The notes beneath the pieces are model-generated. The model saw nothing but the letters and a program-made list of their open reading frames with translations. It did not search any database and was not told the DNA's origin. Below are positions 1 to 64,000 of a stretch of 64,000 bases of DNA, in pieces. A program made the position numbers and the translations under genes. This DNA is from Asaia prunellae JCM 25354. Its GTDB lineage: Bacteria; Pseudomonadota; Alphaproteobacteria; Acetobacterales; Acetobacteraceae. The stretch is from NCBI RefSeq assembly GCF_000613885.1, contig NZ_BAJV01000005.1, positions 124,001 through 188,000 on the forward strand, written 5' to 3'. Position 1 is the stretch's first letter, and every line of letters begins with the position of its first letter.

Positions 1-2
1 AT

Positions 3-455
3 CTGTGGTGGCTTATCTACACGCCGGTTGAAGCAGCCAAGAAAGCGCCGAGCCGACTGCATCTGGCCTATGCCAGAAGTTTGCGAGGACCATGGACGCG
101 ACATACGCAGAATCCGATCCGGCTTGACCCTTCAAGCGCGCGCGCCGGGGGAACGCCTGTCGAAATCGATGGCAGGCTGATGCTGCCGGTACAGGATTGC
201 GCCAAGACCTATGGCGGCGCCATCCGCCCGCTATGGTTCGATGCCATGACGCCCGAACATGTTGTCACCCATACCGGCCCGGCACTTCCGATAGCGTCTC
301 ATTTTTCGCCTTATATCGAGGGTATGCACACGCTCTCGGCGGCAGGTGACGTGACATTGTTCGACATCAAGAAAACTGTCCTGTCGCCGCATGGCCTGAT
401 GATCGAGGCCGGACGTGAGATCCGTAAACTGCGCAAACGGATCGGACTCGCCTGA
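3..455 (+). CDS. C-terminal fragment of a GINT1/formyltransferase-like sugar-transferase-family protein (5' end outside window)
   Basis: The reading frame is open from the first bases of the window and ends at a TGA at 453-455, so only about 150 C-terminal residues are present. They show the pattern LHLAYARS..GPWTRHTQNPI, then DGRLMLPVQDCAKTYGGAI. This resembles the beta-propeller part of bacterial proteins annotated as glucosamine inositolphosphorylceramide transferase-like or formyl transferase-like, where a sugar-transfer role in envelope or glycolipid synthesis is presumed. The family assignment is from memory of these motifs and is moderate; substrate unknown. A TTG at 81 could be called as a start, but the homologous sequence clearly continues upstream of it, so I treat the gene as truncated by the window edge. 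Confidence 0.5.
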   Translation: MWWLIYTPVEAAKKAPSRLHLAYARSLRGPWTRHTQNPIRLDPSSARAGGTPVEIDGRLMLPVQDCAKTYGGAIRPLWFDAMTPEHVVTHTGPALPIASHFSPYIEGMHTLSAAGDVTLFDIKKTVLSPHGLMIEAGREIRKLRKRIGLA

Positions 456-486
456 CCCGTCTGTATCGTTTCGGAATAGGCGGTTT

Positions 487-1389
487 TCAGGGTGTTGCCT
501 GAAGAGCCGCCTCAACGGCGTGGCCAAATTTCTCCGGCTGGTCGATCATGACGAAATGATAGCTGCCATCAATGCGTTCGAAATGGACATGAGGCGTTGT
601 GCCATAGGCCGTGCGATAAAGCGTATCAACCATCGAAGACGGGATTCCGTAGCTCGAATCATAGGCATAAATCACGCTTACCGGCGCGGTGATTTTCGAC
701 AATGCAGGCCGCAGATCGGTTGTCATGTCGTCATAAAGTGCGTTGGCTACGGTTTTTTTGTCTGATTTCAGCCCTGCCTCGACCAGCGCCGGGCGGGCAG
801 CTTCGGTCTTGACCAGTCTCGCGATGGTCTGTTTCTCGATGGCCTCACGCTGGCTTTCAGGCTGTTCCTGCACTATTGCGCGTTTATACGCTTCGGCTTG
901 CGGCAGCATTGTTTCCCTCGTCGCCAGAGGATTATAGATCAGGGGGTAGAAGGGCAGGGCATCGACTATGACGACCTTGCCGATCTGATCCGGGTGTTCG
1001 CTGGCTACCATCAGGGCCAGAGCTCCGCCGAGGGAATGGCCGATTACTGTCGGCGCCTGAAGATGCCGGGTAGCGATATAACGCGACAGGGCAGAGGCAA
1101 CGGGTATCATGACCTGATCAGAAGCGTCTTTTTGTGTGGGTTCTCCTGCAAAGCCAGCCAGTTGCACAAGATGTAGACGGTAATGCGCCTTGAGCCGAGT
1201 TGCGAGATCACGCCAGACCGAACGAGACGATGCCAGTCCCGGGATGAGAATGATATCCGGCCCGTGTCCTTCGATGATGATTGAAAAAGCCTGCGTGGCT
1301 GGGGCGGCTGTCATGTGTGTTTCTGCATGGGCTTCAGAAGAGGAAAGCACACAGAATGCAAGTATGAAGCCGAAGGGACGATATCTCAT
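487..1389 (-). CDS. Exported alpha/beta-fold hydrolase
   Basis: A 300-residue protein of the alpha/beta hydrolase fold. Starting at the ATG at 1389 gives a convincing Sec signal peptide (MRYRPFGFILAFCVLSSSEAHA), cleaved near residue 22; a longer frame reaching 1470 would bury this signal, so I reject it. IPGLASS near residue 49 is the oxyanion-hole region, GHSLGG places the nucleophile at about Ser119, and a late His in DGSYHFVMID (about residue 277) completes the likely triad. The substrate cannot be told; the export signal suggests a periplasmic esterase/lipase-like role. It lies 44 bp downstream of the small membrane protein at 1434-1916 on the same strand, so the two may be co-transcribed. 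Confidence 0.8.
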   Translation of the reverse strand: MRYRPFGFILAFCVLSSSEAHAETHMTAAPATQAFSIIIEGHGPDIILIPGLASSRSVWRDLATRLKAHYRLHLVQLAGFAGEPTQKDASDQVMIPVASALSRYIATRHLQAPTVIGHSLGGALALMVASEHPDQIGKVVIVDALPFYPLIYNPLATRETMLPQAEAYKRAIVQEQPESQREAIEKQTIARLVKTEAARPALVEAGLKSDKKTVANALYDDMTTDLRPALSKITAPVSVIYAYDSSYGIPSSMVDTLYRTAYGTTPHVHFERIDGSYHFVMIDQPEKFGHAVEAALQATP

Positions 1390-1433
1390 AATCAGGCGTA
1401 TTCCTTTTTTCCTGACCGAAGCAGGCATAGGTA

Positions 1434-1916
1434 TCATTTTCTGTTCAGTCTTCTCAGGACATGTCGCCAAAAACGGGCTTCAGCAATCATGAGGCGAGCC
1501 AGGACCGATGGGATACCATGGGCTTCAAGAGAACGTGGATCGCAATCACGGCCAAAGCTCACGCGCAGAATGGCAACCAGAATGGTACCTTCACAGATTA
1601 ATACAAGGCAGACCTCTGCAGTCCTGAGCCAGCGTGTATGAGCTGGTAGTCCCGAAGACACACCTGGCAAGGTCGCTTGTGCCAGCCAGAGCGCAGAACC
1701 GCCAAGGGTTAGGCAGCGGAGAAATGTTCTTTTTGGTGAGCAAGGGCGGTAACATGTAAGAAATGCCACTAAAAATGTACCAATCCATAAACAGACGTAC
1801 CATAGGCGTTCAGGCTGTGCGGGAGGATTCAGGGCCAGACCTGAAAACCAGCACAGAAGAAAAAGGTATGATAATATCCCGTATATATAGAACCAATTAC
1901 TGCAAAAAACTTTCAT
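1434..1916 (-). CDS. Hypothetical four-helix membrane protein
   Basis: 160 residues with four hydrophobic segments: near residues 7-28, 39-57, 70-88 and 102-122, followed by an Arg-rich C-terminal tail (RFWRHVLRRLNRK) that probably faces the cytoplasm. I do not recognise a family. Its stop lies 44 bp before the start of the exported hydrolase, which suggests one transcription unit. The region upstream (1917-2026) is AT-rich compared with its neighbours and probably holds the promoter. The protein has no catalytic motif that I can see. Being a real gene is supported by the continuous hydrophobic pattern and the tight spacing, not by homology. Confidence 0.5.
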   Translation of the reverse strand: MKVFCSNWFYIYGILSYLFLLCWFSGLALNPPAQPERLWYVCLWIGTFLVAFLTCYRPCSPKRTFLRCLTLGGSALWLAQATLPGVSSGLPAHTRWLRTAEVCLVLICEGTILVAILRVSFGRDCDPRSLEAHGIPSVLARLMIAEARFWRHVLRRLNRK

Positions 1917-2026
1917 AAATTGACTCCGTTCTGGAGTCGAATCATAAATTATTATTATATTTAGTTTGTTACTTATAAATTCAAAGAACCGTGAACGGGG
2001 CGCCAGCAGGGTGAATGAACACTCGA

Positions 2027-3457
2027 TCAGGTGCCGCAGAATGTTGCATGCACGATCTGTTCGGGCAGGGGAGGCATTTCATAGGTGCTGTCATCTGCGA
2101 ATGGGTGGCGCAGACGCTGGAGAAGGTTCTCGAAAACAGTAAAATCACCGTTCTCGGCTGAGGTAATGGCTTCAGCTACACGATGATTGCGGGCGATCAC
2201 GGCAGGGTTGCTCTGACGCATCAGGGCATATTGCCTCTCCGCCGGAACAGGTTCCCGATCACGACGTGCCTGCCACTCCATCATCCAGTCCAGCAGTGCC
2301 TCGGATGACGTTGGCTCGACCAGTGAGTCGTTTCGGGCCAGACGGCGGAAGCTGAGCGTCCAGTCCATTCTGTCTTTTTCCATGATCTGCAACAGCGTCT
2401 CAATCAGTGCCTTGTCCTGTGTCTCACTGGCGGTCAGGCCCAGTTTGGGGCGCATCCGTGCCAGCCAGGCTTCCTGATAGAGATCCTGGAAACGGCCAAG
2501 CGCTTCCTGTGCCCAAGTCAGGGCACGGTTTTCATCCGGATCAAAAAAAGGCAGGAGTGTTTCTGCCAGACGGGCGAGGTTCCATCCTGCAAGACGTGGC
2601 TGATTGACATAAGCGTAACGCCCGTTATGGTCGATCGAGCTGAACACCTTGTCATGACGATAGATGTCAAGAAAAGCGCAGGGACCGTAATCGATGGTCT
2701 CTCCCGACAACGTCATGTTATCCGTATTCATGACCCCATGTACAAAACCGAGGCTCATCCAGTGCGCGATGAGGCGGGCCTGTCTGGCCACCACGCTTTC
2801 GTAGAGTGCCCGGATCGGGTTTTCGCAGTCATGTGCTGAAGGGACATGGCGCTCTATGGCAAGAGCGCAGAGAAACTCCAGCGACTCACGGTCCTCGCGT
2901 GCAGCAAAATACTGGAATGTTCCAACGCGCAGATGGCTTGACGCGATACGTGTGAGAACCGCACCAGGCTGCGGCCTGTCCCGCCAGACCGTTTCTCCGG
3001 TCGTGACGGCAGCCAGTGCGCGTGTTGTTGGTACGCCCAGTGCTGCCATGGCCTCACTCACCAGATATTCCCGCAGTACAGGACCAAGTGCCGCCAGTCC
3101 GTCGCCCCGTCGTGAGAATGGTGTCGGTCCGGAACCCTTGAGCTGCATGTCGTGAACCTGCCCTGCATGATCGGTTACAATGCCGAGCAGATGCGCGCGG
3201 CCATCGCCGAGCTGGGGCACGAACTGCCCGAACTGGTGTCCGGCATAGGCCTGTGCCATGGCTGGCACACCCTTGATATGCGTCTGGCCACTGAGAAGGG
3301 CCACGCCCTCGGGCGATCTCAACCAGTCAGGCGAGAAGCCGAGTTCGGTGGCAAGAGCCTCATTCAGGGCGACAAGATGAGGCGATGCAAAACGGGCAGG
3401 ATCCACCTCGACAGCCATGGAGGCCGGGAAAGGCGCGCGGTGGAGAGGAAGATTCAT
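2027..3457 (-). CDS. selO: SelO/YdiU-family protein adenylyltransferase
   Basis: A 476-residue SelO pseudokinase. Family knowledge: SelO binds ATP in a flipped orientation and AMPylates Ser/Thr/Tyr of other proteins, linked to redox stress. Visible motifs include YAGHQFGQFVPQLGDGRAHLLG, LKGSGPTPFSRRGDG (nucleotide-binding loop with the key Lys), REYLVSEAMAALGVPTTRAL and the catalytic-loop-like HGVMNTDNMTLSGETIDYGPCAFLD. The C-terminus ends in FCGT, so a Cys sits where some eukaryotic homologues have selenocysteine. I chose the ATG at 3457 (MNLPLHRAPFP) because GAGG lies 4 bases upstream; an extra 12 residues from 3493 are not needed. Length is normal for the bacterial family. Divergent from the flippase gene. 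Confidence 0.93.
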   Translation of the reverse strand: MNLPLHRAPFPASMAVEVDPARFASPHLVALNEALATELGFSPDWLRSPEGVALLSGQTHIKGVPAMAQAYAGHQFGQFVPQLGDGRAHLLGIVTDHAGQVHDMQLKGSGPTPFSRRGDGLAALGPVLREYLVSEAMAALGVPTTRALAAVTTGETVWRDRPQPGAVLTRIASSHLRVGTFQYFAAREDRESLEFLCALAIERHVPSAHDCENPIRALYESVVARQARLIAHWMSLGFVHGVMNTDNMTLSGETIDYGPCAFLDIYRHDKVFSSIDHNGRYAYVNQPRLAGWNLARLAETLLPFFDPDENRALTWAQEALGRFQDLYQEAWLARMRPKLGLTASETQDKALIETLLQIMEKDRMDWTLSFRRLARNDSLVEPTSSEALLDWMMEWQARRDREPVPAERQYALMRQSNPAVIARNHRVAEAITSAENGDFTVFENLLQRLRHPFADDSTYEMPPLPEQIVHATFCGT

Positions 3458-3627
3458 GAGACCTCGAGGATGCAGGCAGTTTGTCAGGATCACTACAACG
3501 AGAGAGACCGGCTCCTGTCAGAGATAGCGTCCTCTCGGGCGGTCACAAGTCCGGGTGAACCGGAAACGACGCAGGTTTTTGCGCCCCATCCCTTTCCATT
3601 TCCGGACAGGGCGTTCAAAACCCCTTC

Positions 3628-5004
3628 ATGCCGAAACATATCTCAGCTGCCAGACGGATCGTCCATAATGTCAGTTTTCTGACACTGGGACGCATCGCCA
3701 CGGCGCTTTGCAGCTTTGCCTATATTGCCTTTGCCGTTCGAGGGCTCGGGCTGGGGCAGTTCGGCTTGCTGATCCTGATCCATTCCCTGGGCATCATGGC
3801 GTCGACATTCTCGCGTATGCAGTCATGGCAGACGCTCATCCGATTCGGTAATGAGCCCTACGCCTCTCATGATCTCGCTCTGTTGCGTCAGATTCTGGGG
3901 TTCTGCATAAGGCTGGATCTGCTCTCGGCGGTCGCTGCCGTTTCAATCGGTCTCATCAGCGTTGCACTCTACAGCCATATTGCTCACTGGACCCCTTGGG
4001 TTACCTCGCTGGCCTATGGTTATGCGTTTGTCAGTCCGTTCATGTATACGGGCTGGAGCAACGGGGTTCTGCGTCTGACAGACCGTTTTCATCTTGTGCC
4101 GGTCAGCGATACGATAACCGCTGTTTTCCGCACGGCAGGAACAGCGCTGGGTTTTGCCCTTCATCTCCATCTAGGGTTTTTTGTCCTGATCTGGGCCGGT
4201 GCAGTCTTGCTGGATTACGGGCTCTTCCTGTTTTTTGCGCTGGCGACATTGCGTCAGAAAATCGGCCTGCGTCTGCACTGGCGTGATGTACTGACGGGGT
4301 GGCGCTGGCAGTTGCCGGGTATGTGGGCATTCACCCGTTCGACGAGCATCAATCAGACTCTGGGGGCTGTATCAGGACATATCAGTACGCTGGTGGTCGG
4401 TTCGCTTCTGGGCTCTGCTGAAGCGGCCGTATTTCGTATCTGTCGCCAGATTGCTGATGGCATCGTGACGCCTGCCCAGATGCTGTCACCTGTTCTTTAT
4501 CCCGAGCTGGTCAAGATGCGTGATCGCCAGGATTGGGCCGGTCTGAAGCGGCTGACCTGGAAAATCTTCGCCATGCTTTGCGGGGTTTCTGTGGCGCTGC
4601 TGATTGTTTCCGCGTTTTTCGGCGGACGCATTTTTGCGCTTATGCTGCATATTCATCTGCATGGGACGACTTATTACATCTCGGTCATGCTTGTTTCGGC
4701 TGTTCTGACCCTGCTTGTTGTACCGCTCGAACCACTTCTGACCGTTATGGGGCAGATCGGGTTCCTGATGGCGAATCGTACCTGGATTACACTTGTCTAT
4801 TTTCCGGTTCTCTACGGGCTGACAGCGGCCTGGTCTCTCAGGGGGGCCTGTTATGCCACGGTATTCAGCAGTTCTGTCATGTTCGTGACACGCCTCTGGC
4901 GTGCCATCAGCTGTTCTCTTCGTCCGATGAAAGAAACCAGCGGGACAGCGGCTGTCGAACAGATAGCCAAGCCAGCAGAAAGAGAACTTGCGGTCGAGAC
5001 GTGA
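3628..5004 (+). CDS. Wzx-like polysaccharide/lipid-linked oligosaccharide flippase
   Basis: 458 residues, strongly hydrophobic, with roughly 12-14 membrane segments and the N-terminal pattern RIVHNVSFLTLGRIATALCSFAYIAFAVRGLGLGQFGLL, typical of polysaccharide-biosynthesis (MOP superfamily) flippases that move lipid-linked sugars across the inner membrane. Length fits the family. No glycosyltransferase or polymerase gene is adjacent on this strand, so the carried glycan is unknown; the sugar-transferase-like fragment at the left edge is the only possible partner in view. The ATG at 3628 lacks a strong Shine-Dalgarno sequence, so the start is uncertain. The stop is one base away from the convergent hyfG-like stop at 5006. 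Confidence 0.8.
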   Translation: MPKHISAARRIVHNVSFLTLGRIATALCSFAYIAFAVRGLGLGQFGLLILIHSLGIMASTFSRMQSWQTLIRFGNEPYASHDLALLRQILGFCIRLDLLSAVAAVSIGLISVALYSHIAHWTPWVTSLAYGYAFVSPFMYTGWSNGVLRLTDRFHLVPVSDTITAVFRTAGTALGFALHLHLGFFVLIWAGAVLLDYGLFLFFALATLRQKIGLRLHWRDVLTGWRWQLPGMWAFTRSTSINQTLGAVSGHISTLVVGSLLGSAEAAVFRICRQIADGIVTPAQMLSPVLYPELVKMRDRQDWAGLKRLTWKIFAMLCGVSVALLIVSAFFGGRIFALMLHIHLHGTTYYISVMLVSAVLTLLVVPLEPLLTVMGQIGFLMANRTWITLVYFPVLYGLTAAWSLRGACYATVFSSSVMFVTRLWRAISCSLRPMKETSGTAAVEQIAKPAERELAVET

Positions 5005-5005
5005 C

Positions 5006-6393
5006 TTACTGTTCGGCTCCGCCGGGATCATAGCCGAGAGATGCCAGAACCAGCCTGTCTTCCCACCTATTCTGAAGGAGAGCAGGAAGAACAGACAGCG
5101 TTGCCAGAGCCGGATCGCGCAGCATGATGCTCTCAAGGCGGGAGTTCTGGAGGCGCACCCAGCACCACAGATCACCATGTGGCCCTTCTGCGGCACCTAT
5201 GCCCTCGCCGGAGCCGGTCGGGGTGGGGGGGGCAGGGGAAGGGGAGAAGCGAACTGGCTGGCAATACGTTCTATCCGACGCAAAGAGTCCCTTATCTCGT
5301 CGAGGCGCAGGGACTGGCGGGCCCAGCCATCCCCGGCGAGACGTGATCCTGCCCGCCCCGGCACATGGCGCCGGTCGTCCTCAAGCTGACGCAGGTCGAA
5401 AGAACGACCCGAGGCGCGTCCGATCAGTCCGCCAAGACAAAAGCGTTCGGCCGTGGAGGCAGTAATCACACCGAGCCCTTCCAGCATTTCTGCCATTTGG
5501 CCGTGCAATCCTTCCAGTATCGGCAGACGCGGCATCATCGCGTCATGAACTGCATGGGCAAGAGGGCAGATATCAATTCCGGCTGCGATGCCTTCAGGAC
5601 TGATGGCATCGATCAGGCGACGTGAGGCGCCATGCTGGGCACAGAGTTCGGCACAGAGATCTTCAGCGAGTGAAGCATGCGTGTCGAGAAGTGAAAATCC
5701 CGTCAGACGTGCCATCAGGGCTATATCGCGGCAGTGTACGGTAATACGTTCTATTTCTGCCAGAATGGTACGTGCATCTCGCACCGCGTCTGAAGGTACA
5801 AGTCCGAGAGCCTGTTCCACGGCACGGGAGTAGGCCAGTGGGGCTGACACAAAGGCTGCTGAAGTACTACGCCCGATGATCTTCAGAGCCTCTTCTGGTT
5901 TTCTGCCATGAACATGCTGCATGAGACCGGTATGAGCGCCGCCAGGCATAATCTTTCTGGCCCCCCAGGCCAGAGGCGCCATATCGCTGTGCAGCCCTTC
6001 ACGGAATCCCGTATCGGGAGGGGTATGATCTGAGGGAACGGAGCGTTGTGACAGGGGGGAAATGCTGGCCCAGCCACCATGATCGAGCGCTGGTTCGGTT
6101 TCGGCAGCCCCAAGGGGAAGGCAGCCCCAGAGATCCTGGGCCATACGTTCTGGCCATGAGGCTGCGGGAATAGTGGCGGAAAGGGCAAAATACCGCCCAT
6201 CTATAAGGGGCGTGCTGACCAGCAGCGGTGTTTCCTGGTCGAGAAACAGCGCATGGGCCCGGCTGTCATCACACCAGTGGGCAATGAACCAGCCGGGGGT
6301 GGCGTTAATCATGGCGCGCCACTGAGGCTCGTCCAGACCGTAATGATGCGGGGCCAGATGTTCGCCCTGCCTGATATGTCGCACCATGCTCAT
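5006..6393 (-). CDS. HyfG/NuoCD-like subunit lacking Ni-Fe cysteines (frameshift at a G8 run)
   Basis: Related to the HyfG/HycE or NuoCD large subunit of membrane-bound group-4 hydrogenases and complex I. The N-terminal ~130 residues resemble a NuoC domain; the rest matches the large-subunit fold (HGRKPEEALKIIGRSTSAAFV, HCRDIALMARLTG). The N-terminal and C-terminal CxxC pairs that bind Ni-Fe are absent, so it cannot be a hydrogenase. The start ATG at 6393 overlaps the upstream stop (ATGA). As written the frame stops at 5197 after a Pro-rich tail, but the next frame continues without a break to 5006 with the expected family C-terminus (GEGIGAAEGPHGDLWCWVRL, then MLRDPALATLSVLPAL). One extra base in the run at 5225-5232 restores a 462-residue protein. 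Function unknown. Confidence 0.7.
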
Positions 6394-7511
6394 GGGGCTC
6401 TCCAGTGCAGGGACCAGAAAGAAACGGGCAGCATCAGCAGAAAAGGCGAGGCCAGCCCGAGTACAAACAGACTGCCCAGTATGGCCCTGTCCTGCCATGT
6501 CGCAGGGATAGTAATGCCCAGACGGGCACGGCTGGCCAGAAGGCCGAGTGCCAGAAGGCACAGCAGTGCCGGGATTGCACCTGTGTCAAACAAACCGCTC
6601 ACGATCGCACAACATGCGGCAAAGCCCGGCCAGGGGGGGAGACCTGACAGGATCCAGCATCGCATGGATCTGTCGATTGCCGGATGCGCGGCGAGAACAA
6701 GTCCGCTGCTCAGAAGGAGTAGTGCAGGCAAGACCCCATTGGGCAGGGTTGCGGCAATGATGGATAATGCCACGAGCGGACGGGGGCCATCCTGCCGTGT
6801 CATGATGCACAGCCAAAGTCCCGCCAATCCTGCAAGAACCAGCACCATATGAGTGGTTTCACGCTCAGGAAGACGGAGCATCAGTGCCACGACGCTCAGG
6901 CAGAGCAGCATATCCAGAAGGGTTGTACCGCGTTCATTGATTCCTGACTGTTCTCTCGTGGTGACGGGCAGACCAAGTCCCGCCATGAGACAGAGGCCAA
7001 CAGAAAGAAACAGATCACCAAGACGGAGTATGGCCGGATCAGGAATGAGGGTGGTCAGGCTCGTACCAAGCAGGGCCAGAACAACGCCCGCAAGACGCAG
7101 ACGCATTGATTCCCAGGCCTGTCTGGCGCGTGTCGTAACCAGTGTTTCACGCAGGGCCAGTATCAGCGCGGCGCAGGCAGTGAGGCAGGTAACCGGCAGA
7201 AGCGTATGCACGCTGAGCGCCAGCATAATGGCGAAACTGGCCATAAAATTGAGGCAGAGAGCGAGGCGCTTTTCATGTTCCTGCCAGGAAAGAAACGGGA
7301 CGGATCCTGCCAGAAGGCAAGTCCAGCGCGACAGAAGATCCTGTCCTGCCAGAAACGGATCGAGCAGCACGGTCAGCAAGAGCCCTGACAGCGCGAAGAG
7401 CCGTGCTGAGCGCCCGGCCTGTGCCTCGGGCATGAGAGCAAGGAGACATGCTGCCAGAAGCGGCCAGGTCGGAATCAGGAAGACGGCGATCTGATGCAGG
7501 GTCTCAGCCAT
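6390..7511 (-). CDS. HyfF/NuoN-like membrane subunit, strongly diverged
   Basis: 373 residues and about 11-12 hydrophobic segments; placed as a HyfF/NuoN-like antiporter-type subunit mainly by position between HyfE-like and HyfG-like genes and by a remnant SGLPPWPGFAACCAI that matches the conserved GLPPxGxF turn. The usual Lys of the D-L-K-R-x-L-A-Y-S-S segment appears replaced in QDGPRPLVALSII, so a proton path is doubtful. Much shorter than E. coli HyfF (about 526). The ATG at 7511 (MAETLHQ) overlaps the preceding stop at 7504, and the stop at 6390 overlaps the next ATG, so the genes are likely translationally coupled. Codon use and G+C look like the neighbours. Confidence 0.62.
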   Translation of the reverse strand: MAETLHQIAVFLIPTWPLLAACLLALMPEAQAGRSARLFALSGLLLTVLLDPFLAGQDLLSRWTCLLAGSVPFLSWQEHEKRLALCLNFMASFAIMLALSVHTLLPVTCLTACAALILALRETLVTTRARQAWESMRLRLAGVVLALLGTSLTTLIPDPAILRLGDLFLSVGLCLMAGLGLPVTTREQSGINERGTTLLDMLLCLSVVALMLRLPERETTHMVLVLAGLAGLWLCIMTRQDGPRPLVALSIIAATLPNGVLPALLLLSSGLVLAAHPAIDRSMRCWILSGLPPWPGFAACCAIVSGLFDTGAIPALLCLLALGLLASRARLGITIPATWQDRAILGSLFVLGLASPFLLMLPVSFWSLHWRAP

Positions 7512-8058
7512 TTCGCGACCCCTCGGTACGGAGCCAGGCAAGTTTCGGCATGAGCCAGCCTCCCAGAGCCAGTAATCCTGTCCAGACCAGTGTCGTCCCG
7601 AGAACAAGCGGCCAGCTCTGGCTGTAGCCACCAAGCAATAACAGGCCATTCAGGGCACAGAGCAGCCCGACAAGTTGAAGCAATGGTGCCGGGAGCGCTG
7701 CCGCGCATAGGCCGGAAAGAACGATGCCGATACAGATCAGCACTGGCAGACCTGGTATCGCTGCCAGTGCGGTAAGCAGCATGAGCCCTATGGCAGCGCA
7801 CAGGGCGAACCCCGCAGCTTGCTGGATGGCCCGCCTTTCGCGCAGATCCCCCGATCGCCAGGCAATATGGGAACGCAGCACCATCCACCCTGCTCCATTG
7901 AGGAGGGGAAGCAGAATGAGCGCGGCCACGGCCGGGGCGCCATGACCGATGACCGAGACGCAGGCCGCAGCGCAGGTGCCATGAAAAGGCAGGATGCGAC
8001 TGTCACGACCGATAGCCCCGAGCGCAATCAGCAGGGTAAGTCCAAGCAATACCGTCAT
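7504..8058 (-). CDS. HyfE-like membrane subunit
   Basis: 184 residues with about six hydrophobic segments, beginning MTVLLGLTLLIALGAIGRDS at the ATG at 8058. Size and place between the HyfC-like and HyfF-like genes fit HyfE (E. coli about 216 residues), a small integral membrane subunit related to NuoK-like proteins. A longer frame to 8202 runs inside the neighbouring gene and is not supported. The start overlaps the HyfC-like stop (ATGA-type, 8055-8058) and its own stop overlaps the HyfF-like start by eight bases. No conserved buried Glu typical of NuoK-type subunits is obvious to me. Assignment is by context plus hydrophobicity; function unknown. Confidence 0.6.
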   Translation of the reverse strand: MTVLLGLTLLIALGAIGRDSRILPFHGTCAAACVSVIGHGAPAVAALILLPLLNGAGWMVLRSHIAWRSGDLRERRAIQQAAGFALCAAIGLMLLTALAAIPGLPVLICIGIVLSGLCAAALPAPLLQLVGLLCALNGLLLLGGYSQSWPLVLGTTLVWTGLLALGGWLMPKLAWLRTEGSRNG

Positions 8059-8963
8059 GCCGCGAGTCTTCCTGCCAGAACCAGCAGGATCGCAGCGCCG
8101 CTCAGTACCAGAGCCAGACGCGCGGCAGGCAGGGGGCGACAGGCGCGCCATCCGGTAGCAAGAGCAGCCATGAAGGCAAGTTTCGCCGGAGCGGCAATGC
8201 ACCAGAGCATGATCAGCCCCCCCGGTGGATGGGTCCCTGTGTCAACTGAGTCCGGCCAGACTAGATCGGCGATCAGCAGATACCAGCAACAGGCTGAAAG
8301 GTCATGGCTGTAGCGGAGCAGGGCGCGGTGACGCCCCGTGGTCGAGGCAATCAGTTCTTCATGCCAGTTATCGCACAGGAAGCGCCAGCTGAGCACAAGC
8401 AGAAGGGCTGCTGCAACAAAAACCAGTCCGCCGAGCAGAGCCGGTGCGGGCTGCAGAACACGTTGTTGCAACAATCCGGTCAATGTGCCGGCCCCGGGGA
8501 GGCCGATCGAGATCAGGGTGCCGGTCAGGGCAAGAAGGGGGACGAGGAAGAGCAGGTCGCGCCCCAGCCAACTCATTGAGGCACGAACGCGCAGGGCGAT
8601 CAGACGGGTAGGCGCGCTCTGAAGCGCCATTATCCAGGCAGGAATACAGGAAAGGATCAGCAAGACCCCGCAGGCAAGAGGTTCCGAGAGAAAGGAGAAA
8701 AGAGAATGTGCGCTGGCAAGGGGTAGCCCGGCCATGGCAAGCCATACGGCGCACAAGCCGAACCAGGACAGGGCAGGAATACGGCTGTATCGTTGCCAGC
8801 CCCGATACAGATGCCGCCAGCGCCAGCCGGGAGCTGTGCCATTCCGGCCTGCACCAAGGCCCTGCAGTCCCTGTTCGAGATCAGTCAGAAACGGGGCGAT
8901 GATTGCCAGGCAAAGCATCTGGCCCAGTGTGATGGCCAGCGTAATGGCAAGGGAAACAATCAT
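8055..8963 (-). CDS. HyfC/NuoH-like membrane subunit with eroded quinone-site motif
   Basis: 302 residues, about eight hydrophobic segments, close to HyfC length (about 315-322). LEQGLQGLGAGRNGTAPGWRWRHLYRGWQRY matches the position of the family loop that carries the GRRGP/QPYRDL motif, and CDNWHEELIASTTGRHRALLRYSHDL matches the place of the DNPATHLELTMVHEAMVLEYSG motif. Most charged residues that define the quinone chamber in working members are replaced here. This is the central membrane anchor in group-4 hydrogenases and complex I; here the redox partner subunit is missing. Start ATG at 8963 overlaps the upstream stop at 8960. Confidence 0.65.
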   Translation of the reverse strand: MIVSLAITLAITLGQMLCLAIIAPFLTDLEQGLQGLGAGRNGTAPGWRWRHLYRGWQRYSRIPALSWFGLCAVWLAMAGLPLASAHSLFSFLSEPLACGVLLILSCIPAWIMALQSAPTRLIALRVRASMSWLGRDLLFLVPLLALTGTLISIGLPGAGTLTGLLQQRVLQPAPALLGGLVFVAAALLLVLSWRFLCDNWHEELIASTTGRHRALLRYSHDLSACCWYLLIADLVWPDSVDTGTHPPGGLIMLWCIAAPAKLAFMAALATGWRACRPLPAARLALVLSGAAILLVLAGRLAA

Positions 8964-9217
8964 GCAGCCCAGCCCAGCCAGGCCAGCGCTCCGGCGAGAA
9001 GAAGCAGCCAGAGTGCCAGGGTCTGACGCAGCAGGGGAGAAGTGGCCTGACGTGGCGGAAGGGCCGGTTCGAAAGGCAAGCCCGCAGTCGTCAGGCGTTG
9101 CATGCCATGACGCAGGGCAAGCCCGCGAGCGCGCAGACGGGTCAGGGACCGTTTCATCCCCCAGGGCAGGCGAGGCCTGAGTTCCGGCGAGGGCCAGTGC
9201 GGCAGGACGCTGGTCAT
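8960..9217 (-). CDS. 85-residue protein with C-terminal membrane helix, possibly a split HyfB tail
   Basis: A short, Arg-rich protein (about pI basic) with one hydrophobic segment at residues 65-84 (LALWLLLLAGALAWLGW). It starts at 9217, overlapping the HyfB-like stop (ATGA at 9214-9217), and its stop overlaps the HyfC-like start, so it is embedded in the coupled set. I do not recognise it as a stand-alone family. HyfB proteins normally end with a basic stretch followed by a final helix, so this may be the HyfB C-terminus carried as a separate polypeptide. It has no cysteine pattern, so it is not a HyfA/HyfH ferredoxin. Confidence 0.5.
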   Translation of the reverse strand: MTSVLPHWPSPELRPRLPWGMKRSLTRLRARGLALRHGMQRLTTAGLPFEPALPPRQATSPLLRQTLALWLLLLAGALAWLGWAA

Positions 9218-10374
9218 GGAGGCAGGTAGGTCACGAAAGCAGGGGCGATGAGGGCTGGTATCAGAAAAACGAGAGCAGGATACCAGAAACAGCCGTCTCC
9301 TCCGGCGACAGACCAGATCGGCCAGGCCCTCCAGACATCCGGGCCTGCTCCTGCTAGGTCGAGAGCCGTATCATGGAGAATACCCAGCAGCAGGCCGGGA
9401 CAGATTGACAGGCACAGTCCAGCAGTGACCGTCGTCAGCAATCTGTGATCGTGCACGATCACAGCCTGTGTGAAATGGCGCCAGATTGCGAGCCAGCCCC
9501 GCACCATGAGAAGGCCAAGCAGAAGGCTCAGGATCACGGCTCCTGCTGTCCAGGCGGGAGAAAGGCTGCTCAGGCCGTTGATAACATGCAGCCCAAGCCA
9601 GAATGGCAGAAAACCGGCCAGAGGCGGTAAGGGTGTCTGAAAGACACTGTTCCTGCTATCGAGTCCTTGCAGGGCCAAAGCCAGTATCATGGCCTCGCCT
9701 CCGGCGAGCGCCGTGTCAGCCAGGCCATTTTCCCTGGCGCAGAGCATCAGACCGAGAAGCAGGACAGGCCAGTATTCCAGTGTTCTTTCGACGCGTTGAA
9801 ACAGACAGAGCCCGCTGCCAAGCAGAATGAGGGCCACAGGCCAGAAAGCACTCTGTTCCTGTATCAGGGGCGGAACAAAAAGAGCGTAGGCGAGCAGAGG
9901 CATTTCCGCAAAGGCGGGCAGTGTTGCCAGCCCCGCGGCAGGAGCCAGAAAGGAAAGGGCGGGAAAGTCAGGGAGGATGGCCAGAAGGCATCCTGCAGGA
10001 GCCAGAAGTCCCAGTCGCCAGTTCTGAAAAGGTTGTTCGTTTTTCGCCCTGTTTTTCTGATGTGCCGCTTCGGCAAGACAAAGAAGAAAGCAGAACAGGG
10101 CCAGCGCAGCGTCATGACACAGAAGGCCGAGGCCCCCAAGTGTCTCACCAATCGGTCCGACATGACGGCGGCATGTTATCAGTGTGAGCGTCCAGAGCAT
10201 AATCCAGCAGGCGTTGAGAGGATCAAGGGCCAGAGGACCAAGATGGGCCTTATGCAAAGCCAGAGCACCCCAGCAACCCGCCACGCCCTGAATGCCCAGA
10301 ACAGCCTGTCGGAGAAGGGGGATGGAGGGGCCTGGCAGTCTTGATGTCGCAAGACGCAGCACAAGACAGCTCAA
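9214..10374 (-). CDS. HyfB/NuoL-like membrane subunit, shortened
   Basis: 386 residues with around 12 hydrophobic segments; first gene of the Hyf-like set. It is much shorter than HyfB/NuoL (about 620-670). Position and fold-like hydrophobicity pattern suggest the antiporter-type subunit, but the family Glu/Lys channel residues are not recognisable. The only start in frame is a TTG at 10374; an open frame continues upstream to a stop at about 10446 with hydrophobic sequence (DDSLFSALPLVLLL) but no ATG or GTG, while an ATG at 10420 is one frame off and stops after three codons. The true start may therefore be masked by a further indel near 10410. Confidence 0.55.
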   Translation of the reverse strand: MSCLVLRLATSRLPGPSIPLLRQAVLGIQGVAGCWGALALHKAHLGPLALDPLNACWIMLWTLTLITCRRHVGPIGETLGGLGLLCHDAALALFCFLLCLAEAAHQKNRAKNEQPFQNWRLGLLAPAGCLLAILPDFPALSFLAPAAGLATLPAFAEMPLLAYALFVPPLIQEQSAFWPVALILLGSGLCLFQRVERTLEYWPVLLLGLMLCARENGLADTALAGGEAMILALALQGLDSRNSVFQTPLPPLAGFLPFWLGLHVINGLSSLSPAWTAGAVILSLLLGLLMVRGWLAIWRHFTQAVIVHDHRLLTTVTAGLCLSICPGLLLGILHDTALDLAGAGPDVWRAWPIWSVAGGDGCFWYPALVFLIPALIAPAFVTYLPP

Positions 10375-10563
10375 CAGCAGAACAAGGGGCAGGGCTGAAA
10401 ACAGGGAGTCATCCTGACATGACGGAAAGCGGAGAAGATTTTCTTACCGCAGTTTCGATCCCGACCCAATTCCTGTGATCCGGGCTTTGTTGATGACAGT
10501 GAGCCTGCCCCCGAAGCTATGAGGAAAAGGCCAACTCCTTTTCGTCCGCTGAAAGGGAAGTGT

Positions 10564-11409
10564 TCAGATCATTTCCAGGGGAGTCTTGTACTGCGGTGGT
10601 GAAAAACGCTTATCCAGCTGCTCGCACTCTTTTCCGGTCAGCTCCAGATCAAGGGCAGCAATATTGTCGCGCATGTGAGTGCGGGTACCTGCTTTGGGAA
10701 TAGCCAGAATGTTGGGATGCCGGAGCGTCCAGGCGAGAGCGATCTGGGCAGGGCTGGCGGGGCCCGTCGCGGTTTCATGATGCCTGGCAATATCAGTCAG
10801 GACAGGATCATCTAGTAGATCACCTCCCTGGCCAAGAGGAGAGTAAGCGATCGAAACAATCCCGGCGTTCCTGTCCCGCGTCAGAAGATCGAACTCGGCG
10901 CCGCGCGCCTCAAGATTATAGAGTATCTGGTTTGCGGCACAGTCGGAACTCAGAAGATCCAGCTCCCTCATATCGTCTGTGTCGAAATTGGAGACGCCCC
11001 AGCGTCGGATCATTCCTTTTGCCTTAAGGGTAGTCAGTGCCTCGATAGTCTCTTCAAGAGGAATGCTTCCCCGCCAGTGTAGCAGATAGAGATCGAGATA
11101 ATCGGTGCCGAGTCGGTCGAGCGAGGCCTCGCAACTACGCAGGGTTTTTGAGAAGCTGGCATTTGAAGGCAGCACTTTGCTGATCAGGAAAACCTCTTTG
11201 CGCCGGTTGCGTATTGCTTCGCCGACAAGGTGCTCTGAACGGCCACTGCCATACATTTCTGCCGTATCGATCACGCTCAGACCTGCATCCAGCCCCATAT
11301 GTAAGCTGGCGATTTCCTCGTTACGTGAAGCTGTTGAATCCCCAAGATTCCAGCTGCCCATTCCCAGTGCCGGAACAGAGGCGCTATCGCCAAAACGGAC
11401 CTTTTTCAT
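10564..11409 (-). CDS. Aldo/keto reductase
   Basis: 281 residues of the aldo/keto reductase TIM-barrel family: NADPH-dependent reduction of aldehydes or ketones in the cytoplasm. The catalytic tetrad is visible as Asp and Tyr in VIDTAEMYGSGRSE (near residues 48 and 53), Lys in LISKVLP (near 78) and His in LYLLHWRG (near 111). The cofactor loop IPKAGTRTHMRDNIAALD near residue 235 is typical. AAGGAAA lies just upstream of the ATG at 11409. It is divergent from the bicupin gene at 11588. The substrate is not determinable; a related family member is 2,5-diketo-gluconate reductase, but this is only a loose guess. Confidence 0.92.
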   Translation of the reverse strand: MKKVRFGDSASVPALGMGSWNLGDSTASRNEEIASLHMGLDAGLSVIDTAEMYGSGRSEHLVGEAIRNRRKEVFLISKVLPSNASFSKTLRSCEASLDRLGTDYLDLYLLHWRGSIPLEETIEALTTLKAKGMIRRWGVSNFDTDDMRELDLLSSDCAANQILYNLEARGAEFDLLTRDRNAGIVSIAYSPLGQGGDLLDDPVLTDIARHHETATGPASPAQIALAWTLRHPNILAIPKAGTRTHMRDNIAALDLELTGKECEQLDKRFSPPQYKTPLEMI

Positions 11410-11587
11410 GAAAATTTCCTTTTCATTCCGAAGGTCGAAGCGTCAGATCATGAGCTGCGTTCGTTCTTGTAAGTGTATAAATTATCACGAATACGTGAAT
11501 TTTGCCTCTTGCAGGATCAGGCAGCGTTAGGCTGACCATACCAAGGGTTCAGGGCAGCTTCTGCTTCAGGGGAGGAGGCTGAAAAGA

Positions 11588-12538
11588 ATGTCTTTAGATC
11601 ATCGCATTTTCCAGCGCTTTTTCACCGCAGGCGAAGCGAACGGGCCCGCCCCGGTCTCCGAAAATCGGAGCACGGCTTCCGTCTGGACAATGGGATCGCG
11701 TCTTGTCCCCATGCGTAGCGTATTTTCTGGTGATGATCGGCGATTGAAAACAGATGTACCGGCCAAGGCGCGTGATGGAGAGGTCAGACGCCATGATCTC
11801 GGTGGGGGTGGAAAAGATCCGCTTGAGCGTTACGATGCAACAGGCTGGGGAATGGTTATTTTCGGTCGTGCAATGCTTGAGATGCGTAATGAAAAAAGTG
11901 TGGCGCCTTGCCGCATGGTCCTGAGCGAAGGTGATGTCTGGAGTGTACCGGCTTCTGCATCAGCCTGGCTGCATGGCCTTGATGATGAGAAGGCCAGCGT
12001 TGTCATGTTTGTTGGCGGGAGAGAGGCTGCACTTTGTGAACCTGGTCAGGACTGGTGCCATCATGAAACCGGTGGATCACAGGACGTCTTCTGTCATCAC
12101 CTTCTTGATCAGGCGGCGGAGGCGAAACATTGGGGGAATATCAGGGTAATCGAGGCTGATGCGTTCTGCGATCCTGATGCGCTTTCCGCCGCGTTCATTG
12201 AGATTGATTCCGGTTGCTGCACTGATCTGCACTGGCACCTGAACACGTCTGTCTGGCAGATCTGTCTTGATGGCAGAGGTGCTGTGACCTGTGTCCCGGC
12301 GGGGGAAGTCCAGCAGGTCAGGCGACTGGGTAGCGGAGTGGTCAGCCATGTTCCCAGAGCCGAGGGGTATTTCATTCGCAATGACGGAGACAGGCCCCTG
12401 CGCATTCTGGAAATCTTCAGATCCGATCATTATCATGATCTGTCCTTGCCTCAGTGGCTGGCGGCTTCCACACCTGAGGCGATTGCCACTCATCTCTGCG
12501 TTGATGTCTCGATGATCACCAGTCTGTCTCGTCTCTGA
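11588..12538 (+). CDS. Oxalate-decarboxylase-like bicupin with degenerate metal sites
   Basis: 316 residues arranged as two cupin halves (about 55-150 and 190-300). The C-terminal part carries DLHWHLNTSVWQICLDGRGAVT, matching the ELHWHxxxxEW motif of oxalate decarboxylase, and ends with LPQWLAASTPEAIATHL, matching the family's SLNQWMALTPPELVAAHL end. In the first cupin the aligned stretch is LERYDATGWGMVIFGRA, where both His ligands and the Glu are gone. In the second cupin the two His remain but the Glu is changed to Val (HLNTSVW). So Mn binding and oxalate cleavage are doubtful; it may be a binding or regulatory homologue. A strong GGAGGAGG precedes the ATG by about ten bases. Confidence 0.75.
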   Translation: MSLDHRIFQRFFTAGEANGPAPVSENRSTASVWTMGSRLVPMRSVFSGDDRRLKTDVPAKARDGEVRRHDLGGGGKDPLERYDATGWGMVIFGRAMLEMRNEKSVAPCRMVLSEGDVWSVPASASAWLHGLDDEKASVVMFVGGREAALCEPGQDWCHHETGGSQDVFCHHLLDQAAEAKHWGNIRVIEADAFCDPDALSAAFIEIDSGCCTDLHWHLNTSVWQICLDGRGAVTCVPAGEVQQVRRLGSGVVSHVPRAEGYFIRNDGDRPLRILEIFRSDHYHDLSLPQWLAASTPEAIATHLCVDVSMITSLSRL

Positions 12539-12705
12539 AAAGACGGGACCATGTCATTATGAAAAGAATACTCGACCGTTCTTGATTGGATCGGAGTTGC
12601 TTTCGAGGCAGAAACCTTCCAGAGCTCTCAGGCAATCTTCTCTTCTCCCTGCCAGGATCTGTGCGGGGTTTTCATTCCCTGCGATCGCGTCAGGACGGGA
12701 CTATC

Positions 12706-14076
12706 ATGATCAGCCTGTTCGATCTTTTCAAAGTCGGTATTGGTCCGTCTTCCTCCCATACGGTAGGGCCCATGCGGGCGGCCCAGCGCTTTATGGTGTC
12801 TTTGGCCGATCCTTCCGGCGTGGCCCGCCTGCGGGTAACGCTTTACGGATCGCTGGCCTGGACCGCTCAGGGCCATGCGACCGACAAGGCTGTTATTCTT
12901 GGCCTGTGTGGAGAACTGCCCAACACCGTTGATCCTGATGCTGCAGACGATATTGTCGCCAGGGTCGAGTTGAGAAAGCATGTGCTTTTCGGAGAGCATC
13001 TCCTGCCTTTTGATTCGGCATTCGATCTGGTGCTCGACAAGGAGACGATCCCGCCGGTTCATCCGAACACCCTGCAATTCGAGGCGCTGGATGAAGACGG
13101 CAGGATTACGGATTGTGCCCGTTTCTGCTCTGTAGGCGGTGGCTTTATCGTATCGGAAAGTGTGACCGAAACGGCAGGTTATACTTTGCCTGAGGTGCCG
13201 TATCCGTTCAGCAGCGGTGCTGAACTGCTCAGTCAGGCAAGATCGCATGATATGAGCATCGCCGCTATTGTCATGGCAAATGAATGCGCCTTGCGTCCGC
13301 ATGATGAGGTGATGGCTTATATTGATGAAGTCATTGCGGTCATGATGGCCTGCATTGACCGAGGCATTACGCAAACGGGTATCTTGCCGGGGCGCCTGAA
13401 AGTGCGTCGTCGGGCAAACGCCCTGTACGAGAAACTTCGTGCGCGCGAGGGTGCCAATATGCGTTCGGCCCATGGTATCATGGACTGGATCAGCCTGTTC
13501 GCTATTGCAGTGAATGAGGAAAATGCATCGGGTGGGCGCGTTGTCACGGCCCCTACGAACGGGGCCGCGGGGATTATACCGTCCGTACTGCGTTACTACC
13601 GCGACTACTGTCTGCCCTTGCCTGCCTCAACAACACAGCAGGGCATGCGCGATCTCCTGCTGACAGCCTCTGCTATTGGCGGACTTTTCAAGCTGAATGC
13701 ATCGATTTCGGGGGCAGAAGTCGGCTGTCAGGGTGAGGTTGGTGTGGCGTCGTCCATGGCTGCGGGGGGGCTGGCCGCTGCTCTGGGTGGTACGCCCGAA
13801 CAGGTCGAGGATGCTGCGGAAATCGGCATGGAGCATCATCTGGGTATGACCTGTGACCCTGTAGCGGGTCTCGTTCAGATTCCCTGTATCGAGCGCAATG
13901 CGTTCGGCGCGGTCAAGGCGATCAATGCGGCTTCTCTCGCCCTGAACGGTGATGGCACCCATATGGTCTCGCTCGATCAGGTCATTCGGACTATGGCCGA
14001 AACCGGGCGTGATATGAATCACCGTTACAAGGAAACATCCCTTGGTGGTCTCGCCGTCAATCTGCCGGAGTGCTGA
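12706..14076 (+). CDS. sdaA: L-serine ammonia-lyase (iron-sulfur L-serine dehydratase)
   Basis: 456 residues; converts L-serine to pyruvate and ammonia with a [4Fe-4S] cluster in the cytoplasm. The ATG at 12706 gives the canonical start MISLFDLFKVGIGPSSSHTVGPMRAA; an upstream in-frame start at 12586 adds a non-homologous stretch and is rejected. The beta and alpha domains are fused in one chain, as in SdaA. The cluster cysteines are in the C-terminal half (GAEVGCQGEVGVASSMAAG near residue 345, MTCDPVAGLVQIPCIERN near 385). Length equals that of E. coli SdaA (about 454). No neighbour gives a regulatory link. Confidence 0.96.
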   Translation: MISLFDLFKVGIGPSSSHTVGPMRAAQRFMVSLADPSGVARLRVTLYGSLAWTAQGHATDKAVILGLCGELPNTVDPDAADDIVARVELRKHVLFGEHLLPFDSAFDLVLDKETIPPVHPNTLQFEALDEDGRITDCARFCSVGGGFIVSESVTETAGYTLPEVPYPFSSGAELLSQARSHDMSIAAIVMANECALRPHDEVMAYIDEVIAVMMACIDRGITQTGILPGRLKVRRRANALYEKLRAREGANMRSAHGIMDWISLFAIAVNEENASGGRVVTAPTNGAAGIIPSVLRYYRDYCLPLPASTTQQGMRDLLLTASAIGGLFKLNASISGAEVGCQGEVGVASSMAAGGLAAALGGTPEQVEDAAEIGMEHHLGMTCDPVAGLVQIPCIERNAFGAVKAINAASLALNGDGTHMVSLDQVIRTMAETGRDMNHRYKETSLGGLAVNLPEC

Positions 14077-14107
14077 AAGACCTTTTTCGAAGCCTTTGCA
14101 CCATCTC

Positions 14108-14887
14108 TTACCGATAGACGACCCCACCATCTGTGAGAATGGACTGACCTGTGATGTAGTCTGAGTCAGGGCCTGCGAGAAAAGCGACCAGTGCAGCCAC
14201 ATCGTCTGGCGTCTGGGCGCGACCGAGAGAAATCCCGTCAACAAATTTCTTGTAGGTCTCGCCTTTTGGGGTGCCGGTCAGCGCGGCAAAACGCTCATCG
14301 ATCTCGACCCACATATCCGTCCCGACAATACCGGGGCAGTAGGCGTTTACGGTAATGCCAGCGCTGGCATATTCCCTCGAAGCTGCCTGTGTCAGGGCGC
14401 GGACGGCAAATTTGGTGGCCGAGTACACGCCGATCATCGCAAAACCGTCATGGCCTGCGATGGAAGAGGCATTGATGATCTTGCCTTTCTGCTTGCGCGC
14501 TTTGAATTTGGCTGCGGCGGCCTGAATGCCCCAGAGCACCCCCTGAACATTGATACGCATGATGCGCTCAACTTCTTCGGGCATGACCTCGGCGATCGGG
14601 TTGACCTGGGCGATACCGGCATTGTTGATCATCACGTCGAAGCCACCGAGCGTGTTTTCTGTATGGTCAATAGCGGCATAAACCGTTTCGCGATCGCTCA
14701 CATCGGCCGCGAAAACACTGGCCTTGCGGCCCAGCGCCTCGATTTCGCTTTTGACGCCATGCAGCTTGTCTGTCTTGAGGTCCACAAGGGCGATATCGGC
14801 GCCATCTTTTGCCAGGCGCAGGGCGATACCACGTCCGATGCCCTGGGCTGCACCAGTGACGAGCACGACTTTTCCATCTAGTGACAT
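14108..14887 (-). CDS. budC: (S)-acetoin-forming diacetyl reductase / 2,3-butanediol dehydrogenase (SDR)
   Basis: 259 residues, classical short-chain dehydrogenase. The Rossmann motif [14 protein letters not shown] (near 10-23), NNAG (near 90) and the catalytic Ser-Tyr-Lys in [27 protein letters not shown] (near 140-160) are present. The internal [15 protein letters not shown] and the end [17 protein letters not shown] match BudC-type acetoin reductases, which interconvert diacetyl, acetoin and 2,3-butanediol with NAD(H). I prefer the ATG at 14887 with GAGGA nine bases upstream over a GTG six bases earlier. Convergent with sdaA (31 bp apart). The exact stereochemistry is inferred. Confidence 0.85.
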
Positions 14888-15026
14888 GATCACTTATCCT
14901 CTCTGAGGGCCGCACCTCATATCGTCACGATGCGCAGTCCGGATGGGTGATCAGGTAACGAAGAAGCAACGAGCCGGATCACGCGGATGATCAGGTTGTG
15001 ATGAACAAGACAAACCGTGACGAATC

Positions 15027-15473
15027 TCACCCGGCTTTCTGCCATCCGCGTTCCTGCTGCTGCCAGTAGGCGAGACTATGCCCGGCCTGTTTCACACGCG
15101 TCCAGAGCGCGCGCGCGCGGGAAACAGCCAGAGCGTCGTTGCCGTCAAACAGGGTAAAGATCCGGTCAAACTGCTCCAGCCCCTGGTCAGGGCCGCCATC
15201 GAGCAGAAAAAGGAAGCGGGCCTCATTGGGCACATCATCACCCTTGGTCAGCCATATGGGCTGGCGCGGACCATGCCCCATGCTCTGGCTGCCATGAGGG
15301 AGCCAGAGGGGGGCCTTGGCTTTCCATAATGCCTCGTCGAGCTGCTTGACCTGTGCGGCATCGCGACAGCGAATGACCGCGCGTTGCCCCGCGTCGAGTG
15401 TTCTGCCTAGGAGCGCCGGCAGGGCGTCTTCCAGCGTGGAACGTGTCAGATGATAGAAGCCGATATCGCTCAT
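15027..15473 (-). CDS. holC: DNA polymerase III subunit chi
   Basis: 148 residues matching HolC: MSDIGFYHLTRSTLEDALPALLGRTLDAGQRAVIRC at the start, then WLPHG near 58 and QPIWLTKGDDVPNEARFLFLLDG near 72-94. In the clamp-loader complex chi binds psi and single-strand binding protein. The ATG at 15473 overlaps the pepA stop (TGATG), a pairing seen widely in Alphaproteobacteria, which supports a pepA-holC operon. A TTG one codon upstream is an alternative start. The reading frame is intact although pepA upstream is broken in this sequence. Confidence 0.93.
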   Translation of the reverse strand: MSDIGFYHLTRSTLEDALPALLGRTLDAGQRAVIRCRDAAQVKQLDEALWKAKAPLWLPHGSQSMGHGPRQPIWLTKGDDVPNEARFLFLLDGGPDQGLEQFDRIFTLFDGNDALAVSRARALWTRVKQAGHSLAYWQQQERGWQKAG

Positions 15474-16967
15474 CAACCCTGTGCAGCTTCCGCCTCGTGG
15501 TGGCGCACGAGCGCATCAAGCAGACGAACACCAAAACCGGTTGCCCCCTTGGGACATTGCGGTGCGGCATCCGCACGCCAGGCAACACCAGCGATATCCA
15601 GATGGGCCCAGGGCGTGTCACCCACGAAGCGCGCCAGAAACTGCGCCGCCGTGATCGAGCTTCCGGGGCGGCCCGTGATATTCTTCATATCGGCGATGTC
15701 AGACCGAAGCTGGCGATCATAGGCTTTACCCATGGGCATGCGCCATACGGCTTCTCCCGTCTGTTCGCCCGCTTCGAAAAGTGCGGCGGCAAGAGCATTA
15801 TTATTGCTGAAAAGCCCCGCGCGCACATGGCCAAGGTAACCACAATGGCACCCGTCAGCGTAGCCAGATCGACCATCAGCCGTGGCTGGAAACGCTTGTT
15901 GGCATAGGCCAAGACATCAGCCAGAACGAGACGTCCCTCGGCATCGGTGTTGAGAACTTCAATTGTCTTGCCGGCATAGCTGCGCACCACATCGCCGGGG
16001 CGCTGGGCATTGCCCGAGAGCATGTTCTCGACCAGTCCGACCACACCGATGACGTGGGTTCTGGCTTTTCGGCGGGCCACAGCTTCCAGCGCACCCACAA
16101 CCGCCGCGGCTCCACCCATATCGGTCTTCATTTCATCCATGCCTGCCGCAGGCTTGATGGAAATGCCGCCTGAGTCGAAGGTCACTCCTTTGCCGATAAA
16201 CGCGAGCGGCGCGTCTTCGGAGCCACGATAGCGCATGATCGCCACGCGGGCTTCCTGATCGCTGCCCTGCGCTACGCCAAGAAGCGCACCAAAACCAAGT
16301 TCAGCCAATTTTGCGGCATCGAGAATCTCGACCTCGACACCCAGATCACGCAGCCCCTCGATACGTCGTGCGAATTCGGGCGGCGTCAGCACATTTGGCG
16401 GTTCGCTGACGAGATTGCGCGCACTGAAAACCCCCTGCGCTACAGCGCGCAGACTCTCCCATTCTAACTGCACCGTTTCAGGGTGCTCGACACCAAGGTG
16501 CAGGCGCTGCAGCTGGGGAGCATTTTCAGCTTCATCTGTGTGATACAGGTCGAAGCTGTAGCGACCAAGCGCAGCACCATAGGCAGCGTGGGCGGCAAAA
16601 GCGGCGCAGCGTCCGGCAAAGGCGAGATCGGCATGGGTTGTGTCACGCACGGCTTTGGCTGCCTGACCGCCGGCAGCTTCCATGGTCGGAATATCCAGCT
16701 CATCTTCCGGCCCACAGCCGATCAGGACGATCCGTGCAAAAGCCGCGCAGGGTGCAAGCAGAACGCAGTTCTGATCGCGCTGTCCCTTGAAGCGTGAGAT
16801 TGCCGCTGCGCGACGCAGAGCCCCGCCGGTTGCCGCGTCAAGATGGGCAAAGGTCCATTGGCAATATCAAAATCAGGCCCGGTCAGCAGGACAAGGGTCT
16901 GCTCCGATTCCGGGGCCCCTTTACCTTTCAGGATTGGAAACGGTGCCTGGATCTGGATGTCGAGCAT
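15473..16967 (-). CDS. pepA: Leucyl aminopeptidase (two frameshifts in this sequence)
   Basis: M17 leucyl aminopeptidase, a two-metal cytoplasmic exopeptidase. Start ATG at 16967 (MLDIQIQAPFPILKGKGAP) follows GGAAAG. The three frames join into one 498-residue protein: first piece to about 16855; second piece from FAHLDAATGGALRRAA through the metal motif GKGVTFDSGGISIKP and signature NTDAEGRLVLADVLAYA to DLATLTGAIVVTL; third piece from GHVRAGLFSNNNALAAALF to the end. Both breaks are one missing base: ACC-TTT near 16855 and G-G in the ggcc at 15829-15832. All catalytic residues are still encoded. Two single-base losses in a housekeeping gene suggest sequence error, but loss of function cannot be excluded. 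Confidence 0.85.
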
Positions 16968-17154
16968 AATCTTTCCGGTCAATAATCTTATGGTGCCTTA
17001 CTATCGTCAGGACGCATGAAGAAGGCAAGGCGGTGTGGCTATAACAACGACAAGAGATCGTTCATTAAATTCAAACAACTATGAACGTTGATTAAAGAGA
17101 AGAAGTGTGGCCTAGTCTCGTTTCATTCTCCAAGAAGCGCATCAAGGCTCTCTC

Positions 17155-17939
17155 ATGTCACTGCTTGCCGAACTGAATTGGCTGTTCGTTCTCTCCGGTC
17201 TTGGGGTCGGGTTTCTTGTGGGCATGACGGGAGTCGGTGGCGGCTCCCTGATGACGCCTTTGCTGATTCTGCTGTTCAAGGTTCATCCTCAGGCGGCTGT
17301 GGGAACCGATCTGCTTTATGCGGCCATTACCAAATCTGTTGGTACGCTGGTGCACGGGCATCGAGGTGCGGTCGAATGGCGTGTAGTGCTGCGTATGCTG
17401 GCGGGCAGTCTTCCAGCCACGTTGATTGCCCTGTTGTTCCTGCACTGGTACGGCAGTCCGTCACACGACACGACCAGACTGGTTTCGACGGCTCTTGGTG
17501 TGGCTTTGCTGATCACCGCACCCAGCGTGTTCTTCCGGAAAGAGCTTCAGGCCTGGTCGCATCGCCATGCCGGAGAACTCTCTCCCCGCAGTGCGACCAT
17601 TCTCACCGTTGTACTGGGTTCCGTTCTGGGTGTCATGGTCACGCTGTCCTCAGTGGGTGCTGGCGCTATCGGCATGACCGTACTGATATTGCTTTATCCC
17701 TCTCTCAGCACTGCGCGTCTTGTTGGCTCGGATATCGCCCACGCTGTGCCGCTGACGCTGATTGCAGGCATGGGTCACTGGTATCTTGGTGCCGTCAAGA
17801 TTCCCATGCTGGTCTCATTGCTCTGCGGCTCCATTCCAGGGATTATTCTCGCAGTCTCTGCGTTGGTATGGTGAATGAGCGCATACAGCGTACGGTTCTC
17901 GCTGCCGTTCTGTTCATTGTTGGCTGGCGTCTGGTCTGA
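17155..17939 (+). CDS. TauE/SafE-family (DUF81) sulfite/anion permease (frameshift near 17851)
   Basis: A 261-residue membrane protein of the TauE/SafE family, thought to move sulfite, sulfoacetate or related anions. It begins MSLLAELNWLFVLSGLGVGFLVGMTGVGGGSLMTPLLI, with the conserved GxGGGSLMTP motif; a second copy of the repeat lies near GVMVTLSSVGAGAIGMTVL. As written it stops at 17874, but adding one G at 17851 (CTCG to CTCGG) continues it as IILGSLCVGMVNERIQRTVLAAVLFIVGWRLV to 17939, the family's normal last helix. The substrate is not known; no sulfur genes are nearby. Confidence 0.85.
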
Positions 17940-17971
17940 CGTGCTACAGGGCAAGAGCCCCGCGCGTATTT

Positions 17972-18406
17972 TCAGGACCCGTCCATGATCTCATGGCAGG
18001 CGATCCATTCCGAATGGCCACTGGCATAGCGTTCGCGTTTCCAGATCGGTACACGTCGTTTGATTTCGTCGATGACGAAGCGGCAGGCTGTGAAAGCGGC
18101 GTCGCGATGTGGGGCTGAAACGCCGATCCATACGGCCATGTCGCCGATGGCCAGTGTGCCAATGCGATGGATGCACGATGCTGCAAGGATGTCGAAGCGG
18201 GTCTCTGCCTCAGAGAGCACAGCAAGAGCCTCAGTTTCGGCGAGAGGAAGATAGGCCTGATAATCAAGGCCAAGTACAGCCTGTCCATCACTGTGATTGC
18301 GGACCCAGCCTTCGAAACTGCAGTAGCCGCCTGCTTCATCACGGCGCAGGGCCAGCGTGAAGGCCGCAGGATCAATCGGATCTTCTGTCAGGAGGAAAGT
18401 GCTCAT
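17972..18406 (-). CDS. moaE: Molybdopterin synthase catalytic subunit
   Basis: 144 residues. MoaE pairs with MoaD to insert two sulfurs into cyclic pyranopterin monophosphate. Recognised by GYCSFEGWVRNHSDGQAVLGLDYQAYLPLAE, CIHRIGTLAIGDMAVWIGVSAPHRDAAF and the active-site KRRVPIWKRERY near the C-terminus, with the catalytic Lys pair. Its ATG at 18406 overlaps the moaD stop (18403), the last junction of a tightly packed moeA-moaA-moaC-moaD-moaE operon. Length is normal. Confidence 0.96.
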   Translation of the reverse strand: MSTFLLTEDPIDPAAFTLALRRDEAGGYCSFEGWVRNHSDGQAVLGLDYQAYLPLAETEALAVLSEAETRFDILAASCIHRIGTLAIGDMAVWIGVSAPHRDAAFTACRFVIDEIKRRVPIWKRERYASGHSEWIACHEIMDGS

Positions 18407-18645
18407 CCACCGGATACCGGGGGAATGAACACGACATGATCGCCGTCAGTGGGGCTATGATCCCATCGGGCGAAGGCTGCATTGACCGCGACGCGCAGAC
18501 GGGAGGCAGGCAAGGTGAAGTTGTGGCGCGTTTTCAGTTCTTCATAAAGCGCGTCAAGGCTCAGAGCAGCGGTTTCGATCTCTTCGCACGCGCAGCCAGC
18601 TTCATCGCGGAGCAGGGCGAAATATTCAAGGGTCAGGTGGGCCAT
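18403..18645 (-). CDS. moaD: Molybdopterin synthase sulfur-carrier subunit
   Basis: 80 residues from the ATG at 18645 (MAHLTLEYFALLRDEAG), ubiquitin-like fold, ending in the essential Gly-Gly tail (VVFIPPVSGG) that is thiocarboxylated to deliver sulfur to MoaE. The chosen start sits one base after the moaC stop; a start at 18675 would overlap moaC and add ten residues that the family lacks. It overlaps moaE by four bases, which fits translational coupling of two subunits made in equal amounts. Confidence 0.95.
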   Translation of the reverse strand: MAHLTLEYFALLRDEAGCACEEIETAALSLDALYEELKTRHNFTLPASRLRVAVNAAFARWDHSPTDGDHVVFIPPVSGG

Positions 18646-18646
18646 G

Positions 18647-19123
18647 TCAGGGCGTGCCAAAATCGCGTTTGCCACCGCTTTTTCCTATGAGACGTACATC
18701 ATGGATGACCATGTCATGGCTCAGCGCCTTGCACATGTCATAAAGAGTCAGTGCGGCTACGGTAGCGCCAGTCAGGGCTTCCATCTCAACACCGGTCCTG
18801 CCTTCGCATTTCACTCGGCAGTCGATCAGGGCCTCGCAGCCTTCGATCGTAATTTCGACCTTGCAACCGGTAAGCGAAAGCGGATGGCAGAGCGGAATAA
18901 GCTGGGAGGTCGCTTTCGTGCCCATGATGCCGGCAAGCTGAGCCACGGTCAGCACGGCTCCCTTGCTGGTCATGTAGCCTGACGCAGCGAGGCTTTGCGC
19001 AACTTCGGGTGGAAAGCGGAGGATGGCGCGGGCATGGGCTTCGCGACGGGTCACGCTCTTGTCGCCGATCTCGACCATATGGGGGCGTTGTCCGGTTTCA
19101 TCCACATGGGTCAGCGACACCAT
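18647..19123 (-). CDS. moaC: Cyclic pyranopterin monophosphate synthase
   Basis: 158 residues from the ATG at 19123 (MVSLTHVDETGQRPHMVEIGDKSVTRREA). MoaC converts the MoaA product 3',8-cH2GTP to cPMP. Family motifs are clear: GTKATSQLIPLCHPLSLTGC, CEGRTGVEMEALTGATVAALTLYDMCKA and the terminal KSGGKRDF. A longer frame to 19300 lies inside moaA and is rejected. One base separates its start from the moaA stop, in keeping with a single transcript. Confidence 0.96.
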   Translation of the reverse strand: MVSLTHVDETGQRPHMVEIGDKSVTRREAHARAILRFPPEVAQSLAASGYMTSKGAVLTVAQLAGIMGTKATSQLIPLCHPLSLTGCKVEITIEGCEALIDCRVKCEGRTGVEMEALTGATVAALTLYDMCKALSHDMVIHDVRLIGKSGGKRDFGTP

Positions 19124-19124
19124 T

Positions 19125-20162
19125 TCAGCCTCCGATATAATACATTTCAATCCGCTCGCCTGAATCTGGCTGCGGTTCCGGGTTGCGTATCTCACTATAG
19201 CGATCCGCGCGGCCTTGCCAGATCCGGCGAAGGAGAGCTTCAAGCGCCTCGTCGTCGGGTGAGGTGAGGGCAGGGCGCAGATCGGTGCCGGTAGTGGCAA
19301 AAAGGCAGGTATAGATCTGCCCGTCCGAGGAAAGACGCGCGCGGGAGCAATCGCCGCAGAACGGTGCCGTTACTGATGAGATGAATCCGATCTCGCCTCC
19401 GCCATCGGTAAACCGGTAACGCTGTGCCACTTCGCCACGATAGAGAGGAGCAAGGGGTTCGACCGGATAGAGAGCGTTGATCCGCTGCAGGATGATTGCA
19501 GAGGGCACAACAGCGCTCTGTCTCCAGTGGTTGCGCGTACCGACATCCATGAATTCGATAAAGCGTAGCGTGATGCCGGTATTCCGAAAACGTGAGACGA
19601 GGGGAAGAATATCCCCTTCATTCACGTCGCGCTGGATCATGGCGTTGATCTTTATTCCGCCGGGAAAACCACGTTTTGCAGCATTGTCGATTGCGGTCAG
19701 TACGGCCCCCAGCTTATCGCGCCCACCGCTCATGTGTTCAAAAACCACCGGATCAAGACTGTCGAGGCTGATCGTCAACCGGGAAAGACCGGCATCATGC
19801 AGGGTATTAAGATGGCGGTCGAGCAATACGCCATTCGTTGTGAGCGCAACGTCATCTATGCCAGGCAGTGCCGTGAGACGATGTATGAGCGCTGTGAGAT
19901 CAGGTCGCAGCAGGGGCTCCCCACCGGTCAGACGCAGTTTGGTGACACCAAGTCGTGCCGAGATGCGGGCGACCCGCTCTATCGCGGAAAATTCGAGGCG
20001 TTGTCCGGACTCAAGAAAGGCAAAGTCATCGTGAAAGACTGATTGCGGCATGCAGTAGGGGCAGCGAAAATTGCAGCGATCCATCACGGAAATACGCAGA
20101 TCGTGCCAGGGGCGTGCCAGAAGATCGCGTGGCTTTGGCGGTTCTGTCTTTTTACCATTCAT
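19125..20162 (-). CDS. moaA: GTP 3',8-cyclase, radical SAM
   Basis: 345 residues from the ATG at 20162 (MNGKKTEPPKPRD), with the radical-SAM cluster motif CNFRCPYCM, the SAM loop LRLTGGEPLLRPDL and the C-terminal second [4Fe-4S] cluster (CGDCSRARLSSDGQIYTCLF). It makes 3',8-cH2GTP from GTP in the first step of molybdenum cofactor synthesis. The C-terminal end MYYIGG keeps the double Gly that enters the active site. The start overlaps the end of moeA by about eleven bases. The frame upstream to 20201 is unneeded. Confidence 0.96.
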   Translation of the reverse strand: MNGKKTEPPKPRDLLARPWHDLRISVMDRCNFRCPYCMPQSVFHDDFAFLESGQRLEFSAIERVARISARLGVTKLRLTGGEPLLRPDLTALIHRLTALPGIDDVALTTNGVLLDRHLNTLHDAGLSRLTISLDSLDPVVFEHMSGGRDKLGAVLTAIDNAAKRGFPGGIKINAMIQRDVNEGDILPLVSRFRNTGITLRFIEFMDVGTRNHWRQSAVVPSAIILQRINALYPVEPLAPLYRGEVAQRYRFTDGGGEIGFISSVTAPFCGDCSRARLSSDGQIYTCLFATTGTDLRPALTSPDDEALEALLRRIWQGRADRYSEIRNPEPQPDSGERIEMYYIGG

Positions 20163-21350
20163 AAAAAGGCACGACCGTATCGGGAGGGAGGGGCGTATCA
20201 CCCGGACGGAGAGAAATTAGCCCGTTTGTCAGGCCGAGCCGGTTGAAGTCTCCCGAAGTTGGCATTGGATGCGGCGTGGCGAGAGTGACGCCCTGCCTGT
20301 CGTGAACGAGGCGTACCGGAATGAAGCGGGTCATGGTGGAGAGAGGTGAAAGGGGGGCAGCAAGCCTGACAGACAGGGAGAATGATCGAGACCCTGTGCC
20401 CGAAGAAGCGCAGGAATGACATGGCGGCTGCAGCAGGCAAGAGCCGAGACGGGATTGCCCGGGAGAGCAAAAACCGGCTGACCTTTGGCCGAGAGACCGA
20501 ACCAGAAAGGTTTGCCGGGGCGTTGGGCCACTTTGTGGAAGAGGCATTTTACGCCTAGTGCTGCCAGAGCCTGCGGAACGAAGTCGAACTGTCCCATGGA
20601 AACTCCGCCGCTCAGAACCAGAACGTCATGCTGATGCAACAAGGTTGCAAGGCTATCACTCAGTACGGTCAGATCGTCAGGAACAACGTATAATGCCTGT
20701 CGCGTGAGGCCGGCACGCGCAAGCGAGGCGGAAAGAGCATATTCATTCGAACGACGGATCTGCCAGCTCTGCACTGGTGCATCAGGGGCGACCAGCTCGT
20801 CTCCGGTTGAGATGATGGCAATGGATGGAATGACGGAGACGAAAGGGTGCGCCACGCCATTGGCCGCCAGTATGGCCATTTCAGGAGGGGTCAGTCTTGT
20901 GCCGGCGTCAAGAAGAAGGGTGCCGGCGGCGCAGTCGGCTCCTTCGGGATGGATATGCTGGTTTCTCTTTGCTGTTCCGTTCGGCAACAGGGTGATGCTG
21001 TCGTCCCGGATGGTAAAATCCTCACGGGGGATGACCGTATCGGCGCCTTCAGGCAGGGCTGAGCCAGTCATCACAGCAATGGCGGCGGTATGATCGCTGC
21101 CCAGGGAAAGGGGAGGCTGGCCTGCTGGCTGGGTTCCTTCCAGTCTGTATCTGGTGACCCCAGCCTGCCAGCGGACAGCAATTCCGTCGAGGATCACGCG
21201 GTCATAGGGGGGCAGTGACCGCTCTGCCCTGACTGGTTGGGAGAGAATGCGTCCGGCTGCGTGCTCAAGGGAAATGGTCTCACCAGGAAAAGGCGTCAGG
21301 GCCTCGCTGATCAGTCTTTCTGCGGCTTCGACGGTCAGAAGATCACTCAT
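20152..21350 (-). CDS. moeA: Molybdopterin molybdenumtransferase (frameshift near 20376)
   Basis: A 399-residue MoeA inserting molybdate into adenylylated molybdopterin. Start ATG at 21350 (MSDLLTVEAAERLISEALTPF) preceded by AAGG. Motifs: GTQPAGQ, VMTGSALPEGADTVIPREDF near 105, STGDELV near 190 and LSGGVSMGQFDFVPQAL near 255, PVFALPGNPVSALACC near 305. The frame as written ends at 20331, but the domain IV tail continues in the next frame (LSVRLAAPLSPLSTMTRFIPVRLVHDRQG) to 20152. One extra C in the CCC run at 20376-20378 rejoins it. First gene of the Mo-cofactor operon; no modABC, mobA or moaB in view. Confidence 0.88.
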
Positions 21351-21804
21351 GAACGGCCTTGAAAAATAGTGGAGCACTAGCGGATTAAAGAAATGGTGCT
21401 TATCGACGGGTATGCGGCATGTCAGTCTGACACAGGTGCTTCTCTGGCGTGACCTCTATTTTGCGCTTTCATTCCGGTAGGCAATTCTACTGGTCTGTCC
21501 AGAACCGGGTCAGGGAATTGTGGCTTTCCCGTAACAGCAGGGGAGATGGTTGGGGAGGAGCGGATTTTCGCGCAACCTGACTGATTGGAGCAGGTTGAAA
21601 CCAGGGCTGTTTCCGCCGGGACGAAAGTCAGTGATCACAAGGCAGGACATTCTCTGAAACAGGCGATTGTAGGCCCCAAACAGCTATGCTAGTTCATGAC
21701 CGAACCGAACGGTCATTTTTCAGACCAGGCTGTACAGAGCCGGGTTTACGGACCCAGAAACCACGTTGCACCTATTGAAAAGGGGCGACGCCGAGAGGAT
21801 GCAC
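21351..21804. other. 454-bp gene-free divergent region between moeA and the EmrAB-type pump
   Basis: No convincing reading frame or RNA gene is seen here on either strand. It must hold the promoters of the moe/moa operon (minus) and of the pump operon (plus). The one clear element is a perfect palindrome at 21696-21716. I looked for a molybdenum-cofactor or cobalamin riboswitch core and did not recognise one. Confidence 0.6.
21696..21716. promoter_or_regulatory. Perfect inverted repeat, candidate repressor operator for the pump operon
   Basis: Seven-base perfect arms ATGACCG and CGGTCAT flank a seven-base centre (AACCGAA), 89 bp upstream of the adaptor start. Size and symmetry suit a TetR- or MarR-type repressor that senses pump substrates. 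No such regulator gene lies next to it, so the binding protein would act in trans. Seen directly; the role is inferred. Confidence 0.55.
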
Positions 21805-22926
21805 ATGGCGCAGGGCGACGAGCAGGATAATCGCGCATCACAGGGTGATGGCGAGCAGAAGAAAAAGCAGGATGACAAGAAGGGAGGCAAGAAAAGCAGC
21901 CCCCTGAAACGGATTATTCTGGTTCTGGTTGTCGTTGTCGTGGCGGTTGCCTGGTTGGGATATTGGTTGCTGACACGTAATCAGATCGAGACCGACGATG
22001 CCTATACGACCGGGCGCAAGCTGGCGGTTGCGCCACATGTGAACGGTTATGTGACGCAGCTGCTGGTGAATGATAACCAGTTTGTTCACGCTGGTCAGTT
22101 GCTGGTCAAGATTGACGACCGGGACTATCTCGCCTCGTTGCACAAGGCCGAGGCCAGTGTCGCGCAGGCCGAGGCCAATCTTGCCGCGGCCACGCAGATG
22201 GTCGCAGTCGCCAGGCAGAATTTCCCAGGACGCCTGATTGCGGCCAAGGGAGCGCTTGCCTCGGCTCAGGCTCAGCTTTTCAAGGCCGAAACTGATTACC
22301 GTCGTCAGCATAGTGTTTCTCGTGCTGCGACAACGCAGCAGGATATCGATTATTCGAAAGCTGCGCTTGATCAGGCCCACGCGGAAGTTCTGCGCGCAGA
22401 AGGTGAATTGCAGCAATCAACCCCAGTTCAGCCGAATATTGAAAACCAGGAAGCCACGATGAAGCAGCAGAACGCAGCTCTCAAGGCTGCCGAGGCTGAT
22501 CTGGTACAGGCCCAGCTCAATCTTGGCTGGACGGAAGTACGTGCGCCGCATGATGGCTGGATTTCACAGCGCAATGTCGAGCAGGGTGATTTTGTCCAGA
22601 CGGGGCAGAAGCTGTTTTCGATTGTGGAGCCGGAAGTCTGGGTGGTTGCGAACTACAAGGAAACGCAGATCAAGAAGATGCGTCCGGGCCAGAAGGTCGA
22701 AATCGAGGTTGATGCCTATCCGAACCTTGCATTGCATGGCCATGTGGATTCTATCCAGCTCGGAGCCGGTGCCGCTTTCAGTGCTTTCCCGCCGGAAAAC
22801 GCGACAGGTAATTTCGTGAAGATCGTCCAGCGTGTGCCGGTCAAGATCCTGATCGATAGCGGTCTCGATCCCAATGTGCCGCTGCCGCTTGGTGTTTCTG
22901 TCGTGCCAACGGTGACTGTCCCATGA
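21805..22926 (+). CDS. EmrA-type periplasmic adaptor (HlyD family) of a multidrug pump
   Basis: 373 residues. A Lys/Asp-rich cytoplasmic N-terminus is followed by one membrane helix (IILVLVVVVVAVAWLGYWLL, about residues 38-58), then ETDDAYTTGRKLAVAPHVNGYVTQLLVNDNQFVHAGQLLVKID (barrel-sandwich half), a long coiled-coil rich in Ala/Gln, and the closing half RAPHDGWISQRNVEQGDFVQTGQKL. This is the EmrA/HlyD adaptor that links an inner-membrane MFS pump to an outer-membrane channel. I start at the ATG at 21805, with GAGAGG six bases before ATGCAC; earlier starts at 21766 or 21799 are possible. The stop overlaps the next gene by four bases. Confidence 0.9.
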   Translation: MAQGDEQDNRASQGDGEQKKKQDDKKGGKKSSPLKRIILVLVVVVVAVAWLGYWLLTRNQIETDDAYTTGRKLAVAPHVNGYVTQLLVNDNQFVHAGQLLVKIDDRDYLASLHKAEASVAQAEANLAAATQMVAVARQNFPGRLIAAKGALASAQAQLFKAETDYRRQHSVSRAATTQQDIDYSKAALDQAHAEVLRAEGELQQSTPVQPNIENQEATMKQQNAALKAAEADLVQAQLNLGWTEVRAPHDGWISQRNVEQGDFVQTGQKLFSIVEPEVWVVANYKETQIKKMRPGQKVEIEVDAYPNLALHGHVDSIQLGAGAAFSAFPPENATGNFVKIVQRVPVKILIDSGLDPNVPLPLGVSVVPTVTVP

Positions 22927-24506
22927 GCGACGCGTCCAGCGACGAGACCGACCACTCCAGCTGGAAGCCCAAAGCGAACCCCTGGCTGATTGCTGTGGTG
23001 GTGACGCTGGGCGCTTTCATGGAGGTGCTCGACACCACTATCATCAATGTTGCGCTTCCGCATATCTCGGGCGCGCTCGGCAGTTCCTATGACGATGCGA
23101 CCTGGGCGCTTACTTCCTATCTGGTAGCGAACGGTATCGTGCTGACCATTTCTGCGTGGTTCGGCAAGTTGCTGGGACGCAAGCGATACTTCCTGATCTG
23201 TATTGCCATGTTTACCGTCTCGTCCTTCCTTTGCGGATTGTCGACGAGCCTTCCCATGCTGATCATTTTCCGTCTGATGCAGGGTTTTTTTGGTGGTGGT
23301 CTTCAGCCAAACCAGCAATCGATTATTCTCGACACCTTCCCGCCTGAAAAGCGTGGTGCCGCTTTCGGCCTTACGGCCATTGCGACCATCGTGGCCCCAA
23401 TTCTCGGTCCGCTTCTCGGGGGGTATCTGGTCGATAATTATTCCTGGCGCTGGATTTTCTATGTCAACGTACCCTTTGGTATTCTGACACTCATTGGCGT
23501 CTCGGCTCTTGTGGAAGATCCGCCATGGGAAAAGCAGAAGCGTGAGAAGGTCGACGTCATCGGTATCTGTCTGATCTCGCTCGGTCTGGGCTGCCTCGAG
23601 ATCATGGCCGATCGCGGTGAAGATGATGACTGGTTCGGGTCGCCCTTTATCATCACCATGGCTGCGTTGGGTGTGGCTGGTGTGGTCGGTGCGGTGATCT
23701 GGTTGCTCAAGGCCAAAAATCCGTTGCTGAATCTCGCAATCTTCAAGGATCGCAACTTCGCGGTCGGAACCTTCCTGATGGCAATGGTTGGCGGGTTGCT
23801 TTACGCCTCGGCAATCATTGTCCCGCAATTTGCGCAGCAGGTTCTGGGCTACACTGCGACGATTTCAGGTGAGGTTCTGGCACCGGGTGGCGCGGTAATC
23901 ATCTGTCTGATTCCCATTGTCGGCAAGCTGATGGGGTTTGTGCAGGTACGCAATCTGATTGCCTTTGGTTTCTTCCTGATGGGGGTGGCCATGTTCTATT
24001 CGGCACAGCTCGTGCCGACGACGAGCTACGCCCATCTGGTTGAATATCGTATCCTGCAGACTTCGGCGCTGGCCTTTCTCTTCGTGCCGATTTCGACCAT
24101 TGCCTATTCAACACTGCCGAAGGAGCTGAATTCGGATGCTTCGGCCATGTTCAGTATGTCGCGCAATTACATAGGCTCCTTGGCTATTTCTCTGGCAACT
24201 GCAGCGATTACCGAGACCAAGCAGGTGCGTCAGAGTCTCATGGCGCACTGGACTTCGGATTATCAGCCCAATGGACAGGATTATCTGAACACGGTGCATA
24301 AGGTTGCTGTGGACGCCGGTATGACCTCTTCGGCCGCCCAGCAATATGCAGTGCACAGCTATTATCAGAGCTTCATGCAGCAGGTCTCCATGGTGGCCTA
24401 TAACCAGACCTTTATGGTGATCGGCATCATGGCATTCTGTGTTGTACCGTTCTGTTTCCTGCTGTCCCCGGTAGCCAAAAAGGGCCCGGCCGGAGGAGCC
24501 CATTAA
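22923..24506 (+). CDS. EmrB/QacA-type drug:proton antiporter, DHA2 family MFS
   Basis: 527 residues and 14 predicted membrane helices. Motif A appears as WFGKLLGRKRYFLI; motif C-like GPLLGGYLVDNYSWRWIFYVNVPFG marks DHA2 antiporters; the first helix holds LGAFMEVLDTTIINVALPHISG with the conserved Asp. It exports hydrophobic drugs or acids in exchange for protons through the adaptor upstream and the outer-membrane factor downstream. ATGA overlap with the adaptor and TAATG overlap with the outer-membrane gene show a three-gene coupled operon. Confidence 0.94.
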   Translation: MSDASSDETDHSSWKPKANPWLIAVVVTLGAFMEVLDTTIINVALPHISGALGSSYDDATWALTSYLVANGIVLTISAWFGKLLGRKRYFLICIAMFTVSSFLCGLSTSLPMLIIFRLMQGFFGGGLQPNQQSIILDTFPPEKRGAAFGLTAIATIVAPILGPLLGGYLVDNYSWRWIFYVNVPFGILTLIGVSALVEDPPWEKQKREKVDVIGICLISLGLGCLEIMADRGEDDDWFGSPFIITMAALGVAGVVGAVIWLLKAKNPLLNLAIFKDRNFAVGTFLMAMVGGLLYASAIIVPQFAQQVLGYTATISGEVLAPGGAVIICLIPIVGKLMGFVQVRNLIAFGFFLMGVAMFYSAQLVPTTSYAHLVEYRILQTSALAFLFVPISTIAYSTLPKELNSDASAMFSMSRNYIGSLAISLATAAITETKQVRQSLMAHWTSDYQPNGQDYLNTVHKVAVDAGMTSSAAQQYAVHSYYQSFMQQVSMVAYNQTFMVIGIMAFCVVPFCFLLSPVAKKGPAGGAH

Positions 24507-26121
24507 TGACGCATTTCTTGACCTTCTGGAGCCATGCCGTGAAGACAGGCCGTTCCCCGCGCGCGCTGATGCTGGGCGGCGCCTCGCTTGCCGTGGTTCT
24601 TTCCCTGCCGGGCTGTGTCGGGCCCAAATATCACAAGCCTGATCTGTGGTCACCAAGCCAGTACGATATGCATGCGCGCTCAAGACAGGCTGGTAGCCAG
24701 ACAACGACGGACGCTCCTGATCCGAGCTGGTGGAAGATCTTCAATGATCCGACCCTGACTTCGCTCGAGACCAGACTCGCCTCACAGAATCTCGATATCC
24801 AGCGCGCCACTGCCCAGCTGGCCCAGAGCCGCGCCCAGCTGATGATGGCTGGTGCCGAGCGTTTTCCGGGACTTTCGGCCAGCGGATCGTATACCCGCTC
24901 GCAATACAGTACCAAATCGCTCCAGCGCATTCTTTCCGGCGTGGCCAAGAACAATGCAACGGCCCTTGGGCAGGAGCGTGCCACGCTGCTTGATCAGAGC
25001 GTCGGCGATGCAACCGTCCCGCTATTGAATCAGTGGAAATATTCGATCGACGCCCAGTACGAGGTTGATCTCTGGGGCCGTGTGGCCCGGCAATACGAAG
25101 CGGCCAAGGCGGATCTTCAGGCCACAGATGAAGAGCGTCGTGGTATTCTGATCGCCCAGCAGGCCGATATGGCCAATGACTACCTGACCCTGCGCGGGCT
25201 CCAGGAGCAGTTGCGTATCACAAGAGCCAATCGTGACACCCAGGCCCAGACGCTGTCATTGGCAGGGAGCGTCAGAAGACCGGTCTCGTGACCGAGCTCG
25301 ACGTGACAAGTGCCGAGAGTCAGCTGGATTCGACCACGGCGCAAATTGCCCAGATCGAGCAGCGTGTCGAGCAGCAGATCAACGCCATCAGCCTGCTTCT
25401 GGGATCGCCTCCGGGAACGCTCAATGACGAGCTGACACGCACGGCCGGTATTCCGGTTGTGCCGCCGCGTGTGCCGGTTGGTGTGCCCTCTGAACTTGCC
25501 CAGCGTCGCCCCGATATTCGGCAGGCTGAGGCACAGCTTCATGCCGCTGTAGCCAATGTCGCCGAGGCAGAGGCCGAATTCTATCCCAAGATCACACTCA
25601 ATGCCGATTTTGGCCTCCAGTCGCTCTCTTTCCGTGATCTCGGATTCTGGAATGCAAGGGCGTGGAACATTGGTCCGTCCATCTCGTTGCCGATCTTTCA
25701 GGGGGGACGTCTTCGCGGTCAGTTGATGCTCAATCGTTATGCCCAGAAGGCGGCAGCCATCACCTATCGTCAGACGGTGCTGACGGCCTGGCGTGACGTG
25801 GATAATGCCCTGATTGCCTATCGTGACGAGCAGCGTCGGCGTGACGGTCTGCAAGCTGCAGTGGATGCGGGTCAACGTGCCTTGCATCTGGCTCAGGAGC
25901 AGTATCGCAGCGGCCTGACAACTTATCTGAATGTTCTCTCAGCGCAGCGCGATCTGCTTTCGGCTCAGCTTCAACTCGCTGATAGTACGACGACTATCGC
26001 GAGCAATCTGGCCCATCTGTACAATGCGCTTGGCGGCGGCTGGGAGACACAATTTCCACAAGACAAACCGGAAGATTCGACAATCAGGCAGCTTGGTGGC
26101 GATAGTCCTCGTCATGCCTGA
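24506..26121 (+). CDS. Outer-membrane efflux lipoprotein, NodT/OprM family (frameshift near 25265)
   Basis: About 538 residues when rejoined. The N-terminus has a lipoprotein signal ending in LSLPGC (Cys37), then VGPKYHKPDLWSP typical of NodT/OprM channel proteins, and two outer-membrane efflux repeats of long helices. The frame as written stops at 25291 (LSLAGSVRRPVS), while the next frame picks up as ERQKTGLVTELDVTSAESQLDS and runs to 26121 with PVFQGG-like SLPIFQGGRLRGQL near 400. One extra G in the GGG at 25265-25267 restores it. It forms the outer-membrane duct of the EmrAB-type pump. Confidence 0.88.
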
Positions 26122-26186
26122 TCACGTGATTGTTTGAATTTCCGGAAATAATAGGATGATCTATCCGGCCTGATAGGCTTTTCTTT

Positions 26187-26203
26187 CTTGCTCATCGAGC
26201 AAG
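26187..26203 (+). promoter_or_regulatory. Hairpin directly before the zwf ribosome-binding site
   Basis: Perfect seven-base arms CTTGCTC and GAGCAAG with a three-base loop (ATC) end one base before the strong GGGAGGAG ribosome site of zwf. It lacks a T-run, so it is not a terminator; it may protect the mRNA end or tune translation. Role inferred. Confidence 0.4.
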
Positions 26204-26216
26204 AGGGAGGAGCATC

Positions 26217-27719
26217 ATGTCGATCACCACTGACAAGCCTGGCAATGTTTTCGGAAAATCGGCTGAGCCACCGCCCTGCAAACTTGTCATTTTTGGCGCA
26301 GGCGGTGATCTGACCCGCCGTCTGCTTCTGCCCTCGCTTTATGATCTTGCTGTTGCTGGCTCGTTGCCTGCCGATTTTCAGATCATTGCTGTCGATCGTG
26401 CGGAGCAGACCGGCCAGGGCTGGGCTGCACGTCTTTTCTCTCTTGCCGAGCAGGATGCAAAAGATCCTTCTGCCGAGTTCTCCTGTCCTCATCTCGATCG
26501 CGCGGTCTGGGACAAGGTAACAGCCAATGCCCGTTATCTCTCGGGCGATTTCACGCAGGATGATGTCTATGCCACGCTGCAAAAGCTGCTGGGTGGGGAC
26601 AATGTCATCTTCTATTTCGCCGTTGCGGCCCGGTTTTTTGCCGGTATCGCAGCATCGCTCGGAAAGAATGGCCTTCTCAGGGAAGATCGTGGTTACAGGC
26701 GCCTGATCATCGAGAAGCCTTTCGGTCATGACCTCGCCTCGGCGCGTGAGCTGGATGACGTTCTGCGCGCTCAGGCGCAGGAGAGCCAGATTTACCGGAT
26801 CGATCATTTTCTGGGTAAGGAAGCCAATCAGGGCATCATGATCGCCCGTTTTTCAAATGTATTGTTCGAGCCCATCTGGCGGCGCGAATATATAGATCAT
26901 GTGCAGATCACGGCTGCCGAAACGATCGGCGTCGAACAGCGTGGCGCGTTTTACGAACATACCGGCGCGTTGCGTGACATGGTGCCCAATCATCTTTTCG
27001 TATTGCTCAGTCTTATTGCCATGGAACCGCCTTCATCGCTTTCGGCAGAAGCAGTGCGTCAGGAGAAGACCCGTCTGTTGCAGGCCATACGCCCCATAGG
27101 CGAAGAGGATTATGTACGGGGACAATATGGTGCCGGAGAAATAGAAGGTGCGACAGTTCCTGCCTATCATGATGAGTCGGGCGTTGCGCCTGACAGCCAG
27201 ACCGAAACCTTCGTCGCCATGAAGCTTTTCGTCGATAACTGGCGGTGGGGTGGTGTGCCTTTCTATCTTCGTACCGGCAAGCGCATGTCGGGCAGACGTA
27301 CCGAAATCAATGTTGTCTTTAAAAAGCCACCTTATGCCCTGTTCAATCAGGATATGGACGATCCACGTAATGGCAATGTCATTCGCTTTCTGCTCGACCC
27401 GGTGCGCGGCGTGTCGATCAACTTCGACGCCAAGCAACCCGGTCTTGAAGAGGTAATTGCACCTGTGAGCAGCCGGTTTCTGTATGACGACTTCTTCCGG
27501 AAAGCTCCGAATGTCGGTTATGAGGCTCTGCTATATGATTGCATGAGTGGCAATCAGATGTTGTTCCAGAGCGCAGCGACCATAGAAGCGGCCTGGACGG
27601 CGATCGATGCGATCGTGAGACCGGGAGCCCCGGCCTTTTACCGGGCGGGTTCGGAAGGTCCGGATGAAGCAGCTTCCCTCCTTGCACGGGATGGGCGCAG
27701 CTGGTTGCCTGTCGGATGA
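26217..27719 (+). CDS. zwf: Glucose-6-phosphate 1-dehydrogenase
   Basis: 500 residues. Oxidises glucose 6-phosphate to 6-phosphogluconolactone with NADP+ (or NAD+), entry of the pentose phosphate and Entner-Doudoroff routes that dominate sugar use in acetic acid bacteria. The Rossmann motif FGAGGDLTRRLLLPSLYDL lies near residue 25, the active-site RIDHFLGKEANQGIM (Lys and His) near 195-210, and EKPFGHDLASA near 165. Length is normal. ATG at 26217 follows GGGAGGAGCATC. A GH15 enzyme follows after 103 bp and may share the transcript. Confidence 0.97.
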   Translation: MSITTDKPGNVFGKSAEPPPCKLVIFGAGGDLTRRLLLPSLYDLAVAGSLPADFQIIAVDRAEQTGQGWAARLFSLAEQDAKDPSAEFSCPHLDRAVWDKVTANARYLSGDFTQDDVYATLQKLLGGDNVIFYFAVAARFFAGIAASLGKNGLLREDRGYRRLIIEKPFGHDLASARELDDVLRAQAQESQIYRIDHFLGKEANQGIMIARFSNVLFEPIWRREYIDHVQITAAETIGVEQRGAFYEHTGALRDMVPNHLFVLLSLIAMEPPSSLSAEAVRQEKTRLLQAIRPIGEEDYVRGQYGAGEIEGATVPAYHDESGVAPDSQTETFVAMKLFVDNWRWGGVPFYLRTGKRMSGRRTEINVVFKKPPYALFNQDMDDPRNGNVIRFLLDPVRGVSINFDAKQPGLEEVIAPVSSRFLYDDFFRKAPNVGYEALLYDCMSGNQMLFQSAATIEAAWTAIDAIVRPGAPAFYRAGSEGPDEAASLLARDGRSWLPVG

Positions 27720-27822
27720 GCGCCACAACAATACATTCCTCAAGAACTGGTAATCAGAACTATGACGCGCTGGTTTCCAGAAACAAGTCTCTCATACAGG
27801 GGCTGGGTCGAAAGAACTGATA

Positions 27823-29634
27823 ATGAGTATGGCAATTGAAAATCATGCCGTGATCGGCGATTTGCGCACGACGGCTCTGGTGGCGCTTAATGGTTCGATT
27901 GATTTCATGTGCTGGCCACGGTTTGACTCTCCGAGTGTCTTTGCGTCTCTTCTGGAGCCAAGTGCAGGATTTTTCGAGCTGGCACCGGTTCTGGAAGGTG
28001 GACGTTTCAGGCAGTTCTATGTGCCGGATACGAATGTTCTTCTGACCCGCGTATTGTCGCCCGAAGGGGTAAGCGAAATCTCCGATTTCATGACACTGGC
28101 CCCGGAATATCCCGAGCAACGTGTCATCAGGCGCGTAAAGGCGATACGGGGTACTCTCAGCTTCCGGCTGCATTGTGCGCCACGCTTCGACTATGCCCGT
28201 GTAGGTCACAAGGCACGTGTTCTGAACGACAGGGTTATCCTGTTCGAACCCATGCGTGACGATCTGCCTACTGCGGATCAGCTCAACCATCCCGATGACT
28301 GTGGTTGATGGTGATGCCTGTGCCGAGTTTGTGTTGCAGCTCAATGAGACAGCAACATTCATGCTCGATAGTCTGACAACGGATCTGAATCTGTGCCTCG
28401 AGGATCACTGGACTTCGACTGCGTTCAAGCGACAGCCAATTACTGGATCGATTGGGTAGCCCGTGCCAGCTACCATGGGCGCTGGCATGATCAGATCACG
28501 CGGTCGACCCTGGCACTCAAACTTCTCACCTCGGCAGAGCATGGATCGATGGTGGCGGCTGCGACCTTTGGTCTGCCTGAAGACCCTGGAGGCGTGAGAA
28601 ACTGGGATTATCGCTATTGCTGGATACGCGACTCGTCATTCATGGTCTATGCGTTCATGAAGACCGGGCATACCGAAGAGGCCACTGCTTTCATACGATG
28701 GCTGCATGAGCGTCGTCTCGAAGCGCGCCCAGGGGAGGCGCGCCTCAAGGTAATGTATGCGATTGATGGCAAGGCGTTTGTCCCCGAAACCGATCTCACC
28801 CATTTCAGGGGATTCAGAGACTCGCGTCCGGTGCGTATCGGCAATGGGGCGGAAGATCAGCTTCAGCTTGATATTATCGGCGAGATGATGGACGCGGTCT
28901 ACCATGCTGATCGTCACTGCGAGCGGTTAAGCTGGAAGGCATGGGAAGCTGTTGCCGAGGGTATAGACTGGCTTTGTGTCAACTGGAATCAGCCGGATGA
29001 AAGTATATGGGAAGTAAGGGGCGGGAAAAAACATTTCCTGTTCTCACGCCTCATGTGCTGGGTTGCACTCGATCGTGCCATACGTCTTTCTGACGAACGT
29101 GGATTCCCGGCGCGGATCGCTATATGGATACGTGAACGCAATGCCATATACATGGATATACAGAATAATTTCTGGAATGAGGAACTGCAGTATTTTGTTC
29201 AGTACAAGGGCGGGACGGCCATCGATGCTTCCTGCCTGCTGATGCCGCTCATGGGGTTTATCGGTGACCATGACCCGAGATGGGCGTCAACCCTGCGCGC
29301 TGTCGGCGAGCAGCTGCTCGATGACAGTCATGTCTTCAGATATCGTGTTGCAGAAGGCGATAATGAAGATGGGCTGGAGGGGCGCGAAGGGACATTTACC
29401 ATGTGCTCCTTCTGGTACATCGAGTGTCTCGCTCGTTCCGGCGATCTGCGGATGGCGCGCTTTCTGTTCGACAAGACGCTTTCCTATGCCAACCATGTCG
29501 GATTGTTTTCGGAAGAAATCGGGCCGGCCGGGGAGCATCTGGGCAACTTCCCGCAGGCCTTTACGCATCTGGCCCTTATCAGGGCAGGTCAGTATCTCAA
29601 TCAGGTAATATATCCGGATAAACGACCTAGTTGA
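27823..29634 (+). CDS. GH15-family glycoside hydrolase (glucoamylase/trehalase type; two frameshifts)
   Basis: About 603 residues. Opens with IENHAVIGDLRTTALVALNGSIDFMCWPRFDSPSVFASLL, the standard start of bacterial GH15 proteins. The catalytic core shows GGVRNWDYRYCWIRDSSFMVYAF near 265 and the end GPAGEHLGNFPQAFTHLALI. It cuts alpha-glucosidic links (trehalose or maltooligosaccharides); no signal peptide, so cytoplasmic. The first frame stops at 28308; the stretch LRISSTIPMTVVDGDACAEFVLQLNETATFML lies in another frame, and the original frame resumes near 28411 (DFDCVQATANYWIDWVARASY). This needs one extra base removed near 28268 and one G added near 28411. The first shift is less exactly placed. 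Confidence 0.83.
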
Positions 29635-29648
29635 GAATCAGTATCAAC
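29630..29648. promoter_or_regulatory. First copy of a 19-bp palindromic motif upstream of nuoA
   Basis: Arms GTTGAGA and TATCAAC separated by five bases (ATCAG); one mismatch in the dyad. It overlaps the stop codon of the GH15 gene. The same layout occurs perfectly at 29684-29702 and again before the S46 peptidase at 61388-61406, which suggests a common DNA-binding protein. Confidence 0.45.
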
Positions 29649-29683
29649 TTATGTGCTAACAATCTCCGAAAGTTGGCACAGAA

Positions 29684-29702
29684 GTTGATAATTAATATCA
29701 AC
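29684..29702. promoter_or_regulatory. Second, perfect copy of the 19-bp palindromic motif upstream of nuoA
   Basis: Arms GTTGATA and TATCAAC, spacer ATTAA, perfect seven-base dyad. It lies 54 bp downstream of the first copy, 187 bp before nuoA, in the 254-bp gene-free stretch that must hold the nuo promoter. The spacer of seven between TTGAT and ATCAA does not fit the N4 spacing of FNR boxes. A control site for complex I is inferred. Confidence 0.5.
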
Positions 29703-29888
29703 AAAAAGAGGACTATATCAATACCTGTTTGATCACGGCTCCGTGTATTCTCGTTCAGGTGATAGGCAGGGACTTGATGTGATGCTAGGCAGTGGCGCAG
29801 AAAAAACCTCTCGACCATTGGCTTTTTAGTTCATCCTGGGTGTTTGTCGTCTAGGAGGTGCTTAAGCCACTGGTCCCGTCGGGAATAG

Positions 29889-30356
29889 GTGGTTGCGCCA
29901 GTGTCTCAGTTTCTCGCAGATCATGCTTTAGCGATCTATGTGGCCTTTACGGTCGTTTTCCTCTGCATCGTGGTGGCGCTTTCTGCTGCTCTTGGGCCTC
30001 GTCGTGTGGGTGCCGCGCGCGGGCGCTCCATGAGCATCCCCTACGAGTCAGGAATTCTCTCCACAGGTTCGGCGCGTATCCGTCTTCCGGTACAGTACTA
30101 TCTGCTGGCCGTGTTTTTCGTGATTTTCGACGTTGAGAGCGTGTTCATCTACTCATGGGCATCCGTTGTGGTCGAGGCTGGCTGGGCCGCCTTCATCACG
30201 GTCGTGACCTTTGTTGTCTTTCTGACCTTGGCTCTCATCTATCTCTGGCGCAGCGGCGCCCTCGAATGGGGTCCCGAGCACCGCCGCATGCCGGTCAAGG
30301 TGCCGCCCAATTCCCCTGTTGAACTTGTCAAAATCCCCACGCGCGAGGTCGTATAA
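29889..30356 (+). CDS. nuoA: NADH-quinone oxidoreductase subunit A
   Basis: 155 residues with three membrane helices. The conserved loop [41 protein letters not shown] (near 50-90) is the quinone-site loop with the invariant Glu/Asp residues that works with NuoH and NuoD. A GTG at 29889 (GGGA upstream) is the most likely start; a second GTG four codons on is possible. First gene of the nuo operon; nuoB begins three bases after the stop. Confidence 0.95.
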
Positions 30357-30358
30357 CG

Positions 30359-31000
30359 ATGACTTGGACTCTTACCTCCGCCGTCGGCGAGCCTCGTCTG
30401 CAATCACCTGAAGAATTGCTGGCACATGAGGATGTGCGTCGTAATCTTGTGGTTGGTAAATTGCAGGACTTCATTTCCTGGGGGCAGAAGAACTCGGTCT
30501 GGCCATTCAATTTCGGTCTGTCCTGCTGTTACGTTGAAATGGCGACAGCTTTTACCAGTCGCTATGATATTGCCCGCTTCGGTTCCGAAGTGCTGCGTGC
30601 CACCCCGCGTGAAGCCGATCTGATCGTGATTGCCGGTACGGTATTTCGCAAGATGGCGCCTATCGTGAAGTATCTTTACGACCAGATGCTTGAGCCGCGC
30701 TGGGTCATTTCCATGGGATCCTGTGCCAATTCGGGCGGTATGTATGACATCTACAGTGTCGTTCAGGGCGTCGACAGCTTCCTTCCTGTTGATGTGTATG
30801 TGCCTGGTTGTCCCCCGCGCCCCGATGCATTGCTCGAAGGACTGATGCTGCTGCAGGACTCTATCGGCAAGCAGCGCCGTCCGCTCAGCTGGATGGTGGG
30901 TGATCAGGGTGTGACCAAGGTTACTCCGGCCAGTATGCGCGACCTCAAGCGTGAAGAACGTATGGCGGTCACCAAGCTGCGCACCCCGGACACGATCTGA
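30359..31000 (+). CDS. nuoB: NADH-quinone oxidoreductase subunit B
   Basis: 213 residues, carrier of iron-sulfur cluster N2, the last electron donor to quinone. The ligand pattern [21 protein letters not shown] (Cys-Cys near 57-58), [15 protein letters not shown] (near 122) and [20 protein letters not shown] (near 152) is intact. A peripheral subunit at the membrane junction. Starts at the ATG two bases after the nuoA stop. Confidence 0.97.
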
Positions 31001-31013
31001 GGAGCAGACAGCA

Positions 31014-32776
31014 ATGAGCGAAGTTTTCGAAAAAACCCGTTCCGGCGTCATGGGTGCAGCTGTCGCTGCCTTCCCCCCGCATATGATCATCATGGAAGAG
31101 TCGACGCGCGATGGTGTGCCGACCTTCTGGGTATCGCGTGGACAGATCCGCGCCGTACTGCAGGCGGTGAAGTCAGGTGGCACGCTGCGTATGCTGCTCG
31201 ATCTGACCTGCGTGGACGAGCGCCAGCGCATTCATCGCGATGGCCTGCCTGCGTCGGACTTCACGGTTGTCTATCATATCCAGTCGTTCAATGGCCCGAT
31301 AGACGAAGTGCGCTTCAAGGTGCCGCTCTCGGTTGATGATCCGAATATTGGTACCATCTCCGATATCTGGCCGAATGCAAACTGGCTGGAGCGTGAAGCC
31401 TGGGATCTGTTCGGTGTCGTGTTCGAGGGGCATCCGCATCTCTCGCGCATTCTGACCCCGCCCACCTGGGTCGGTCATCCGCTGCGCAAGGATCACTACG
31501 CCCGCGCGACCGAACGCCCGCCTTATACCCTTTCAGAAGATCAGGTTTTCCACGAGCAGGAAGCCCTGAAATTCGACCCCGAATCCTGGGGCATGAAGCG
31601 TCATTCCGACAACAGTGACTTCATGTTCCTCAATCTCGGTCCGAACCATCCTTCGGTTCACGGCGTGTTCCGCGTCGTGCTGCAGCTTGAGGGTGAATTC
31701 ATCGTCGATGCTGTGCCCGATATCGGCTTCCATCATCGCGGTGCCGAGAAAATGGCCGAGCGCCAGACCTGGCACAGCTACATCCCCTATACCGACCGTA
31801 TCGATTATGTCGGCGGGGTGATGAACAACTTCCCTTATGTGATGGGTGTCGAGAAGCTGGCGGGTATCACCGTACCGCCGCGCGCGCAGCTTATTCGCAT
31901 CATGCTGGCCGAGTTCTTCCGTATCTCCAGCCATCTCGTGTTCTACGGAACCATGGTGCAGGATCTGGGTCAGCTCTCGCCGGTCTTCTACATCTTCACC
32001 GACCGCGAGCGCGTTTCGAGATCATCGAAAAGATCTGCGGCTTCCGCATGCATCCGGCCTTCTTCCGCATCGGTGGCGTGGCGATGGATCTGCCGCAGGG
32101 CTGGGATGGCGAGGTTCGAGCCTTCCTCGATTATCTGCCCAAGCGTCTGGACGAGTACAACGAACTCGTCATGAAGAACCCGATTTTCAAGGCCCGTACC
32201 AAGGGCGTTGGCGTTTACAACACCGAAGAAGCGGTGGACTGGGGCGTAACCGGGCCGGGGCTGCGTGCCACGGGTCTGGAGTGGGATTATCGTCGCAAGG
32301 CACCCTATTCGGGCTATGACCAGATCGATTTCGACATCCCGACCGCCGTCAATGGCGATTGCTATGACCGCGCTGCGGTGCATATCGAAGAGATCCGCCA
32401 GAGCCTGCGTATCATCCGCTACTGTCTCGATAACATGCCGGGCGGGGCCTACAAGGCCGAGCATCCGCTGGCCATGCCGCCGCCGAAGCCACGTACGATG
32501 CATGACATCGAGACGCTCATCCATCACTTCGTGGGCGTCAGCTGGGGGCCGGTCATTCCGCAGGGCGAAGTGCGTTCCTGCATCGAGGCGACCAAGGGGC
32601 TGAACCAGTATTACCTCGTGAGCGATGGTGGCACGATGTCCTACCGGACGCGTATCCGCACCCCTTCGTTTATTCATCTGCAACAGCTTCCGATGCTGTC
32701 ACGCGGCACCATGATTGCCGATCTGATCGCCATTATCGGAAGCATCGATTTTGTGATGGCCGATGTCGACCGCTGA
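31014..32776 (+). CDS. nuoCD: NADH-quinone oxidoreductase subunit C/D fusion (frameshift near 32015)
   Basis: A fused NuoCD of about 587 residues. The NuoC part carries [43 protein letters not shown]; the NuoD part starts near [31 protein letters not shown] and shows [29 protein letters not shown], the quinone-site His/Tyr. Fusion is the E. coli state; most Alphaproteobacteria keep separate genes. The frame breaks after YIFTDRERV: adding one T to the TTT at 32014-32016 gives [22 protein letters not shown], then runs to 32776. Start ATG at 31014 after GGAGCAGACAGCA; upstream frame to 30951 lies within nuoB. Confidence 0.93.
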
Positions 32777-33271
32777 ACTTACGGCGCAGGACGCCGAACT
32801 CCCACAGGATCTCGTCGATACGTTCATCGACATGGCCGCTCACGAGCATCATCCCGTGGTGCTGCCATCGAAGCGCTGCGTCTGGTGCAGGAGCGTTTCG
32901 GCTGGATCAACGACGCGCATCTTGCTCATACGGCGCGGGTTCTGGGCATGTCCCAGGCCGATCTGGACGGGATTGCCACTTTTTTCAATCTTCTGTTCCG
33001 CAAGCCTGTCGGCAAGAACGTGGTCATGCTCTGTGACTCCGTTTCCTGCTACATCATGGGGGCTGAACAGACACGCGAACGCCTGTGCAAGAAGCTGGGC
33101 GTGAAAATGGGCGAAACGACGCCGGATGGTGAATTCACCGTACTGCCGATCGTCTGCCTTGGTCACTGCGATCACGCCCCGGCGATGCTGATCGGCAGGG
33201 ATCTGTTTGGTCCCGTTCGTCCGGAAGACATTGACGGCATCATTGATGAAATTCGGGCGAGGAAGAAGTGA
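32763..33271 (+). CDS. nuoE: NADH-quinone oxidoreductase subunit E (frameshift near 32854)
   Basis: About 169 residues; binds the [2Fe-2S] cluster N1a beside the FMN subunit. The ATG at 32763 overlaps the end of nuoCD by 14 bases. As written the frame ends early ([11 protein letters not shown]), but one added C in the CCC at 32853-32855 gives [39 protein letters not shown]. Ligands are [12 protein letters not shown] and [14 protein letters not shown]. Its stop overlaps the nuoF ATG (TGATG). Confidence 0.92.
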
Positions 33272-34586
33272 TGACAGGTCTGAATCCCGAAAAGCAGCCG
33301 CTTCTGGCGCTTGTCAATCGCGAGACGCCGCTTGACCCGGCAGGTTATGACAAGAAGGGCGGCTGGCGCGGTCTGCGTCGTGCCCTGGGCATGAGCCCCG
33401 CCGAGATCATCACTGAAGTGACGGACTCCAAGCTGCGCGGTCGCGGCGGTGCCGGTTTCAGCACCGGCATGAAATGGAGCTTCGTCCCCAAGGAATCCTC
33501 GAAGGACCGACTCAAATATATCGTCGCCAATGGTGATGAAATGGAGCCAGGCACCTTCAAGGATCGTATCCTTGTCGAGGGCAACCCGCTTCAGCTTATC
33601 GAGGGCATGATTATCTCGGCCTATGCCATCCAGGCACGGCACGGAATCATCTTCCTGCGTGGTGAATATCATCTGGGTCTGGAGCGTCTTCAGCAGGCGG
33701 TCATCCAGCGCGTGAGGCCGGATTCCTGGGCGAGAACATTCTTGGTTCTGGCTTTGATTTTGATCTGCATGTCCATCCCTCCGCCGGTCGTTATATCTGC
33801 GGTGAAGAAACGGCTCTGATCACAGCGCTTGAAGGTCGTCGCGCCAATCCCCGCGCCAAGCCGCCTTTCCCGCAGATCGGTGGCCTGTGGGGCGCGCCGA
33901 CGGTCGTGAACAACATCGAGACCTTCAGCAATATCCCGCATATTCTGGCCAATGGCACGGAATGGTACCTGGGCCTCAGCGCCTGTGTCGATGGCGGTAC
34001 CAAGCTCTACGGTGTCAGCGGTCGCGCCAAGCGCCCCGGTGTGTTCGAACTGCCTCTGGGCACGTCGCTTGGTGTCATCCTCAATGAATGCGCAGGCGGC
34101 ATGCAGGATGGTTACAAGCTCCGTGCATTCCTGCCCGGTGGCGCCTCAACAGCGTTTCTCGGTGCTGAACACGCCGATATCATCATGGACTACCCGACGC
34201 CGGAAAAGGCAGGCAGTCGCCTTGGCACAGGTCTGGCTATTCTGCTTGATGACAAGACCAGTCCGATCGGGATGATCCGCAATCTCGAGCATTTCTTTGC
34301 GCAGGAATCCTGCGGCTGGTGCACGCCCTGTCGTGACGGCCTGCCCTGGGTTGAGCGTCTTCTGATCGCCATTGAAGAAGGGCGTGGCACGCCGGAGGAT
34401 ATCGAACGCCTCCATGACGCTGCCCGTCTGATCGGCCCGATGGGGCGCACGTTCTGCGCTCATGCCCCCGGTGCGATCGCGCCTCTGGCCAGCGGTCTGA
34501 AGATGTTCGCCGAGGATTTCCAGCGAATGGTTAGCAAGTCCACCCCCGGTACCGTGGAAAGCGGTGCCGCAGGGCAGGCGGCGTAG
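33271..34586 (+). CDS. nuoF: NADH-quinone oxidoreductase subunit F (frameshift near 33708)
   Basis: About 438 residues; binds NADH, FMN and cluster N3, the electron entry of complex [18 protein letters not shown] and [15 protein letters not shown] mark the nucleotide and flavin sites; [20 protein letters not shown] near the C-terminus holds three N3 cysteines, with a fourth in [11 protein letters not shown]. The first frame stops at 33819; adding one base near 33708 (CAGCGCG to CAGGCGCG) gives [39 protein letters not shown] and continues to 34586. I use the ATG at 33271; a GTG three bases upstream is an alternative. Confidence 0.93.
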
Positions 34587-34599
34587 GAGGAACGGCTCG

Positions 34600-37311
34600 A
34601 TGGCAAAAATCGTAATCGACGGCCGCGAGGTTGAAGCACGCACTGACGTGAACCTTCTTCAGGCCTGTCTCGAGGCAGGAAAAGACCTGCCTTATTTCTG
34701 CTGGCATCCCGAGCTTGGCTCTGTCGGTGCCTGCCGCCAATGTGCTGTCAAGCAATATGCCAATGCTGATGACAAGCGTGGCCGTATTGTCATGGCCTGC
34801 ATGACACCGGTTACCGAAGGCGCAATTTTCTCGGTCGATGACCCTGAAGCCAAGGAATTCCGTGGCGAAGTGGTCGAGTGGCTGATGACAAATCATCCGC
34901 ATGACTGCCCGGTCTGCGAAGAAGGCGGCGAATGCCATCTTCAGGACATGACCGTCATGACCGGTCATCGTGAGCGTCGCTATCGCTTTGACAAACGTAC
35001 CCATAACAACCAGGAACTCGGTCCTTTCGTGAAGCACGAGATGAACCGCTGCATTTCCTGCTATCGTTGCGTGCGCTTCTATCGTGATTATGCAGGTGGC
35101 GAGGATCTGGGTGTTTTTTCGGCCCATAACAACGTCTATTTCGGCCGTCACGAAAGTGGCACGCTCGAGAGCCCGTACTCTGGTAACCTGATCGAGGTCT
35201 GCCCGACAGGCGTGTTTACCGACAAGCCGTTCTCGAAGATGTACAGCCGCAAATGGGACATGCGGGGTGCACCGTCCGTCTGCTCGAATTGCGCAACGGG
35301 GTGCAACACCATCATCAACGAACGGGCAGGCAAGGTCCGCCGTACGCTGAACCGTTACAATGATGAAGTGAACCGCTATTTCCTGTGTGACCGCGGGCGT
35401 TTCGGGCATGGCTGGGTCAACGCTCCCACGCGTCTGCGTTCGGCCGGCTATGTGATCAACGGGGACATGACGCCGGTTCCGGCACAGGCAGCACTTGATC
35501 ATTTCGGCAAGATTGCCGCGACCGGCAAGCTCGTCGGTATCGGCTCGCCGCGTGCCTCGCTCGAATCCAACTATGCGCTACGCAAGCTCGTCGGCGCCGA
35601 GAATTTCTCGACCGGCATGGCCGAGCCCGAGCATAGTCTGGTCAAGCTGGCGGTCTCGCTGCTGGGTTCAAGTCCGGCACGTATTGCTACCATGCATGAA
35701 ATGGAAACCTCTGACGGTGCGCTGATCCTTGGTGAGGACGTCTCGGCGACATCGCCGCGCATGAGCCTTGCCCTGCGTCAGATCAAGCGTACGGCTTTCA
35801 ACAAGGCCGCTGATCAGGCTCGTGTCCCTCATTGGATGGACGCTTCGGTGCGTACGCTGGGTCAGGATACGGTCTCGCCGCTCTTCGTGGTTTCCCCGAC
35901 TGTCACCGATCTGGACGGGTTCGCGCAGGATGCGATCCGCGCCATGCCCGAAAACGCGGCCCGTCTCGGCTTTGCCATTGCCCATCGCATTGATTCCTCT
36001 GCGCCCGATGCCAGTGACCTGACAGAGGCAGAAACTGCCTCTGCCTCACGCATCGCAGAGGCCCTGCTCGCCGCCGAGAAGCCGCTTCTGGTTTCCGGAC
36101 TGCAATACGCTTCGGCAGCCCTGCTTCAGGCAACCGCCAATATTGCATCCGCACTTGCGGCCAAGGGCAAGACGCCACTCGTCAGCTTTGTGCTGCCTGA
36201 AGGAAACTCCATGGGGCTGGCCCTCATGGGGGGGCTTTCTCTGGATGAGATCGTCTCCCGCTCGGCAGATGCCACGCTTATTGTTCTTGAAAATGATCTG
36301 AGCCGCCGTCTCGATACCGTGCGGTTCAATACGCTGATCGACAATGCGGCCAATCTGGTCGTGCTGGATCATTCGGTCACTCCGACCGCGATCCGCTCGC
36401 AGGTGACGTTCCCTTCGGCTGCCTATACTGAAACAGATGGTACGCTGATCAGTGCTGAAGGCCGCGCGCAGCGTTTCTTCCAGGTGGTCTATCCTGATGC
36501 ACCCTTGCAGGCCGCCTGGCGGTGGATCGCCGACATGGCACAGGCAGCCGGACGATCCCATGTAAAGCCCTGGGCCAAGCTGGACGACCTGATTGCCGAG
36601 ATCGCGACAATCATGCCGGTCTTTGCACGCATCCCCGAGGCTGCTCCTGCCTCGGACTACACGCTTGAAGGCGTGCCGCTGCGGAGTCAGACCCACCGGG
36701 TGAGTGGTCGCACAGCTATCCGGGCCAATATCAGCGTACGTGATATTCCGCCGCCCGCATCGCCGGACACTCCGTTGCACTCGACCATGGAAGGTTCGTA
36801 TTCCACTGATATGCCGGGTACGCTCGTACCATTCTATCAGGTGCCTGGCTGGAATTCCGAGCAGTCCCTGAACCGTTTCCAGCAGGAGATCGGTGGCAAG
36901 ATGCGCGGTGGTGACTGCGGCGTGCGTCTGGTCGAGGGGGTTGCTAACGCGGCTGCTTCCTATGCCATGGATGTACCTTCTGCCTTTGTACCACGCGTCG
37001 GCCAGTTCATGCTTCTGCCTGAAGCCCGTGTATTCGGTACGGATGAGATGAGCATGATGGCCCAGCCGATCGCTGATCGCGCCGCCCCCGCGGTGGTGCG
37101 TATCGGCGGTGCTGTGGCCAAGGGCAGCCAGGTGCGTCTGTCGCTGAATGGCGAGGTCTTTACGGTTGATGCCGTGTCTGATCCGACACTGCCTGAAGGG
37201 GTAGCCACCTGCCCACCCCACATGGTGTCGCGCTCCTGGTCCGCTCCGGGCTGGGTGTCGCTTGAAATGACGGCGCCTGCCGAGCGTGTTGAAACGGAGA
37301 GCGCGGTATGA
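34600..37311 (+). CDS. nuoG: NADH-quinone oxidoreductase subunit G, long type
   Basis: 903 residues, like E. coli NuoG (908) and about 200 longer than the usual alphaproteobacterial form. AGGAGG precedes the ATG at 34600. Iron-sulfur sites: N1b (CWHPELGSVGACRQC, CMTP), N5/N4 (HDCPVCEEGGECHLQDM, CISCYRCVRF, VCPTGVF) and the extra N7 site (VCSNCATGCNTII ... FLCDRGRFG near 225-270) which is kept. The long C-terminal molybdopterin-oxidoreductase-like domain carries no cofactor in the family. The frame is intact across 2.7 kb. Confidence 0.97.
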   Translation: MAKIVIDGREVEARTDVNLLQACLEAGKDLPYFCWHPELGSVGACRQCAVKQYANADDKRGRIVMACMTPVTEGAIFSVDDPEAKEFRGEVVEWLMTNHPHDCPVCEEGGECHLQDMTVMTGHRERRYRFDKRTHNNQELGPFVKHEMNRCISCYRCVRFYRDYAGGEDLGVFSAHNNVYFGRHESGTLESPYSGNLIEVCPTGVFTDKPFSKMYSRKWDMRGAPSVCSNCATGCNTIINERAGKVRRTLNRYNDEVNRYFLCDRGRFGHGWVNAPTRLRSAGYVINGDMTPVPAQAALDHFGKIAATGKLVGIGSPRASLESNYALRKLVGAENFSTGMAEPEHSLVKLAVSLLGSSPARIATMHEMETSDGALILGEDVSATSPRMSLALRQIKRTAFNKAADQARVPHWMDASVRTLGQDTVSPLFVVSPTVTDLDGFAQDAIRAMPENAARLGFAIAHRIDSSAPDASDLTEAETASASRIAEALLAAEKPLLVSGLQYASAALLQATANIASALAAKGKTPLVSFVLPEGNSMGLALMGGLSLDEIVSRSADATLIVLENDLSRRLDTVRFNTLIDNAANLVVLDHSVTPTAIRSQVTFPSAAYTETDGTLISAEGRAQRFFQVVYPDAPLQAAWRWIADMAQAAGRSHVKPWAKLDDLIAEIATIMPVFARIPEAAPASDYTLEGVPLRSQTHRVSGRTAIRANISVRDIPPPASPDTPLHSTMEGSYSTDMPGTLVPFYQVPGWNSEQSLNRFQQEIGGKMRGGDCGVRLVEGVANAAASYAMDVPSAFVPRVGQFMLLPEARVFGTDEMSMMAQPIADRAAPAVVRIGGAVAKGSQVRLSLNGEVFTVDAVSDPTLPEGVATCPPHMVSRSWSAPGWVSLEMTAPAERVETESAV

Positions 37312-38270
37312 TGCCCATAGTGTGGCCAATTCTTGTCATCGTCGTGACCGTCTTTGGCGTGCTCGGCGTTGCTGCGCTTTCGACAACACTGGAACGTCGC
37401 CTTCTTGGCGTCTTCCAGGATCGTCCGGGCCCTAACCGTGTCGGACCTTTCGGTCTCTTCCAGATCATCGCCGATGCGATGAAGATGCTGTTCAAGCAGG
37501 ACTGGATACCGCCTTTTGCCGACAAATGGGTCTTTCTCATTGCCCCTATCATCGGGTTTCTGGCTGTTCTGCTCAGCTTTGGCGTTGTTCCGATCACGCC
37601 TATCTGGGGTGTGGCTGGCGAGCTGAATGTCGGCCTGCTCTTCGTATTCGGCATGCTGGGTCTTGGTGTCTATTCGGTGGTTCTCGCTGGTTGGTCGTCC
37701 AACAACAAATATGCCCTGCTCGGTGGCATGCGTGCCGCCGCCCAGATGATCTCCTATGAGGTTTTCATGGGTTTGTCGGTCATGGGCGTTGTCATGGCTG
37801 CGGGCTCATTCAGCATTCGCGATATTGTGGAAGCCCAGACAAATTGCTGGTTCATTATCCCGCAATGTCTCGGGGCCGTCATCTTCCTGCTGGCTGGTAT
37901 TGCCGAGACGCATCGTCTGCCTTTCGACTTTCCCGAGGGCGAAAACGAGATCGGCGCCGGTTTCCATACCGAATATTCGGGCATGAAGTTCGGCCTGTTC
38001 TATCTTGCGGAATATGCAGGCGTTGCCCTGAGCTCGGCTCTGATCACCACGCTTTATCTCGGCGGCTGGCATGGTCCTTTCCTGCCACCCTTTCTGTGGT
38101 TTGCGATCAAGGTCTTCCTGCTGATCTGCTTCTATATTCTTCTGCGTGCAGCCCTGCCGCGCCCCCGTTACGACCAGCTGATGTCCTTCGGCTGGAAGGT
38201 GCTGCTGCCGCTGTCATTGCTTAACATTCTGGTCACCGGCGCAGTCATCCTGCTGCGCGCGGGCGTCTGA
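37308..38270 (+). CDS. nuoH: NADH-quinone oxidoreductase subunit H
   Basis: 320 residues, eight membrane helices. It forms the quinone chamber at the joint of the peripheral and membrane arms. [35 protein letters not shown] (near 25-60) and the acidic loop [40 protein letters not shown] (near 200-240) keep all family charges, in contrast to the HyfC-like protein at 8055. The ATG overlaps the nuoG stop (ATGATG). Confidence 0.97.
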
Positions 38271-38283
38271 GAGGGAGCGCGCC

Positions 38284-38796
38284 ATGCTCGGTATTCTCCG
38301 CACTATATGGTTGACGTTCCTGCACATGTTTCATCGTAATGAAACGGTACAGTACCCGGACGTCAAACCGTACCTGTCCCCCCGCTATCGCGGTCGTATC
38401 GTTCTTACCCGCGATCCCAGCGGCGAAGAGCGCTGTGTGGCCTGTAATCTATGCGCGGCAGCCTGTCCGGTGGATTGCATCAGCCTGCAAAAGGGCGAAA
38501 AGGAAGGACGCTGGTATCCGGAGTTCTTCCAGATCAACTTTTCACGCTGCATCTTCTGCGGTTTCTGTGAAGAGGCCTGCCCGACCTACGCCATTCAGCT
38601 CACCCCGGATTTCGAGATGAGCGAATATGTGCGCCAGAACCTGGTTTACGAGAAGGAAGACCTCCTGATCAGCGGACCCGGCAAGGTACATGATTACAGC
38701 TTCTATAATGTGTCGGGGCTCAAGATCCCGGGCAAGAACAAAGGTGAAGCCGAAAATGAAGCCAAGCCTATCGATATCCATGCACTGATGCCCTGA
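38284..38796 (+). CDS. nuoI: NADH-quinone oxidoreductase subunit I
   Basis: 170 residues, a ferredoxin-like subunit with two [4Fe-4S] clusters N6a and N6b: [15 protein letters not shown] (near 50-65) and [23 protein letters not shown] (near 88-112). It passes electrons to NuoB. GAGAGGGAG lies ten bases upstream of the ATG at 38284. The stop is followed after two bases by the nuoJ ATG. Confidence 0.97.
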
Positions 38797-38798
38797 TC

Positions 38799-39302
38799 AT
38801 GAATATCATGCTTGAACTCTATGGGTTGATTGCCATCGGCGCGACCGCGTTGGCAATTACCCGCACAATCCCGGTGCACGGCCTGCTTTATCTCGTTGTG
38901 TCCCTTCTGGCTCTGGCCTGCATGTTCGAACAGCTTGGTGCACCTTTTGCCGCCATGCTGGAAATTATCGTCTATGCCGGTGCCATCATGGTGCTGTTCG
39001 TTTTCGTGGTCATGATGATCAATCTCGGCCAGCCCGACCAGCTTCGTGAAAAAGGCTGGTTCGCTGGTGGTGCCTGGATCGGCCCCAGTGTGATCTCGAT
39101 CCTGCTGATGGGCCTTTTGGTCTACGGGCTGAACCACAACACCATGGCGGTAGGTACGGTCGGTGCCGTGATCGGCCCCAAGGCGGTCGGCCTTACGCTT
39201 TATGGCCCGTATATCCTGACCGTCGAGCTTTCCTCCTTCCTGCTGCTTGCAGGGCTGGTAAGCGCCTATCATATCGGCCGCCGGATTGGGGGGAATTCCT
39301 GA
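38799..39302 (+). CDS. nuoJ: NADH-quinone oxidoreductase subunit J
   Basis: 167 residues, five membrane helices. The conserved segment [25 protein letters not shown] (near 50-75) contains the Glu and the pi-bulge Tyr-Ala-Gly typical of the central proton path. Length agrees with E. coli NuoJ (184) allowing a shorter tail. nuoK starts one base after its stop. Confidence 0.95.
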
Positions 39303-39303
39303 T

Positions 39304-39615
39304 ATGACTGCTGCCGATCCGAATGGCGCGCTCATTGTCGCCGTTATACTCTTTTCACTCGGAGCGTTGGGCGTACTTGTGCGCCGCAACCTGCTCTTCA
39401 TGCTGATGTCGACCGAGATCATGCTCAATGCCGCGTGCCTCGCATTCATCGCTGCGGGAAGTCGATGGCATATGGCCGATGGCCAGGTCATGTTCATGAT
39501 GGTTGTGGCCTTTGCTGCTGCGGAATCAGCAGTCGGTCTGGCCATCATCCTGCGCATGCATGCTGCCGGACGCTCCACGCTTGATGCCGATACCGGCAAC
39601 CGTCTGGGGGGTTAG
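39304..39615 (+). CDS. nuoK: NADH-quinone oxidoreductase subunit K
   Basis: 103 residues, three helices, with the two membrane Glu residues in [15 protein letters not shown] (near 35) and [16 protein letters not shown] (near 70). These line the central hydrophilic axis. The ATG at 39304 ([20 protein letters not shown]) sits just after the nuoJ stop; an earlier in-frame ATG at 39286 lies inside nuoJ and would add six residues. Confidence 0.95.
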
Positions 39616-39619
39616 TCTC

Positions 39620-41458
39620 GTGGCTTCGCTTCTTCCGCTTGTCATTCTCTGCCCCCTGGCGGTCTCCATCATTCTGATGCTGACCGGGGGCAAGCTGCCC
39701 GCACGGGCTACCACGCTGCTCGTTGGCGCGGGAATGGGGCTGTGCGCCCTGTTTGCAGTGGTATCCGCCTATAGCTTCCTTTCCGGACCAGATTCCCTGG
39801 GTTCGCTGCACGTCGTGCTGTGGAACTGGATGAATGTCGGTTCCTTCAATGCCCAGATTGCCCTTACGCTTGACCGGCTTTCGCTGGTCATGATGCTGGT
39901 CGTCTCCTGCGTTGGCTTCCTCATTCTCGTCTATGCCTGCGCCTATATGTATGACGACGAGAATATCGCGCGCTTCTTTACCTATATGACGCTCTTCGTC
40001 GCCTCCATGCTTCTGCTGGTTCTGGCGTCCGATCTGCTGGGCGTCTTTATCGGATGGGAAGGCGTGGGGCTGTGCTCCTATCTCCTCATCGGTTTCTGGT
40101 ATGGTGAACAGGCAAATGCCATCGCAGCGCGCAAGGCCTTTGTGGTCACGCGTGTCGGTGATGCGCTGTTCCTGCTGGGCATGCTGCTGATGGCAACCGC
40201 CGTCGGCTCGCTGGATATTCCAACACTTCTGGCTGTCGGGCCCCATGCCGCCCCGCGCACCCTGACGCTTGGCATGTTCCTCCTTCTGGGTGGCGCCATG
40301 GCCAAATCGGCGCAGGTGCCGCTCCAGACTTGGCTGCCTGACGCCATGGCAGGCCCGACGCCTGTCTCGGCGCTGATCCATGCTGCGACCATGGTCACGG
40401 CGGGTGTGTATCTTCTGGCGCGCCTGCATGGATTGTTCATTCTGACGCCGCTGGCCATGCTGGCCTGCGCCATTGTCGGCTTCGTGACCATTCTGCTCGC
40501 TGCAGGCAGCGCGCTGGTTCAGACCGATATCAAGCGCATTCTGGCCTATTCCACCATGAGTCAGCTTGGTTACATGTATCTGGCGCTCGGTTGTGGTGCC
40601 TGGCATGCGGCCATGTTCCATCTGGTGACCCATGCCTTTTTCAAGGCGCTTCTCTTCATGGCAGCAGGTTCAATCATCCTGCGTGTTCATCATGAGCAGG
40701 ACATCTTCAAGATGGGTGGCCTGCGCAAGGATATGCCCTGGGTCTTCGCCGCGTTTCTTGCCGGTTCGGCGGCTCTTGCGGGTCTGCCGCTGATCACAGC
40801 AGGGTATTTCTCGAAAGAGCTTATTCTGGGCAGCGCCTATGACCTCAGCCCGATCTTCTGGGCAGGGGCGCTGTTTGGTGCTTTCCTCACCTCGATCTAT
40901 ATTTTCCGCTGTGTGTTTATCGTATTCTGGGGCGATCATCGTACCCATGCTCATGGCAAGTCAGGTCTGGCCATGGCGCTGCCAATGGCTATTTTGTCGG
41001 TCCTCGCCATCGGCGGCGGCTGGATGGAAATGCCGGATGCGATTGCACACGTGCATATCTTCTCCAACCTGCTGGCTCCGGTTCTGGGTGCCCTGCCTGA
41101 AGAGCATAATACCAGCCTGCTCATTCTCGGTTCACTCGTGCCGATTGCCGGTGTGACTATCGCCTGGACGCTTTGGCGCCCCAAAGGCGAAGCACCGGTG
41201 GCAGCCGAAAGCCCCGCGATTGCGACGCTGCGCGCCGATTGGGGCTTCGATACGCTGTATGACTGGGTCTTCGTGCGGCCGTTCATGGTGCTTGCTCACC
41301 TGAACCGTCGTGATTTCATCGATCGTTTCTATGATCTGATTGCTGCCCTTACACAGGGTAGTGGTCAGGCTGTTGCGAAACTGCAAAGCGGCCAGGTGCG
41401 TCGTTATGCAGGCTGGATTGCAGCAGGAACGGTTGCAGCTCTTTGTCTGGCGGTATGA
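39620..41458 (+). CDS. nuoL: NADH-quinone oxidoreductase subunit L
   Basis: 612 residues (E. coli 613), antiporter-type proton-pumping subunit with the long lateral helix at the C-terminus. Key residues are visible: GWEGVGLCSYLLIGFWY (Glu near 140), AKSAQVPLQTWLPDAMAGPTPVSALIHAATMVTAGVYLL (Lys and His near 220-250) and TDIKRILAYSTMSQLGYM. I choose the GTG at 39620 after a GGGGG run; the long open frame upstream to 39503 runs inside nuoK. The stop overlaps the nuoM ATG. Confidence 0.96.
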   Translation: MASLLPLVILCPLAVSIILMLTGGKLPARATTLLVGAGMGLCALFAVVSAYSFLSGPDSLGSLHVVLWNWMNVGSFNAQIALTLDRLSLVMMLVVSCVGFLILVYACAYMYDDENIARFFTYMTLFVASMLLLVLASDLLGVFIGWEGVGLCSYLLIGFWYGEQANAIAARKAFVVTRVGDALFLLGMLLMATAVGSLDIPTLLAVGPHAAPRTLTLGMFLLLGGAMAKSAQVPLQTWLPDAMAGPTPVSALIHAATMVTAGVYLLARLHGLFILTPLAMLACAIVGFVTILLAAGSALVQTDIKRILAYSTMSQLGYMYLALGCGAWHAAMFHLVTHAFFKALLFMAAGSIILRVHHEQDIFKMGGLRKDMPWVFAAFLAGSAALAGLPLITAGYFSKELILGSAYDLSPIFWAGALFGAFLTSIYIFRCVFIVFWGDHRTHAHGKSGLAMALPMAILSVLAIGGGWMEMPDAIAHVHIFSNLLAPVLGALPEEHNTSLLILGSLVPIAGVTIAWTLWRPKGEAPVAAESPAIATLRADWGFDTLYDWVFVRPFMVLAHLNRRDFIDRFYDLIAALTQGSGQAVAKLQSGQVRRYAGWIAAGTVAALCLAV

Positions 41459-42956
41459 TGATGTTGGCACTTCCCGCTCTCGTTCTTATTCCCTTCATCG
41501 GGGGGCTCGCTGCCTGGCTGGTCGGGCTGCGTGGCGCTTCACGTGCTGCCTGGGTATCATCACTGATTACCCTCGTCCTGATGATCGTTCTTCTTGCTCA
41601 GGTTACGATCAGCAGCCTTGGTTCAGGCGCAGGAACAGGGGGATGGTTCGCCCATTTCTCGATGGCCTGGGTGCCGATGCTCGGCATCAATCTGCGGTTT
41701 GATCTCGACGGGCTGAGCCTTGTCATGCTCTGGCTCAATGCGCTGATCTCACTGCCTTGCGCATTGCTGAGCTCGCGTAACGTGACAGACCGCGCCGGAC
41801 TGTTTCACTGCCTGCTTCTGGCCACTGTGGCCGGAATCAATGGCGTGTTCATGGCGACCGATCTGTTCCTGTTCTTCTTCTTCTGGGAGCTGATGCTGCT
41901 GCCGCTCTTCGGCTGATCCTGATCTGGGGTGATGCCGGTCGCCAGCGTGCCGTGCTGAAGTTCTTCCTGTTCACGCAGGGCAGCGGCCTGTTGATGCTTC
42001 TGGCCATTCTGGGGCTGGTCATCGTCAATGCGCAGCGCACGAACGTGATTACCTTCGACTATTTTGCACTGTCGCAGACGGCCCTGATTGCGCCGGTCGC
42101 TCCGGTCCTGATGCTGGGTTTCTTCATCGCGTTTGCAGTAAAGCTGCCTATGGTACCATTCCATGCCTGGCTGCCTGACACCTATGCTTCCTCACCCGCT
42201 GCAGTCAGCATCCTGCTTTCGGGTGTGCTGGCCAAGACAGGTGGTTATGGTCTGATCCGCTTTGTGGTCATGCTCTTTCCGGGAGCCGCTGCGCATATTG
42301 CCCCCCTCGCTATGACAATGGGTGTTGTCGGTATTCTTTATTGTGCCTGGCTCGCTGTGGCGCAGGACGATATCAAGCGACTGATTGCCTATTCGTCTAT
42401 CAGTCATCTGGGCTTCATTCTTCTGGGTGTGTTCTCGGGTACGCGTATCGGTATGGAGGGTGCAATTGCCCAGATGGTTGCCCATGGTCTCAGCACGGGG
42501 GCACTGTTCATCATTGCCGGCCTGCTCGAAGATCGCCTCGGGACCCGTGACATGTCGAAGATGGGGGGGCTATGGCCCGCCATGCCCCGGTTCTCGGCGC
42601 TGGCCATGTTTTTTGCAGCCGCGTCGCTGGGTCTGCCAGGACTTGGGAACTTTATTGGCGAGTTCCTTGTCCTGCTTGGCACCTGGCGGGTCAGCCATGT
42701 CATGACGTTTTTCGCGGCTGCCGGGCTTGTCCTGTCTTCGGTCTATTCGCTCACCATGATGCTTCGCGTATTCTATGGTCCGAAAAAGACCGATGCTGTT
42801 GCTCCGCTTGGCGCAGCCTCAGTGCCGCATATCGCCGTGCTTGGTGTGGCAGCCCTTCTTCTTCTCGCGCTGGGTCTCTATCCGCAGCCGGTCCTGAACC
42901 TTTCAGTCCCGGCCAGCCCCCATGTCGTGAGCATCGCTCAGGAGCAGGCACAGTAA
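41455..42956 (+). CDS. nuoM: NADH-quinone oxidoreductase subunit M (frameshift near 41911)
   Basis: About 500 residues, second antiporter-type subunit. The first frame covers FFFFWELMLLPLF (conserved Glu) and stops at 41916; adding one G to the GG at 41911-41912 gives FGLILIWGDAGRQRAVLKFFLFTQGSGLLMLLAI and the frame runs to 42956. Later motifs: AVKLPMVPFHAWLPDTYASSPAAVSILLSGVLAKTGGYGLIR (Lys near 235) and DDIKRLIAYSSISHLGFILLG. ATG at 41455 overlaps the nuoL stop; further ATGs at 41458 and 41461 are alternatives. Confidence 0.93.
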
Positions 42957-44404
42957 TGTCTTTCTCGTTCCTCCCCAATGCTGTGCTGGTGCTCTGTCTC
43001 GGATGCCTGGTACAGCTTGCCGCCATTTCCTGGCGGCGTCATGTGGCGCGTGACGCCATTCTGTGTGTCATCGTACTCGTGGCCGCGCTTGCCTCGATTA
43101 TGATGCCAACCGTTCTGATCATGACGGGGGCGATGCCGCTTTTCGCCCCTGATACCTGGGCTTCATTTGCAGGCGCCCTGATCATTCTTTCGGTTCTTGC
43201 CGTTGTTCTCATGTCGCGCCATGGCGCGATCAGCGCCGATCCGACCGTCAACAGCGAGTATTTTCTGCTGCTGACACTGACGGCGCTCGGCAGTGTCGCC
43301 ATGACTGGCGCCGTGCATTTTGTCTCATTCTTTCTTGGTCTCGAGACGCTCAGTCTCGCCCTGCTTGGTCTCATCGCCTTCCAGAACAAGCGTCTGGATG
43401 CCGGCGAAGCTGCGATGAAATACCTGCTGCTATCCGGTGTAGCATCAGCCACAATGGTTTTCGGATTTGCCCTGATCTATGCGGAAACGGGATCTCTGCG
43501 TTTTGCTGCTCCGGATCTGACACAGGCGCCTGAACCCATCATTGGCATCATGGGCGTGATCCTTGTCCTGACCGGCATGTTCTTCAAGCTTTCTGCTGTA
43601 CCGTTTCATCTCTGGCTCGCCGACGTACTGGAAGGAACTTCCGTGCCAGTGGCAGCCCTTGTTGCCGTAACGTCGAAAATCGCTCTGTTTGCTGCCATGC
43701 TGCGCTATTTTTCCTCGGTCAATCTCTATCTGCCCAGTGCGCAGGTGAACGAGATCATGATCGTGGCCGTGCTCAGCATGGTTGGGGGTAACCTGCTGGC
43801 AGTCGTGCAGACCGATCTGCGTCGTTTGCTTGCGGGCTCGTCGATCGCCCATGTCGGTTATCTGCTGGTTGCTTTTCTCTCACCCGGTCCGTTCGGTGTG
43901 GCTTCAGCGGCATTTTATCTGGCAGCCTATGCCATATCCACTCTTGGGGTGTTCGCCATCATGAATGGTGTACTGCCTCAGGGAACGGATATCCGCGAAT
44001 GGCATGGTCTGTTCCGTCGCAAGCCTGCAGCTGCTCTGGCCATGTCTGTCATGCTGATTTCGCTTGCGGGTATTCCACCGGCTGTGGGTTTCTTTGCGAA
44101 ATTCTATATCGTGGCGGCAGGTGTTTCCGCACATCACACGCTGCTTCTGCTTGTTCTGATCCTGAGCAGCACGATTGGCTTGTTCTATTATCTGCGTATG
44201 ATCCTGATCATGCTGACGCCCGCTCCGGCCGGTCGCGAAACCCATGCCGAGGTAACAGCGCCTACACCGGTCAACGCCGCGCTTATTACGGTTCTGGCTT
44301 GCGCCACCATTCTGCTGGGCGTTTGCCCCAGCACACTGGTACAGCGCAGTCAGGGGCTGGTTGTCGCGCCGCCTTTGCCGTCGGCACCTGCTAAACTGCC
44401 CTGA
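42956..44404 (+). CDS. nuoN: NADH-quinone oxidoreductase subunit N
   Basis: 482 residues (E. coli 485), third antiporter-type subunit, last gene of the operon. HFVSFFLGLETLSLALLGLIAF holds the conserved Glu near 135, LTGMFFKLSAVPFHLWLADVLEGTSVPVAALVAVTSKIALFAAML the two Lys near 215-245, and TDLRRLLAGSSIAHVGYLLVAF the later loop. The ATG overlaps the nuoM stop (TAATG). The long frame open upstream to 42572 runs through nuoM and is not coding. A terminator follows after 20 bp. Confidence 0.96.
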   Translation: MSFSFLPNAVLVLCLGCLVQLAAISWRRHVARDAILCVIVLVAALASIMMPTVLIMTGAMPLFAPDTWASFAGALIILSVLAVVLMSRHGAISADPTVNSEYFLLLTLTALGSVAMTGAVHFVSFFLGLETLSLALLGLIAFQNKRLDAGEAAMKYLLLSGVASATMVFGFALIYAETGSLRFAAPDLTQAPEPIIGIMGVILVLTGMFFKLSAVPFHLWLADVLEGTSVPVAALVAVTSKIALFAAMLRYFSSVNLYLPSAQVNEIMIVAVLSMVGGNLLAVVQTDLRRLLAGSSIAHVGYLLVAFLSPGPFGVASAAFYLAAYAISTLGVFAIMNGVLPQGTDIREWHGLFRRKPAAALAMSVMLISLAGIPPAVGFFAKFYIVAAGVSAHHTLLLLVLILSSTIGLFYYLRMILIMLTPAPAGRETHAEVTAPTPVNAALITVLACATILLGVCPSTLVQRSQGLVVAPPLPSAPAKLP

Positions 44405-44423
44405 TCTTATCCGGGATCAATTT

Positions 44424-44459
44424 AAAAGGCTGCATGTCGCAAGGCATGCAGCCTTTTTT
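44424..44459 (+). terminator. Rho-independent terminator after nuoN
   Basis: Arms AAAGGCTGCATG and CATGCAGCCTTT form a 12-bp stem with an eight-base loop (TCGCAAGG), followed by a run of T. It ends the nuo transcript and separates it from cobG, which begins 39 bp later and therefore needs its own start of transcription. Confidence 0.92.
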
Positions 44460-44497
44460 ATGGGGCGGGCTGCCAAAGTGGCGCTATCAGAGCGGGA

Positions 44498-45652
44498 ATG
44501 ACGCGCGTTCCACTCCGTAAAGGCTGGTGTCCGAGCCTCCACGCCCCCATGCAGACGCATGATGGCTGGCTTGTGCGTGTGACACCTGATCTGGAAGGTC
44601 TGACTTCGGCACATCTCTCTTTTCTCGCCCGGAAAGCGGCAGAAGAGGGGAATGGACGTATCACACTCACGATGCGCGGTAATCTGCAATTGCGTGGCCT
44701 CGGGGAGAGGGCGGCTCGTGATTTTGCAGCAGAGGCGTCTGATATAGGGCTGGGTCTGGCCAACCCGGAACAGGAATCCCGTCGCCGCCTGATTTTCATG
44801 TCTCCTCTGGCTGGTCGGGATCCAGCCTGTGCCTCAGATACCCTGGCTTTGGCACGTGAAATCCAAACCGCTCTCACGTCACCTCTCCGGAACTGGCAAC
44901 CACCAGAGAAATTCGGAATTGCCATCGATGGGGGTGGACTGATTCCTGCAGGAGCCTTGCGTGCTGATTTTATGCTTCGTCATGACGAGGGTATATGGAG
45001 GATCCATCACGGTTCGCAGGTTTACACGCCTGGTCGCTCCAAGCTTGTGGCGCTTCTGCTCGATCTCCTGACCAGGGGGGCGTCTTCCGGAGCTGAACGG
45101 GCGCTTCACAAGGCTCCAGCCTTTTCTGGAACACTCCCGTTGCTTGCTGGCGCTTTTTTACCCGGATGTTTCGGCGTAACCGCAGTATTGGGCGAGATCA
45201 AAGCTACCACCTGTGCCGGGCTGGCTGATGCAGGCGGCTACGTGCGTGTAACCCCCTGGCGCGGGCTTGTGCTTGAGAGGCCGGTAGAAGCTCCCGACCT
45301 CATGACAGATCCGCAGGATATCCGTCGGCTTCTGGTTGCGTGTCCTGGTGAAGGGGGGTGTCATCAGGCCCTGAGCAGGACCCGGCAGCATGCTCTGTTT
45401 CTCGCGCCGGTGCTGGCAGGACGCAGCCTGCACGTGTCCGGATGCGCCAAGGGATGTGCTTCACACGGTAAAAGCGATGTGACGCTGGTTGCGCGTGAGG
45501 CGGGATATGATCTCATCTGGCAGGGAAGCACGGCAGATATGCCGGTAGAGACTGGTCTTGATGTCAAGGACGTGCGAATGCGTCTGCGCCGGGTGCAACA
45601 GGCCGGAGAGACTGGAAGGAAGAAAGCCGCCCATGACCGAGGAGAGCTATGA
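44498..45652 (+). CDS. cobG: Precorrin-3B synthase
   Basis: 384 residues, sulfite/nitrite-reductase-like fold. CobG uses O2 to hydroxylate precorrin-3A and defines the aerobic cobalamin route. Starts MTRVPLRKGWCPSLHAPMQTHDGWLVRV, with GRITLTMRGNLQLRGL (near 52) and the [4Fe-4S] ligands in CPGEGGCHQALS and SGCAKGCASHGKSDVTLV (near 287-330). Its end overlaps cobH by 20 bases. First gene of a cobG-H-I-J run. Confidence 0.93.
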   Translation: MTRVPLRKGWCPSLHAPMQTHDGWLVRVTPDLEGLTSAHLSFLARKAAEEGNGRITLTMRGNLQLRGLGERAARDFAAEASDIGLGLANPEQESRRRLIFMSPLAGRDPACASDTLALAREIQTALTSPLRNWQPPEKFGIAIDGGGLIPAGALRADFMLRHDEGIWRIHHGSQVYTPGRSKLVALLLDLLTRGASSGAERALHKAPAFSGTLPLLAGAFLPGCFGVTAVLGEIKATTCAGLADAGGYVRVTPWRGLVLERPVEAPDLMTDPQDIRRLLVACPGEGGCHQALSRTRQHALFLAPVLAGRSLHVSGCAKGCASHGKSDVTLVAREAGYDLIWQGSTADMPVETGLDVKDVRMRLRRVQQAGETGRKKAAHDRGEL

Positions 45653-46268
45653 CTATATTCGCGATGGGGCGGCAATATACGCGCAGTCTTTCGCGACCAT
45701 CCGGGAAGAGGCCGATCTCTCCGGATTGACGCAGGATGAGGCGCGGGTTGCCGTGCGCGTTATTCATGCCTGCGGTATGGTCGAGGTGACACGACATCTG
45801 GCTTTTTCTCCGGATTTTGTCCGAACGGCGCGCGCTTCGCTTCTCGCAGGCAAGCCGGTTCTGTGTGATTCGGAAATGGTGGCTCATGGTGTCACAAGGG
45901 CGAGACTGCCTGCTGAAAACCAGGTGCTTTGCACCTTGCGTAATCCGCGTACGCCTGAGGTTGCGGCTTTTATAGGCAATACGCGTTCTGCAGCTGCGGT
46001 CGATCTCTGGGGCAGTGATCTGGATGGCGCTCTGGTAGCCATTGGCAATGCGCCGACGGCACTCTTCCGTCTGCTGGAACTGATCCGGCGTGGAGGAAAA
46101 CGTCCTGCGGCCATTATCGGTATGCCCGTCGGATTTGTAGGAGCTGCGGAATCGAAAGAGGCTCTGGCTCTTTTCAATGAAATCCCTTGGGTGATCGTCC
46201 GGGGACGGCTCGGGGGCAGTGCCATGGCGGCGGCCTGCGTGAATGCTCTCTCAAGCGAGACAGAATGA
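45633..46268 (+). CDS. cobH: Precorrin-8X methylmutase
   Basis: 211 residues from the ATG at 45633 (MTEESYDYIRDGAAIYAQSFATIREEADL). CobH moves the C11 methyl to C12 to form hydrogenobyrinic acid. The active-site His is in AVRVIHACGMVEVTRHLAFSPD (near 45); GNAPTALFRLLELI and IIGMPVGFVGAAESKEAL are family signatures near 145-180. A longer frame upstream lies within cobG. The stop overlaps the cobI start (ATGA). Confidence 0.94.
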   Translation: MTEESYDYIRDGAAIYAQSFATIREEADLSGLTQDEARVAVRVIHACGMVEVTRHLAFSPDFVRTARASLLAGKPVLCDSEMVAHGVTRARLPAENQVLCTLRNPRTPEVAAFIGNTRSAAAVDLWGSDLDGALVAIGNAPTALFRLLELIRRGGKRPAAIIGMPVGFVGAAESKEALALFNEIPWVIVRGRLGGSAMAAACVNALSSETE

Positions 46269-46987
46269 GCGGGCTGTGCCGGATTCTCGGCATGGGGCCG
46301 GGTGATCCTGAACTCATAACACTGAAAGCGGTCCGCCTTCTGGCCCAGGCCGATGTGGTGGCGTGGTTTGCTGCCTGCGGCCGACCCGGTCATGCCCGTG
46401 TTATTGCGGATGCCCATATCCCGGAAACCGCACGGGAAGTGCGTTTTGATTACCCGTTTACAACGGGGGTATCGGTTGATGATCCGCGTTATCTCGTTGA
46501 AATGACCGCCTTTTACGACAGATGTGCACAAAGTCTGGCAGAAGAGCTTGATCAAGGGCTGCAGGTAGCTTTGCTATGTGAGGGCGATCCGTTTCTTTAT
46601 GGTTCGGCCATGTATCTGTTTGACAGGCTGAGCCCGGGCCATCGTTGCGAGATCGTGCCGGGTATTTCCGGTATGAGCGGCTGCTGGTCGGCTGCACATT
46701 TGCCTATGGTGCATGGTGATGACGTCCTGAGTGTGCTGCCTGCCACACTTGATGAGGAAAGTCTTTCCCATTGGCTCAGCCGGGGTGATGCCCATGTAAT
46801 CATGAAACTTGGACGTAATTTCGCCAAGGTGCGTACAGTGCTGCATCGCTGTGGACGGCATGAGAAAGCGATCTATGTCGAGCGTGGCACCCAGGCCGGA
46901 CAGGTCTGTTTGCCTCTCGACCAGGCGCCGGAAAAAGCCCCTTATTTCTCGATGGTTCTGGTACCCGGGCGCAGGCGCGTCCGATGA
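46265..46987 (+). CDS. cobI: Precorrin-2 C20-methyltransferase
   Basis: 240 residues, class III SAM methyltransferase. Begins MSGLCRILGMGPGDPELITLKAVRLLAQADVV, with the SAM-binding CEGDPFLYGSAMYLF (near 105) and VPGISGMSGCWSAAHLPM (near 135) that are typical of CobI. It adds the C20 methyl to precorrin-2, giving precorrin-3A, the substrate of CobG. Coupled at both ends by ATGA overlaps (46265-46268 and 46984-46987). Confidence 0.94.
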   Translation: MSGLCRILGMGPGDPELITLKAVRLLAQADVVAWFAACGRPGHARVIADAHIPETAREVRFDYPFTTGVSVDDPRYLVEMTAFYDRCAQSLAEELDQGLQVALLCEGDPFLYGSAMYLFDRLSPGHRCEIVPGISGMSGCWSAAHLPMVHGDDVLSVLPATLDEESLSHWLSRGDAHVIMKLGRNFAKVRTVLHRCGRHEKAIYVERGTQAGQVCLPLDQAPEKAPYFSMVLVPGRRRVR

Positions 46988-47743
46988 GCCCGGTTCTCTA
47001 TGTCGTGGGACTTGGTCCCGGTGCAATGGAACAAATCACGCAGGAGGCTCAGGGCGCACTGGCCAGGGCACCGATGTGCTTGGTTATGATCTGTATGTGA
47101 CACGTGCAATCGCTCTGGGGATACCCGAAAAGACCACGATCCACATGACAGACAATCGTGAGGAACTCGACCGTGCCCGCCATGCGCTTGAACTTGCAAT
47201 GCAGGGGCGGATACCAGTGGTCGTTTCCGGTGGCGATTCCGGTGTGTTTGGCATGGCGAGTGCCGTATTCGAAGCAGTTGCGGGCGGACCTGAGGTCTGG
47301 CGAGATATTGATATCCGGATCATTCCCGGGGTGACGGCGGTTCTGTCGGTAGCGGCCCGTCTGGGTGCGCCATTAGGCGGAGATTTCTGCGTCATTTCGC
47401 TGTCAGACAATCTCAAGCCTGGGATCTGGTCGCGAGACGCCTGCGCCTTGCTGCGGAGGCAGGGCTTGTGATTGCCCTCTACAATCCACGTTCACGGTCA
47501 CGACCGGGTCAGCTCGATCTCGGTTTTGCTACCTTGCGTGAGGTGCTTGCTGACGGCACGCCTGTCGCGTTTGCCCGTGCGATCGGACGTCCGGCCGAAC
47601 AGGTCGAGATTACGACGCTGGCCAGGGCAAGGGGAGAAAGTGCCGATATGAGTACGCTCGTGCTGATTGGCTGTGCCCATACGAGAGTGATCGAGCGTCA
47701 GGGTCAGAACCCCTGGCTCTATACATTGCGGCGTGTTCCCTGA
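46984..47743 (+). CDS. cobJ: Precorrin-3B C17-methyltransferase (two frameshifts)
   Basis: About 253 residues when rejoined; ring-contracting SAM methyltransferase. Piece one MSPVLYVVGLGPGAMEQITQEAQGALARA; one base added near 47069 leads to TDVLGYDLYVTRAIALGIPEKT and VVVSGGDSGVFGMASAVFEAV, VTAVLSVAARLGAPLGGDFCVISLSDNLKP; one C added at 47418 leads to WDLVARRLRLAAEAGLVIALYNPRSRSRPGQL and the end at 47743. All motifs are present, so the enzyme would work if the indels are errors. ATG overlaps the cobI stop. Confidence 0.88.
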
Positions 47744-47750
47744 ACCCAGA

Positions 47751-48458
47751 TCATTGCAGCTCGATTGTCGTGCATTCCCTAGCGGGTGGCAGAGAAGGAC
47801 GGTTGACCATAACGACATCCAGGCCGAGCTGTCTTGCGGCTTCGAGCTTTGCGGCGGTCGCATCCGATCCGGCATTTTTCGTCACAAGGCATCCAATATC
47901 ATGCTGACGCATGATGGCGATTTCGTCGTCCAGTGCAAAGGGACCGCGCGCCAGGATCACGATCGTCCGGGGAGGAAGCGGAAGGCAAGGGGGATCGATG
48001 CTACGAAGAAGATAGCAATGGGGTGTAGTCATGAATGGTGCAAGGTCCTTGCGCCCGGTCGTCAGAAAGACTCTGCGCGGTATCTGGCCGAGAGCATGGG
48101 GAACCTGTTCAATATCGGATACAAAGTGCCATCGCGCTCCCGGTGGGGCTTCCCAGGCCGGTCTCGTGAAGCGCAGGAGCGGAATACGGCATCGCAGCGT
48201 TGCGTCCGACGCATGGCGGCTCATTTGCGCTGCAAACGGATGCGTTGCATCAATTACCGCCTCGATCCGGTGGGTTTCAAGATAGGCGACAAGACCGTTT
48301 ACGCCTCCAAATCCGCCGATACGCATTTCGGTGGGTACGGGAAGTGCCGAGTGTGTAACTCCCGCCAGAGAAAAGATGATATGGTACGCGTGTTGCGCTA
48401 CCAGTGCCTTACAAAGCTGACGCGCTTCGCTTGTCCCCCCCAGTATGAGGATTCGCAT
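47751..48458 (-). CDS. cobK: Precorrin-6A reductase
   Basis: 235 residues: MRILILGGTSEARQLCKALVA (nucleotide-binding start), VIDATHPFAAQMSRHA (near 68), VFLTTGRKDLAPF (near 130) and LVTKNAGSDATAAKLEAARQLGLDVVMVNRP (near 190-220). It reduces precorrin-6A to 6B with NADPH. Lies on the minus strand between cobJ and cobL, convergent with cobJ (7 bp apart) and divergent from cobL with starts only three bases apart. GGAGGGCAAACG before its ATG lies within the cobL start region. Confidence 0.93.
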   Translation of the reverse strand: MRILILGGTSEARQLCKALVAQHAYHIIFSLAGVTHSALPVPTEMRIGGFGGVNGLVAYLETHRIEAVIDATHPFAAQMSRHASDATLRCRIPLLRFTRPAWEAPPGARWHFVSDIEQVPHALGQIPRRVFLTTGRKDLAPFMTTPHCYLLRSIDPPCLPLPPRTIVILARGPFALDDEIAIMRQHDIGCLVTKNAGSDATAAKLEAARQLGLDVVMVNRPSLPPARECTTIELQ

Positions 48459-48461
48459 CGT

Positions 48462-49697
48462 TTGCCCTCCCTTGCTTCCTTCTCAGCGCCTTCACCATGG
48501 CTGACCGTTATAGGCCTTGGCGAAGACGGATTTGAGGCGCTTTCCCGTCAGGCGCAACGGGCAATCAATGAAGCTGAATTTATCATGGGTGGCACACGCC
48601 ATCTCGGGCTGATCGAAGGTCACAGTGCTGCCGTTTTTCAGCCCTGGCCTTCTCCTTATGCACAGGCCATGCGTGCGCTTGAGCCTTATCGTGGAAAGAG
48701 AGTGGTCGTTCTGGCCTCAGGCGACCCCTTCTGCTTCGGTGCAGGAACACAGCTCATGGCGCATTTCGGGCGTGATGCTCTTATGGTCCTGCCGGGGCGA
48801 TCCTGTCTCACTCTCGCCTGCTCACGTCTCGGTTGGTCTGCACAGGATATCAGTCTTGTCTCCTTGTGTGGACGGCCACTTTCCAGACTGGTTCCTCTCA
48901 TACAGCCCGGGGGGCGGCTTCTGGTCCTTTCGGCAGATGAAACAACTCCGGCGCGTCTTGCCGCTTTTTTGACAGAGCGAGGTTGCGGTCAAAGTGTTTT
49001 GCATCTGCTTGAAGCGCTCGATGGCCCGGGTGAACGTATATGTTCCTCATATGCCTGTGGAGGTTTCCGTGAACCTGTGGCGCGTCTCAACATGGTGGCG
49101 GTCGAGATCGTGGCAGGGCCGGATGCCAGCATATTACCGCTGACCAGCGGGTTACCGGATGATTTTTTTGAACATGACGGTCAGCTTACCAAGCGGGAGA
49201 TACGGGCTGTCACCCTTTCAGCACTGGCACCTCATCCGGGACAGATATTATGGGATCTTGGTGCTGGATCGGGTTCTGTAAGCATTGAGTGGATGCTGCA
49301 TCACCCTGCCAATCGTGCTCTGGCAGTTGAACGTGATCCATCGCGCGCACTTCGTATCATGCGTAATGCACATACGCTTGGTGTGCCTGAGCTTCACGTG
49401 GAACAGCTTGTGCTTCCCTGTGATCTCTCTGCTCTTCCCGAGCCGGATGCCGTGTTCGTCGGTGGTGGCGTGGGCATGGAAGGCATGCTCGAAATGGGCT
49501 GGTCGGCCCTGAAGCCTGGTGGAAGACTGGTGGCCAATGCAGTGACGCTTGAGGGAGAGCAGCGTCTTTTCGAGGCTTTTCAAGCCTGGGGTGGTGCGCT
49601 ATCGCGCATTGGCATAGAGCGTCTAGGATCAATAGGCAGTGTGTTTGGATTCAGGCCAGCGATGACAGTGACCCAGTATCAGGCTGTCAGGACATGA
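48462..49697 (+). CDS. cobL: Precorrin-6Y C5,15-methyltransferase (decarboxylating)
   Basis: About 411 residues, two domains: an N-terminal class III methyltransferase (WLTVIGLGEDGFEALSRQAQRAI, VVVLASGDPFCFGAGTQL, MVLPGRSCLTLACSRLGW) and a C-terminal class I SAM domain (LTKREIRAVTLSALAPHPGQILWDLGAGSGSVSIEWML near 255-290). It methylates C5 and C15 and removes the acetate carboxyl at C12. No ATG is in frame at the expected place; a TTG at 48462 after GAGGA is the best start. The open frame continues far upstream antisense to cobK and is not coding there. Confidence 0.92.
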   Translation: MPSLASFSAPSPWLTVIGLGEDGFEALSRQAQRAINEAEFIMGGTRHLGLIEGHSAAVFQPWPSPYAQAMRALEPYRGKRVVVLASGDPFCFGAGTQLMAHFGRDALMVLPGRSCLTLACSRLGWSAQDISLVSLCGRPLSRLVPLIQPGGRLLVLSADETTPARLAAFLTERGCGQSVLHLLEALDGPGERICSSYACGGFREPVARLNMVAVEIVAGPDASILPLTSGLPDDFFEHDGQLTKREIRAVTLSALAPHPGQILWDLGAGSGSVSIEWMLHHPANRALAVERDPSRALRIMRNAHTLGVPELHVEQLVLPCDLSALPEPDAVFVGGGVGMEGMLEMGWSALKPGGRLVANAVTLEGEQRLFEAFQAWGGALSRIGIERLGSIGSVFGFRPAMTVTQYQAVRT

Positions 49698-50077
49698 TCA
49701 TAGGGGGATTGGGGTGCAAGCTCGATGCTTCGCCTGAGGCCATGATTGCGATCATTCATCAGGCTATTGAATGCTGGGGTATGCCACAGAGCCTTGCAGT
49801 GCCGGCTTTTCGCCAGAATCACGAAGCCATGCTGGCAGCTGCCCGGTTTTTCAGTCTGCCAGTTGCGGTTGTCGACTTGCTGACACTGGCTTCGGCCCAG
49901 CCGCGTTGTATAACCCATTCAGAGCGTGCGCGTATCACCATGGGATTTGGCTCGATTGCTGAAGGCTGTGCCCTGGCAGCTCTGGGGCCTCAGGCGCAGC
50001 TGATGGGCGCGCGCCTTGCCGGTGATGGCGTTACCTGCGCTTTTGCCTCAGTTCCTTCTGAAATCCTTACGCCGTGA
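49694..50077 (+). CDS. cobE: CobE / CbiG C-terminal-domain cobalamin biosynthesis protein
   Basis: 127 residues: MIIGGLGCKLDASPEAMIAIIHQAIE, then LAVPAFRQNHEAMLAAARFFSLPVAVV and ARITMGFGSIAEGCALAALGP. It matches CobE, equal to the CbiG C-terminal domain, whose biochemical step is not well defined but belongs to the aerobic route. ATGA overlaps join it to cobL and to cobM. Confidence 0.88.
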   Translation: MIIGGLGCKLDASPEAMIAIIHQAIECWGMPQSLAVPAFRQNHEAMLAAARFFSLPVAVVDLLTLASAQPRCITHSERARITMGFGSIAEGCALAALGPQAQLMGARLAGDGVTCAFASVPSEILTP

Positions 50078-50856
50078 CAGTACATTTCATAGGAGCCGGA
50101 CCCGGGGCAGCTGATCTCATGACGTTGCGCGGCCGCAACCTGATTGAGCAAGCACCGCTCTGTCTCTATGCAGGTTCAATTATTCCGCGTGATGTTCTGG
50201 GGTTTTGCGGTGCAGAAGCACGCCTTGTGGATACGGCGCCGCTCTGTCTCGATGAGATCGAGAAAATCTTTATCGAGGCTCACTGTGAAGGAAAGGATAT
50301 TGCCCGATTGCATTCGGGCGATCTGTCGCTTTACAGCGCGGTAGCCGAGCAGATAGCGCGCCTTGAGAAAAACGGCATTCCCTATACACTCACACCCGGT
50401 GTTCCTGCCTATGCGGCAGCTGCTTGTGTGCTCGGCCGTGAACTGACCGTACCAGATCTTGTCCAGAGTCTCGTTCTGACCCGTATCAATGGTCGGGCCT
50501 CACCCATGCCTGAGGCTGAAACTCTCGAAGCTTTTGCGATGACTGGTGCGACACTGGCCATTCATCTGGCTATTCACAGGCTGGATGAGATCGTGGCACG
50601 CCTCTTGCCGTTTTATGGTGACACATGCCCCGCAGCTGTGGTTGCCCGTGCCAGCTGGCCTGATGAACGCTGCGTACAGGCCCCTCTTGGTCAGATTGCC
50701 GGTATCATGGCGGCACAGCCAGAGGTGCGCACGGCGCTCATTCTTGTCAGCAAGGCCCTTGATCCGGAACGGGTGCGGGAGAGCGCGCTCTATAATTCAC
50801 ATTATCAGAGGCGCTTTCGAGGGCGAGACGAAACTCCTTCCATTCCCGTGTTCTGA
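50074..50856 (+). CDS. cobM: Precorrin-4 C11-methyltransferase
   Basis: 260 residues from a GTG at 50074 overlapping the cobE stop. MTVHFIGAGPGAADLMTLRGRNLIEQAPLCLYAGSIIP is the CobM start; RLHSGDLSLYSAVAEQIARL (near 90), TPGVPAYAAAACVLGRELTVPDLVQSLVLTR (near 108-140) and ATLAIHLAIHRLDEIV are class III methyltransferase signatures. Last gene of the cob run seen here; cobF, cobA, cobB and cobN are not in the window. Confidence 0.95.
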   Translation: MTVHFIGAGPGAADLMTLRGRNLIEQAPLCLYAGSIIPRDVLGFCGAEARLVDTAPLCLDEIEKIFIEAHCEGKDIARLHSGDLSLYSAVAEQIARLEKNGIPYTLTPGVPAYAAAACVLGRELTVPDLVQSLVLTRINGRASPMPEAETLEAFAMTGATLAIHLAIHRLDEIVARLLPFYGDTCPAAVVARASWPDERCVQAPLGQIAGIMAAQPEVRTALILVSKALDPERVRESALYNSHYQRRFRGRDETPSIPVF

Positions 50857-50903
50857 GAAAAGTTGCTGCGGTTCTGTGACCTTATTCAGGTAGAAGAGAC
50901 ATT

Positions 50904-51320
50904 TCAGGGCAGGGGAGATGCCTGATCATCCTGATTGGCAGTCTCTTTCTGTCGTGCCGCAGATTGCTTGTTTACCTGACGTTCCATCCATTTCTGGGCG
51001 GTCAATTTCAATTCCGGATCGAGCAATCGATAAAGACGCAGAAGATCGTCCTCATCCGGGGTGAGGATAGCCGGAATATCCTCTTCGACCATGCCGGTCA
51101 GAAAGGCTTCTGTTGAAACACCGAAAAGCGTGGCCAGCTTGGGAATATATTTGCGCAAACTACCGACACGGCCTGTTTCCCAAAAAGCAACAGCAGAACG
51201 TGAAACGCCCAAAGCATCCGCAAGTTGTTGTTGACTGAGTCCCTGACTTTTACGAAGCATAGCGATGCGTCTTGTGAGGGCAAAGCTTGGAGAAATTTCT
51301 CCTTTTTTGTTCATGGACAT
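50904..51320 (-). CDS. XRE-family helix-turn-helix regulator
   Basis: 138 residues. A standard HTH domain at about 12-70 (RRIAMLRKSQGLSQQQLADALGVSRSAVAFWETGRVGSLRKYIPKLATLFGVSTEAFLTG) followed by a helical tail rich in Gln/Lys. It is convergent with cobM (47 bp apart). No ligand domain. Targets are unknown; autoregulation is usual for the family. The start is either 51320 or the ATG two codons later at 51314; neither has a strong ribosome site. Confidence 0.85.
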   Translation of the reverse strand: MSMNKKGEISPSFALTRRIAMLRKSQGLSQQQLADALGVSRSAVAFWETGRVGSLRKYIPKLATLFGVSTEAFLTGMVEEDIPAILTPDEDDLLRLYRLLDPELKLTAQKWMERQVNKQSAARQKETANQDDQASPLP

Positions 51321-51406
51321 GTTTTATTTATCTCTGTTCTTCGAGACTGCAAAAAATAGAACGGTTAGCATCTGATTGACGTCAGGACACCCCCTTTTCA
51401 GTAACA

Positions 51407-52324
51407 TTAGCAGAAATGATTCCATGGTCTTTGGCGCAGAGTGCCGCCGATGAGATCAAGAAAGGCGGAAACCCGTGCCGGATGCGAACGACCCGGGGGA
51501 GTGAGAAGACTGAGCTCCTTCTCCTGAAAGTGCCAGTCACCAAGCAGTTTTTCGAGAGCACCATCGCGCAGATGGGCTGAAATCATGAACTCGGGAAACA
51601 GGCCGATGCCCAGCCCGGCAAGCAGAGGGTAGAAAAGACTCCGCATTATTGGCGCTGTAGCGCGTGGCAGGAGGATCTACTTGGACCGTTTGCCCCTCAC
51701 AGCTCATACGCAGAAGGGCGCCACTGCGGGTGCCGGTATAGAGAAAGCCGTGATGCTGCTTCAGATCTCTCGGGTGTTCCGGTCGCCCGTATTTTGCCAG
51801 ATAGTCAGGCGAGGCGACCAGAAGGAGTGGAATGGAACACAGACGCAGCCCGCGAAGAGAAGAAGGAGGATGGGCAGCAATTCTGATGGCAACATCAAAA
51901 CCATCGGCAATAAGGTCAAGTTGCTCGTCGGTATAGGTGATCGAAAGTTCGACATCAGGAAAGCGCATCAGAAAATCGGGCAGGAGTGGCGCCACATGGC
52001 TGAGCCCGAAAGAGATCGGGGCTGTGACCCTGAGCAGACCATGGGGGTGATGTACGGCGCGGCGTAGTTCTGCCTCCGCAGCTTCGCCTTCCCCCAATAG
52101 TCTGATGGCATGAGCCAGCACGCGTTGTCCGGTTTCCGTCAGGGCCAGCTTGCGGGAAGTCCGGTTGAAAACGAATGTGCCTGTCGCCTGCTCAAGCTCG
52201 ATACGGCTTTTGAAATTGTTGGACGGGAAATCCCCAGTGCTTTTGCAGCGGCACTGAACGATCCCAGTTCGGCGATACGAGCGAAAATCGCGAGTGCTTC
52301 AAAATCAGGTAAGCGTTCTGTCAT
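51407..52324 (-). CDS. LysR-family regulator (two frameshifts), divergent from a pirin gene
   Basis: About 305 residues if rejoined. HTH piece [44 protein letters not shown]; adding one G near 52193 leads to [29 protein letters not shown] and the ligand-binding domain ([26 protein letters not shown]); removing one base near 51643 leads to [27 protein letters not shown] to the end. It probably controls the divergent pirin gene 92 bp away. The second break is an insertion by my reading, less certain than the first. Confidence 0.78.
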
Positions 52325-52415
52325 GAAATGGAACCAATCTGTTGCCATCATTTCTATATATTAACTGACTACTCGTTTTCTATGGTGGCTGCATCAGAAA
52401 CGAAAGGTTTTACCC

Positions 52416-53117
52416 ATGATCGACCATCGTCCTTTTGCCTCGCTCGGTCATGCCGATCACGGCTGGCTCAGGGCTGCGCATCATTTTTCATTTTCGAGCT
52501 ATCATGATCCGGATCGTATGGGCTGGGGGGCGCTTCGCGTATGGAATGACGATGAGATCGCGCCTGACAGCGGCTTCCCAGCTCACCCCCATCGAGACAT
52601 GGAAATTATCACCTATGTGCGCAGCGGTGCCATTTCGCACCGGGATTCCCTGGGTAATAAAGGGCGAACCGAGACAGGGCAGGTCCAGGTCATGTCGGCT
52701 GGAACAGGGATCGTTCATAGTGAGGCCAATCTCGAGAGCGAAACCACAACGCTCTTCCAGATCTGGATTATGCCTGATCGTCGAGGCCATGCGCCCTCCT
52801 GGGGTACGCGGCCTTTTCCGGTCGAGGCACGCGACAGTCATCTGGTGACACTTGCTTCTGGCGTTGCGGGTGATGAGGATGCGTTGAAAATCAACGCTGA
52901 GGCGCGTGTAAAGGCGGCAACCATCAAGCGTGGCGAGACAATCACATGGAGGCTTGAACATGGGTGGTCAGGTTACGCGGTTCTGGCCTCGGGTGCGGTC
53001 AGGCTCGGGGATCTGCCCCTGAAGCCACGAGATGGCGCTGCCATTCGTAATGAAGAACTGCTGACAATCACGGCAGAAGAGGATTCGGAAATCGTGGTGG
53101 TGGAGACTGCGAGCTGA
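52416..53117 (+). CDS. Pirin-family bicupin (quercetin-dioxygenase-like)
   Basis: 233 residues of the YhhW/pirin family. The N-terminal cupin has the metal site HPHRDMEIITYVRSGAISHRDSLGN (near 55-80) and VMSAGTGIVHSE (near 94), giving three His and one Glu ligand. Some members oxidise quercetin; the bacterial role is often unclear. Divergent from the LysR gene, so probably its target. AAAGG lies a few bases upstream of the ATG. Confidence 0.9.
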   Translation: MIDHRPFASLGHADHGWLRAAHHFSFSSYHDPDRMGWGALRVWNDDEIAPDSGFPAHPHRDMEIITYVRSGAISHRDSLGNKGRTETGQVQVMSAGTGIVHSEANLESETTTLFQIWIMPDRRGHAPSWGTRPFPVEARDSHLVTLASGVAGDEDALKINAEARVKAATIKRGETITWRLEHGWSGYAVLASGAVRLGDLPLKPRDGAAIRNEELLTITAEEDSEIVVVETAS

Positions 53118-53144
53118 CTGCTTACTTTCAGGTAGATTAGACTT

Positions 53145-53173
53145 CCCTATACCCTCCCCCCTAGGGTATAGGG
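53145..53173. promoter_or_regulatory. Perfect 11-bp inverted repeat with C-tract centre: operator of the metal regulator
   Basis: Arms CCCTATACCCT and AGGGTATAGGG flank CCCCCCT. A GC-tract between TA-rich arms is the known operator design of the CsoR/RcnR family. It ends seven bases before the regulator's start, and its right-hand GGG is also the likely ribosome site, so repressor binding would block its own operon. Directly seen; binding is inferred. Confidence 0.82.
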
Positions 53174-53179
53174 ATAAGG

Positions 53180-53446
53180 ATGAGTACCCACAAGCACAAG
53201 CAGATTTCTCTCCGGCTCAAACAGGCCCGCGGCCATCTTGAGAGTATTCTCGAGATGATCGAGGGTGACAGAAGCTGTGCCGATCTGGCGCAGCAGATCC
53301 AAGCTGTCGAAAATACGCTGCGCAATGCCAAGCGCAGTCTCATCCGGGATCATGTCGAGCACTGCATTGTCGAAGCCATGGCAGATGGTGGCATCACGCG
53401 TGAGGATGCCGTGCAGGAATTCGCCCGTCTTGTGAAATATCTTTGA
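53180..53446 (+). CDS. CsoR/RcnR-family metal-sensing repressor
   Basis: 88 residues, all-helical DUF156 protein. Metal ligands read as Cys33, His58 and Cys62 (spacing 25 and 4), the CsoR-type C-H-C set; RcnR would have His at the last place. His4 and His6 at the N-terminus are like the extra ligands of nickel/cobalt sensors (RcnR, InrS), so copper versus nickel/cobalt is open. Together with the inverted repeat before it and the RND pump behind it, it is the local metal switch. Operon with the next two genes (14 bp gap). Confidence 0.9.
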   Translation: MSTHKHKQISLRLKQARGHLESILEMIEGDRSCADLAQQIQAVENTLRNAKRSLIRDHVEHCIVEAMADGGITREDAVQEFARLVKYL

Positions 53447-53460
53447 CAAGGGAGCGGGCG

Positions 53461-54633
53461 ATGCGGCTCTTTTCTCTTCCGCTTTCCAGAACCGGCATTT
53501 TTCTTCTGTTCGGCATTCTGGGCATGCAGGCGGTTCAGGCTGAAGAGGCATGGCATCACGTCTTTGAGCTGTCGCCTGAAGCCCAGCGTAATGAACGTGT
53601 CGAGCTTGTCTCTCTGAAACAGGGTCTGCTGTATCATCAGATTACAGCTATGGCTCGCGTTGACGCTGATACGAGCCGTGTGGTCGACATCCATCCGGCT
53701 GGCAGTGGCAAGGTCACGGCGGTGCACGTGACGCCAGGCCAACGCGTCCGGCAGGGCGAAGCACTTGTTTCTTATACTGATCACTCGCTGCACGAGCTGC
53801 ATCTGCAGCGTGAGCAGGTGGTTGCCGCACTGGATTCTGCCCGGGCGGGGGAAGCTCAAGCCAGTTTGCTTTACAAACGCGGTCTGGCCTTGGCCGGAAG
53901 TGCGGTGTCAAAGGGAGAGCTCGAACGCAGGCTTATGGTGCTGCAACAGCAGCGTGGGCTTGTTACGGCGCGTCAGGCTGATCTTGCAACGCTCGAGCAT
54001 CGCCAGACCGAGGAGTTCACCTCGGTGACCGAACGGATCGTGCAGGATGAGGCTTCGGATCTGATCAGCCCGGTCGATGGCGTGGTGCAGGCCGTGCGTA
54101 CGGCCGTGGCAGCCGATATCACGGCGGGTGATAATCTGATTACGGTTGTGGATCTTTCAAAACTCTGGCTGATCGCCGATCTCTCTTCCGAGGATGCAGC
54201 CCAACTCGCGGTCGGGTCTGAGGCGCGGTTCCGTCTGGCCGGGCAGGATAAATCGCCGCTTCTCAAAGCCCGGATCGAGACAATCTCGGGTCTTGCTGAT
54301 CCATCGACCGGACTTGTCCGTGTCGTCTGTACGCTTGATCATCCGCCAGCCTCTCTCCGGCCGGGCATGATGCTTGATGCGCTTTTTCAGGTGGGTGCAG
54401 GTAAACAGGGCGTTATCATTCCCAAAGCAGCACTGCAGGATATTGACGGGCATGATGTCGTGTTCCAGCGCCGTGACGAGACCCATTTTCTGCCTGTTGT
54501 GGTGCAGGTCCTCGAGCAGAATGAAGAGGAAGCACTGATTGCCGGGGGGCTGCATGAAGGGGACCGGATCGTGGGAGCGGGCAGTTTTACCCTGAAATCC
54601 ATGGCATTGCTCTCCACCATGGCGGATGACTGA
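53461..54633 (+). CDS. Heavy-metal RND periplasmic adaptor (CzcB/CusB-like)
   Basis: 390 residues from the ATG at 53461, with a signal peptide MRLFSLPLSRTGIFLLFGILGMQAVQA. A mature N-terminus with two adjacent His (EEAWHHVF), then the lipoyl-like half VVDIHPAGSGKVTAVHVTPGQRVRQGEALVSY, coiled-coil and SPVDGVVQAVRTAV. It links an HME-type RND pump to an outer-membrane channel. Its stop overlaps the pump gene by eight bases. No outer-membrane factor is in this operon. Confidence 0.9.
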   Translation: MRLFSLPLSRTGIFLLFGILGMQAVQAEEAWHHVFELSPEAQRNERVELVSLKQGLLYHQITAMARVDADTSRVVDIHPAGSGKVTAVHVTPGQRVRQGEALVSYTDHSLHELHLQREQVVAALDSARAGEAQASLLYKRGLALAGSAVSKGELERRLMVLQQQRGLVTARQADLATLEHRQTEEFTSVTERIVQDEASDLISPVDGVVQAVRTAVAADITAGDNLITVVDLSKLWLIADLSSEDAAQLAVGSEARFRLAGQDKSPLLKARIETISGLADPSTGLVRVVCTLDHPPASLRPGMMLDALFQVGAGKQGVIIPKAALQDIDGHDVVFQRRDETHFLPVVVQVLEQNEEEALIAGGLHEGDRIVGAGSFTLKSMALLSTMADD

Positions 54634-57600
54634 CCGGGCCATGTGGTATTTTCTGCAAGGGAACAAGCTGGCGGTTCTGTCGCTCTGTGCCCTGCTCGTT
54701 CTGGCTGGACTGTTTGTTGTGCCCGGTCTGCCTGTCGAGCCAGTTCCCGATATCTCGCCACAGCAGGTACTTGTCTCGGTAACCGCGCCCGGTCTTGCGA
54801 CTGAAGAAGTTGAGAAACAGATCACCTTCCCTCTTGAGGCCAGCCTGACCGGGCTGCCAGATCTGGTCGATCTGCGCTCTGTGTCGCGTAATGGTGTATC
54901 GGTCGTTTACCTTCAGTTCGACGAGCGTTCCGATCTTGATCTGGACCGGGCCCGCGCGAATGAGCGTTTGCAGAAGGCACGCGAAAGCATTGCCGTCCCG
55001 GTCAGCATTTCCATGGGGCCGCTTGCGACCGGCATGGGTGAGATCATGCAGATCGAGATCAAGGGGGATAAGCGTTTCTCCCCCCTTGCGCTCAATCGGC
55101 TCATGACCTGGTCTGTCGCGCCACAACTGCGTCTTGTGCCGGGTGTGGCTGAAGTCAATGTTAATGGTGGCGCCGAGGAGACCTATACACTTACCCTCGA
55201 TCCGGCCCGCATGCGCGCCCATGACATTCCGATAGGGCGTATCTATGCCGCCATAGAGAGCAATAACGCGTCGTCAGGTGGCGGGTGGATCGCGCATCAG
55301 GCGGAGCAGCAGATTGTCGTCGGGCGTGCCCTTGTCACCTCTCTTGCCGATTTTGCGGCCATACCGGTGATGATGGGCTCCGATGGCGTGGTCCTGCGGC
55401 TGCGCGATGTGGGTACGGTGTCTCTGGGAGCCAGATTGCGTCTTGGCGCGGTGACGCGCGATGGCAAGGGCGAAATCGTCAATGGCGTCGTACTGATGCA
55501 GAAAGGGGCAAGTTCGAATGCGACGCTCGATGCCATCAGCAAGGCCCTGCCGGATATCCGCCGCTCCCTGCCATCGGGAGTGACTCTCGAACCCTTCTAC
55601 AGCCGTGCGACCCTGACCGGAGAGACCGTTCATACGATCAAGGAAAATCTCGTTCTCGGGGCGCTTCTGGTCTTTCTGACGCTTTGGGTCGTGCTGGGAA
55701 ACTGGCAGGCAACGCTTGTGATCATCTCGGTCATTCCGGTGTCGCTCGTGGCCGCCTTTGTCGGGATGCGCTTCTTTGGCATTTCAGCCAATCTGCTGAG
55801 TCTGGGCGCAATCGATTTCGGCATGATTGTCGATGGATCGCTGGTGGTAGTTGAGCATCTGATGGTCGAGCGCAGCCGGAACGCCCAGGGTGAAATGCTC
55901 GAACATCTTGCCGTTCATACGCTGCGCGCCGTTTTGCGCCCTGTGAGTTTCGCCATTTTTGTTATCATCATGGTGTATCTGCCCATTCTTACCCTTCAGG
56001 GGGTGGAGGGACGGATGTTCCGTCCGATGGCGCAAACCATCATCATGGGACTGCTTACCTCGCTTGTTTACTGTTTCGTGGTGGTGCCGGTCCTGTCTGC
56101 GCTTGCGCTGCGCAAGGCGCGGCAGGACCGTGAGACGCGGGTCGTCGTGACGTTGCGCGCGATCTATGAGCCTGCGCTTTCATGGTGTGCGTCTCATGCC
56201 AAAGCCGTATTCGGGACAACAGCAGCCGTCTTTGTTCTGGCCCTGTTTCTCGCCTCGCGCCTTGGTGGTGAGTTCGTACCTCAGCTTGAAGAAGGGGCGC
56301 TCGTCGTTATTTCGATGCGCCTGCCAGTGCCTCTCTTCCGACCGTGCTGTATTCGGCCACGCAGCAGGAACAGATCGTTCGCAGTTTCCCCGAGGTTGAG
56401 ACGGTAGTGAGCAATACTGGCACATCGGCCATTCCAACCGATCCGATGGGAACGAACGAGACTGACAGCTATATTTTCCTCAAGCCCCGGAATACATGGC
56501 GCCCGGGCATGACGCAGGCCAAACTCGTGGCTGAAATGAGCGCAAAGCTGGCCCATGATCTGCCTGACGCTGCCTATTCCTGGACGCAGCCCATCCAGAT
56601 GAGGATGGACGACATGCTGTCAGGGGTACGTAGCCAGCTCGCCATTTCGATTTATGGTGATGATCTCGCGATGCTGAACCGGCTGGGTGGCAAGCTGGTT
56701 GGGATCATTTCCGGTATTCCCGGCGCGGCCGATGTCGCACAGCAGGGCGAAGGTTCGGTCCCTTATCTGCATATTGATGTCAATCGGGATGCAGCGGCGC
56801 GTCTGGGCGTGGCTGTGCCGGAGATACTGGCGACGATCGAGGCGATTGGCGGACATATCGGTCGCCCTGTTATTCAGGATAACGCATTGATCCCGACCCA
56901 GATCCGGTATCGCGAAGGGGCAACAGCATCTCCCGAGCGGATCGGGGGGTTACAGATTCGTCGTGAGGACGGGCGTGGCTGGGTGCTGCTCAAGGACGTC
57001 ACGCATATTGCTCTCGAACAGGGCAATGCCCGTATTGACCGGGATTCACTGCATCGACGGGTCATTGTACAGGCGAATGTACGTGGCCGTGACGTCAAAT
57101 CCTTTGTTGCTGAGGCACAGGAAAAAGTGCTGAAGGGTCTCGCTCTGCCTGCCGGATATCGGCTGAGCTGGACAGGGCAGTTCCGTAATCTCGAATCAGC
57201 CACGAAGCGTCTGGCACTTGTGGTGCCCCTCGCTCTGGTCCTGATTTTCGTCTTTCTGATTCTTGCACTTGGCACACCGCGTGCGGCGCTTCTGGTATTC
57301 ATCAACCTGCCGATTGCCGCGACAGGTGGTATCTACGCGCTGGCGATCAGGGGGCTGCCATTCAGTATCGCGGCCGGTATCGGGTTTATCGCCCTGTTCG
57401 GCGTGGCCATTCTCAACGGCGTGGTGCTGGTCAGTCAGATAAGGGAGTTTCGTCTGGCCGGAATGGAGGTTGCCGAAGCCGCATTTTCCGCTGCAAAGGC
57501 GCGTTTCCGGCCTGTTCTGGCGACGGCTTCAGTGGCCAGTTTCGGCTTCTTCCCCATGGCGTTTTCGGGGAGTGCCGGGGCAGAGGTTGAGCGGCCGCTG

Positions 57601-57738
57601 GCTACCGTTGTGATTGGAGGGCTGATCACCTCAACCCTCCTAACTCTCCTCGTTCTGCCATTGCTCTATGCCCGGTTCTTTACTGGCGAACCGTCAGACA
57701 AGCCGGAACCGGAGACGCCTGTTCAGCCCATAGGATAG
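54626..57738 (+). CDS. Heavy-metal efflux RND pump, CzcA/CnrA-like (frameshift near 56326)
   Basis: About 1037 residues, 12 helices and two periplasmic loops. Helix 4 carries DFGMIVDGSLVVVEHLMVERS as in CzcA-type (HME) pumps. The stretch NTGTSAIPTDPMGTNETDSYIFLKPRNTWRPGMTQ resembles CzcA/CnrA more than CusA, so divalent Co/Ni/Zn is likelier than Cu/Ag. The frame breaks after ISMRLP: one added base at 56326 (CC to CCC) gives SASLPTVLYSATQQEQIVRSFPEVETVVSN. Metal specificity is inferred only. It overlaps the convergent VOC gene by 16 bases. Confidence 0.9.
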
Positions 57739-58102
57739 AGGGCGCAGAGCTTGTTGCCTGCGGGATCGCGCAGATAGGCGAGATAAAGCTTGCCGACTGG
57801 GGATTCGCGCGGGCCGGGCGGGTTTTCGATAGCGACGCCACCATGGGCAAGGCCGGCCTTGTGCCAGGCATCGACGGCTTCTGCCGATTTGGCCGAAAAG
57901 CCGATTGTTCCGCCATTGGCACCGCAGGCTGGAGCCCCGTCGAGCGGTTTGGTAACGATCAGCCTGCCGCCGTCATGGTTATAGAACAGGCGTCCGTTTG
58001 AAGCAGCAGATGCGGGTGGACAGCCAGAACACCGAGCGTGGCGTCATAGAAGGCTTTCGACGCGTCGAGATCATTGCTGCCGATCACGATATGACTGAAC
58101 AT
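57723..58102 (-). CDS. VOC-family (glyoxalase/bleomycin-resistance-like) protein (frameshift near 57994)
   Basis: 126 residues when rejoined: MFSHIVIGSNDLDASKAFYDATLGVLAVHPHLLLQTG, then RLFYNHDGGRLIVTKPLDGAPACGANGGTIGFSAKSAEAVDAWHKAGLAHGG and DPAGNKLCALYPMG. One G added at 57994-57995 (GGA to GGGA) joins the two frames. Small VOC proteins bind a metal through His/Glu and often act as lyases or isomerases; the role here is unknown. AAGGAG lies just upstream of the ATG. Confidence 0.8.
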
Positions 58103-58234
58103 GGAATTTCTCCTTTTTATCAAGGCAGATCGCTCTGCGGCGCAGAGGATCATGCCGGTACGCTGATCATGTCAACGTCTGACAGAAGCGGGATTACTGC
58201 CCTCGGCCTCGACTGGTCCCGTTTCTGAAGTGGT

Positions 58235-60772
58235 CTACAGGCTGGCGCTGACGCGGCCGAAATAATATCCGCCGGTGAAGGGGACCTGATTGGAGAACTG
58301 ATCGTACATCGAGCCACCTGCCGGAACGAGAGTGCCCGGAAGACGACGGGGGCGGACATTGAACACGTTATTGACGCCGATCGACGCATGAACGCGAGAA
58401 GTGATCTTGTAGCCGACTTCAAGATCGGTCAGCCAGCGCGGTGTGTTCTTGAACTGGCCAAAGCAGGAGTTGGAGTAGCGCAATGCGCCGCCGCTCGCAC
58501 AGGTGGCTGAAGCCGGTGTCCAGTCCTGATAGGTCATCATGTTGGTAGTCTCGCCATAGCGGCTCTGGCGAATATTCACATCCCACTTTCCAATGGTCCA
58601 CAGCGCATTGAGAATGATCTTGCTGCGCGGTGTTGCGGTCGTGATGTAGCCGATCGTCTGCTCATTCAGGAGCGGCTTGCCGATTGTCGAAATGCCGTTG
58701 TGATGCAGACGGGTGCGGTTGAGATTGAATGCCGCCATGAGCGCGACATTGCCGTATTCATGCAGATGAAGAAGATAGTCGGCCTTGATATCCAGTCCCT
58801 GCGTCCTGGTGCTGGCTCCATTGGAGAGGAAGTAAGCCGAGGAGGCTGCGGCATTGGTCGCTGTAGGCGAGACGTCAAAGCCGAAGGAACGAATGGCGTC
58901 GAGCGCCTGTGCTCCACGTACCGTGCCACCCTGAACGATACGATCGCGCAGATTGATCTGATAGACGTCAGCCTCGACATGCAGGCCGCGTACCGGCTCC
59001 ATCGTAAAGCCTGCACTGGCATTGACCGAGCGTTCCGGCTTCAGCCCCTGGGCACCCAGCGAGCGTGCGGCTGCGGATTCGACAGGAAGCTGCCCGCCGA
59101 CGCTCCCTGTGCCGGCGAAGATGTTCAGGCGGCTGAAATGAGATTCTTGCAGGGTCGGTGCGCGAAATCCGTTGGCAATTGTACCGCGGAGCGCAAAGCG
59201 CTTCGTGAAGTCATAGCGCGCCGAAATCTTGCCGTTTTCCGTATTGTCAGTATCGGTATAATATTCATAACGACCGGCGACATCGATCGAGAGCTTGCGC
59301 GTCGGACGGAAGGTGGCATCGACATAGGCCGAGTAGATATTACGATACCAGGTGCCTGCTGATTGCGGCGGAATACCGGCATGTTCCACCGGGCCGCCAT
59401 CGAGATAGGATTCCGGATTGCCGGAAATGATCTGGTAGGAGTCCAGACGATGTTCTCCGCCGAAAGCAAGGCTGACGGGCATGGACCAGATCTTGAAGCC
59501 GCGGCGCAGATCGAGGTTGTTTGTCCACTGCGTGTTCTTCTGGGTGTAATCCCAGAACTTGCTTGGTGAGTAGCCCGTCCGGGCGAGCTCACCAAGATTG
59601 ACCACGTCGCGGATGCTGATACGCGAATTATCGCCGCCATAGACAGTCGAAAGATTCCAGTCGAAGCCGAACAGGTTTTCACCCTTCAGGCCGAGTTCGG
59701 CTGCGTAATCGAGCTCGTCATCGCCTGTGATGGGACGCAGTTCCGAAATGCCGGCAGCGGGTACGACGTAGGGGTATTTATACGCCATCATCTCTGCATG
59801 ACGATATCCAAGCGTTGCCTGTCCGTAGAGTTCGATCCCGGCTGCCAGAGGCTTTCCGAAATTGAGCGCGAAAGTTTCGCGGGTTTCTTTCGGTGTACTG
59901 AGATAATCGGTCTTGCGCCCGCGCCAGCTTTCAGAACCGGGTTTGACGCCGACGAAATAATTCTTCGTATCGGCACCAGCAGGCCAGTAGCCCATCAGTG
60001 CATGATCCGGACCCCAGGCAATGGCATGCTGCGTCTGGTAGAACTGTGCGCCCAGATGCACATAGCCGTCCTTGCCGAGCTTGAAGCCTCCATCGGCATC
60101 AAGCTGATATTGCTCGCCGCTGCCCAGATAGGCATTGGCACCGCCCTGTGCGCTCAGGTTCAAACCATGGTCTTTTTTCTTGGTGATGATATTCACCACG
60201 CCAGCGATGGCATCAGAGCCATACATTGCAGCGGCACCATCCTCGAGAACCTCGATATGGTCGATCATATTGCCCGCAAGCATGTTCAGATCGACACCTG
60301 ACGAGGCAAACTGGGGGCCGGGCTTTTGCACAATATTGGCTGTGGAATGACGACGCTTGCCATCGACCAGCACCAGTGTCTCATTTGGTCCCAAACCGCG
60401 CATCTGAATGGATGAAACCAGAGAATTTGTGTTCGAACCACGCGCACTCATGGTGATTGACGGGTAAGTGCGTGTCAGTGCATTGGCGATATTCAGCTCT
60501 CCAGATCGCTCAAGCGTCTTGGAGGAGATCACAACCACCGGACTGATGCTCTGACGTGCCTTGACGTGGCTCTCACGTGTGCCTGTGACGACGACCTGTT
60601 CTGTCTCGTCCGAAGCGCTGACAAATTTGTTTTTCTTCGTCAATGCGGTCGTTTTGTCGGCTTTTTTCTGATCGGCTTCCTGCGATGCCGATGCGGCAGC
60701 AGCACAAGCCCCAGAGCTTATGAAGGGCGTGCAAGCGGTTGTTGCAACAAAGAACAGGGCAAGTCTTTTCAC
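58235..60772 (-). CDS. TonB-dependent outer-membrane receptor
   Basis: 845 residues. A GTG at 60772 with GGAGAG five bases upstream starts a clean signal peptide (VKRLALFFVATTACTPFISSGACA); an ATG at 60826 lacks a ribosome site. The TonB box-like EQVVVTGTRES follows at about 58-70, then the plug (ERSGELNIANALTRTYPSI, QMRGLGPNETLVLVDGKRR, IEVLEDGAAAMYGSDAIAGVVNIIT) and a beta-barrel ending in FGRVSASL with C-terminal Leu. The ligand is unknown; plug type resembles receptors for sugars or siderophores. Not frameshifted. Confidence 0.92.
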   Translation of the reverse strand: MKRLALFFVATTACTPFISSGACAAAASASQEADQKKADKTTALTKKNKFVSASDETEQVVVTGTRESHVKARQSISPVVVISSKTLERSGELNIANALTRTYPSITMSARGSNTNSLVSSIQMRGLGPNETLVLVDGKRRHSTANIVQKPGPQFASSGVDLNMLAGNMIDHIEVLEDGAAAMYGSDAIAGVVNIITKKKDHGLNLSAQGGANAYLGSGEQYQLDADGGFKLGKDGYVHLGAQFYQTQHAIAWGPDHALMGYWPAGADTKNYFVGVKPGSESWRGRKTDYLSTPKETRETFALNFGKPLAAGIELYGQATLGYRHAEMMAYKYPYVVPAAGISELRPITGDDELDYAAELGLKGENLFGFDWNLSTVYGGDNSRISIRDVVNLGELARTGYSPSKFWDYTQKNTQWTNNLDLRRGFKIWSMPVSLAFGGEHRLDSYQIISGNPESYLDGGPVEHAGIPPQSAGTWYRNIYSAYVDATFRPTRKLSIDVAGRYEYYTDTDNTENGKISARYDFTKRFALRGTIANGFRAPTLQESHFSRLNIFAGTGSVGGQLPVESAAARSLGAQGLKPERSVNASAGFTMEPVRGLHVEADVYQINLRDRIVQGGTVRGAQALDAIRSFGFDVSPTATNAAASSAYFLSNGASTRTQGLDIKADYLLHLHEYGNVALMAAFNLNRTRLHHNGISTIGKPLLNEQTIGYITTATPRSKIILNALWTIGKWDVNIRQSRYGETTNMMTYQDWTPASATCASGGALRYSNSCFGQFKNTPRWLTDLEVGYKITSRVHASIGVNNVFNVRPRRLPGTLVPAGGSMYDQFSNQVPFTGGYYFGRVSASL

Positions 60773-61428
60773 CGGTCTCTCCGACACGTGTCTGGATGTA
60801 ACGGGTCGCAAAATTGTTACCGGCATGCCCGGAGTAAAGTTAAGGTTTTATTGCAGTATGTCTTATTATTTCCGGTATTTGATTCAATATTTCTGAAAAT
60901 TTTATCGTAAAAAAACCGGGGTTCTATTTTTCTGTAAACAATTTCTATCTTGAAATATTTTATAGTATTTGATCGATAGATGTCTCTATTTTATGTACCT
61001 TGAATCAAAAATCCTGATAAAATATGATAAGAACAAATGATTTCTGATGTTTTATGCAGGGTGCCATTCTTTGTGCTCCCTGTCTTTTATGCCGAAAACC
61101 ATAGAATGAATTTGAAACCTTATGTAACTACTTTATGAAGTTCATTTCATTCTTGCGAGAGCAGTTTCTCATTCCGGTTTACAGGGACACCAAGATCTTG
61201 TCCCGAATCTGAGGTGTCATGAACTTGTCATGTTTCCTTTGAGCCCGTTTCAGAGGCTTTGGCTTAACATTGCGGTAACGACATAAGTTCTGCCGATTAT
61301 TCCCCGGAGTCTGGGTAGCGTATGCTGCTGGTGTATCGATCGGGAAAGAGCTCTCTTGCGTCGGTTGCAAATCGGGCCGCGATATGAATTGATACAATGT
61401 ATCATCATTCAACCGTGAGATCCCGCCC
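60773..61428. other. 656-bp AT-rich spacer between the divergent TonB receptor and S46 peptidase genes
   Basis: Clearly AT-richer than the flanks from about 60840 to 61140. It holds the promoters of both genes and a palindromic motif at 61388-61406. I see no tRNA, repeat array or convincing gene. A minus-strand frame at 61179-61430 exists but shows no features of a known protein. Confidence 0.6.
61388..61406. promoter_or_regulatory. 19-bp palindromic motif upstream of the S46 peptidase
   Basis: ATTGATA and TATCATC around CAATG, with inner perfect dyad TGATACA-A-TGTATCA. It shares the TTGATA-N5-TATCA layout of the two sites before nuoA. It sits 22 bp before the start codon, a place suited to repression. 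Function inferred. Confidence 0.45.
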
Positions 61429-63519
61429 ATGGCCTTGAGAAAATCACCCTTGCTGCTGTCTTCCGCTCTGATCGGTGCGTTCGCATTCGCAAGCACCGCC
61501 TATGCTGATGAAGGCATGTGGACTTTTGACCATCTGCCCAAGGCTGTCTTGCAGAAGACCTATGGCTTCACCCCCGATACTAAATGGATACAGCATGTCG
61601 TGCAGTCTTCGGCACGACTGGCAGAGGGGTGCTCAGCCTCCTTCGTTTCAGGTGACGGTCTGGTTATGACCAACCATCATTGCGCCAATTCCTGCCTGGC
61701 GGCCCTTTCTGACCAGAATCACGACTATTTCCGTGACGGTTTCTACACCAAGGTACTTGCCGATGAGCGTCAGTGCCCCGGGATGGAGCTCGATCGTCTC
61801 GATACGATGAAAGACGTGTCGTCTCCGGTAGCTGATGCGACTAAGGGCAAGCAGGGGGCTGCTTATGCTTCAGCCCTTCAGGAGGTTGAAAGCAAACTGA
61901 CCAAAGACTGCGTCGGCGGGGATGATGCCCATTGGCGTTGCGATATGGTGTCTCTCTATCACGGCGGGCAAACGGCACTTTACCGTTACAGGCGCTACAA
62001 GGATGTTCGTGTCGTGATGGCGCCGGAGCAGGGCATCGCATTTTTTGGCGGCGATCCGGATAATTTCGATTATCCGCGCTATGACATCGATCTGTCGATG
62101 CTGCGTGTGTACGAAAATGGCAAGCCCGTTCATACGCCGTTCCTCCAGTTTGATCCTGCGGGCCCCAAGGCTGGCGATCTGGTCTTTACCTCTGGTAATC
62201 CGGGACGCACCCAGCGCGGCCTTCCTGCTGCGGCCCTGGCGTTTCAGCGTGACGTGATCAATCCTACAGTTATTGGGCTCTATTCGGTGCGAGAGGGGAT
62301 GTTGTGGCAATATGGGCGTGAAAGCGCCGATCATGCCAAACAGGCCGAAAATACACTGTTTGGCGTTCAGAACGCTCTGAAATCCTATTCCGGCACGCAG
62401 GCTGCCTTGCAGTCGAGCGATATCGTTGCCCGACGCGCCAAAGAGGATGCAGCGCTTCAGAGCTGGATTGATGCCGATCCCGCCCGAAAGGCCGCCTATG
62501 GTGAGCCTTTCAGGGCAGTTGATCAGGCGATTGCTCTCGAGAAAGACCTTTTTGCCCGTAATCTCGCTCTGGGTATGGTTTTCGGTGGAGCTCTCGATAA
62601 TGTCATGGCCCTTGTCGAGGGCGCACATGAACGCAGCAAGCCGGACGCGAAGCGCCATGCCGGTTTTCATGATGCCCAGCTTGGCGAGATTGAAACGGCC
62701 CTTGGTGCAAAAGAGCCATTCTATCCCGATCTTGAAACAGCACTTCTCGCCCTGCGCCTGACGAGCCTGCGCCAGACCGTTGGAGCGGATGACGTTCTTG
62801 TACATCTGGCTCTGGGCTCGGATGCACCCGATACCCTGGCAGAAACGCTCATCAAGGGGACCCATATGGGTGATCCCGCAGCACGTCTGGCTCTCTGGAA
62901 AGGTGGCCTGGCAGCGGTCGAAGCGTCGAATGATCCGCTGGTCGTGTTCACGCGCAAGCTCTATCCCAGCTATGCCGCACTGCGCGATCGCATGCGTGAT
63001 GAGGTGGGCGCTCCCCTGCACAAGGCGCAAGGCGATATTGCCCGTGCCCGTTTCGCCCAGGCCAAGGCGGAAGGACGCCTTGATACGCTCTATCCTGATG
63101 CAACCTTCTCACCGCGTCTGTCATACGGCACCGTCAAGGGCTGGCGTAAAAACGGAGTCGATGTTGCCCCCTTTACGGATTTCGCGGGTATGTATCGCCA
63201 CGCAACCGGCAGTGAGCCGTTTGCCCTTCCCAAGCGCTGGGTTGATGCAAAATCCGACCTCAACCCTGACACGCATCTGGATTTCGTTTCGACCAACGAT
63301 ATCGTGGGAGGCAATTCCGGTTCCCCGGTAATCAGCCGTGAAGGCAAGGCGGTTGGACTGATTTTTGACGGCAACCTGCCCAGTCTCGCGGGGGACCTCT
63401 ATTATGATATCAGTAATAACCGTGCAGTCGCGACAGATACGAGCGCGATTATTGCAGCGCTGAAAACCGTTTATCACGAAGACAATCTGGCTGATGAGCT
63501 GATCAGCGGTCATCACTGA
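61429..63519 (+). CDS. S46-family serine peptidase (dipeptidyl-peptidase 7/11 type)
   Basis: 696 residues with a signal peptide (MALRKSPLLLSSALIGAFAFASTAYA). The chymotrypsin-like triad is visible: His in GLVMTNHHCANSCL (near 85), Asp in FDYPRYDIDLSMLRVYENG (near 220-226) and Ser in NDIVGGNSGSPVISREG (near 628). EGMWTFDHLP is the family start. S46 enzymes cut dipeptides from the N-terminus of oligopeptides in the periplasm. Next to a TonB receptor it may serve peptide use. Intact frame. Confidence 0.93.
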   Translation: MALRKSPLLLSSALIGAFAFASTAYADEGMWTFDHLPKAVLQKTYGFTPDTKWIQHVVQSSARLAEGCSASFVSGDGLVMTNHHCANSCLAALSDQNHDYFRDGFYTKVLADERQCPGMELDRLDTMKDVSSPVADATKGKQGAAYASALQEVESKLTKDCVGGDDAHWRCDMVSLYHGGQTALYRYRRYKDVRVVMAPEQGIAFFGGDPDNFDYPRYDIDLSMLRVYENGKPVHTPFLQFDPAGPKAGDLVFTSGNPGRTQRGLPAAALAFQRDVINPTVIGLYSVREGMLWQYGRESADHAKQAENTLFGVQNALKSYSGTQAALQSSDIVARRAKEDAALQSWIDADPARKAAYGEPFRAVDQAIALEKDLFARNLALGMVFGGALDNVMALVEGAHERSKPDAKRHAGFHDAQLGEIETALGAKEPFYPDLETALLALRLTSLRQTVGADDVLVHLALGSDAPDTLAETLIKGTHMGDPAARLALWKGGLAAVEASNDPLVVFTRKLYPSYAALRDRMRDEVGAPLHKAQGDIARARFAQAKAEGRLDTLYPDATFSPRLSYGTVKGWRKNGVDVAPFTDFAGMYRHATGSEPFALPKRWVDAKSDLNPDTHLDFVSTNDIVGGNSGSPVISREGKAVGLIFDGNLPSLAGDLYYDISNNRAVATDTSAIIAALKTVYHEDNLADELISGHH

Positions 63520-63531
63520 CCGCAGATTGCG

Positions 63532-63613
63532 CGGGGCTCTGCCCCGTGCCCCGAAAAGGGGCTAGCCCTTTTCTTCCCGATTGAAGGGGTTCCAAAGGGC
63601 GACTGCCCTTTGG
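63532..63613. repeat. Cluster of three GC-rich hairpins between convergent genes
   Basis: Hairpin 1 at 63532-63546 (CGGGGC/GCCCCG), hairpin 2 at 63548-63562 (GCCCC/GGGGC, loop GAAAA), hairpin 3 at 63592-63613 (CCAAAGGGC/GCCCTTTGG). The style is that of dispersed palindromic repeats found between genes in Acetobacteraceae. It may end transcription from both sides. Repeat status needs genome copies to prove. Confidence 0.6.
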
Positions 63614-63633
63614 CGGAGGTTTGGGGCGAAGCC

Positions 63634-64000
63634 TCAGATAACCGGTGTACCGCCCGTTACTGCAATGGTGGCGCCGGAGATATAGCTGGCTTCATCACTT
63701 GCAAGCATCACATAGGGGGCGATCAGTTCCACCGGCTGGCCGGGGCGACCAAGGGGTGTGTCTGCGCCGAAGACCTCGACATGATCGCCATGCATTGTTG
63801 CAGGGATGAGCGGGGTCCAGATAGGACCGGGGGCGACCGTGTTGGACCGGATGCCCTTTTCGCCGAGAAGCTGGGCCAGACCACCACTGAAGTTCTGGAT
63901 GGCAGCCTTGGTGGCGGAATAGGCAAGCAGGCGGGGCTTGGGACTGTCCGCATTGACCGAAACCGTATGGATGATCGATGAGCCGCTTTTCATATGCGGG
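63634..64000 (-). CDS. C-terminal part of a short-chain dehydrogenase/reductase (start outside window)
   Basis: The last 121 residues of an SDR: SIIHTVSVNADSPKPRLLAYSATKAAIQNFSGGLAQLLGEKGIRSNTVAPGPIWTPLIPATM with the Tyr and Lys of YSATK, and YVMLASDEASYISGATIAVTGGTPVI at the end. This resembles the YhdF/YghA-type subgroup (general-stress SDRs with WTPLIPATM). Cofactor site and start lie beyond position 64000. Substrate unknown. Confidence 0.88.
   Translation of the reverse strand, partial: PHMKSGSSIIHTVSVNADSPKPRLLAYSATKAAIQNFSGGLAQLLGEKGIRSNTVAPGPIWTPLIPATMHGDHVEVFGADTPLGRPGQPVELIAPYVMLASDEASYISGATIAVTGGTPVI

Follow-up and report, generated by a model that had tools for sequence, protein, structure and literature searches.

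Results

Gene cluster at the hyf-like locus

Overlapping ORFs occupy the minus strand at 5006-10374 of the window, a 64,000-nt stretch of the Asaia prunellae JCM 25354 genome (contig NZ_BAJV01000005.1, positions 124,001 to 188,000), in the order HyfB-(85 aa)-HyfC-HyfE-HyfF-HyfG and with ATGA-type overlaps (Table 1). Order and overlaps were as originally predicted from the DNA. The 85-aa ORF, taken in that prediction for a gene of its own, was ruled out as a separate subunit, since it and hyfB are one continuous ORF in A. siamensis, as they are in several further relatives. The aldo-keto reductase gene is a possible operon partner of the cluster.

Table 1. Features of the window and their support
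Feature	Position	Strand	Basis or remark
hyfB-like, main part	9214..10374	-	ORF of 386 aa; A. siamensis HyfB match from 10323
85-aa ORF, encoding the HyfB C-terminus out of frame with the main part	8960..9217	-	one ORF in A. siamensis
hyfC-like, NuoH relative, 302 aa	8055..8963	-	profile match to canonical HyfC; dN/dS
hyfE-like, about 184 aa	7504..8058	-	profile match; dN/dS
hyfF-like antiporter-type subunit, short, 373 aa, without conserved lysines	6390..7511	-	
hyfG-like, NuoD/large-subunit relative without Ni-Fe cysteines	5006..6393	-	Pfam; dN/dS
aldo-keto reductase gene, upstream of hyfB	10564..11409	-	neighbour in 22/23 short-form loci
complex I (nuo) operon, internal comparison	29889..44404	+	nuoCD, nuoF, nuoM frame-broken in assembly

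In the window, the frame of hyfB is broken at about 9220 and that of hyfG between 5245 and 5215, with an in-frame stop at 5197; the conserved HyfG C-terminus (to 5006) was found in a frame other than that of the main ORF. Similar breaks affect the window's own nuoCD, nuoF and nuoM, all intact in A. siamensis, and those in hyfB and hyfG are therefore likely to be sequencing errors. The complex I operon that had been proposed as a normal internal comparison is itself frame-broken. The split hyfB and hyfG could also be read as simple pseudogene decay, in this strain, of an old hydrogenase operon, and among related loci hyfG lies in three ORFs in one (L043) and two more (L029 and L031) are broken in places. 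Decay is nevertheless highly improbable given the breaks in nuo, the presence of the hyf cluster in all nine genomes of the genus, and dN/dS values of 0.06-0.14 relative to A. siamensis. In that comparison hyfI (the NuoB-family gene described below) and hyfG gave the lowest values of the six genes (0.059 and, for the first 383 codons, 0.073), followed by hyfE (0.096), hyfF (0.122) and hyfC (0.136), with hyfB inside 0.096-0.136; more distant pairs reached up to 0.37 (hyfB, hyfF). The cluster is under purifying selection, not decay, as the original prediction had argued; the value near 1 that it had named as a sign of decay was not found.

Homology of the subunits

HyfG matched the Pfam model Complex1_49kDa with 29.4 bits (cut-off 24) and the NuoD models of NCBIfam below their cut-offs. 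None of the membrane ORFs had a match above any cut-off, the best for HyfF being Mrp antiporter models (E = 0.0024 and 0.018). The short-form sequences, to which those of the window belong, formed one clade (SH-aLRT 98). When profiles of this clade were compared with canonical HyfB, HyfC, HyfE and HyfF, each matched only its own counterpart (E = 1e-4, 5e-17, 0.0033 and 0.0029, respectively), and off-diagonal comparisons among the four gave E values of at least 0.15. The HyfC match had a probability of 98.8%; those of HyfB, HyfE and HyfF were weak (57.8%, 9.6% and 10.6%). Structures of HyfB and HyfF predicted from three-row alignments (pLDDT 36 and 41) were given no weight. The 23 short-form loci compared were the first 20 kb of the window and L029-L050. 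Since the HyfC profile overlooks many clusters, which makes HyfC-based absence misleading, presence and absence were called with the HyfG profile.

Both Ni-Fe CxxC motifs are absent from HyfG. Cysteines at the Ni-Fe ligand positions (DRVCGIC, DPCYSC) occurred in none of the 25 HyfG-type rows aligned; the window row stops before the second motif, which in the other frame reads GYDPGGAEQ. HypD, the sole Hyp gene searched, was found in none of 23 genomes, with a positive E. coli control. Hydrogenase identity is thereby ruled out, and the predicted lack of hydrogenase chemistry is borne out. The quinone-site histidine and tyrosine of complex I NuoD were likewise absent from HyfG in the alignment, and in the rows of the window and of A. 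siamensis its H-R-G motif has another residue in place of the arginine. Relatives of group 4 hydrogenases that have no Ni-Fe cysteines are described, in excerpts of PMC4378227, PMC10284858 and PMC6349859, as energy-converting hydrogenase-related complexes (Ehr) of unknown function.

HyfI is encoded in an NAD operon

HyfA, HyfH and NuoB/HyfI are indeed absent from the cluster, as was noted originally, but the genome does not lack the last of these. A second nuoB-family gene, hyfI, is present in all nine genomes of the genus, which rules out loss of NuoB. It lies on another contig than the hyf cluster, as the first gene of an NAD operon, hyfI-nrtR-nadA-nadB-nadC, and it heads the nad operon throughout the genus (9/9 genomes) and in 13 of the 14 genomes with a separate hyfI. 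Its cluster cysteines (C36, C39, C103 and C138) are conserved in 15/15 family rows. Among 54 Acetobacteraceae genomes, 50 had both HyfG and HyfI, four had neither, and none had one alone. The description of the complex as lacking a NuoB subunit and as possibly electron-independent is not supported by these data. The alternative offered with it, an electron-input subunit borrowed from elsewhere, came close: the subunit is encoded elsewhere, but HyfI seems to belong to the complex itself, its gene having been relocated to the NAD operon. In 9/23 genomes hyfI is close to the hyf cluster, an arrangement that had been named in advance as counter-evidence and that refutes just the supposed loss of NuoB.

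Relatives of HyfA, HyfD, HyfH and NuoE, F, G and I were found in none of the 23 short-form loci or nine hyfI loci. Among 20 other loci the sole such match was in L093, where an ORF of 424 aa lying about 4 kb away from hyfI is ferredoxin-like.

The operon context could mean that HyfI has left the complex and serves NAD synthesis as a redox sensor or electron carrier (with L-aspartate oxidase or quinolinate synthase as a possible partner), with HyfBCEFG acting alone. Linkage to nadABC in the 13 genomes would fit, as would a four-base overlap between hyfI and the NrtR-like gene in L051. Such a detached HyfI is very unlikely, however, as in the 54 genomes hyfI and hyfG were never found one without the other, and in two genomes (g26 and g80) a hyfI-nrtR pair follows hyfG downstream, and the stretch examined contains no nadABC.

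Erosion of the membrane subunits

HyfB and HyfF of A. siamensis are 235 and 117 residues shorter, respectively, than the canonical rows compared. Of the charged residues invariant in canonical forms, at aligned positions, at least half of the short rows kept 0/5 in HyfB, 4/14 in HyfC, 2/13 in HyfF and 0/1 in HyfE; most of the aligned charged positions of HyfC are thus lost, in agreement with the predicted loss of acidic residues. Neither short HyfB nor short HyfF has a lysine conserved at 80%. The suspected absence of the HyfF channel lysine was confirmed at K159 and K224 (canonical numbering), which are aligned and replaced in 14/14 short rows; HyfB K310 and K361 fall within deletions of the short form, while the alignments do not extend to HyfF K343, HyfB K231 and K262, or HyfE K72. 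On these alignments, the membrane subunits of the Asaia-containing clade are shrunk, with few canonical charged residues and no aligned lysines left. Channel lysines as in canonical relatives were not found, and such lysines were taken as usual for Ehr, not as its definition. Judged by sequence, the complex is a conserved, eroded Ehr, neither decaying nor NuoB-less, and it may represent a relative of complex I in which pumping has ceased.

Charged positions are still conserved in short HyfB (E210, H246 and D343) and short HyfF (D58, R82 and R213), and might provide another ion path. With antiporter-type subunits still present, pumping might continue without the canonical lysines and glutamates, by way of other residues, powered by redox chemistry of HyfI and HyfG. 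Set against the replaced and deleted lysines, the others being outside the aligned range, and the shortening of both subunits, continued pumping is improbable.

A putative redox module

The favoured reading, to which we give about an even chance, is that the Ehr-like complex is a non-pumping, membrane-anchored redox or electron-transfer module derived from an energy-converting complex. The window cluster would supply five of its six subunits (HyfB, C, E, F and G) and the NAD operon the sixth, the [4Fe-4S] protein HyfI, and the six would assemble in the inner membrane. The HyfI cluster might take electrons straight from a soluble donor, with no HyfH/NuoI-like subunit covering it, and pass them to an acceptor in a pocket between HyfG, HyfI and HyfC; the shortened membrane arm would not pump and would act as an anchor or give access to quinone. 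Counting against this reading, HyfG lacks the quinone histidine and tyrosine of complex I and so offers no candidate acceptor.

The main rival is a "deranged" complex kept for structure only, stabilizing another membrane complex or protein, with any bound Fe-S cluster idle in turnover. This is a real but lesser possibility. Excerpts of PMC10715153 describe Acetobacteraceae bc1 and COX1-like proteins that are retained without metal ligands and for which structural roles are proposed, and HyfG has neither hydrogenase nor complex I quinone residues. Conservation of all four HyfI cysteines in every row, with the lowest dN/dS in hyfI and hyfG, would nonetheless be unexpected for a pure scaffold. 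Moreover, three genomes (G282, G254 and G138) carry the complex and show no other NuoB-family gene, so that it is not needed there just for holding complex I.

A further extension of the redox-module reading, which we regard as doubtful, is that the complex, having abandoned ion pumping but not its N2-type cluster, turned into a redox module of the membrane with a link to NAD homeostasis. HyfI would then be co-produced with the enzymes of NAD synthesis, next to an NrtR-like regulator, and the complex might take electrons from that pathway (for example at the L-aspartate oxidase step) or, alternatively, inform that pathway of how reduced the quinone pool is.

Discussion

Relatives of complex I are thought to be built around the coupling of electron transfer to ion movement. 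The clade described here offers a natural experiment, a six-subunit relative in which channel residues have eroded in one lineage with the Fe-S subunit under selection, and further genera of the family have canonical forms with which it can be compared. Whether a complex I relative can work uncoupled thereby becomes testable. The host is aerobic and culturable, which together with the link to NAD synthesis provides a handle on Ehr function. No description of this cluster in acetic acid bacteria was found in the literature searched (open-licence PMC papers).

The canonical hyfBCEFGI clusters found in other Acetobacteraceae, on plasmid pRL11 of Rhizobium johnstonii and on a plasmid of Azospirillum thermophilum have the same subunits in the same order (hyfE being unannotated in Azospirillum), and in the Acetobacteraceae rows they also have a large subunit without Ni-Fe ligand cysteines. 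They differ in their longer HyfB and HyfF (664-764 and 471-495 aa, counting ORFs that are not over-extended), in their invariant lysines, and in having hyfI as the last gene. Hydrogenase-4 (hyf) of E. coli shares the gene order B-C-(D)-E-F-G-(H)-I and homologous HyfG and HyfI, whereas for the Asaia set no HyfA, HyfD or HyfH was found in the loci compared, Ni-Fe cysteines are absent, and HypD was detected in 0/23 genomes. With the complex I of the window the set shares NuoD- and NuoB-type families by profile, but it has no relative of the NADH-input subunits or NuoI in the 23 short-form and nine hyfI loci, and no NuoD quinone histidine or tyrosine. Like the deranged bc1 and COX1-like proteins, it is respiratory material kept after loss of catalytic ligands (excerpts of PMC10715153); in contrast to them, its small subunit HyfI retains its Fe-S ligands.

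The set is also close to Ehr. In the excerpts of PMC4378227, PMC10284858 and PMC6349859, Sulfobacillus Ehr has a large subunit without CxxC motifs, adjoined by nuoH-, nuoL-, HyfE- and HyfB-like genes, and coupling of redox chemistry to ion transport is suspected for Ehr (PMC6349859). The Asaia complex likewise has a large subunit lacking both CxxC motifs and a NuoB-like small subunit in which the four cysteines of the cluster are present, and its antiporter-, NuoH-, HyfE-like, large and small subunits correspond, five encoded in the window and hyfI elsewhere, the matches of HyfB, HyfE and HyfF being weak. It departs from Ehr in its shortened membrane subunits with few canonical charged residues, and in a small-subunit gene that resides in an NAD operon.

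Results

A PF01058 search covering 23 genomes that bear the hyf cluster (G186 and G284, also among the hit genomes, were left out) identified a HyfI-type gene in every one, the window's own genome (G000; 3.18 Mb, 38 contigs) included. The original prediction of a complex without a NuoB subunit is thus overturned, and its alternative, an electron-input subunit borrowed from elsewhere, comes close: HyfI looks like the complex's own subunit, relocated to an NAD operon. At least one further NuoB-family gene was found by the same search in 20 of the 23 genomes, and all four cysteines are retained in each of 15 HyfI rows. In three genomes of one genus (g55: G282, G254 and G138) the HyfI-type gene was the only NuoB-family gene; these keep the hyf complex, yet PF01058 revealed no complex I NuoB.

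A hyfI gene nearby in relatives, named beforehand as a refuting observation, occurs in nine genomes, where it is downstream of hyfG, but not in the other 14; it refutes only the idea of a lost NuoB. Among these 14, hyfI is followed by an NrtR-type regulator gene, nadA, nadB and nadC, in that order, in 13, including all nine of Asaia; the exception is genus g38. In L051, the hyfI locus of the window's genome, hyfI and the regulator gene overlap by four bases. In two of the nine with hyfI downstream of hyfG (genera g26 and g80) an opposite-strand gene intervenes; the hyfI-nrtR pair remains close to hyfG there, and the stretch examined contains no nadABC. A NUDIX-domain gene, identified in L039 and assigned in L040 by sequence similarity, occupies this opposite-strand position in those two loci.

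Features of the window, of G000 and of loci from relatives
Feature	Location	Remarks
hyf cluster: overlapping ORFs HyfB, 85 aa, HyfC, HyfE, HyfF, HyfG	window 5006-10374	minus strand
Aldo-keto reductase gene, next to hyfB	window 10564-11409	upstream
nuoCD, frame-broken	window 31020-32776	tblastn with A. siamensis proteins
nuoF, frame-broken	window 33268-34586	tblastn with A. siamensis proteins
nuoM, frame-broken	window 41443-42956	tblastn with A. siamensis proteins
hyfI, window's genome	G000:C31:174008-174352; L051 8476-8958	PF01058
hyfI-headed NAD operon	L051 4114-8958 (G000 contig C31)	order kept in 9/9 genus genomes
NUDIX-domain gene	L039 13311-14093; L040 13270-14148	opposite strand, between hyfG and hyfI-nrtR
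hyfG in three ORFs	L043 6115-7725	one g47 genome (G133)
Canonical clusters, examples	L092, L093, L099, L100, L104

A HyfG profile was then applied to 31 further genomes, part of those without a HyfC-profile match. A HyfG-type gene together with at least two NuoB-family genes occurred in 27, of which 25 have a NuoB-family match no more than about 1 kb from that to HyfG. HyfG of G037 scored no higher than NuoD level (89 bits), although it adjoins a NuoB match; G039 has a second NuoB match that is partial and lies on a different contig; and in G009 hyfI is separate, with no nad gene found beside it. The other four had neither gene: G011, G025 and G104 gave one NuoB and only NuoD-level matches, and G074 none. 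Over all 54 genomes, which are related and so do not represent 54 independent events, HyfG and HyfI were both present in 50, both absent in four and never found singly.

The cluster itself has the predicted gene order. HyfG alone among its ORFs passed a Pfam cut-off; NCBIfam matches of HyfG to NuoD models and, faintly, of HyfF to Mrp antiporters fell below cut-off, and the three genes of G000 with the Pfam antiporter domain (PF00361) all belong to the nuo operon. Despite these weak matches the cluster is conserved, since HyfC is present in all nine genomes of the genus (79% identity of the window's HyfC to Asaia platycodi, 78% to A. siamensis).

The 85-aa ORF, at first taken for a separate gene, is continuous with HyfB in A. 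siamensis and several other relatives. With A. siamensis proteins, tblastn placed one frame change in hyfB, near 9220, and another in hyfG, between 5245 and 5215; the separate gene and the early end of hyfG were both rejected as frame artefacts. The nuo operon proposed as a normal internal comparison is present, but nuoCD, nuoF and nuoM are broken, all three being continuous in the A. siamensis nuo locus (L112). Because several core respiratory genes are broken at once, sequencing or assembly error along the contig is suggested; window genes were analysed as assembled, breaks left in place. Elsewhere, the split hyfG of L043, a single ORF in the related L042, reflects either error or recent loss, and L031, from a genome 88% complete, has a short hyfB ORF and a split hyfG.

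For ancestry, twenty loci from weaker HyfC matches were compared. Many, from other Acetobacteraceae, carry a longer, canonical set in the order HyfB, HyfC, HyfE, HyfF, HyfG, HyfI (ORF lengths of 664-764 aa for HyfB and, over-extended ORFs aside, 471-495 aa for HyfF; five loci have a HyfC of 319 aa and four a HyfE of 222-224 aa). At L089 about 4 kb separates hyfI from hyfG, at L097 and L102 neither gene was found in the stretch examined, and at L087, L090, L095 and L106 only part of the membrane subunits was recognised. The same six genes are annotated on Rhizobium johnstonii pRL11, and all but hyfE are annotated in Azospirillum thermophilum; 81 plasmid records had a HyfG match at E <= 1e-20. 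At that threshold, the HyfC profile had no match in the other 288 of 289 genomes of a class-wide sample that includes few Acetobacteraceae. In a quick HyfG tree without bootstrap, the short forms, including Asaia and presumably all from acetic acid bacteria, form one branch (23 rows, SH-aLRT 98; the long branch L042 is unsurely placed), and L091, L096 and L098, first labelled short-form, group with the canonical forms. A single clade (six rows, SH-aLRT 95) holds the nad-linked rows, and g38 lies apart.

As predicted, HyfG lacks Ni-Fe cysteines: none of 25 rows has one at the ligand positions shown, although in six of eight canonical rows the residue just ahead of the second motif's first ligand position is a cysteine (NCSYSG versus DPCYSC). 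Window HyfG ends before this motif in its frame; the other frame reads GYDPGGAEQ. In 16 HyfG rows the H-x-G histidine is invariant, and at least 90% of them retain the one following E-x-E-R; we take both to lie near cluster N2. The H-R-G arginine is retained in L033, L036 and L037 (short rows of the same group), substituted in the window and in A. siamensis, and a lysine in canonical rows.

In profile alignments, each short membrane subunit (HyfB, HyfC, HyfE and HyfF) matched its canonical namesake and no other. Because the short proteins have diverged more than the canonical ones, plain counts of conserved columns would overstate loss, and profile-mapped residues are fairer. Aligned canonical invariant charged residues that half or more of the short rows retain numbered 0/5 in HyfB, 4/14 in HyfC, 0/1 in HyfE and 2/13 in HyfF; a further 4, 2, 1 and 0, respectively, fall in deletions and 10, 0, 3 and 5 outside the aligned range. 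These counts agree with the suspected losses of acidic residues from HyfC and of the HyfF channel lysine: K159 and K224 of HyfF are replaced in all 14 short rows, and neither short HyfB nor short HyfF has a lysine conserved at 80%.

Selection was estimated by Nei-Gojobori dN/dS, rough values given dS of about 0.9-1.5. Between the window and A. siamensis, dN/dS was 0.073 for hyfG (first 383 codons), 0.096 for hyfE, 0.122 for hyfB (362 codons) and hyfF, and 0.136 for hyfC; hyfI (L051 and its pair L052) gave 0.059. In the more distant of the six lowest-dS pairs per gene, maxima were 0.245 (hyfC), 0.241 (hyfE), 0.370 (hyfF), 0.184 (hyfG), 0.372 (hyfB) and 0.126 (hyfI), none near 1, as anticipated for genes under selection. 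Neighbouring genes gave 0.092 (aldo-keto reductase), 0.099 (selO) and 0.057 (flippase), and nuoB, nuoH, nuoI and nuoJ 0-0.036. The hyf complex evolves faster than complex I, at the pace of ordinary neighbours.

Neither the 23 short-form loci nor the nine hyfI loci yielded a relative of HyfA, HyfD, HyfH or NuoE, F, G or I, in line with the predicted absence of HyfA and HyfH; of the 20 other loci, only L093 has a ferredoxin-like ORF (424 aa, about 4 kb away). The aldo-keto reductase resembles Dkg and YdjG-type enzymes, with scores under the curated cut-offs, and its gene precedes hyfB in every short-form locus but L031 (22 of 23). Of the 20 others, L087, L090, L096 and L103 have it directly or almost directly upstream of their clusters; it is 2-4 kb off in L094, L102 and L104, and absent from the stretch in 13. 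The reductase may be a functional partner of the complex.

Discussion

Alongside the parts, losses, retained cluster ligands, selection and co-inheritance documented here, we propose that HyfB, HyfC, HyfE, HyfF, HyfG and HyfI would assemble into one complex that does not pump, in which a soluble donor would reduce the HyfI cluster directly and the electron acceptor would sit at the HyfG-HyfI-HyfC pocket. The chief alternative is that the complex serves a structural purpose, by analogy with what is proposed for a ligand-less bc1 complex of the same family, Acetobacteraceae (PMC10715153). However, the HyfI cysteines are retained and dN/dS of hyfI and hyfG is low, which tips the sequence evidence towards a redox role. 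The single use of "hydrogenase" in PMC10715153 concerns type 1 enzymes. Within the open-licence PMC literature searched, no account was found of an eroded energy-converting hydrogenase-related (Ehr) complex with its small-subunit gene in an NAD operon. Ehr complexes themselves are already known, their function being given as unknown in PMC4378227, and the hyf sets whose HyfG rows lack Ni-Fe cysteines resemble the Ehr of Sulfobacillus described there.
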